A DNA stretch of 33,094 nucleotides from Magnetococcales bacterium (lineage in GTDB: Bacteria; Pseudomonadota; Magnetococcia; Magnetococcales; Magnetaquicoccaceae), in contig JADFYY010000012.1 in the NCBI GenBank assembly GCA_015232825.1, positions 1-33,094 on the forward strand. Direction: 5' to 3'. Within the stretch, counting starts at the first letter, position 1; every line of letters starts with the position of its first letter. The notes under the pieces are model-generated. The model was not told the DNA's origin and made no database searches. It was given only the letters and a program-made list of their open reading frames with translations. The position numbers and the translations under genes are program-made. Below are positions 1 to 33,094 of the stretch, piece after piece.

Positions 1-3000
1 CCTGTCGTAACGCCTGATCAAATTCCGTGAGCAAAAAAGATTCCTGTTGGATGACGTTCTGTTCAATGGCCACCTCCACTTCATGCGCGGCCTTTTGCAG
101 GCGGATGGCAGAGAGATTGCCCGCGATGCCAGCCATCATGTGGGCCAGATTGCGGGCGGCACCGAAATCATCCCTTTGCAAGGCCACCTGGATCTGGTTG
201 CCGATCCCCGCATGCTCCTTGAAGCGCAGCAACATCGACTTAAGGAAACCCTCCTGCCCCCCTAGGCGCACAAGCGCGTTCTGGATGTCGATTCCTTCCA
301 TGACAGGCGGTAAAATACCGGTCGCGTGGACCGTTCTGGTCACACCACTGGGGGGACGCCCAAAATTCATGTTGGTACCGTCCGGGTTGATCCAGTGGAT
401 CAGCGTCTTATAGAGTTGTCTGATGTCGATTGGTTTGGTGAGGTGATCGTTCATTCCACTGGCGAGGCTCTCCTCGCGCGCGCTTTCTAGGACATGGGCG
501 GTCATGGCGATGATGGGCAAAGAGGCGAACTTGGGGTTTTGGCGAATGGCGCGGGTGGCGGCATGACCGTCCAGTACCGGCATTTGCACGTCCATCAGAA
601 CGGCGTCAAAAGAGGCACTCTCCAAACGCTCTATCGCCTCCTGGCCATTGTTAACGATATCGACCTTGACACCTACCCGTTCCAGCAATTCACTCGCCAC
701 CAGTTGATTGATGGCATTATCTTCCGCCAGCAACACATGAGCCCCCCCGATTTTCATGGAGGCTTCCAGTTCTTCGTTGAGTACCGCCACATCGTCATGT
801 TGATCTTTCATGACACGTTCGCCAAACACCTCCAGGATGGCGTTGAATAAATTGACCCTAGTGACCGGCTTGTGGATGAAGAGGTTGACGCCAGACTGCT
901 CAGCACTTTTTTGGATGGTGTATTTTCCAAAAGCGGTTAACATGATAATTTTTGGAACGTTGGCCACTCCTGAAAATTTCTGGTGAATCTTCTGGACTGT
1001 TTGAATGCCGTCCATGCCAGACATCCTCCAGTCCAGGAAGATAAGATGATAGGGAGATCCTGTGGCCTGGGCTGACAGGAGTTCATCCAGAGCCGCTTCG
1101 CCAGAATCCACCGAATTGGTGGTGAATTTGAAGCCACGCAGGATCTCCTCCATGATCTCCCGCGTCATTTCGTGGTCATCGGCTACTAGGATTTTGATCC
1201 CTTGCAAACATTTCGGAACAAAAAGAGTTTTGTTGGTTTCGGAATGGTACTCGAAATTCACGGTGAAATAAAATTCACTGCCCTTTCCTTGGATACTTTC
1301 CGCCCAGATTCGACCTCCCATCATCTCCACCAACTGTTTGCAAATATTGAGTCCCAGGCCGGTTCCTCCATACTGGAGAGCAATCGATGAGTCAGCTTGG
1401 GTAAACGGGGTAAAGAGTTGGTTGATGCGTCCCGGGTCGATCCCAATGCCGGTATCCTGTACCGAAAATTGCAAAGTAACGGGTCCGATGATTTTGCGCT
1501 GGGGGTGTACCTTGACGATCACAGTGCCTTGGGTGGTAAACTTGATCGCATTGCGCAACAGGTTGGTCAAGACCTGCTCCAGCCTTTTGGAGTCTCCGAA
1601 CAAGGTCTGAAAATAATCTTCAGGAATGGAAAAGATCAATTCGACCCCTTTGTTGGCCGCCTGACTGCCGAACATCTCCGCAAGTTTGTTGAACAGTTCT
1701 GCTGGGTTGAACAAAACCGGGTAGAGATCTAATTTGCCTGCCTCGATTTTAGAAAAATCCAGGACATCATTGAGACATCCCATTAGGGAGTGGGATGCGG
1801 TGTCTATTTTGCTTAAATAATCCCTGGTTTCAGGATTGGGTCCGATGCGCAACGCCAGATCGGTCAGGCATAATATGGCGTTCATCGGGGTGCGGATTTC
1901 GTGGCTCAGATTGGCTACGAAATCACTTTTGGCGCGATTGGCGGCTTTTTCCATGATGAGCAGTTGAGCATTTTTTTCCAGGATGAGCTCCTGTGCCTTC
2001 TGATACTCTGTGATGTCGTGGGCGATCAGAAGAATTGCGCTGGCCTCTCCCTTTTCATCCGTGATCAGGGTTGCTGAGAGGAGGATAGGTATTTCATCTC
2101 CTTTCCCAGTCAGCAGGTGATTGGGAATATTGCGCATGGCATTGCCTTGTATCTGGCTCATGAAATCGGCTTGTTTGAAAAAATGACTGGCCGGTTGCCC
2201 GATGATTGCCTTTCTGGTCAGGCCCAATGGTTCCGGGTGGTTGATCTCTTGAATCATGCCGTCCATGGAGAGGAGCATGAACACATCCCGCATGGAGTTC
2301 AGGATCATCTCGTTATGCCGTTTTGACCGTATCAGCCTCCTTTTGTTGACATCAAGATCCTGGATCATCTGGTTGAAGGATGCGGTCAGTTGTGCGGTTT
2401 CGTCATTGCCATGAATCGGGATGGAAACCGTAAGGTTGCCATGGGCGATAGCTTGGGTTGCCTCGAACAACAGTTGGATCGGTTTGGCGAGGGAACGGGC
2501 CAGCATCTCCGCGCTCATCATTCCCAACAGCAATATCAGCAAAGGGGTTAGAGTGATAATGGCCAGGACTTGATTGAATGAGAGATTCCCTTCGAGCAGA
2601 TGGTCATCAGCCTTAATTAGCGCGATACGCCAATCCAGAAAGTCAAGGGATTGGGAAGCTAGGTGGTAGGTGACGCCATTTTGTTGGAAGTGGTTCTGGT
2701 GGGCATCCCCGGTTTTGATTGCCTCCATAATTTTGGAGAAATCAGGATCTTGTGAGAGGGAGTTCATATTAGGAAAATCATCGATCAAGCGGTATTCCTC
2801 CGCTGCTTTTTTTGGATCGCTTGGTTTTTTTGATTTTTTTTGTGCACTGTCCGCCAGGATCAATCCTGTCGCATCCACAAGCAGATAGCGGTCTGGGCCA
2901 TTGGCGTTTTTGGTGATGAGTTCCTGGAAGGTGGTTAGGGGGATCTCGAAATGGAAAAAAGCGGGGACAGTCTGATCTGGCATGATGACCGGGGAAGTAT

Positions 3001-3526
3001 AGGCGATGACCCAATCCAGGTAGTCTGGGGAGAAATAGAGCGGGGTGGTCAAGGTCTCTTTCGCGCCCAATTGCAAACTCTTCTGAAAAAAGGAGAGGTG
3101 ATCCTCATGTCGGTCCAATTTTTCGGCTTGCTGGTGCAGGGTCTTGCGAAAATGTTCACGTCCCAGGCGATCAATCAGACACGTTTCCACCACCGGGAAA
3201 TGGTCTTGGAGTGTATCGCTGAGTTTTTCTAGTTTTCGCCGTAGTGCGTTTTGTTGCTCGGTGAAGGCGATGGGGTCATGGAGTTTTGCAGAGGTGAGAT
3301 TGGATTCCGGCAGAGAGAAATATTCCGAAAACGTGGGGCAATCAGTAGTGAACAGGATGGCCTGTTTGGCATTGGTGTGAAAGGCCTGAAAGGCATAAAA
3401 CCGTTGTTCAAGATTTTTTTGCATGGTCAAAAAGGCGTTTTGACTGACGCTGTTGTCGATTACCCAATAGGTGATCAACCCCATGACTCCCATACTAATG
3501 GACAAAATAGTCAAAATTGAGACCAA
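1..3526 (-). CDS. Membrane hybrid sensor histidine kinase (Cache-like sensor, HAMP, PAS, HisKA, HATPase, REC, REC, HPt), C-terminus cut by window edge
   Basis: The reading frame is open from an in-frame stop at 3592-3590 to the window edge, giving about 1175 residues. Numbering starts from a TTG at 3526. A first membrane segment (residues 1-22) is followed by a periplasmic sensor of about 295 residues and a second membrane segment (about 319-341). Then come HAMP, PAS (about 402-514), HisKA with SHEIRTP and phosphoacceptor His542, an ATPase with an NLLRNAIKFT-type N box and DTGIG and GGTGLGL boxes, REC1 (Asp832), REC2 (Asp979) and HPt (His1129 in AHMMAGIAGNLSA). All phosphorelay residues look intact, so this is a complete inner-membrane phosphorelay sensor. 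It autophosphorylates on its own His and should pass phosphate along its own receivers to the HPt. The sensed ligand is unknown and no output regulator is visible. The start is problematic: no ATG/GTG lies upstream of the first membrane segment in frame, while an ATG with Shine-Dalgarno at 3564 is one base out of frame. Confidence 0.9.
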   Translation of the reverse strand, partial: MVSILTILSISMGVMGLITYWVIDNSVSQNAFLTMQKNLEQRFYAFQAFHTNAKQAILFTTDCPTFSEYFSLPESNLTSAKLHDPIAFTEQQNALRRKLEKLSDTLQDHFPVVETCLIDRLGREHFRKTLHQQAEKLDRHEDHLSFFQKSLQLGAKETLTTPLYFSPDYLDWVIAYTSPVIMPDQTVPAFFHFEIPLTTFQELITKNANGPDRYLLVDATGLILADSAQKKSKKPSDPKKAAEEYRLIDDFPNMNSLSQDPDFSKIMEAIKTGDAHQNHFQQNGVTYHLASQSLDFLDWRIALIKADDHLLEGNLSFNQVLAIITLTPLLILLLGMMSAEMLARSLAKPIQLLFEATQAIAHGNLTVSIPIHGNDETAQLTASFNQMIQDLDVNKRRLIRSKRHNEMILNSMRDVFMLLSMDGMIQEINHPEPLGLTRKAIIGQPASHFFKQADFMSQIQGNAMRNIPNHLLTGKGDEIPILLSATLITDEKGEASAILLIAHDITEYQKAQELILEKNAQLLIMEKAANRAKSDFVANLSHEIRTPMNAILCLTDLALRIGPNPETRDYLSKIDTASHSLMGCLNDVLDFSKIEAGKLDLYPVLFNPAELFNKLAEMFGSQAANKGVELIFSIPEDYFQTLFGDSKRLEQVLTNLLRNAIKFTTQGTVIVKVHPQRKIIGPVTLQFSVQDTGIGIDPGRINQLFTPFTQADSSIALQYGGTGLGLNICKQLVEMMGGRIWAESIQGKGSEFYFTVNFEYHSETNKTLFVPKCLQGIKILVADDHEMTREIMEEILRGFKFTTNSVDSGEAALDELLSAQATGSPYHLIFLDWRMSGMDGIQTVQKIHQKFSGVANVPKIIMLTAFGKYTIQKSAEQSGVNLFIHKPVTRVNLFNAILEVFGERVMKDQHDDVAVLNEELEASMKIGGAHVLLAEDNAINQLVASELLERVGVKVDIVNNGQEAIERLESASFDAVLMDVQMPVLDGHAATRAIRQNPKFASLPIIAMTAHVLESAREESLASGMNDHLTKPIDIRQLYKTLIHWINPDGTNMNFGRPPSGVTRTVHATGILPPVMEGIDIQNALVRLGGQEGFLKSMLLRFKEHAGIGNQIQVALQRDDFGAARNLAHMMAGIAGNLSAIRLQKAAHEVEVAIEQNVIQQESFLLTEFDQALRQ

Positions 3527-3564
3527 TATTTTGGTTTTAATTGAGTTATCTTGAATGATATCAT

Positions 3565-4017
3565 GATGACGTGACCTTAATGGACTTTGTCAGGGAGAGT
3601 TGGATTGTATTCAAAAACACCTAGGCACTTGGATAATTCAGTTTTTGGCGACTGTCTGATTCCGCTTTCGTTGTTAAAACACCTTCGCATGAAAATTGGG
3701 TCCATTTAACAATTTTGGATGGTCTCCATCGGTTTGCCTTTGAGATTCCAGAAGTTCAGACAACTGAATAGCATTTTCTTTTAGGATCCGCCAAATTTCT
3801 TTTACTCATTCTTGTGTATTGTCATGTTTCATAGAAGTCATAGCCTCATTTGGCCTCTAATTTATTGTATGGATCCAGGGAGCGTTACCAATGTGTGACC
3901 ACCAAGTGCCCCCAGGAGTGTCAAATTGTATGTACCATTTCTAATAAGACGTCAATCTTTTTTGCGAGCCTAGAGATCAAGTGGATGAAGCGGTATGGAT
4001 TTGGTCAATGAGTACCA
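3565..4017. other. Gene-poor spacer of about 450 bases
   Basis: AT-richer sequence between the divergent kinase and cyclic-nucleotide-binding genes. Short open frames here show no coding character or recognisable product. The ORF at 3977-4159 on the minus strand overlaps the real downstream gene and looks like chance. The right end leads into the promoter at 4018. I see no tRNA-like fold, no long inverted repeat and no convincing terminator. Confidence 0.5.
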
Positions 4018-4046
4018 TTGCAAAAGATTTCCCAAGCTGGTAAAAT
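4018..4046 (+). promoter_or_regulatory. Candidate sigma70-type promoter of the cyclic-nucleotide-binding gene
   Basis: TTGCAA at 4018-4023 and TAAAAT at 4041-4046 are separated by 17 bases, close to the sigma70 consensus at the ideal spacing. They lie 43 bases upstream of the preferred start codon at 4090. Transcription would start near 4053. This is pattern evidence only. Confidence 0.5.
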
Positions 4047-4089
4047 CTGACAGAAAATACCAAATAAATTGGAAAAGGATGCAGAGCGC

Positions 4090-4611
4090 ATGCTAATTCA
4101 GACTTTATTAAAAGAAATTCCCTTTTTTTGGGATTTTTCCGAAGGTGAATGTACGGCATTGACCACTGCGGAGAGTTTTTTTATCACCTACCAGGATGGG
4201 GAGTATCTTATCACCGAAGGGGATGCGGATGAGAACCTGTTTGTTATTCTCAAGGGTGAAGCCAATGTGGTCGGCAGCAGCGAACCGGATCAGGTGATTG
4301 CCACCTTACAACCAGGGGCCGTGGTGGGGGAGGTGTCGTTTCTCACCAAGCGCAAACGGACCACCAACATCATTGCATCTGGGGAGGTCATCGTTTTTCG
4401 TATTGACTCCTACAGCATGAACCGGGAGCGACTCGATTTAGCCTTGCAAACAAAAATCAAGAATCAACTCATCGAGATTCTTGTCCAACGGCTTGAAGCG
4501 ACCAACAAGGCCTTGGGCATTCAGAAAAAATCTAATTTCGCTCTCAGTAAAGCCTTGCGTGAGCAGGTGCTGGCTGCACGTTCCAATGTGTCCAAAGATT
4601 CGGTTTATTGA
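4090..4611 (+). CDS. Stand-alone cyclic nucleotide-binding (CRP/cNMP-like) domain protein
   Basis: A protein of 173 residues with one cNMP-binding domain filling the first two thirds. The double-psi beta strands are recognisable (DGEYLITEGDADENLFVILKG), followed by the phosphate-binding cassette region GEVSFLTKRKRTT, where the Arg of RTT sits at the ligand-phosphate position. The C-terminal 55 residues are helical and charged, and I see no helix-turn-helix, kinase or channel domain. It is therefore probably a cAMP/c-di-GMP or effectorless sensory module acting on a partner, not a classical Crp transcription factor. I prefer ATG 4090 because AAGGA at 4075-4079 sits 10 bases upstream; a TTG at 4069 would add seven residues but has no ribosome site. 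It is convergent with the ROK kinase gene, 12 bases away, with no obvious terminator between them. Confidence 0.8.
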   Translation: MLIQTLLKEIPFFWDFSEGECTALTTAESFFITYQDGEYLITEGDADENLFVILKGEANVVGSSEPDQVIATLQPGAVVGEVSFLTKRKRTTNIIASGEVIVFRIDSYSMNRERLDLALQTKIKNQLIEILVQRLEATNKALGIQKKSNFALSKALREQVLAARSNVSKDSVY

Positions 4612-4623
4612 AGCGGATCTGCC

Positions 4624-5508
4624 TCATTTCGGCCACAACCATGCCGCACCTCGCACCCCGCTTGAATCCCCAAAACGTGCCTTGAGCAGTTGCGTGGCTG
4701 GTCGTTTGGCAAAGATATACCGATCCCATCGCGCCTGAACCGCCGGGTAGAGTCGCATCACGTTGGACATCCCGCCCCCCAGCACCACCACATGGGGATC
4801 AAGTATGTTGATCACCCCGGCCAGAGCGCGGGCCAAGCGATCCTCATAGCGGGTCAGAAGGTATTCGGCTTGCGGATCTCCTTGGGCGGCCTTTTGTAAA
4901 ATCTCTTGCGGGGTCGTGTGTAACGCACCTGCGAAACCAGGACCAGACAAAAAAGTCTCGATGCATCCCGTTTTGCCGCAGTAACAGCTTGGGCCTGGCT
5001 GTTCATCGGGCTGTGGCCAGGGCAGGGGATTGTGACCCCATTCGCCAGCAATCGCGTTGGGACCAGAAAGCAGTCGTTTTTCCACGCAGATTCCACCCCC
5101 TACGCCTGTTCCCAGAATCACCCCGAAGACGATTCTGCCATGGACCCCAGCCCCGTCTGTGGCCTCGGACAGGGTGAAACAATCGGCGTCATTGGCCAGT
5201 CTAACCGGTCGCTGGAGCCGATTCTCCAGATCTCCCGCCAGATCCTGATCGATCAGACAAACCGAATTGGCGTTTTGAACCCGTCTGGTGACCGGGGAGA
5301 TGGCTCCAGGAATGCCAATGCCAACCGGGATTTTTTGGGTGTTTTTCACCTGTTGTTCGGCTTTTTTCACCAATTGGACGATAGCATTCAGCGTGCCGTC
5401 ATAGTCTCCCTTGGGAGTAGGGGTGCGTTGCTGAAAAAGAATTTGGCCTGACTGGTCCAAAAGGGCGATTTCAATTTTGGTTCCACCAAGATCAATGCCG
5501 ATGCGCAT
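4624..5508 (-). CDS. mak: ROK-family sugar kinase, fructokinase Mak-like
   Basis: A protein of 294 residues, the usual ROK length. The N-terminal ATP-phosphate motif DLGGTK is at residues 6-11 and the catalytic Asp is in LANDADC (Asp107). The sugar and zinc-binding part contains EWGHNPLPW (His159) and CYCGKTGCIE (Cys175, Cys177, Cys182). The ends, MRIGIDLGGTK and GDSSGVRGAAWLWP, closely resemble E. coli Mak as I remember it, a manno(fructo)kinase that phosphorylates fructose to fructose-6-phosphate with ATP in the cytoplasm. Other ROK substrates such as glucose or N-acetylglucosamine cannot be excluded. ATG 5508 is preceded by a TGGAGA ribosome site about 10 bases upstream. The gene is divergent from the helicase gene with only 34 bases between starts, so their promoters must overlap each other or coding DNA. 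Confidence 0.88.
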   Translation of the reverse strand: MRIGIDLGGTKIEIALLDQSGQILFQQRTPTPKGDYDGTLNAIVQLVKKAEQQVKNTQKIPVGIGIPGAISPVTRRVQNANSVCLIDQDLAGDLENRLQRPVRLANDADCFTLSEATDGAGVHGRIVFGVILGTGVGGGICVEKRLLSGPNAIAGEWGHNPLPWPQPDEQPGPSCYCGKTGCIETFLSGPGFAGALHTTPQEILQKAAQGDPQAEYLLTRYEDRLARALAGVINILDPHVVVLGGGMSNVMRLYPAVQARWDRYIFAKRPATQLLKARFGDSSGVRGAAWLWPK

Positions 5509-5542
5509 GATTTTTTTCTCCAGATGACCCAGGCATGAAAAT

Positions 5543-7693
5543 GTGTCATGCTATAAAAAAGGGGATTTGGTTAATTTTTCTAATGTGTGGAGTCTGTGCT
5601 TGCGCGATGTTCCTGTTTATGACGGGATTCCTTCTGGGAATCAAGAGATAGAATCGCCTGAAGTGTGCGATCCGATTGCCGAATGGATGGATGTGTGGCG
5701 AGAGTTGCTGGAAGCGTTATCCCAGTGGCGAGCCACCTTGGAGAGTCAATCGGCCCAGCAGGCGGAAGAGGCGTTGGGCCTCTTGTTGGAAAGACGCGAG
5801 GCGTTGCTGGAAATGCGGCGCACGTTGCGCCGTTTGTCCATGGCTGGGGGGCGGGATTTGACCCATTTGGATCCGGCCCCATGGCGTTCGGCGATAACAG
5901 CCTACCGTTGGCGGCGGTATGAATCGGTTCTGGCCGAGGCGGGTGAGATCTCTTCCGCTGAAAGCAAGGCGTTTGATCGTCAGATTGCCCGCGAAGAGAG
6001 CGGAAAAAATCCCGATGCCTTTGTTTTGCTCCCTTATTGGCACTATTTTGGCCGCATGCATAAGCATTTGGATCAGCTTCGACTGCAACGCGAGGCTACG
6101 GCCATCACCCGGATTCATGAATTTCACGCCTTGTTTCCGGCCCGTCAACGGTTTCGGCATGTCACCTTGTTTCTGGGGCCAACCAATTCTGGCAAGACTT
6201 ATCAGGCCTTGCAACGGTTGATTGGGGCTGAGAACGGGATCTATTTGGCTCCTTTGCGTCTTCTGGCCTTGGAAGTGGCCGAGACACTCAATGAATGGGG
6301 CATTCCGTGCAACATGGTGACTGGAGAAGAACGGATAATGGTCGAGGGGGCACGCCATACCGCCTGCACCATTGAAATGCTGCCATTGGGCCATCGTTAT
6401 GAGGTGTGCGTGATCGACGAAGCCCAGATGCTTGGTGATACGGATCGAGGATGGGCATGGACCCAGGCCATTTTGGGTGTTCAAGCAGACGAAGTGAATA
6501 TCATTGGTGCGCCTCAGGCCCGTCCTGCCATTGAAAAACTTCTGGCTCTCACCGGGGATCCGTTTGAGGTGCATCACCTGGAACGCCTAGCTCCCTTGCA
6601 ACTGTTGCACAAGCCGGTCAAGAGCGTGCGTGATTTGGAGCCGGGGACGGCGATTGTTGTTTTTTCCCGTTCGGCTGTGTTGGGATTAAAAGCGGAAATC
6701 GAACAGAAGACGGGTATCGCAACTTCGGTTTTGTATGGTGCTTTGCCTCCTGAGGTGCGACGTTTGCAGGCTCATCGTTTTGCCACGGGCGAGTCGGGCT
6801 TGCTGGTGGCCACAGATGCCATTGGCATGGGGCTGAATCTTCCGATTAGGACCATTTTGTTTGCCCAAGACAGCAAGTTTATCAATCGAGTGGAGCATCT
6901 TTTGACCCCCATGGAGGTGCGGCAAATCGCTGGACGGGCTGGTCGTTTCGGCAAGAACGAAGTGGGATTTGTCGGGACTTATTTAATCTCCATGAATCGC
7001 ATTGCTTCGGCATTTCGGGCGGAACCTCAACCCATCCGTCGTGCCAATCTCGCTCCCACATTGGACCATTTGTTGGCCATCTCCTCGATGAAAGAGGAGA
7101 AACATCCCGCATTGGCGCGGTTATTTTCCCTGTTTACCCAAACGGTCAAGCCCGATCCAGAGGTCTACGAGTTGGCTGACCTAGAGGATCAGATTGTCCT
7201 GGCCCGGATTGTGGATCGTTTTAAAAATCTGGAACTGTCCACCCGTTTTGCCTTGTCCGCCGCACCAGTTCCCTTGCGGGAGAGCTTGGCGGTGGAGGCC
7301 TTTGAAACCATGGCCTTGACCGTGGCCCGTGATCGGGTTCTCTCGTTGGAAAAGGTCATGCCAGATGACCGGGGAGGCGGGGTTGGTCGATTGGGTCTAC
7401 TGGAAACTTCCATGCGGATTGTCAGTCTGTATTGCTGGCTCCATTTTCGTTTTCCGAATCACTTTCCAGAGTTGGAACAGGCCGAGATTCGGCGGCGTGA
7501 GATCAATCGGGAGATCTCTTCACTTTTGAAACGAGAAAAACGGCAGGATCGGCGTTGTTCGGTATGTGGAGATGCCTTGCCACCAGCCCATGTTCATCCC
7601 TCCTGCGATGGATGCTGGAGTGCCAAACATTACGCCCATCGGGTCCACCGGGGGCCACCAGGACGGCCTGTCGGCCATCGATCACGACGGTAA
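5543..7693 (+). CDS. SUV3-like superfamily 2 (Ski2-like/DExH) RNA helicase
   Basis: A protein of 716 residues. After a helical N-terminal region of about 200 residues, the helicase core is clear: Walker A GPTNSGKT (212-219), DEAQ box (292-295), TGEER, a motif V region with DAIGMGLNLPI, and motif VI QIAGRAGRFG (from 461). The spacing and wording of these motifs match the SUV3 family, known as the mitochondrial degradosome helicase and as bacterial homologues of poorly known role. A likely job is ATP-dependent RNA unwinding in RNA decay. The C-terminus carries a possible zinc ribbon, CX2C-X12-CX2C (Cys672, 675, 688, 691). The start is uncertain: GTG 5543 is the longest option, but TTG 5567 and GTG 5585 are possible and none has an ideal ribosome site. 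It heads an apparent operon with the next two genes (gaps 14 and 19 bases). Confidence 0.85.
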   Translation: MSCYKKGDLVNFSNVWSLCLRDVPVYDGIPSGNQEIESPEVCDPIAEWMDVWRELLEALSQWRATLESQSAQQAEEALGLLLERREALLEMRRTLRRLSMAGGRDLTHLDPAPWRSAITAYRWRRYESVLAEAGEISSAESKAFDRQIAREESGKNPDAFVLLPYWHYFGRMHKHLDQLRLQREATAITRIHEFHALFPARQRFRHVTLFLGPTNSGKTYQALQRLIGAENGIYLAPLRLLALEVAETLNEWGIPCNMVTGEERIMVEGARHTACTIEMLPLGHRYEVCVIDEAQMLGDTDRGWAWTQAILGVQADEVNIIGAPQARPAIEKLLALTGDPFEVHHLERLAPLQLLHKPVKSVRDLEPGTAIVVFSRSAVLGLKAEIEQKTGIATSVLYGALPPEVRRLQAHRFATGESGLLVATDAIGMGLNLPIRTILFAQDSKFINRVEHLLTPMEVRQIAGRAGRFGKNEVGFVGTYLISMNRIASAFRAEPQPIRRANLAPTLDHLLAISSMKEEKHPALARLFSLFTQTVKPDPEVYELADLEDQIVLARIVDRFKNLELSTRFALSAAPVPLRESLAVEAFETMALTVARDRVLSLEKVMPDDRGGGVGRLGLLETSMRIVSLYCWLHFRFPNHFPELEQAEIRRREINREISSLLKREKRQDRRCSVCGDALPPAHVHPSCDGCWSAKHYAHRVHRGPPGRPVGHRSRR

Positions 7694-7707
7694 AGGAGAA
7701 ATCGCTG

Positions 7708-8535
7708 GTGAAACTCATACTCTACAGTCAGTTTCATGATGGTCACAAAGTTGAGGTGATCGAAGATAGTGAGAGTCGCAAACTCACCTTTGATACGCAT
7801 TTGACCCAAAGTCGGATGTATCTGGATGATCCGATTTCATTATCACTGGGATATTGCCGTGCCATGATGGCCTCGTTGTTGTTCGGGGATGCGGTGATGC
7901 AACGGAATCCCTTTCGGGTGCTGATGATCGGTCTGGGTGGGGGATCTTTGGTCAAGTTTTTGTTGCACCATTTCCCATTTTGCCGCATGGATGTTGTGGA
8001 GGCGGATAAGGCCATACCCGCTTTGGCCAGAGAGTTTTTTTATGTGCCAGATGATGATCCGCGTTTGACCCTTTTTTTTGAGGATGGGGGAGAGTTTATG
8101 GCTAGGGTGTCGAGCGAACGGTTTCATCCTGGTTATGACTTGATTTTGCTCGATGCATTTGATCATGAAGGGATGGTGGAGAGTGTTTATGCCGAGAAAT
8201 TTTTTGCTCAGGCGCAGGCTCTGTTGACATCCAAAGGGGTGTTGACCGCCAATCTGATTCGCGGGGATTCAGCCGTTTTTCGTCACAGTTCGGAGGCCAT
8301 TCATCGACAATTTTCCAAAGAGGTTTTGGGATTGCCGGTGGTTGGCACCAACAATGAAATTCTGTTTGTCGGGCCGGGTTTGAGTGTTTGGGAGAATCGC
8401 GGGGAAATAGAGGGACGGGCTTGGGAGTTAAAAGAAAAGTTGTTTATGAATTACCCATTATTTGTCGAGGAGATGGTCCGAGTTGTTGCTCCAGCGACCT
8501 GGAATCGGTGGTTAGGGTTTAAATTTTTGCGATAG
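7708..8535 (+). CDS. Spermidine/spermine synthase-like (SAM-fold) protein
   Basis: A protein of 275 residues with the Rossmann methyltransferase-like fold of the polyamine aminopropyltransferase family. VLMIGLGGGSLVKFL (glycine loop at about 75-80) is followed by an acidic strand end VVEAD (98-100), an FFEDGGEF segment (ED at 125-126) and YDLILLDAFD (Asp149). In true SpeE enzymes the last motif is usually YDVIIVDSTDP-like. The DAFD variant suggests a SpeE-like enzyme of uncertain substrate, and polyamine synthesis should not be assumed. GTG 7708 is chosen over a longer in-frame start inside the helicase gene because AAAGGAGAA at 7692-7700 lies just upstream and overlaps the helicase stop. It sits between the SUV3-like helicase and the lectin-domain gene, probably co-transcribed. 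Confidence 0.8.
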   Translation: MKLILYSQFHDGHKVEVIEDSESRKLTFDTHLTQSRMYLDDPISLSLGYCRAMMASLLFGDAVMQRNPFRVLMIGLGGGSLVKFLLHHFPFCRMDVVEADKAIPALAREFFYVPDDDPRLTLFFEDGGEFMARVSSERFHPGYDLILLDAFDHEGMVESVYAEKFFAQAQALLTSKGVLTANLIRGDSAVFRHSSEAIHRQFSKEVLGLPVVGTNNEILFVGPGLSVWENRGEIEGRAWELKEKLFMNYPLFVEEMVRVVAPATWNRWLGFKFLR

Positions 8536-8554
8536 TCAAGGCAAGGAGTCTGGT

Positions 8555-9133
8555 ATGGCGCGGTTTGTGGTTTTTTTAGTGGCCGTGATAATGGTTTTGG
8601 TGGGTGTGTTGGTTTGGTGGGGGGATGCGTCCCAAGCATCTCTGTCTGCAAGCAAACCGGATATCCGGGGTTGGCTGTTGGGAGATCGTCTGCCCCGATT
8701 GGAGACGGATGTGGTTCGTCTGGAGGAAGGGCAGAAGCGGTCAACTTCTGCAATGGGAGAACGGATCAGCTCCCTGGAACACCAAGTTGAGGAGTTGAAA
8801 ACCCTCGTTGTTCGTCTGGAGGGAGTGGAATCTGCGGTTGCGCGACTGGAAAGTGGGGCCGTATCGGTTCGGCAGGATGATGGTGGGTGGCAACTGGCTA
8901 ATATCTTCACCCGCGTGCGGGAGTTCAGACAGCGTGTGGAGTTCGCCAAGCCTTTCACCCAACCGCCGCGTGTGATGATGGGGATTGTGATGCTGGATTT
9001 TAACCAGGAGAAGATTCGTTTTCAGAGCAGTGCTGAGGCCATTGATTCAAAAGGGTTTACGGTATTGTTTTCAACCCGTGCCGAGGAGCGTCCTAGGGAG
9101 GTTCGGGTGGAGTGGTTGGCGTTTGGCCGCTAA
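8555..9133 (+). CDS. Membrane-anchored coiled-coil protein with C-terminal H-type lectin-like domain
   Basis: A protein of 192 residues. A hydrophobic segment at residues 4-22 would serve as an uncleaved N-terminal anchor, leaving the rest outside the cytoplasm. Residues about 45-100 are rich in spaced Leu/Val and charged residues, as in a coiled coil (LEHQVEELKTLVVRLEG). The last 65 residues match the H-type lectin pattern: a phenylalanine-rich strand, PPRVMMGIVMLD, a mid strand with AEAIDSKGFTVLFST, and a closing VRVEWLAFG. H-type lectins bind N-acetylgalactosamine-type sugars as trimers or hexamers, so an envelope sugar-binding or assembly role is possible. That is inference from the fold. 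ATG 8555 has AAGGAG at 8543-8548. It is the third gene of the apparent helicase operon. Confidence 0.72.
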   Translation: MARFVVFLVAVIMVLVGVLVWWGDASQASLSASKPDIRGWLLGDRLPRLETDVVRLEEGQKRSTSAMGERISSLEHQVEELKTLVVRLEGVESAVARLESGAVSVRQDDGGWQLANIFTRVREFRQRVEFAKPFTQPPRVMMGIVMLDFNQEKIRFQSSAEAIDSKGFTVLFSTRAEERPREVRVEWLAFGR

Positions 9134-9201
9134 AGGTGAAATTTCAGAAGAAAGTCACATAGTGTCCTATCCTGGGGGTTAGGTTATAGTCAAGAGCTTT
9201 G

Positions 9202-9231
9202 TTGCAAGCATGCGTGGTTTTTTGTTATGCT
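9202..9231 (+). promoter_or_regulatory. Possible promoter of the Sel1-repeat gene
   Basis: TTGCAA at 9202-9207 and TATGCT at 9226-9231 are 18 bases apart, in the 152-base gap between the lectin gene and the Sel1 gene. The -10 element is only moderate. The gap has no other recognised feature. Confidence 0.33.
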
Positions 9232-9285
9232 TGAGGATTCAGAAATTTTTATTTCAATTGATTTCCTTATGCATGGGGTAAGAAC

Positions 9286-10182
9286 ATGAACAATAAGAAC
9301 CGATTGATATCCTTTGCGCACCTCTGGATCCTGGTCATGGTATTCTGTCTGCCGGTTTTTGCATCGGAAGAACATGTTGAATTGCAGCAGAAATATTTGA
9401 TCGCCGCCGAGCAAGGCGATGTCGAGGCGCAGAACAATCTGGGGGTGATGTATTACGAAGGCCAGGGCATTCCACGGGATGAATTGGAGGCAGAAAAGTG
9501 GTTTCGCAAGGCCGCCGAACAAGGGAATCTTAAAGCCCAACTCAACCTGGGTCAGATGTATGCCCAAGGACAGGGAGGGGCGCAGAATCACAAGGAGGCC
9601 GAGAAATGGTTGCGCAAGGCCGCTGAAAAAGGCTCGATGAAAGCTCAGTTCTCTCTGGCTATGCTTTACAGAAAAGGACAGGGTGTGCCGCAGGACTTCC
9701 AGGAGGCGATTCGTTGGTATCGTCTGGCCGCCGAACAGGGGGATTCCGAAGCCCAAAATAATCTGGGGCTGATGTCTGAACATGGGGAAGGTGGACCGCC
9801 CTCTTATGAAGAGGCGATCCGTTGGTATCGCAAAGCCTCTGATCTGGGAAATGCCGTTGCTAAAAATAACCTTGGCGTGCTTTATAAAAAAGGTCGGGGG
9901 GTCATGCAGGATTATCACGAGGCGGAACAGTGGTTTCGTCGTTCGGCAGAAATGGGGTATGTCAATGGCCAGTTCAATCTGGGTATGATGTATCGCTATG
10001 GTCAAGGCGTGGGTCAGGAGAGTGTGCAAGCTCACATGTGGTTGAATCTTGCGGCCTCGCAAGGGGATGAAAATGCCGTTCGGGAGCGCGACCTGCTCGC
10101 CAAACATATGAACCCTGCCGAAATCGCTCGTGCCCAAGAGTTGGCGCGGAATTGGAAACCACGGGCAGCTTCAGGGTTTTAG
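9286..10182 (+). CDS. Secreted Sel1-like repeat protein
   Basis: A protein of 298 residues with a Sec signal peptide (positive NNKNR start, hydrophobic core to about residue 24, cleavage probably after VFA). It is followed by six consecutive Sel1-like repeats of 36 residues from about residue 38 to 255, each with the AEQGD..AQNNLG..Y..GQG pattern and an EAxxWxRKAAE helix. Such alpha-solenoids scaffold protein-protein interactions in the periplasm. No catalytic domain is present. The C-terminal 40 residues are charged and helical. The ribosome site is weak (GGGGTAAG before ATG 9286). TerC follows after 32 bases, so the two may share a transcript. Confidence 0.85.
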   Translation: MNNKNRLISFAHLWILVMVFCLPVFASEEHVELQQKYLIAAEQGDVEAQNNLGVMYYEGQGIPRDELEAEKWFRKAAEQGNLKAQLNLGQMYAQGQGGAQNHKEAEKWLRKAAEKGSMKAQFSLAMLYRKGQGVPQDFQEAIRWYRLAAEQGDSEAQNNLGLMSEHGEGGPPSYEEAIRWYRKASDLGNAVAKNNLGVLYKKGRGVMQDYHEAEQWFRRSAEMGYVNGQFNLGMMYRYGQGVGQESVQAHMWLNLAASQGDENAVRERDLLAKHMNPAEIARAQELARNWKPRAASGF

Positions 10183-10214
10183 AAGAACAATCAATCAAAG
10201 GGAGATAACGTTTT

Positions 10215-11228
10215 ATGGAAGGGCAACATATTGGTTTTCCAATAGATATCGTATTGATTTTAGCCTCTGTGATCGCGTTTTACATGGCGACGGATATTCA
10301 TGCGCATCATAAAAATCGCACCATGACTCTTAAAGAAGCCAGTTTTTGGTTTGTTTTTTGGGTGTTTGCTGCCATCGCGTTTGCGGCCTATTTGTGGGTT
10401 TTTTATGACCCATCCTGGGGTAAGCTCTTTCTGGTGGGGTTTGTGTTAGAGGAGTCTCTCTCTTTCGATAACGTGATGGTCTTCATGGTGATCTTTGGAT
10501 CCTTCAACATCAAAGATGTGGTCCTGCGGCGGGTGCTGTTTTATGGCATTCTGGGTGCCATTTTCTTTCGTCTGGCCTTTGCCAGCGTTGGGACGGCCCT
10601 TTATGCCGCTTCTCCTTGGGTTGGATTGGGATTTGCCGCGATTGTCGGTTGGACAGCTTGGAAAATGGTTACTGCGGAAGAGGCCGATGATACCCTGACG
10701 GACTATTCCAATCACTGGTCTGTGCGCCTGATTGAGCGGTTTATTCCGGTCTATCCACGTTTGCACGGTCAAGACATGATCCTCTCTCGTCAGGAGGTTG
10801 AGGGGTTGCAGGCACAGGACTCTTCCATTCAGGTCAAAGGAGGGGCTGCACGTTACGCCACGCCAGCTTTTTTATGCATGATGATTATCCAGTTGACGGA
10901 TATCATGTTTGCCTTTGACTCAGTGCCTGCTGTGATCGCCGTGACCAAAGAACCGGTTTTAGTGTGGGGAGCGATGATCTTTGGCGTCATGGGGTTGCGC
11001 GCCATGTTTTTCATTCTCTCAAGCCTGATGAAATTTCTTGTTCATCTGGATAAGGCCATCATTGCTTTGCTGTTTTATATTGCGGCCAAACTGGCCATCG
11101 AGGCTGGCAACAACATCATTCAATGGCCCAATCTCCATCTTTCTCCGGGTCAGAGCATGATCGTGGTCTTTTCCATCCTGGCACTTGGGGTTCTGGCCTC
11201 TGTGGTGTTGCCAAAACCTAAAGAATAG
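10215..11228 (+). CDS. TerC/Alx-family integral membrane protein
   Basis: A protein of 337 residues with about eight or nine hydrophobic segments. The family signatures are present: EESLSFDNVMVF near residue 77 and DIMFAFDSVPAV in the C-terminal half, whose acidic residues are thought to bind metal. Family members (TerC, Alx) are linked to tellurite resistance, pH response and manganese export in the inner membrane. The length and the SLSFDN motif are closest to the Alx-like group. The middle loop (about residues 155-205) is cytoplasmic and charged. ATG 10215 follows AAGGGAG at 10198-10204. I see no yybP-type riboswitch upstream, as the gap to the Sel1 gene is only 32 bases. Transcription ends at the hairpin at 11251. 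Confidence 0.9.
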   Translation: MEGQHIGFPIDIVLILASVIAFYMATDIHAHHKNRTMTLKEASFWFVFWVFAAIAFAAYLWVFYDPSWGKLFLVGFVLEESLSFDNVMVFMVIFGSFNIKDVVLRRVLFYGILGAIFFRLAFASVGTALYAASPWVGLGFAAIVGWTAWKMVTAEEADDTLTDYSNHWSVRLIERFIPVYPRLHGQDMILSRQEVEGLQAQDSSIQVKGGAARYATPAFLCMMIIQLTDIMFAFDSVPAVIAVTKEPVLVWGAMIFGVMGLRAMFFILSSLMKFLVHLDKAIIALLFYIAAKLAIEAGNNIIQWPNLHLSPGQSMIVVFSILALGVLASVVLPKPKE

Positions 11229-11250
11229 GAGAAGTAAAGGAGAGTGGAAA

Positions 11251-11282
11251 AACTCCCCTGGATCTGCCAGGGGAGTTTTTTT
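11251..11282. terminator. Strong rho-independent terminator, probably bidirectional
   Basis: An 11-base perfect stem (11251-11261 pairs with 11267-11277, core CTCCCCTGG/CCAGGGGAG) with a five-base loop is followed by a T run to 11282 on the plus strand. On the minus strand the A run at 11248-11252 gives a second U tract. It separates the convergent terC-like and DUF1015 genes and overlaps the last codon of the latter. Confidence 0.9.
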
Positions 11283-12525
11283 AAAAAGTCTGCACCAGCA
11301 AGCCATCACGGAGTTTGGGTTCAAACCAAGTTGATTTGGGCGGCATGACATGGCCTGCATCCGCCACAGCCAGAAGTTCATCCATGGCGGTTGGAAACAA
11401 AGAGAAGGCCACAGCCATTTCACCAGAGTCCACACGCCGCATCAACTCTTCCAAACCACGTATGCCACCGACAAAATCAATGCGGGTATCCTTGCGGGGA
11501 TCGGTGATGCCCAGTACAGGATTGAGCAGTCGTTCTTGTAGGATGGTCACGTCCAGCCTTTGCACGGGGTCTTGTTCTTGATCCGGTTCCAAAGTGGCCT
11601 TAAGGCTATACCATTGGCCGGATAGATACATACCAAATTCGTGACGAACGGTTGGTCGAACCGGGGTATTGGCTGGAACCAATGAAAAAATCGTGCTGAC
11701 TTGTTGCAATAAAAGGTCAGGAGTCAGTCCATTGAGATCCCGGACCACACGGTTGTAATCGAAAATGCGGACCTGAGTGTCTGGAAACACGACCGCAAGA
11801 AATCGGGCAAAGGGTTCCTGAGGGGAGTCGTCCTTTGGAGAGGTCTCGCGCCGTTTTTGACAGATTCGGGCTGCTGCTGCGGCACGGTGATGACCATCGG
11901 CAATATAAAGTGTGGGCATTTGGTTAAAGGTGTCAGAAAATTCCTGGATTGTTTGTGTATCCTCCACCACCCATAAGGTGTGACGAATGCCATCATCTGC
12001 CACAAAGTCATAGGTTGGTTCGGTGGTTGAGATGATCTGTGTGGTCAATGCCTCAATCGTTGGGTGGTGCCGATGGATCAGGAAAACCGGGCCGGAATGG
12101 GCATTGAGAGTACTCGCAAGTCGGGTACGGTCGTTTTCCTTGTCTGGTCTGGTGAATTCATGTTTTTTGATGCGTTCTTGTAGATAGGCATCCACCGAGG
12201 CCAGCGCGGCCACGCCGATTTGATCGCGGCCATTCATTCTTAAACGGTAGATGTAATACCGAGGGGTCGGATCGCAGAGCATGATTTCTGCATCGCGCAT
12301 GAATTGAAAACGGTCTTTGGCTGTCGCGTATACCTGTTCATCATAGGGGGATATCTCTGGGGAGAGACCGATCTCTGCCTTGGAAACATGCAAAAAAGAT
12401 TCAGGAAGGTCTTTGGCCAGCAAACGGGCCTCTTCGCTGTTGAGGACATCATAGGGAGGGGCTGCCACCCGATGTTCCAGACCAGAACGGGGACGCCAAG
12501 CACAAAACGGTTTTAACAAAGGCAC
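11281..12525 (-). CDS. DUF1015 (COG4198-type) family protein
   Basis: A protein of 414 residues, the full usual length for this family. The signatures are APPYDV (22-27), KHEFTRPDKENDR (121-133) and ADGHHR (209-214), the last being a likely catalytic or ligand-binding segment. The biochemical function is not established to my knowledge; these motifs suggest an enzyme related to ParB/sulfiredoxin-like folds, but this is uncertain. The start is GTG 12525. Its ribosome site GGAG lies in the end of the preceding gene (12537-12534), and the gap to that gene's stop is three bases, so translation is probably coupled. It is the last gene of the kinase operon. Many genomes place DUF1015 near serine or D-3-phosphoglycerate metabolism genes, which I do not see here. 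Confidence 0.85.
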   Translation of the reverse strand: MPLLKPFCAWRPRSGLEHRVAAPPYDVLNSEEARLLAKDLPESFLHVSKAEIGLSPEISPYDEQVYATAKDRFQFMRDAEIMLCDPTPRYYIYRLRMNGRDQIGVAALASVDAYLQERIKKHEFTRPDKENDRTRLASTLNAHSGPVFLIHRHHPTIEALTTQIISTTEPTYDFVADDGIRHTLWVVEDTQTIQEFSDTFNQMPTLYIADGHHRAAAAARICQKRRETSPKDDSPQEPFARFLAVVFPDTQVRIFDYNRVVRDLNGLTPDLLLQQVSTIFSLVPANTPVRPTVRHEFGMYLSGQWYSLKATLEPDQEQDPVQRLDVTILQERLLNPVLGITDPRKDTRIDFVGGIRGLEELMRRVDSGEMAVAFSLFPTAMDELLAVADAGHVMPPKSTWFEPKLRDGLLVQTF

Positions 12526-12528
12526 GAT

Positions 12529-13497
12529 TTATTCTCCAACCAGTTGGGTGATTTCTTTTCGGATGGCTTCTTCCATGGTGTGTAATGCGTCTCCTAGTTG
12601 ACTCCAAAGGGTGTTGGCTTGTTGTAGGTCACCCTGACGTCCTGCTTGTTCCAAAGCAAAGGCGAGATGAAACACTTCGATCCGTCCAAAGGTGCCGGTT
12701 GCTCCTTTGATGCGGTGGGCGGCTTCGCGAATTTCATTGGCGTCGCCAGTGAGAAAGGCGTTTTGAATGCGACCCATTTGACTGACGGCGTCCGTGAAAA
12801 AAAGATCCGTGATTTCATTCAGTAGGTCAAAATCTCCATCGACCGTTTTAATTAATCGACTCATGTCCAAGACCATGGGAGACTCGACTTTTTCAGTGGT
12901 CAAGAGTCGTTCCATCTCCGTGAACAAAACGGTGCCTCGAACGGGTTTGGCATGAAAACTGTCCATGCCGACCTCTATGGCGCGATTTTTGTTCTCTTCA
13001 TCCACCAGTGCGGTGACCGCGATAATGGGAATGTGTTTGCCAGAGCCATTTTTTTCCTGTTGACGAATGATCTCTGTCGTCTGGAAACCATCCAGGAGAG
13101 GCATGCGCAGATCCATGAGTATCAAGTCGAAGGGGGTTTTGGCCATGCATTCCAAGGCCTCTTGACCGTTTTGGGCCAAGGTGACTTGATAACCCTGTAG
13201 GGTCAAAAGACGGGTCATGAGTTTTTGGGTGAATGGATTGTCTTCCACCAACAAAATAAGATGTTTTTTGGCGGTTGTTGACTCCTGTGCGGATGGGGGC
13301 TCGGCTAAGGGTTGGGGGTTGGGAAGTGAGGCGAGCAAGGATCCGCCTGCCAGTCGAATGCGTTGCAGATGTTCCCGTTGCGTCCCGGTCAAGGAGGTAT
13401 CGAGCAAAATGTCCGCATGGTGCAAAATCTCCTCGATCAGACGACGTTCGAGAAGGGTATCTGCGTGACGGATTGATAATTCGCCTGTCTGTTCCAT
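12529..13497 (-). CDS. Receiver-HPt phosphotransfer protein with degenerate HisKA-like N-terminus
   Basis: A protein of 322 residues. Residues 14-55 resemble a histidine-kinase dimerisation helix pair (EILHHADILLDTSLTGTQRE, then LAGGSLLASL), but the phosphorylated His position of the SHEIRTP motif is Leu15, and no ATPase domain follows. A complete receiver runs from about 78 to 200, with acidic pair EDN, Asp129 (LILMDLRMP), VTAL and Lys in AKPV. A complete HPt runs from about 215 to 320, with His261 in AAHRIKGATGTFG. The protein cannot phosphorylate itself but can accept and relay phosphate. It lies 22 bases downstream of the hybrid kinase and three bases before the DUF1015 gene. The likely role is to supply receiver and HPt functions that the kinase lacks. 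Confidence 0.88.
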   Translation of the reverse strand: MEQTGELSIRHADTLLERRLIEEILHHADILLDTSLTGTQREHLQRIRLAGGSLLASLPNPQPLAEPPSAQESTTAKKHLILLVEDNPFTQKLMTRLLTLQGYQVTLAQNGQEALECMAKTPFDLILMDLRMPLLDGFQTTEIIRQQEKNGSGKHIPIIAVTALVDEENKNRAIEVGMDSFHAKPVRGTVLFTEMERLLTTEKVESPMVLDMSRLIKTVDGDFDLLNEITDLFFTDAVSQMGRIQNAFLTGDANEIREAAHRIKGATGTFGRIEVFHLAFALEQAGRQGDLQQANTLWSQLGDALHTMEEAIRKEITQLVGE

Positions 13498-13519
13498 GGC
13501 TTTCTAAAATGATCCGTAA

Positions 13520-16500
13520 TTAAAAGGTTTCAATAAACTTTTCCACATGGCGAAATGCCGCTTCAAGGCGTTCGATGGTTCTTTTGGCCTCGCTCCATTC
13601 ATGGTGCAGTGATGATTGTTCCATCACCTTGGCCAGTTGCGCCATGGCGGTGACTCCCATATTGGAACAGGCTTCTTTGAGTTCCAGGGCAGCTTCTAGG
13701 ACTAAATCCGCATTTTCTTTTTGGATCATCTCGTCGAGCTTGTCTAGGAGTTCTCGTGCGGAAAGCTGAAAATGTTGCAACAGTTCGCGGATCATCTCGT
13801 CATCATCGCCGAAAAGTTGCCGCAATTGATTGATCTCCACGGGGGGAGGGGTGCCGATACTTTTTGGGATCCAGTACTGCAACTTTTGCAGCAGGTTTTC
13901 AGGAGAGACCGGTTTGCTCAGATAATCATCCATGCCCGCGCTTAAGCACCGTTCCCGGTCTCCTTTCATAGCGTGGGCGGTCATGGCAATGATGGGAATG
14001 TGACGAGAGGCGGCCTGTTCGGATTTGCGTATGGCGTGGGTGGCCTCAAAGCCGTCCATGACCGGCATTTGACAATCCATCAGGATCAATGCGTAGGGCA
14101 GATGTGAAATCGCCTCCACCGCCTCCTTGCCGTTGCTGACCGCATGAGCGGCATAGCCCAGTTTTTTGAGTTGCAGCAAGGCTACTTTTTGGTTGACTGG
14201 ATTGTCTTCCACCAGAAGCAAAAGATTGCCAGACTCCAGGGCATCATAGGCATCGGGTTGGAGCGTGTTGGTTTCCTTGGCAAGAGGCGCAGTGATCGAT
14301 TCCACATGGGGGAGGATACTTTCAGGGTGAACCTGTTCGGCAAGGCAACGGATTAAGGTGGATCGCCGGATCGGTTTGAGGAGAACCGCTGCAAAACCGG
14401 ATTTTAGGAAGTTATTTCGTTCTTCTTTGTCGTCCCAATCCATCAAGGCGATAATGGATAGTTCATGGCCGTTTTTTTCCCGTTTGAGGAGTTCGGCCAT
14501 GATTTGGCAGTCCATGTCAGAGAGGGTTGAGGCAATCATGACAATCTGGAATGGTTTACCCTTGCTGATGGCCTCCCGGTAGGTGATCAGCCCCTGTTCA
14601 CCGTTGGTGGTTCCTTGATGGAGCATGCCCCATGCGTTGAAACAGTCGCCAAGAATTTCTTGGTCGGTGGTTTTTTCCAGTACGGTCAAGATGCGAACTT
14701 CCCGCAAGAGTTCCATGGGTAGGCTGTCATTGTCAACAGGATCCAAGGAGGGTTTAAATGGGATGCGAAACCAGAAAACGGTTCCTCCTTCTTGGCGGCT
14801 GTGGGTGCCGATTTCACCGCCCATCAGTTCTGCCAACCGTTTGGAAATGGCCAACCCCAAGCCAGTCCCACCAAATTTGCGTGCGGTGCCTTGTTCAGCC
14901 TGGATAAAGGGTTCAAACAATCGTTTGGTCTCTTGTTCTCCCAGTGCCAGCCCAATGCCGGTATCGGCTACGGAGAAATGGACCATCACTTGATCCCTGA
15001 CCTCGCCCTCTAGCAGGACTCGTATGGTCACTTCTCCTTCATCGGTAAACTTGACGGCATTGCCCATCAGGTTGAGCAGCATTTGTCGCAAGCGTCCAGG
15101 ATCCCCGATCAGTGTATCAGGAATGCGTGGGGAGACATGAGTCATCAGGGAGATGCCCTTTTCGTGAGCTTGGGGAGCAAGCAGTTCCGCAACCCCCTCC
15201 ACAACCGTCAGAAGAGAAAAATGGATGGCGTCAATGTTGATTTTTCCGGCTTCGATTTTGGAAAAATCAAGGATGTCGTTGATCAATGCCAGCAAAGAGC
15301 GGGAAGAGTCGTGGACGATTTCGGCAAATTCCATCTGTTCTTCGTTTAACGGGGTATCCATGAGCAGATCGTTCATGCCGACGATGGCGTTCATGGGGGT
15401 GCGGATTTCGTGGCTCATGTTGGCCAAAAAGGCCGATTTCTGACGTGAGGACTCCAGGGCCGCATCTCGGCACATTTTCAGCTTGTTGATCTCATCCACG
15501 GTCAAGGCGGCATTCCGAAAGATGGCCATGGAACCGATGATTTCAGTCTCTTGCATCAGCGGTGTTGTGACGTAGGAAACGGGAAACAGTGTGCCATCTT
15601 TGTGAATAAAGTGGTCATCCTCGACTCGGTAGGAGCGGCCCAACAGGCTTTGATGGACCGGACACTCCCGCATCGGAAAGGGGGTGTTGTCTGCCCGTTT
15701 GTAATGGATAATTTCATGCAGGTTTTTATGCAGAAGTTCAGCCTCTTGCCATCCCAAGAGTCGTTCTCCTTCCTTGTTTAGGGAGAGGAGTTGACCTTTG
15801 TTGTCCAGAACATACGCTCCATCCCCCATGGAATCCATGATGAGCCGCAAGAAAGAGAGGTTTTGTTCCATACGGGTTTCGGTCGCGACCCGTTCGGTGA
15901 TATCTGAGGCGACTGTGATGTATTGAAACGGGCGGCCTGAGGGGGTCAAAAACGGGACAATGGTGCAATCCAGCCAGAAAAAATCCCCATTTTTTTTACG
16001 GTTACGAATCTCTCCTCGCCAGATGCGTCCGTTTTGAATGATGCGCCACATCTCTTTGAAAAAGGATTTTTGGTGATAGGCGGAATTAAAAATTTTGTGA
16101 TTTTTTCCCAGGATCTCCTCTTTGGAGTAGCGGCTAACCTGGAGGAGTCTACTATTGACATCAATGATCGTCCCTTCCGGGTCGGTGATGCTCATGAGGA
16201 GATGTTCATCTACGGCGTTTTTTTGTTGTTCCAGTTTGCTCATGACCTCCTGAAAGTGTCGGGTCCGGTCAGTGAGGATTGCATCCATGCGTGACCGTTC
16301 GATCATATCGCGAAAAATTCCTTGAATGGCGATCTGTTTGCCATTTTCATCCAGAATGATGCTCGCGTTCATGGAGACCGGAGCCTGCTTGCCCCGGCGG
16401 CACAATAGAACCAGATCAAAGTCTTCGACGCTTTCGCTGGTTTTCAAAATTTGCATCATTTCATGGAGGTGTTCGGGATTGGCACAAAAATCGACCAAGG

Positions 16501-17068
16501 GGCGTCCTAGGATTTCGGCTGGGCGGTGTTTTAACAGCTTTTGTACCGAAGGGCTGACAAACTGGAGAACGCCGTTGAGATCCATGCGGTAATAGACATC
16601 TTCCATGAAGTCGCAAATGGAGTGGAATTGCTTGATTTTTTGGTTGGTGGAGCGAGCCTTGCGTTGCTCTTCGGTAACATCGCGCACTAAGATGAGATCA
16701 CCGAGCATGGCAGGGGTCAAGGCGTGGGCATGACCCATAAATTCTATGGAAAAAATGGCAGATTCCGGTTTGTTTGGAATGTCTGTTTCCTGTTCGCGCC
16801 AACCAATGCGTTGACCCAAGCCACAGTGTGGACAGCGGGTGACAGCAGGGTAGGAAAAACCAGCGGAAATCCGTCCCCACCACGCTTCGGGAGAACCCCA
16901 GGGGCGAGAGAGGGTGTTTAATGCAGCATCGGTCGAGTGGATAGAACCACTTTCTCTGACAATACCCATTCCAGTGGGAGATTTGTCGAGATCGGGTGTG
17001 CCGTTTGTGCCGGTGTTTGCATGTTTCATGATTGGACGGCTCTCACTTTTGGCTTCTGACATGGTCAT
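13520..17068 (-). CDS. Soluble multi-PAS hybrid histidine kinase with inactive REC1 and inactive HPt
   Basis: A protein of 1182 residues with no membrane segment. The N-terminal region (about 45-125) ends in a PAS-like LILVRDVTEEQRK and contains CPHCG. Three PAS domains follow (about 135-265, 290-410 and 415-535); the second has the aerotaxis-type RNRKKNGDFFWLDCTI pattern. The HisKA has SHEIRTP with His553. The ATPase has NLMGNAVKF, DTGIGL and GGTGLGLAISK. REC1 (about 785-900) has Ala846 where the phosphoacceptor Asp should be. REC2 (about 945-1060) is intact with Asp998. The C-terminal HPt-like bundle has Leu1128 in place of His. The kinase senses an intracellular signal, perhaps redox or oxygen via PAS. 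ATG 17068 is chosen, with a weak GGATAA site upstream. It is followed by the receiver-HPt gene after 22 bases. Confidence 0.92.
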   Translation of the reverse strand: MTMSEAKSESRPIMKHANTGTNGTPDLDKSPTGMGIVRESGSIHSTDAALNTLSRPWGSPEAWWGRISAGFSYPAVTRCPHCGLGQRIGWREQETDIPNKPESAIFSIEFMGHAHALTPAMLGDLILVRDVTEEQRKARSTNQKIKQFHSICDFMEDVYYRMDLNGVLQFVSPSVQKLLKHRPAEILGRPLVDFCANPEHLHEMMQILKTSESVEDFDLVLLCRRGKQAPVSMNASIILDENGKQIAIQGIFRDMIERSRMDAILTDRTRHFQEVMSKLEQQKNAVDEHLLMSITDPEGTIIDVNSRLLQVSRYSKEEILGKNHKIFNSAYHQKSFFKEMWRIIQNGRIWRGEIRNRKKNGDFFWLDCTIVPFLTPSGRPFQYITVASDITERVATETRMEQNLSFLRLIMDSMGDGAYVLDNKGQLLSLNKEGERLLGWQEAELLHKNLHEIIHYKRADNTPFPMRECPVHQSLLGRSYRVEDDHFIHKDGTLFPVSYVTTPLMQETEIIGSMAIFRNAALTVDEINKLKMCRDAALESSRQKSAFLANMSHEIRTPMNAIVGMNDLLMDTPLNEEQMEFAEIVHDSSRSLLALINDILDFSKIEAGKINIDAIHFSLLTVVEGVAELLAPQAHEKGISLMTHVSPRIPDTLIGDPGRLRQMLLNLMGNAVKFTDEGEVTIRVLLEGEVRDQVMVHFSVADTGIGLALGEQETKRLFEPFIQAEQGTARKFGGTGLGLAISKRLAELMGGEIGTHSRQEGGTVFWFRIPFKPSLDPVDNDSLPMELLREVRILTVLEKTTDQEILGDCFNAWGMLHQGTTNGEQGLITYREAISKGKPFQIVMIASTLSDMDCQIMAELLKREKNGHELSIIALMDWDDKEERNNFLKSGFAAVLLKPIRRSTLIRCLAEQVHPESILPHVESITAPLAKETNTLQPDAYDALESGNLLLLVEDNPVNQKVALLQLKKLGYAAHAVSNGKEAVEAISHLPYALILMDCQMPVMDGFEATHAIRKSEQAASRHIPIIAMTAHAMKGDRERCLSAGMDDYLSKPVSPENLLQKLQYWIPKSIGTPPPVEINQLRQLFGDDDEMIRELLQHFQLSARELLDKLDEMIQKENADLVLEAALELKEACSNMGVTAMAQLAKVMEQSSLHHEWSEAKRTIERLEAAFRHVEKFIETF

Positions 17069-17118
17069 TCTATTATCCGTTAATAATAGACTCCATCAGG
17101 CTATTGGGCAACGGTCTT

Positions 17119-17454
17119 CTAAGGTTCTTCGGATTTTTTGAGGGTCAGCAAAGAGGCCAGAAAGACATTTTGTCCGCGTTGGGCCCGGCTGAGATTGGGA
17201 GTTTGCACGGGTTTTGCTTCCTGGAGTACGGGTGGGAGGGGAGGTGTGGGGATTACAGGAGGAGCTTTACGTTCCTGTAGCAATTGTGCCACCACACGCG
17301 CTCGACTGATCCCTGTGGCTTCAACCACTTTGTCAAGTTGCGTGAGTTCTTCATCCGTCAGCCAAATTTCTACCCGTTTCATCCCTTCCATGCGCCGTTT
17401 GCGATAGGCCATGACGCGGGTGGAAGGGGAATCATGAATTTTTTTCTGCGCCAT
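17119..17454 (-). CDS. Small ribbon-helix-helix-like putative DNA-binding protein
   Basis: A protein of 111 residues. A basic N-terminus (RVMAYRKRRMEGMK) leads into a short strand KRVEIWLT and two helices (DEELTQLDKVVEATG, SRARVVAQLLQERK) at about 26-61. This is the order and spacing of the Arc/MetJ/CopG ribbon-helix-helix fold. A proline-rich linker and a 35-residue tail follow. It may be a dimeric DNA-binding regulator of this operon or of cysC. I choose ATG 17454 over a longer in-frame start at 17502 because GGAG (17464-17461) lies six bases upstream. The kinase gene starts 50 bases downstream, so co-transcription is likely. The gene diverges from cysC with a 108-base gap. Confidence 0.68.
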   Translation of the reverse strand: MAQKKIHDSPSTRVMAYRKRRMEGMKRVEIWLTDEELTQLDKVVEATGISRARVVAQLLQERKAPPVIPTPPLPPVLQEAKPVQTPNLSRAQRGQNVFLASLLTLKKSEEP

Positions 17455-17562
17455 ATTGTTCTCCGTGCCTGTTGGGCCAGCACTTGATATGATGAAATCC
17501 AACTAAGGATCCTAACAAAATCGGATCGGAATCACCACCTTTAGCAGAAGGCACACGACCCA

Positions 17563-18162
17563 ATGACACAGCAAACAAGTCCCAACGCCGTCTGGCAGGC
17601 TGTCAACGTCTCCCGTCAGGATCGAGAGAAGATGAATGGCCACCGGGGAATCATCCTTTGGTTTACCGGACTCTCTGGATCGGGCAAGTCTACCCTGATT
17701 CACGAGTTGGAGAAAATATTTTTTGCCGCCAACCGTCACACCTATGCCCTAGATGGCGATAATGTCCGCCATGGGTTGTGTGGTGATCTGGGATTTTCCA
17801 ATGAGGATCGGGTGGAGAATATCCGTCGCATCGGAGAGGTGGCTAAACTCATGCTGGATGCGGGTTTGATAGTGTTATGCGGATTCATCTCACCGTTTGG
17901 GGCTGACCGTCAGCGGGTGAGGGGGTTGGTTGGTGCGGATGATTTTGTGGAGGTTTATTGTCGTTGTTCCCTGGAGGTGTGTGAGGACCGCGATGTCAAG
18001 GGTCTCTACCGCAAGGCTAGGGCCGGGGTGATCCCGGAATTCACCGGCATCACCTCTCCTTATGAAGTCCCAGAGTCCCCAGAATTGATTCTGGATACTG
18101 GGACCGAATCCATTGATGCGTGTGTGCAACAGGTGTTGGCATTGTTGGCCAACCGGCTTTAG
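17563..18162 (+). CDS. cysC: Adenylylsulfate (APS) kinase
   Basis: A protein of 199 residues, typical of single-domain CysC. It uses ATP to convert adenosine 5'-phosphosulfate to PAPS in the cytoplasm, for sulfate reduction or for sulfation. The P-loop GLSGSGKS is at 36-43 and the APS-binding DGDNVRHGL at 64-72. GFSNEDRVENIRR and the family CGFISPF segment follow, and the C-terminal half has the family's KGLYRKARAG and EFTGITSPYE. ATG 17563 has AGAAGG about 11 bases upstream. No cysD, cysN, cysH or sulfotransferase is adjacent, so the route it serves is not shown here. It converges with the HEAT-repeat gene with only 10 bases between stops and no clear terminator. Confidence 0.95.
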   Translation: MTQQTSPNAVWQAVNVSRQDREKMNGHRGIILWFTGLSGSGKSTLIHELEKIFFAANRHTYALDGDNVRHGLCGDLGFSNEDRVENIRRIGEVAKLMLDAGLIVLCGFISPFGADRQRVRGLVGADDFVEVYCRCSLEVCEDRDVKGLYRKARAGVIPEFTGITSPYEVPESPELILDTGTESIDACVQQVLALLANRL

Positions 18163-18172
18163 GTTGACAACC

Positions 18173-20158
18173 TCACTGCCCTGGGACAATGTATTTATAA
18201 ATGGTTCGCTTTACTGGCATATCGGGATTGGTTTTCAACATCTCTTTGAGTGTCAAAAGATTTTCCGGGTTGCTTTTGCCACTCTTGCCCAGTATGTCCA
18301 CCATGATGATCTGCTCTGCTGGATGCGTAACAGCCAACGCATTACTATTGGCCCATTTCAACCCATCCTGATTTAAAGTCAAATCGCCAATGGTCTTCAA
18401 GGCAACGGTCTTGACCTTGGTGGAAGACTCATTGCCATAATGTTGAATGAGGGCGTTCATAATCGCGGGATCATCCATGCGTCGCATCGCCGTATAGGCA
18501 CTTGCGCGGACCCTCTCATCTTCGGCGGTGAAAAACGGCTCTACCTTGGGAGCCAGTTGTTTGTCGCCATAATTGCCAATGGCCACCAAAGTCTCCAATT
18601 GCGCATCGGCGGATTGAACCTGTCCTAATTGCGTCTCCAGCAAGATGCCAACTTTGGTTTTGGTCTCTTCATTCAACTTCTCCCCTTGTCCCAAATCGCC
18701 AATCGCCAGCATGGCCATGGATTTCATCTGTCTGGTTTTGGCACCATCCGTGGAAGAGGTGTCCTGCTTGTAGAAGTTGAACAGCTCATCGACCAAAAAA
18801 GGTTGGGGGTGTTCAAAGCCGTGAACCGTCATCAAGGCACGCATCCGCGTTACCTCGGAACGGGATGAATTGCTGATGGCCGTCACAACCGCCTTTTGGG
18901 CCTCACTGTGACCGGATTCGGCCAGCAGACGCCACAAGGTGAGTTGCATCTCCTGGTTCAAACGTTCACGATGGCTATCCCGATCCAAAATGTCGATGAG
19001 TTCTACAGAGGCCTGAGGGTGACGGCGCAAATAGTTGATCATGAATTTTGCAGCCAACATTTCGTCATTGTTCTCTTTGGTTTGGGACATTTGCTTGAAC
19101 AAATCCACCGCCCCATCCAGAGGCAAACCCGCCGCCATTTGATCCAAAACAGAATCCGTCTCATAATACCGGATGGATAAATAACGGTCTGACTGCAATC
19201 GCTCGGTGAATTGTGCAAACAATTCAGGAAACAGTCCCGTGGTGTTCTTTTCCAGCAGGTTTAAAGTGGTTTCGCTCTCTGCGTTCGACCATTCGTAAGA
19301 ACCGGAAAGTGTGGCCGTTTTTTCTTTGTATTCCAGGGAGGTCAGCCACGGACCTTTCATGGCCATGGTGATCTTTCCTGAAGAATTGCGCACGCGAACC
19401 GTGGAGTTGGCAATGGCGGAATTGTCATTGGCAAAGGTTCCTGAGTAGGTGTGCTTTTCCTTGCCAATAACCACGCGATTCTCTTTGACAGCCAAGGTTT
19501 CGATATGATAGTTGGCCTGATAACGTCCCACCATATCTGTCTCGGTGGCACTCCAAGCGGTTTGCCCCTCTTTGGGAAGGGTGATCTGTAGACCCAGCAA
19601 CAGATTTTTTACCAATTTCTGGGCATTGACGGGAACACCACGGGTGAATTCAAAGTGATCGAATATCCCCTGACTGGTCATGGTGAATGTGAATGGTTCA
19701 CCAAGGGGGGGCGTGTAGAGGCTCTTTTCCTGATTGATTTTGTGTTCCAGGTGTTGGATCAGCCCTGCCACATTCCAGATACCCGGTTCACGGGGATAAA
19801 ATTTGAGAGACAACTCACCCAGAAAGCTAGACTCCACCGGCACCAGCACCCCCTGGCCAGAAGATGGCGTTGGGACGCTACCTCCAGACAGGTTGGGTTG
19901 CATGAACGAAAAATCGATGGCCGCCTTGGAGTGGGTATTAAACCGCCAGACCGCAACCTGACCATCCTTTGGACTGAACCGCAATAAAACAGCCGGTTCA
20001 GGGACGATTTCCTCCAGGGAGGCCTTGTCCGAATGGGACGCGCCTCCTTTTGTGGGAGAGGTGGCAACTGGAGCCTGACTGGCTGGTTTGAGCCACCAGA
20101 ACAGCACAAAAGCCGCCACCACAAGGAACAGCAATCCATAGAGCCAGTTTTTCTTCAT
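18173..20158 (-). CDS. Membrane-anchored HEAT-repeat protein coupled to the giant lipoprotein
   Basis: A protein of 661 residues. MKKNW and a hydrophobic stretch (about 5-23) form an N-terminal anchor, so the body is periplasmic. A low-complexity linker leads to a beta-rich region (about 60-330, with many alternating strands), then a helical region (about 380-660) with HEAT-like repeats (ERVRASAYTAMRRMDDPAI and similar). Beta-rich plus helical superhelix resembles large lipid transfer proteins such as vitellogenin and MTP, but I cannot prove that. I choose ATG 20158 rather than an upstream start at 20191 because it forms an ATGA overlap with the stop of the giant gene, so translation is coupled. 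It may help export, fold or lipid-load that neighbour. Confidence 0.75.
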   Translation of the reverse strand: MKKNWLYGLLFLVVAAFVLFWWLKPASQAPVATSPTKGGASHSDKASLEEIVPEPAVLLRFSPKDGQVAVWRFNTHSKAAIDFSFMQPNLSGGSVPTPSSGQGVLVPVESSFLGELSLKFYPREPGIWNVAGLIQHLEHKINQEKSLYTPPLGEPFTFTMTSQGIFDHFEFTRGVPVNAQKLVKNLLLGLQITLPKEGQTAWSATETDMVGRYQANYHIETLAVKENRVVIGKEKHTYSGTFANDNSAIANSTVRVRNSSGKITMAMKGPWLTSLEYKEKTATLSGSYEWSNAESETTLNLLEKNTTGLFPELFAQFTERLQSDRYLSIRYYETDSVLDQMAAGLPLDGAVDLFKQMSQTKENNDEMLAAKFMINYLRRHPQASVELIDILDRDSHRERLNQEMQLTLWRLLAESGHSEAQKAVVTAISNSSRSEVTRMRALMTVHGFEHPQPFLVDELFNFYKQDTSSTDGAKTRQMKSMAMLAIGDLGQGEKLNEETKTKVGILLETQLGQVQSADAQLETLVAIGNYGDKQLAPKVEPFFTAEDERVRASAYTAMRRMDDPAIMNALIQHYGNESSTKVKTVALKTIGDLTLNQDGLKWANSNALAVTHPAEQIIMVDILGKSGKSNPENLLTLKEMLKTNPDMPVKRTIYKYIVPGQ

Positions 20159-23100
20159 GGCGTGGCGACCGAAACTCCTGAAAGAGCCCAAGTGGGCGTG
20201 CCGCTTAGTGTCGCATCGTGCTTGCCCGTTTGATCCGTCAGGGTGGTGCCAGATTCTTCATCAAATCGGTAATAGACCTCCAAGCCCGTTTCCGATCCAG
20301 AGATGATCTTGGATTTGTAGGCACTGATTTCACTGGCCGTTCTGGCCACACTCCAAATGCGCAACTCATCGAGTTGACCTTTGAAACGTTTGTCAAAATT
20401 GTCTATGCCAATCAGAAGATCCGTGCCGACTGTGGTATTCAGGGTCGTACTCGTCTGAGTAAAGAAGCTGGTCTCTAGAACACCATCCACATAAATTTTG
20501 GCATCGGTGATATTCGGTGTACCATCATTTTCAAAGGAAACCGCCACATGATGCCAAGCCCCATTGTTTACCGCAGTATTGCCAGTTTTTTTCCCGACGT
20601 TAATATTAACCTGAACGCCGCCATTGGTGTCAAGATTGATGGCCCATTTGTTACCTATGGTATTGGTTCCCCAATAAATCAATCCTCCTGAGGTTGCCGT
20701 CGTATTGATCCAGAATTCAACTGTTCGTGCAGAACTACCGGTAATTCCAGTATAACCAGTCACCTTTGCCGAGTCGGTCGTGCCATTTAATACCAAGGCG
20801 TTACCCGCACTGTAAATCGAGGCCCCAGAAAGAGTCCAGGAAAGGTCACCACTCATCGTGGCATCACGCTTTTTACTGGTCTGATCCACCAGAGTACTGC
20901 CTGTCCCCTCATCAAAACGGTAATAGGCTTCTAAACCGGTTTCCGTGCCAGCCAACGTCTTATAGCGGTAGGCAATGAGATCACTTTGAGTTCTGGCCAC
21001 ACTCCAAATGCGCAGTTCATCCATTTGGCCACTGTAATGTCGGTCAAAATTGTCATTGCCAATCATAACATTTGAAAGAGCTACCGTATTGACGGTTCCG
21101 CTCTCTTTGAAGTAGAAACTGGTCTCCAAGATGCCATCCACATAGATTTTGGCATCGCTTATGTCCGGCGTACCGTCATTTTCAAAAGTGACTGCAATAT
21201 GATGCCAGTTGCCATTGTTTACAGCGGTTGATCCCGTCATTCTGCCTGTACCTGCCGTTACCTGCACGCCTCCATTGGTGTCAATGCTGATGCCCCATTT
21301 TTTACCCGTGGCATCGGTTCCCCAGTAAACCAATGCTTTCGAAGATGCATTGACCGTTGTCGTTTTGATCCAAAGCTCCACTGTTCTTGCAGAAGTACCG
21401 GTAATGCCCGTGTAGCCAGTCACTGAGGCCTGATCTGTTGAACCATTCAAAACCCATGAACTGCCAGCGGAAGATACCAGATTGCTGTTGCTCCAGGTCA
21501 GATCAAAGTTGGTCGCGCCAGCTTTGCCATAGAATTCAATCTTGACATCATGATACCCCTGAGTCATGGGCCAGTTTGTGGTGAGTTTCTTGCCCGCAGC
21601 ACCATTCCAGCCGTTGATCGCCTCAATTCCGTCTAAGTACAAGATGGCCCCAGATGTGGCAGTCAGTGAGAAAGTGTAGGCGTTTTCATCAAAATAGTAC
21701 ATGCCACTTCCTCTGGCACTGAAATCTGTACCGGTCGTTATGCCCGATGGAACAAGGTTAGTAAGACCGCTAAGAGTGGTCATGGTAGCACTGGTTTTGC
21801 TACCATCGGTCGTATTGACCGGGGTGCCAGTAAAAGTGGTTGAACCACTGTAATAGTTGGTATACATCTTTTCAGGTTCGACCAGAGTCCAGCCTACAAA
21901 CACATCGGCATCACCGGTATTTTCGGCATACTCAACCTTGATGGTGTGAACCGCCGCATCGACAATGGCCACGTTGTGATAGGTTTTGGTGTCGGAGACC
22001 GTGTTCCATTGGTCTACCACCAGACGGTTGTCCACCCAGAGACGCACTTTATCGTCCGCCTTTACAGTGAACATATAAACGCAAGTATCATTGACCTCAG
22101 AGGTACTCGCATTGGCATTGACGGTGCCATCGGAGTTGTAGGCGTCAATGCCATTGCAGGAGGTACTCGTGCTGGTGAAATCAAAGCTACCAACCCAGCG
22201 CACACCAAACGAGTCCTTGCCATTGTTGTTGGCGGAATCGAGTGCGGTATCGATGGGTTGCATGGAATAGGTGGGGGACGAGCTGCTCCAGTTGAAGTTG
22301 ATGGCTGTTGTGTAGTCCCCTACCTTGATCGCCGCATCCTTGCGGATCAGGATGGGGTCAATCGCTGTGCTGTTTGCATCGGTGTTTGCAGTGCTGGAGG
22401 CTTCCATATCCGTTGCAGTACGGTAGTAGTACCCGGTCAGTTCGCCATTTTTTTGCGCACTCCAGGTCAATTGACTGGATCGAGGATTGGTCAGTTTGCG
22501 CGAGCTATAATCATCGTAGAGCTTCGCATAAACGGCGATGGAATGATACCCCTTGGTCATGGCGATTGAGGTTAAAAAGGAGGTGGAACTGTTGTGCGAC
22601 CACCCGCCTGAATAGACCACGCCATCGATGGTAATGGTCATCCCAGGGTTGGTATAGGCGATGAAGTCATAGGTCGTATCGGTGTCAAAGTAGAAGTATC
22701 CCTCATATCGCATGTACTCATAACTCGGAGTGCCCAGAGATTTGATGTCGGCATTGATGTCATCGACAATGTCAATGGTGGTCTCGGTCGTCAATCCACC
22801 ATTGGTGGCCCCTGTGATGATTCCAGTTTTTAGCCATTTACTCACGGGCAAGTAGGTCAAGGAAATCTCAGGCGTGACGGAAATGGTCGATCCATCCGAT
22901 TTCTTGCGACTGGTTTCATGAAAATAATTGAGCCAGAGGGTGTGTGTGCCAGAGTTCAACTCGACTGGGGAGGAGAGGACGGTCTCAACTTCGGTTTGGA
23001 TGAAGGGGACGGTGGTTTTACTTCTGCTATATGTGTCGATGATTTGCACGTTATCGACGCCCAATAGCACCCGATCATCGCTTTTGAGCTTAAAGATCCA

Positions 23101-26100
23101 ACTGGTATTCTTCGTGGCGGAAAATTTCTTTTCCCAACTGACAGCAAATTTACTGGGGTCCACCATCTTGGTGACATCTGTACTGGCTTCTCCAGAGGGG
23201 GAGGCCGAACCCCAAGTGTGGTCGATGGTTTGCTCATAGTCTCTCCAGACCACAGGGGGATTCATATCTGTGTTGTTGTAGTAGGTGGCTGTGAAGCCGG
23301 TATAGTTCGATGGTGTCCAGTAGAAGTCAATGTCTGCCGATGTCGGGGTTTTGCTGCTCGTATCCTTGGTGTACTTGACATCCACCTCATAGAGTGCGTC
23401 CGAGGTGAGCGTCATGGTGGTGGATTTGTCGATGGCCGAAAAGCGATCATCAAAGGTGAAATAGGCGTACAAACCAGAGGTGGTCGAAGAGAGACGGCTG
23501 TTCATATTGGCGGAAATTTCGGATTGTGTGCGCACCTTATTCCACAGGCGCAGCTCATCCATCCGGCCATCCATCGAGCGCGTCTGTGTATAGGGGCGGC
23601 CAATGAAGACGCCGCTGGCGGTTTTGCCGTTGTCAAATGAGTAGGACATGGACTTTGTGGCTTTTAGAACCCCATTCACATAGAGGTTGAAAACGGATGT
23701 TCCTGAATTGTTGGTGCTATAGGTGGCGGCAATGTGATACCAAGTATTTGTAGTCAATGCGGTACTGCTCTCTACCCGAGCATCATCACTTCCACCCTTC
23801 TGGTAAATAAAGAACGGTTTGCCACCTGTGATGCCCGTGTGAATCTCCATGGTGCTGTCGGCGTGACCAAAGCCATCGGAACCAGATCGGTCTCCAGCAT
23901 AAAAGAAGACTCGATCTCCAAGGTTGTCCAATTTGACCCAATGTTCGATGGTTCCACTGGTGACCGCGCTGAAGGGGGTCTTCAGAGATGAACTTAAATC
24001 TACATAATCGTTGTCACCATCCAGAACCAAACTACCTTTGATCAAACTATTGGTGCTGATGGTGGTTGCAGACAGCGTATCTGTAGCGGTGTCAATAGAG
24101 GCCCCATTGGTCAAGTTACCGGTATAGCTGTTTACGTTATCCAAGATCTGCGTCGAACTGTAGGTCGGCAATTTTCCCATGGATTGACCGTTGACTGTGG
24201 CTGTGACACTGTCATCGGTGGTCAGATGAAAAACGTAAGTCCCGGCATCAAAGTCAAAGTTTCCCTTCCACTCGAGTGAAGAGGGGGGGCTGGTTGAAGA
24301 ATAATCGATGTTGGCCGCAAGAGAAAGAGTGCCATCGGTGTTGACGACATAACGATTTCTGGGACCAAATATTTTGATCCTGGGATCTTTCAGATTCTTG
24401 GTCCATTTAACGCCACTCCATTCAAAGATGGAAACCTCCTTTCGGAATTTGATCTTGATAAAACCAGCTTTCATGGAAAATTCAGCAAAGGCATAAAATT
24501 CACCATCCAGGGTACGAATCACCAGAGGTGTCTCATACTTGATAACCGCTACAGGGAGTGTCTTGTTTAACAGAAAACTGGATTTTAAGTAAAGGTCAAG
24601 CTCCAGTATCGTTAAGCTCATTCCGACTCCAGCAATGGCGGTAATTTTTACACCGCCCTGCTTGGAAGAGAGTCCAACTCCCGCCTCGGCAAACCCCTTC
24701 ACTGAGAAGAATGGACCAAAGTATGAACTGACCATTTGATCGTTGTTGATTGTAAGCGATCCGTGCAGACCGATTGAGCCCACGACTCCCGCTTTGACGA
24801 CCACGGGAATACCACCGATGAAATACTGCTTCTCCATCTCCATCAATTTTTTTGAGAGGATATAGTTTTCGTTACCATTCCAGTCCAAAGAAGACCAGAG
24901 TTCCTCGGTCTTTGTGGCCGTTTTCCCTTTGCAGGTACCGGTCGTGAAAAAGTCGTTGAGCGCGTTAACGGTTAGCTCAGTGGCTTTGCCGAGGTCAATC
25001 CCTCCTTGAAAGATGGTCCAATAAGATGTACCCAGAATTTTGATGTCAACATTCATATCGCTGCAATACGGATTTTCACCATTAAACTGGGCCCCGACAT
25101 CCAGGCTGAGCATGCTTTTTTTAATGCCAAACAAGGTGATATCAAAGCTGCTGCCACCATCGGCTTCAGCGTTGTACGGCACATCATTTGAGATATCTCC
25201 GTAGTCAAGACCGCCATTTAGAGAGTAGGAGATGGCAACGACGTCGTTGCCATTGGATACCGTCGTGTTCCCCAAGCTGACAAAATTGGTGCGACTGCTT
25301 GCGCTGCTGCTGCCGCTATCATAGAAGCGGACATTTTGGGGCTTGGAAACACTTTTGCCGACCAGGAAAATGACCGGGATGGTTTTGACATTGTCCGCAC
25401 GATTGTTTTCCCACTCGGCCACCCGGCTTTCTGGGTCCAGACGAACCACCAGACTGGCCTCGGTATCCTGGGTCAGATTGGCTAGGGAATCATAGGCCTC
25501 ACCATTCAAATAAAGCTCATAGGTATGCCCTTTTTGTGACTGCTTGAAGAGCGAAGCGCAACGTTCCTTGCCTTGGTCTTGGATACAATTCACCTCATAG
25601 GTTTTGGCAGATTGCAGCTTCGGTCGTCCCTGATTATCTGAAAGACGAATGCTTAAAGGAAAGGTCTTCCCAGAGATTTGCAGCTCTGCCGTAACATTGA
25701 CCGCTGAGGTGGTGTCCTGGGCCATGGATTCCACTTCCATGTTCAAGGAAAGATCCGCTGCGAAGGGGGGGGAGGTTCCATCATCCAGACGACTTTCCGG
25801 CAGTACAAAGCTGTTGTTGCCCAATGTTGCGGAAAGAATGCGCAAGTTGGGTTTGTCTGGCGTGCCAATGATCACACTGGCTGGAGCCACCAAGACGTTA
25901 TCGGACAGGTCAGCGGAACTTTCACTTTGCAGGGCATCATCTGCGCCTGTGTAGTCGTAGCGGCCTATGCTGAAAACTGCGGCATAAGTACCGTTTGCCA
26001 CCTCGTTTGGAATTAGGAAGGCATGTTCCACCTGTGCCGAAAGGAATTTGGAGTCGGTATACTTAATGGTGGTCGAGGTGTGTTTATCCTGGGTTTGAGT

Positions 26101-29100
26101 CACCGTCGTGTTGGAGAGCTTCTGTCCGAGGCTGGGAATGTTCAGCGCGGTCAGGGTATAATCTGGGGTGAAGTTGGTCGGATCAATTTTCAGATCGCTT
26201 ACGCTTCCAGTTGGCAGTTTGACAAGAAAAAGTTTGACAATGCTGTTGTATTTGGGCTCCTCGCTGGTCACATTGAAACGCACGGTGCTGGCCATACCGG
26301 CCTGCATGGTATCTTCCACCCAGACATCGGTGAATTTCAGATTGCCAGCCTCAAAGGCTGGAACATACGTGTCATCACCGACACCATCGACAACAACCTG
26401 AGAATCGGACGTCGCTGCGGTATAAGAGACCGGAACCGCCAACCCCTTGGCGATGACCATGGAGAATTTCCCTTGCTCATCCGTGTCTGCCGTGGCCACG
26501 ACATTGCCCGACATATCCAGAGCGGAAACCGTCGTTTTTCCGGTCACCTTGCCGTTGGTGTAAAGTGCCTGACCGTTTTGCGTATAGGTATCGGTCACGG
26601 AATAAACGGTATTGTCCTTGGTATCGCGCTTGTACAGATAAAGATCGTAACCACCCTCACCCCCAGGCCGCTTGGAGTGAAACAGAATGTGCTGGGCATG
26701 GCGGGTCAGTGCGGGGGCCGCATCTTCAAAATCGCTATTCAAAGAGGGCAGGAAAATGAACTGCTTGGTACTTAACTCGTACAGGAAGACGTCATAACCC
26801 ACATGCTGCAAATCCGGGTTGTCGCGGTTGCTGTAAAAGGCCAGATAATCGCCATCTGGGGTCAAATAGGGGCGAGAGTCGGTAAACTCCGAAGCAAAAG
26901 AGGCAGACATCGGGACCGAGGCATTGCTGCTGCGCTCATACAACACAATATTTTTTCTGCCTTGTTGCGTGGTTTCGCGTTCAAAGGCATACAGCAGGTT
27001 ATCCTTGCCACCAATAGAGGGGGCCAACTCACTTTTGGAGGTCGTAATCTTGCGTGATGAGGTATCCACAAACTGCTTGTTGACAAGATCATATACCAGA
27101 ATATCGGCATTGGCCCCTGAAACAGGATCGGATCGCCTTTGGAAAATCAGACGTGAACCATCGCTGTTGAGTTTGGGATTAGACTCCTCTAGTGAGGTCG
27201 CCAGATCAGGAAAACTCATGAAGGCTTTGTTTTGGAGATCATATACCCGGATATCCAGCATGGTCTCTTTGGTGCCAAGGGATGCAAAGGCAATATAACG
27301 GCCATCCCCACTGATGCTGGGTCTGGTGTCATCACTGTTTGTATTGAGTCCAGGATACGTAACCAGTCCCACTCCAACGCGGTAAACGTAGATATCATAG
27401 CCCTCCATCCCATCGGGGCGGTTGCTTTGAAAGACAATGGTTTGGCCATCGTTGCTGATGTCGCCATACATGTCATCGCCGATACCGTTCAATCCAGGCA
27501 GTTTGACGAAATGGTGGTCTTCATCGACAATCGATTTGGATGGCGTGACCGCATCCTCATGCCGAACCAGGAACAGCTCGCCAAATGGTCCGCCATTCAG
27601 ATAGCTGACCAAGTCAAATCCAAGAATATATTGGCTCCAGTAATCCAAGCCTAGAACCATACGGTAGGATTTTTTGCTAAGATCGGCCACATCGATTTTG
27701 ACGACCGGTACGTTGTCGGCAATTTTCAGGATGTTGTCCGAGCCAAACATCACCAGTGAGACCGAGACCCGGTTGATAGTACCCCAGGATCCGGCTGTTT
27801 TGTCATAGCCTAAGGCAACGGCCACCTCTGTATCCATTTGGATACGATCCTTGACCAAGGTGGCTGGCAAAAGTTTGCTCATTTTTGCAATGTTTCCAGG
27901 CTCTGTCCCTGTGTAATGGGCAGAAACCTGTTGCGAACCACTGGCAAAGGAATCCGCATAAAACGGAATCTCCATGCTGAGTGTACTTGTTTTTGGTTCA
28001 GACCCCATCTTGCCAGCGACACTCGTATAATAGGCCTTGTGTTTGGAAATGCCGCCAATTTTTGGCATCTGGCCCAGACTCATCCCTGACGCACCATTGG
28101 CATTGATGCTAATTTCAATCATATTGATTTCTGGCAAGAAAACCCGAATCGGAATGTCGGCGGTCAAGGGGATATTTTGACCACTCCCTCCTGGAGGAGA
28201 TTGGTTCGTACCCGTGTCTGTGGGTGTCTGTCCAGTTCCAGTTGGCGGCGGAGTTGTGGTACCCGTTCCAGCTGGAGGCGGGGGAGGAGGTGGCGGATTC
28301 ACGCCAAGGCGGGGCTTGTCGATACCACTGGAGGCAATACTATTGCCTGACGTTGATCCAGAGGACTCACTGCCATTATCGATACCAAAAATACCCTTGG
28401 CATCAATCAGGTCAAGTTGCAGGGCCGTCGCGCAATCTTGACGTTTGGCAACAATGACATTGAAACTTTTTGACCGGTGGTTGCCAACAGTAATTTCGGT
28501 TTTGGCGATGGTTCCAGAGACTTTCCCCAATCCAAGCGAGAATTGAACCGGTTGTTGATTTTGTGCAGGCACAACCCCTGGTGGCAAAGAATCGGCAAAC
28601 AGCACCACAGCACTTAACGAGTTATCGACCAAAAGATCATACTTTTGACCAGCCATGGAGACAGGGAGCATGTACAAGCCAGCTGAGGATGCTTTCAGTG
28701 GCATGAATTCATGTTGTGTTGTGGAGGCTGTTGCGGCGGGTGTTTCCGTTGCGGCCAGATTGTATTGATAGATGTCGCTGCCTCCTTCACCACCCGGTCG
28801 CCGCGATTGGAAGAGCAATTTGTGGCCTGAATCGGTAAACCGTGGATAGATTTCATCCATGTCGGAGTTGAGACCCGGATATTTTTTGGTGATTCCTGAT
28901 TTCAAGTCAACCAGATAGATATCCCGATCAAACAGACCGGCATTGGGATCTTTTCGGTTGCTGTGCAGAGCCAGAGTCTGACCATCGGCACTCAAAGCGG
29001 GTGAGAGTTCATCTCTGGTGGTATTGACGCCGCGCACCCCTTCCGAAAGAGTCACGGTTTTCTTTTGTTGCAGGTCATAAAGGGCGATGTTGCGTTGAAC

Positions 29101-32100
29101 GGTGGGCTTATCCCCACCCGTGGTGGCTGCGACCGTATAGGCTAGGAAAAGTCCATCGGCGCGAATATCTGGGGAGAGTTCATCCTTGGCACTGTTGACG
29201 CCCGTTAAGTCAACAAATTGTGCGGTGGTTCGGTCATACAAGTAGATGTCGCTGCCGCCTGATCCACCCGTGCGTTGCGAGGTGAAAGCGATGTAGCGTC
29301 CATCTTGGCTGATGGATGGCCAAGCGTCGTCGGCAGTAGAGTTGATGAGGGAGGTATCCACCAACTCTTTTTTTTCTAGGTCGTAGAGAAAGATATCCTG
29401 ATCTGTCGCGCCAGACTTCAGTGAGGTGGACTGAAAAACCAGGAAATGACCATCACCAGAAATTCTCGGATGCAGATCATGACCCGTATGGTTGAGATTG
29501 GGCAAATCCACCAGACCGCTCGTAGAACTCCAAAGATAGACATCCATGCCGCCCTTGCCGCCTGGACGGTCTGATTGGAACGCAATTAAGGATCCGGTTT
29601 CGTTCGCCGAGGGGTATTCATCATTGCCAAAGGAGTTTAATCCCGGCAATTGGATAAACCCATGTCCCATGGTCGGTACGGTTTTTTCCAAGGCATCGGT
29701 CATGTCCAGTCGGCGCAATAGGCTGATGGTGGCATCTGGGCCATCGTTCATCACCGAACGGAAATCATAGCCAACCACATATTCTTGCCAACGATTAATC
29801 CCCAAAACTGCCTTGAAAGAGACACCCAGCGAGCTGTAAGGGGCGACGCTTGCTTCCCAAATCTTGAATTTCGGCAGAATGGGGGCCGTACCGTTGAGAC
29901 CGACCAAGTTGATGTCAATTTCTTCGTTGTCAGCCTGTCGCCAAGTTTTGTTGGATGAATCATAACCCAGTGCTTCAGCGACACTGGTATCTAAGACGAG
30001 TTTGCTGACCGCGCCGCTGTCGAGCAGAATATCGAGATCACCCGTGTTGATTTCACCCAAGCTGCTTTTGGCCTGAAACGGCATTTGAATATCAGAATAC
30101 TCTTTTTTGCCAGAGGAGTCGTAAGGGTTGCTGATGGCTGAAGCTTTGGCGCGGAAGACATATTGGGATTTGGCCCGGTCAAGAATGGGCATTTTGCCAA
30201 AGGTGATGGTAGCCGCACCCGTCGGGGGTAGATTGAACTCCATCATGTCTACCTGGGGGGTCAACCGGTTGAAAGTGGCGTCCAATTGGTTGTTTCCCTG
30301 ACTGAGATCCACCCCACGGGTACGCCGGAAACCGATGATGCCATCCGCTCCTTTGGCGGTTAATGAAGGATCGCTACCAGAGTCTGGATTTTGAATGATC
30401 ATGATGTGCATACTGTCGGTAGCATACTGACCGATGCGTACCGGTGCGGTAGCCAAAACACCACTGCGAATGCCGCTAGAATAGGATTTTTGAATCGCTG
30501 TTGTACTCTGGACGATTTCAGTGTTGCCTTCTTTGATTTTGTCTTGAAACAGCAGCAGAGAGTCGGAACCGGTATCTACCAGCAGGTTGAATACCTGTTT
30601 GCCCACTTTGACTGGCAGAAGATACTGATTGGCTCCCGAACGTTTCAGTTGGAAGGTGGAAGAGTCGGTTTGTATCGTCTCATCGGCCATTGGCGTCACA
30701 ACTTGTTGTGACAAGGTGTTTTTAGTCAGAGCAATCTGCACACTGGCAGTTTTTGATGTATGAGTGCCATCGCTCACCGTATAGGTGAAAGAGTCAGATG
30801 TCTCTCCAATTGTGGTCGGGTTGTAAGTGTAGAATCCGGTCGCTGGATCCTGTAATACCAGAGTGCCGTGTGCGGGCTGATCGATGATGGTATAGGTCAA
30901 CCGGGTGCCACTTGGGGCAAACCCTTCTAACTTGCCAGCGGATGATGCGCCGCTCACCACAGTCACTGTACGATTCAATGCCAACGGGTCGGAGGCGTCC
31001 GATGCTGAGGCTGCGATGTTGACAGTCACCTTGGCAGGATTGGAAACCAAATCTTCAGCAGTGACCATGAAGATAAAGGTGTCCACTCCAGTTTCATCAC
31101 CCTTCGGGGTGTAAGTGAAGGCCCCAGTGGAGGTATTGGTAATCTCCACTTTGCCCTTCTTTGCAGCCCCATCACCGGATTGTAGGAGAAAGGTTAGGGG
31201 ATTGCCGTGATGGTCCCAACCGGGAAGAACGCCTGAAACAGGGGAGTCTTTTATGGTTTTGACAACTAAAGGTTCAGCTTTTGGGGGTGGTTTGAGTGCT
31301 TGTTTGATTTGAGTGGCAGAATATTGTTTTTTGCTAATATTGGTCAATTCAGTTTTGACCTGATCGGACAGGTTGACCACTTGTTGACTGGCTTTCTCGC
31401 CAACCACCAGATTATCTAAAGAGGTGGCCAATGAATTAAAAGTAGCACTGCCTGATGATTCAGCCAAAGAATTAGCCGACCAAGCAAAGGCACTGGCTTG
31501 ATCTTTAAGGTTTTTGGAGATTTTGGTATCGGCGAGATTATTGAGAGCCGTAGTGACGTTCACATCGGCGCGAACGGCAGTGATGGAGGCAGACAAGGCG
31601 GTTTTAACAGCATCTGCACTCATTTTGTCGCCATTATTTTTAGTAACTTGCAAGGTGTTGGATACGACCTCGACCAAAACAGCGGTAGTTTGCACCGCCG
31701 TGGTGGCCATCAACGTGCTGGCATCCATACCGGTCGGCAGGGCGGCACTCACGGATGAGTTGTTTTTAAGACCATCCATTTTGCCATCGGAGATATCTTC
31801 AGCAAGATACTCCAACACTTTTCCCTGGTTCTCTTTGGAGTTATTTGTACCAACGATTCTGCGCACGGTTTCGCCCATGGCCTCTGAGGCCTTAGCGATT
31901 GCGGAGATATTGGCATTGGTAACCGGGGAGGTGACTGGATTGATGGTTGCGTCGTCGCCATCGATACCAAAGCCGAAGTTTTTCAAAACCACGCTTTTGG
32001 CCGATTCCATATCAGCGGCGGAGGCCTTGGAGAGATCACCACCCGCCTTGGATTTGGTGGCATGGGTGATCAGTGTGGTAATGGGTGAAACGTTGGCTGT

Positions 32101-32445
32101 GCTTTGCGAGGTCTCTATGACCAGTGATGACATCTCCATGGTCATGGTTTGACCGGTCACCAAGTCTGTTCCACCACTGGCTGTAATTTGTACTGGAAGC
32201 GAGACGGTGTCTGGAATAGATAAGGTATATTTGGCGTTGGCATCACTGGTAGCCGTGGCCACGACAGCACCTGATGAGTCGCGAGCGGTGACGGTAGAGT
32301 CTTTAACGGCCCCTTCAATGACCGCACCAGAGATGGTTTTGGTCGTTGCGACAGAACCTCCTCCTCCGCCTCCGCATCCTGTTGATACAATTAGTAAACC
32401 CAAAACTCCAAGGACAAGAAAAAAATTTGCACATTTGATTTTCAT
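20155..32445 (-). CDS. Giant multidomain lipoprotein (pepsin-like, PD40 propeller, PA14 and LamG domains)
   Basis: A protein of 4096 residues. The lipobox STGC (Cys24) is followed by a Gly tether, so it is anchored in the outer or inner membrane. Domains in order: carboxypeptidase-regulatory-like (about 38-110), Ala-rich helical region (to about 390), two cadherin-like domains (about 391-575), pepsin-like domain with DTG (Asp624) and DSG (Asp809), and a six-blade PD40 propeller (about 936-1229). A second pepsin-like/propeller module follows (about 1245-1940), catalytically degenerate and with a Pro8 linker. After that come another regulatory-like domain, CARDB/Ig-like regions, an unassigned region (about 2430-2700), PA14-like and LamG domains (2700-3000), three or four PA14-like domains (3050-3660), and two tandem LamG domains (3657-4096). 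Sugar or surface binding is likely for PA14/LamG; the substrate is unknown. ATG 32445 has a GGGGGCG site eight bases upstream. Confidence 0.9.
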   Translation of the reverse strand: MKIKCANFFLVLGVLGLLIVSTGCGGGGGGSVATTKTISGAVIEGAVKDSTVTARDSSGAVVATATSDANAKYTLSIPDTVSLPVQITASGGTDLVTGQTMTMEMSSLVIETSQSTANVSPITTLITHATKSKAGGDLSKASAADMESAKSVVLKNFGFGIDGDDATINPVTSPVTNANISAIAKASEAMGETVRRIVGTNNSKENQGKVLEYLAEDISDGKMDGLKNNSSVSAALPTGMDASTLMATTAVQTTAVLVEVVSNTLQVTKNNGDKMSADAVKTALSASITAVRADVNVTTALNNLADTKISKNLKDQASAFAWSANSLAESSGSATFNSLATSLDNLVVGEKASQQVVNLSDQVKTELTNISKKQYSATQIKQALKPPPKAEPLVVKTIKDSPVSGVLPGWDHHGNPLTFLLQSGDGAAKKGKVEITNTSTGAFTYTPKGDETGVDTFIFMVTAEDLVSNPAKVTVNIAASASDASDPLALNRTVTVVSGASSAGKLEGFAPSGTRLTYTIIDQPAHGTLVLQDPATGFYTYNPTTIGETSDSFTYTVSDGTHTSKTASVQIALTKNTLSQQVVTPMADETIQTDSSTFQLKRSGANQYLLPVKVGKQVFNLLVDTGSDSLLLFQDKIKEGNTEIVQSTTAIQKSYSSGIRSGVLATAPVRIGQYATDSMHIMIIQNPDSGSDPSLTAKGADGIIGFRRTRGVDLSQGNNQLDATFNRLTPQVDMMEFNLPPTGAATITFGKMPILDRAKSQYVFRAKASAISNPYDSSGKKEYSDIQMPFQAKSSLGEINTGDLDILLDSGAVSKLVLDTSVAEALGYDSSNKTWRQADNEEIDINLVGLNGTAPILPKFKIWEASVAPYSSLGVSFKAVLGINRWQEYVVGYDFRSVMNDGPDATISLLRRLDMTDALEKTVPTMGHGFIQLPGLNSFGNDEYPSANETGSLIAFQSDRPGGKGGMDVYLWSSTSGLVDLPNLNHTGHDLHPRISGDGHFLVFQSTSLKSGATDQDIFLYDLEKKELVDTSLINSTADDAWPSISQDGRYIAFTSQRTGGSGGSDIYLYDRTTAQFVDLTGVNSAKDELSPDIRADGLFLAYTVAATTGGDKPTVQRNIALYDLQQKKTVTLSEGVRGVNTTRDELSPALSADGQTLALHSNRKDPNAGLFDRDIYLVDLKSGITKKYPGLNSDMDEIYPRFTDSGHKLLFQSRRPGGEGGSDIYQYNLAATETPAATASTTQHEFMPLKASSAGLYMLPVSMAGQKYDLLVDNSLSAVVLFADSLPPGVVPAQNQQPVQFSLGLGKVSGTIAKTEITVGNHRSKSFNVIVAKRQDCATALQLDLIDAKGIFGIDNGSESSGSTSGNSIASSGIDKPRLGVNPPPPPPPPAGTGTTTPPPTGTGQTPTDTGTNQSPPGGSGQNIPLTADIPIRVFLPEINMIEISINANGASGMSLGQMPKIGGISKHKAYYTSVAGKMGSEPKTSTLSMEIPFYADSFASGSQQVSAHYTGTEPGNIAKMSKLLPATLVKDRIQMDTEVAVALGYDKTAGSWGTINRVSVSLVMFGSDNILKIADNVPVVKIDVADLSKKSYRMVLGLDYWSQYILGFDLVSYLNGGPFGELFLVRHEDAVTPSKSIVDEDHHFVKLPGLNGIGDDMYGDISNDGQTIVFQSNRPDGMEGYDIYVYRVGVGLVTYPGLNTNSDDTRPSISGDGRYIAFASLGTKETMLDIRVYDLQNKAFMSFPDLATSLEESNPKLNSDGSRLIFQRRSDPVSGANADILVYDLVNKQFVDTSSRKITTSKSELAPSIGGKDNLLYAFERETTQQGRKNIVLYERSSNASVPMSASFASEFTDSRPYLTPDGDYLAFYSNRDNPDLQHVGYDVFLYELSTKQFIFLPSLNSDFEDAAPALTRHAQHILFHSKRPGGEGGYDLYLYKRDTKDNTVYSVTDTYTQNGQALYTNGKVTGKTTVSALDMSGNVVATADTDEQGKFSMVIAKGLAVPVSYTAATSDSQVVVDGVGDDTYVPAFEAGNLKFTDVWVEDTMQAGMASTVRFNVTSEEPKYNSIVKLFLVKLPTGSVSDLKIDPTNFTPDYTLTALNIPSLGQKLSNTTVTQTQDKHTSTTIKYTDSKFLSAQVEHAFLIPNEVANGTYAAVFSIGRYDYTGADDALQSESSADLSDNVLVAPASVIIGTPDKPNLRILSATLGNNSFVLPESRLDDGTSPPFAADLSLNMEVESMAQDTTSAVNVTAELQISGKTFPLSIRLSDNQGRPKLQSAKTYEVNCIQDQGKERCASLFKQSQKGHTYELYLNGEAYDSLANLTQDTEASLVVRLDPESRVAEWENNRADNVKTIPVIFLVGKSVSKPQNVRFYDSGSSSASSRTNFVSLGNTTVSNGNDVVAISYSLNGGLDYGDISNDVPYNAEADGGSSFDITLFGIKKSMLSLDVGAQFNGENPYCSDMNVDIKILGTSYWTIFQGGIDLGKATELTVNALNDFFTTGTCKGKTATKTEELWSSLDWNGNENYILSKKLMEMEKQYFIGGIPVVVKAGVVGSIGLHGSLTINNDQMVSSYFGPFFSVKGFAEAGVGLSSKQGGVKITAIAGVGMSLTILELDLYLKSSFLLNKTLPVAVIKYETPLVIRTLDGEFYAFAEFSMKAGFIKIKFRKEVSIFEWSGVKWTKNLKDPRIKIFGPRNRYVVNTDGTLSLAANIDYSSTSPPSSLEWKGNFDFDAGTYVFHLTTDDSVTATVNGQSMGKLPTYSSTQILDNVNSYTGNLTNGASIDTATDTLSATTISTNSLIKGSLVLDGDNDYVDLSSSLKTPFSAVTSGTIEHWVKLDNLGDRVFFYAGDRSGSDGFGHADSTMEIHTGITGGKPFFIYQKGGSDDARVESSTALTTNTWYHIAATYSTNNSGTSVFNLYVNGVLKATKSMSYSFDNGKTASGVFIGRPYTQTRSMDGRMDELRLWNKVRTQSEISANMNSRLSSTTSGLYAYFTFDDRFSAIDKSTTMTLTSDALYEVDVKYTKDTSSKTPTSADIDFYWTPSNYTGFTATYYNNTDMNPPVVWRDYEQTIDHTWGSASPSGEASTDVTKMVDPSKFAVSWEKKFSATKNTSWIFKLKSDDRVLLGVDNVQIIDTYSRSKTTVPFIQTEVETVLSSPVELNSGTHTLWLNYFHETSRKKSDGSTISVTPEISLTYLPVSKWLKTGIITGATNGGLTTETTIDIVDDINADIKSLGTPSYEYMRYEGYFYFDTDTTYDFIAYTNPGMTITIDGVVYSGGWSHNSSTSFLTSIAMTKGYHSIAVYAKLYDDYSSRKLTNPRSSQLTWSAQKNGELTGYYYRTATDMEASSTANTDANSTAIDPILIRKDAAIKVGDYTTAINFNWSSSSPTYSMQPIDTALDSANNNGKDSFGVRWVGSFDFTSTSTSCNGIDAYNSDGTVNANASTSEVNDTCVYMFTVKADDKVRLWVDNRLVVDQWNTVSDTKTYHNVAIVDAAVHTIKVEYAENTGDADVFVGWTLVEPEKMYTNYYSGSTTFTGTPVNTTDGSKTSATMTTLSGLTNLVPSGITTGTDFSARGSGMYYFDENAYTFSLTATSGAILYLDGIEAINGWNGAAGKKLTTNWPMTQGYHDVKIEFYGKAGATNFDLTWSNSNLVSSAGSSWVLNGSTDQASVTGYTGITGTSARTVELWIKTTTVNASSKALVYWGTDATGKKWGISIDTNGGVQVTAGTGRMTGSTAVNNGNWHHIAVTFENDGTPDISDAKIYVDGILETSFYFKESGTVNTVALSNVMIGNDNFDRHYSGQMDELRIWSVARTQSDLIAYRYKTLAGTETGLEAYYRFDEGTGSTLVDQTSKKRDATMSGDLSWTLSGASIYSAGNALVLNGTTDSAKVTGYTGITGSSARTVEFWINTTATSGGLIYWGTNTIGNKWAINLDTNGGVQVNINVGKKTGNTAVNNGAWHHVAVSFENDGTPNITDAKIYVDGVLETSFFTQTSTTLNTTVGTDLLIGIDNFDKRFKGQLDELRIWSVARTASEISAYKSKIISGSETGLEVYYRFDEESGTTLTDQTGKHDATLSGTPTWALSGVSVATP
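20158..21474 (-). repeat. Tandem LamG-coding duplication
   Basis: Two consecutive units (about 21474-20826 and 20825-20158) encode LamG domains that share long near-identical runs such as VTGYTGITG, FENDGTP, AKIYVDG and DELRIWSVART. The unit boundary recurs as a WxLSGxS segment. I estimate roughly two thirds identity by eye. Boundaries are approximate. Confidence 0.85.
26620..30670 (-). repeat. Duplicated pepsin-like plus PD40-propeller module
   Basis: Module 1 spans about 30670-28750 and module 2 about 28710-26620. Both run in the same order: a YLLPV/YMLPV strand, an LLVD motif, a conserved ALGYD segment, a GLxxWxxYxxGxD segment, a LPGLN lead-in, then six PD40 blades ending in RPGGEGGxD. 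Module 2 carries a proline- and Gly/Thr-rich insert at about 28190-28310. Confidence 0.85.
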
Positions 32446-32485
32446 ATTTAAAACGCCCCCGATTAAATTATTACATGTATATTTT

Positions 32486-32515
32486 AAAATAGTGTATTCT
32501 GTATTTGTAAGTCAA
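32486..32515 (-). promoter_or_regulatory. Candidate promoter of the giant lipoprotein gene
   Basis: On the minus strand, TTGACT (32515-32510) and TATTTT (32491-32486) are 18 bases apart, about 40 bases upstream of ATG 32445, in very AT-rich DNA. The -35 is near consensus and the -10 moderate. Confidence 0.5.
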
Positions 32516-32705
32516 GATTTGATTTTGATTTTTTGCAAAATTTTTTTGACCTTGATGTGGCTGCCAGCATGATGTTATGTTGTTGTCTAGGCGGATTTAT
32601 GGGTTAACCAATGGGTTAATAGTCAAAGAGGATGAGTGTTTTGCTTCTCTTCGACATGGAGATTTGATAGAATCGTAAGCTCCAATCTGATTGCAGGAGA
32701 GTGCG
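32516..32705. other. Short non-coding spacer with a 9-base direct repeat
   Basis: AT-rich sequence between the giant gene's promoter and the DUF4160 remnant. ATGGGTTAA occurs twice (32600-32608 and 32612-32620), spaced 12 bases from start to start. It could be an operator, but nothing confirms this. I see no gene here. Confidence 0.35.
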
Positions 32706-32885
32706 ATGGAAAAGAAGACGAGGAAACGTTACTGAAACTGTCAGAATCTCCCAGTCACGCTGAACCAACACAGTGCCAGAGAATTGGTGCTGGACTGGGC
32801 AGAATTGCACAAGGATGAGTTGCTGTGTAACTGGGAACTGTGCCGTCAACACAACCTTCCAATTGCTATTGAACCGCTACGTTAG
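32706..32885 (+). pseudogene. Truncated DUF4160-like gene remnant
   Basis: An ATG at 32706 with AGGAG just upstream opens a nine-codon frame that stops at TGA 32733-32735. The same frame resumes without a stop to TAG 32883-32885. It encodes the C-terminal half of a DUF4160-like protein: LDWAELHKDELLCNWELCRQ and a final IEPLR. The N-terminal half, usually holding a PH(I/V)H motif, is not found upstream in any frame I read. The piece is therefore a 5'-truncated or degraded gene, or a short product from an internal TTG. Intact DUF4160 genes usually precede DUF2442 genes, as here. Confidence 0.6.
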
Positions 32886-32895
32886 GAGATCATTA

Positions 32896-33094
32896 ATGTA
32901 TTGGAATGTCGTAGAAGCCAAGGTATTAGATCATCTCGAATTTGCCGTGACTTTCGCGGATGGTCTTTCTGGACAGGTGCGCCTGTTGCCGTCTCACTTG
33001 TATGGTGTTTTCGAGGTACTCAAAAAAAATGCCAAGGCCCGTCAAAACAAAAGAAAACACGATGAAGACGAAGATGATTCCGATGGCGAGGAAG
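32896..33094 (+). CDS. DUF2442-family protein, C-terminus cut by window edge
   Basis: The first 66 codons are present. MYWNVVEAKVLDHLEFAVTF, FADGLSG and PSHLYGVFEVL match the DUF2442 pattern. The family pairs with DUF4160 in compact two-gene loci often annotated as toxin-antitoxin-like; the function is not established. ATG 32896 has AGGAG at 32884-32888, overlapping the stop of the DUF4160 remnant. The visible end is highly charged and acidic (HDEDEDDSDGEE), which is longer and more acidic than in the short family members I recall. Confidence 0.78.
   Translation, partial: MYWNVVEAKVLDHLEFAVTFADGLSGQVRLLPSHLYGVFEVLKKNAKARQNKRKHDEDEDDSDGEE

Follow-up and report, generated by a model that had tools for sequence, protein, structure and literature searches.

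A hybrid histidine kinase (P1) and the protein encoded directly behind it (P2) probably constitute a four-step phosphorelay, split between two proteins and old in the order Magnetococcales, in which an HPt domain without His at the C-terminus of the kinase would serve to dock on a partner or control access to it. The best-supported route would run from His553 to Asp998 within P1, then in trans to His261 of P2 and on to a response regulator. The window, by which we mean the whole stretch of DNA analysed (33,094 nucleotides), is the entire contig C33 of a draft genome of 3.0 Mb that is 77% complete. Both open reading frames were found where the initial annotation had placed them, on the minus strand with 22 bases between them; 3 bases behind P2 comes a DUF1015 gene. 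The features are as follows.

11281..12525, minus strand: DUF1015 gene (Pfam PF06245, 328 bits)
12529..13497, minus strand: P2, 322 aa, composed of a DHp-like hairpin, REC (Asp129) and HPt (His261), from the ORF, Pfam, hhalign and a structural model
12550..12864, minus strand: HPt of P2, residues 212-316, with His261 (Pfam Hpt, 46 bits)
13520..17068, minus strand: P1 hybrid kinase, 1182 aa, from the ORF, Pfam and site columns
13523..13816, minus strand: pseudo-HPt of P1, residues 1085-1182, with Leu1128 at the His site (Pfam Hpt, 24.7 bits)
13865..14227, minus strand: REC2 of P1, residues 948-1068, with acceptor Asp998
14324..14701, minus strand: pseudo-REC1 of P1, residues 790-915, with Ala846 at the acceptor site

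Promoter-like and terminator-like sites in the P1-P2 region did not exceed the shuffled expectation, and the P1-P2-DUF1015 operon is hence deduced from spacing and conservation. Elsewhere in the window, positions 2-3526 hold a further hybrid kinase, cut by the contig end, whose domains include a receiver and a His-bearing HPt, and positions 20155-32445 encode a protein of 4096 aa whose repeats resemble, by eye, beta-propeller and lectin-like domains.

The domain order of P1 is PAS domains, HisKA (His553), HATPase, pseudo-REC1 (Ala846), REC2 (Asp998) and pseudo-HPt (Leu1128). Pfam recovers HisKA (79 bits), HATPase_c (95 bits) and two Response_reg stretches, while the Hpt match is borderline against a cut-off of 24.6 bits. 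The ATPase motifs are intact, and the HisKA His, HATPase and receiver Asp of a hybrid histidine kinase are all present. Alignments put His553, Ala846, Asp998 and Leu1128 at the functional columns, in agreement with the initial annotation. Among 34 P1 orthologues, chosen by length, identity and tree position (fragments at contig ends without the tree criterion), His553 is kept in all 33 that are readable there and Asp998 in 34/34, and the REC1 acceptor is Asp in three and another residue in 31. According to the available part of one source (PMC7010744), pseudo-receivers at the REC1 position are widespread among hybrid kinases, which makes Ala846 a less telling part of the pattern. Across ten genera, with one genome each, mean identity falls from 82% in DHp and 80% in REC2 to 64% in CA, 43% in the pseudo-HPt and 28% in REC1. 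Residues 905-950 of P1, directly before REC2, form a conserved linker stretch in the 34 orthologues, reading PDAYDALESG in many of them.

P2 matches Response_reg (92 bits) and Hpt in Pfam, with no ATPase family listed, and its Asp129 and His261 also align to the functional columns as had been claimed. The proposed HisKA-like segment at its N-terminus stands in part. Residues 24-60 of P2 match residues 562-598 of P1, in the second half of HisKA, by hhalign (probability 91.7, E = 7.7e-7; nine controls with other P1 segments or reversed decoys gave a probability of at most 1.6), and residues 2-57 are modelled as a helical hairpin; at E <= 10, however, Pfam gives no HisKA match. The match begins past the H-box, so Leu15 as a replacement of the His is an ungapped extrapolation only, and the residue at that offset varies and is His in 0/25 P2 proteins, this one included. 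P2 looks like a hybrid kinase that may have lost its H-box and ATPase.

To examine the distribution of the pair, P1, P2 and DUF1015 served as queries against 48 genomes of the order; the class-level set consists of the same 48. Of these genomes, 44 encode a kinase that P1 matches at 1e-140. The gene immediately downstream of P1, in the same orientation, is of the P2 type in 31 of the 34 genomes with an orthologue (three gaps between the two are negative, the longest frame having been used), and in the others the contig ends there (G004 and G030) or the partner is on another contig (G023). P2-type genes are present in 33/34 genomes with P1 versus 3/14 without it (Fisher p = 1.8e-7, a value that ignores kinship and to which adjacency contributes, as P2 was found partly through it). 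Eleven of the 14 genomes without P1 have no P2-type HPt, a weak match of G026 inside a 1394-aa frame being counted as none; the three with one are G032, G034 and G031 (69% complete). Twenty-seven of the 36 P2-type genes possess a REC (26 aligned proteins and G030), and nine are bare HPts of about 120-140 aa, found in seven g14 genomes, G023 and G032. Asp129 is present in 26/26 of the aligned P2 proteins with REC.

The initial annotation had proposed looking for the pair in relatives with the same substitutions, and across the order the two genes are indeed conserved together, with the same complementary losses: a relay HPt with His is missing from P1 (His in 1/33 readable orthologues) and present in the P2-type partner (35/35 readable genes). 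Hence P1 lacks the HPt His within the kinase that marks unorthodox kinases of the ArcB/BarA type. A kinase homologue with an intact HPt His, which the annotation had regarded as a sign of strain-specific decay, occurs once (G025), and the loss is not thereby strain-specific. The HPt of this single kinase scores 49.9 bits and looks functional. The placement of G025 within the P1 clade, for which support is weak to moderate, implies that the His was either lost several times, or lost once and regained. Its contig ends just past the P2 REC with the P2-type HPt unread, and neither a P2 HPt nor DUF1015 was found elsewhere in the G025 assembly, which fits a missing contig.

The residues that replace the His in the other 32 orthologues are of ten kinds: Leu in nine, Glu in six, Ile and Phe in five each, Asn in two, and Met, Gln, Asp, Ser and Tyr in one each. 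Five of the 32 codons (Asn twice, Gln, Asp and Tyr) are one base away from His, and the Asp codon, standing among Glu relatives, is more likely derived from Glu. By entropy over the ten genera, column 1128 is the third most variable of the 98 in the HPt. Positions around it differ from those of P2: Lys at H+3 is found in 14/33 P1 HPts versus 32/32 P2 HPts, and Gly at H+4 in 7/33 versus 32/32, with Glu there in 26/33 of P1. Asn1136 and Gly1138 are invariant in 33/33 P1 sequences and Glu1129 is kept in 32/33. The C-terminus is untruncated in all 33 orthologues where it can be read. In eight close pairs dN/dS of the pseudo-HPt is 0.03-0.07, with dS > 1 in four of the eight pairs and 0.03-0.06 in the four with HPt dS < 1. 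For the other P1 domains, which serve as the reference, it is 0.00-0.12 (CA, similar to the pseudo-HPt), 0.01-0.03 (REC2) and 0.07-0.21 (REC1, above the pseudo-HPt, in the six pairs where it was computable). Judged from these sequences, the pseudo-HPt is under purifying selection while its phosphosite drifts freely. Strain-specific decay and assembly error are ruled out by the non-His state in 32/33 orthologues together with the dN/dS values. If the His was lost once, long ago, and the site then drifted, the 32 non-His states would be far from independent of one another.

The REC2-HPt part of P1 was modelled with a mean pLDDT of 87.9, and its HPt portion has five helices at 88-98 per ten-residue block; the HPts of P1 and P2 are both predicted as helical bundles. 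The best 50 entries of a fold search with the C-terminal model of P1 are mostly receiver domains; the evidence for the HPt fold therefore consists of the Pfam match, the helix pattern of the model and its confidence. The stretch from L170, which has a stop in its translation, was left out of the structure alignments. Genome-wide, 41 HPt matches were obtained at E <= 0.01, of which 39 keep the His by eye, P2 included. The His is missing from P1 and from one kinase on contig C256 that falls below the Pfam cut-off; the latter (G000:C256:139-372, L232) is a second hybrid kinase with a His-less HPt, carrying Glu, and the end of its gene lies about 100 bases short of the contig end. In a published survey, His-less Hpt domains make up 0.9% (90/10,312), and the available part of that source gives this frequency and no function for them (PMC12632262). 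Against these two backgrounds the loss of the His in P1 is more than chance.

The transfer steps, docking role and output that we infer are the following. P1 would autophosphorylate at His553, and its own REC2 would take the phosphate at Asp998. Because the HPt of P1 has no His, REC2 must pass the phosphate in trans if the relay is to continue, presumably to His261 of P2 or, in some genera, to the bare HPt, from which it would reach a response regulator encoded elsewhere. No response-regulator neighbour conserved across the P1/P2 loci was found. Genes resembling NtrY/NtrX, named by reading, lie upstream of P1 in g9 and g14 (L118, L042 and relatives) and may include an output regulator. The His-less HPt seems to be kept as a folded module that carries no phosphate and probably docks on REC2 or P2, thereby controlling access, a gating or docking role suggested by its constraint. 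Asp998 appears the likelier donor of His261 than Asp129, since REC2 is 80% identical, Asp998 is kept throughout and nine of the 36 P2-type genes have no REC. Asp129 would be dispensable in the genomes with bare-HPt partners and no required step there.

Several other readings of the pair can be weighed against this relay. With ten different residues at its site, the HPt of P1 might be thought a dying domain, but such plain decay is hardly credible given a dN/dS that is not near 1, the two invariant residues with the nearly invariant Glu1129 and the intact C-termini. One of the forms that the relay may take has a pseudo-HPt that acts, with its freely drifting phosphosite, as a docking or gating cap and times the access of REC2 to the trans HPt, which is possible and not yet probable. 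In a second form, rather doubtful, the P2 HPt would still serve P1, with the pseudo-HPt as an inhibitor in competition with it for REC2. In plants, AHP6 is a His-less pseudo-HPt of the competitive inhibitor type; both it and the tail of P1 have an HPt fold without His, but AHP6 is a separate protein whereas that of P1 is the end of a kinase. The conserved domain and the conserved residues round an empty, drifting site agree with inhibition. However, Glu at H+4 in most P1 sequences may weaken receiver binding, a Gly at this position being described as conserved in HPt proteins in the available part of the literature source (PMC6341664).

It is unlikely that the P2 HPt and DUF1015 form a unit of another pathway that lies beside P1 by chance, with P1 ending at REC2 and its HPt unused. 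Such a unit would account for the P2-type HPt and DUF1015 that occur without P1 in G032 and G034 and distant from P1 in G023, and for the His-less paralogues (four of g9 and one of G026) that have no separate HPt gene in the flanks examined, but not for a partner directly downstream of P1 in nearly every genome, nor for the 11 of 14 P1-less genomes without a P2-type HPt. Quite improbable is a route in which Asp129 takes the phosphate from His553 and hands it to His261 within P2, REC2 being bypassed. The invariance of Asp129 in P2 proteins with REC indicates that this residue does something; against the route stand the P2-type genes without REC and the better conservation of REC2 (80% mean identity between genera, versus 52% for the P2 REC). 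The split relay from P1 to P2 is hence preferred. Even so, the P2-type genes without P1 imply that P2 serves at least one further function or kinase, and with 41 HPt matches in the genome REC2 of P1 could use another HPt. Together with a DUF1015 link that is tighter than the link to P1, these observations leave room for another or a wider role of P2.

This DUF1015 gene lies directly behind 35/35 P2-type genes with downstream DNA, on the same strand and also where P1 is missing (32 + 3 loci), and is thus tied to P2 more strictly than P1 is. No HPt gene was found beside DUF1015 in the flanks examined of G021, G036, G027 and G038, and a comparison of DUF1015 with solved structures gave no match better than E = 0.59. 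In the literature searched, the name DUF1015 occurs in two papers, once in each.

The statement of the initial annotation that each protein holds what the other lost is correct as to the complementary losses, but not as to the gene split that it may suggest. In a tree built from 63 REC-HPt stretches, including 11 from P2 proteins, the latter form a separate clade (ultrafast bootstrap 100) to which neither P1 nor its paralogues belong. This rules out that P2 is a recent copy of P1 or a tail broken off from it, and the pair was not made by splitting or recent duplication of the kinase. Eleven of the paralogous kinases matched were placed in a tree. The closest paralogue clade, of which 11 members were examined, tends the same way as P1: the HPt His is kept in six from g1 and lost in four from g9 and in that of G026, and the flanks examined of the His-less ones (L226, L227, L229, L230 and L233) contained no separate HPt gene. 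Outside the order, P2 was matched at 1e-36 in two of 398 genomes drawn from the phylum, and the idea that P2 is a general stand-alone REC-HPt protein of the phylum was set aside. One match lies inside a 1084-aa frame (G164), the other is a 273-aa frame with REC and HPt (G218), whose direct neighbours are not kinase-like by eye; a frame carrying receivers plus an HPt occurs about 2.8 kb off on the other strand.

By analogy, P1-P2 would work like ShkA-ShpA or RcsC-RcsD, the unusual part being the kept, conserved, His-less HPt. In the RcsC-RcsD-RcsB system the relay step sits in the second protein, and P1-P2 would likewise combine a pseudo-receiver kinase with a second-protein relay step. RcsC is described as a hybrid kinase with a pseudo-receiver ahead of its REC (PMC7010744) and RcsD as a sensor-like relay protein without the conserved His of the transmitter domain (PMC3842833), in the available parts of both sources. 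This His is missing from the hairpin of P2 as well, and P2 may resemble the RcsD type, a His-less kinase-like remnant followed by an HPt; unlike RcsD, P2 has an intact receiver and shows no ATPase domain, and unlike RcsC, P1 keeps the HPt fold. In the ShkA-ShpA-TacA pathway of Caulobacter, as far as the available text describes it, a DHp-CA-pseudo-REC1-REC2 kinase passes phosphate to a separate phosphotransferase (PMC7010744). The same domain order, with a pseudo-receiver between CA and REC2, and a separate phosphotransferase protein are present here, but the C-terminal domain of ShkA is REC2 (PMC7010744), behind which P1 adds the His-less HPt, and the DDR motif of the ShkA REC1-REC2 linker is absent from P1 (0/34 linkers, residues 905-950). 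For CblS-CblT and PvrS-RcsC, the phosphate of a sensor kinase is reported to go via the HPt of a second sensor (PMC3842833); in these systems the HPt is part of another complete sensor kinase, and the available part of the source does not mention that the first kinase retains an HPt lacking its His. In pseudo-receivers and pseudo-histidine kinases, according to the portion available, a domain that lost the phosphosite is still used (PMC12632262), the domain in P1 being an HPt.

No bacterial function of a His-less HPt appears in the titles and abstract openings of the open-licence papers among the matches listed, nor is a kinase of this kind among them, which is no proof of absence. The pair offers a natural series across the order in which the HPt His of the kinase is present once and absent 32 times, with partners that do and do not possess a receiver and an empty domain that is under constraint. 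Two questions thereby become testable: what a pseudo-HPt does, and how a cis phosphotransfer step shifts into a second protein.
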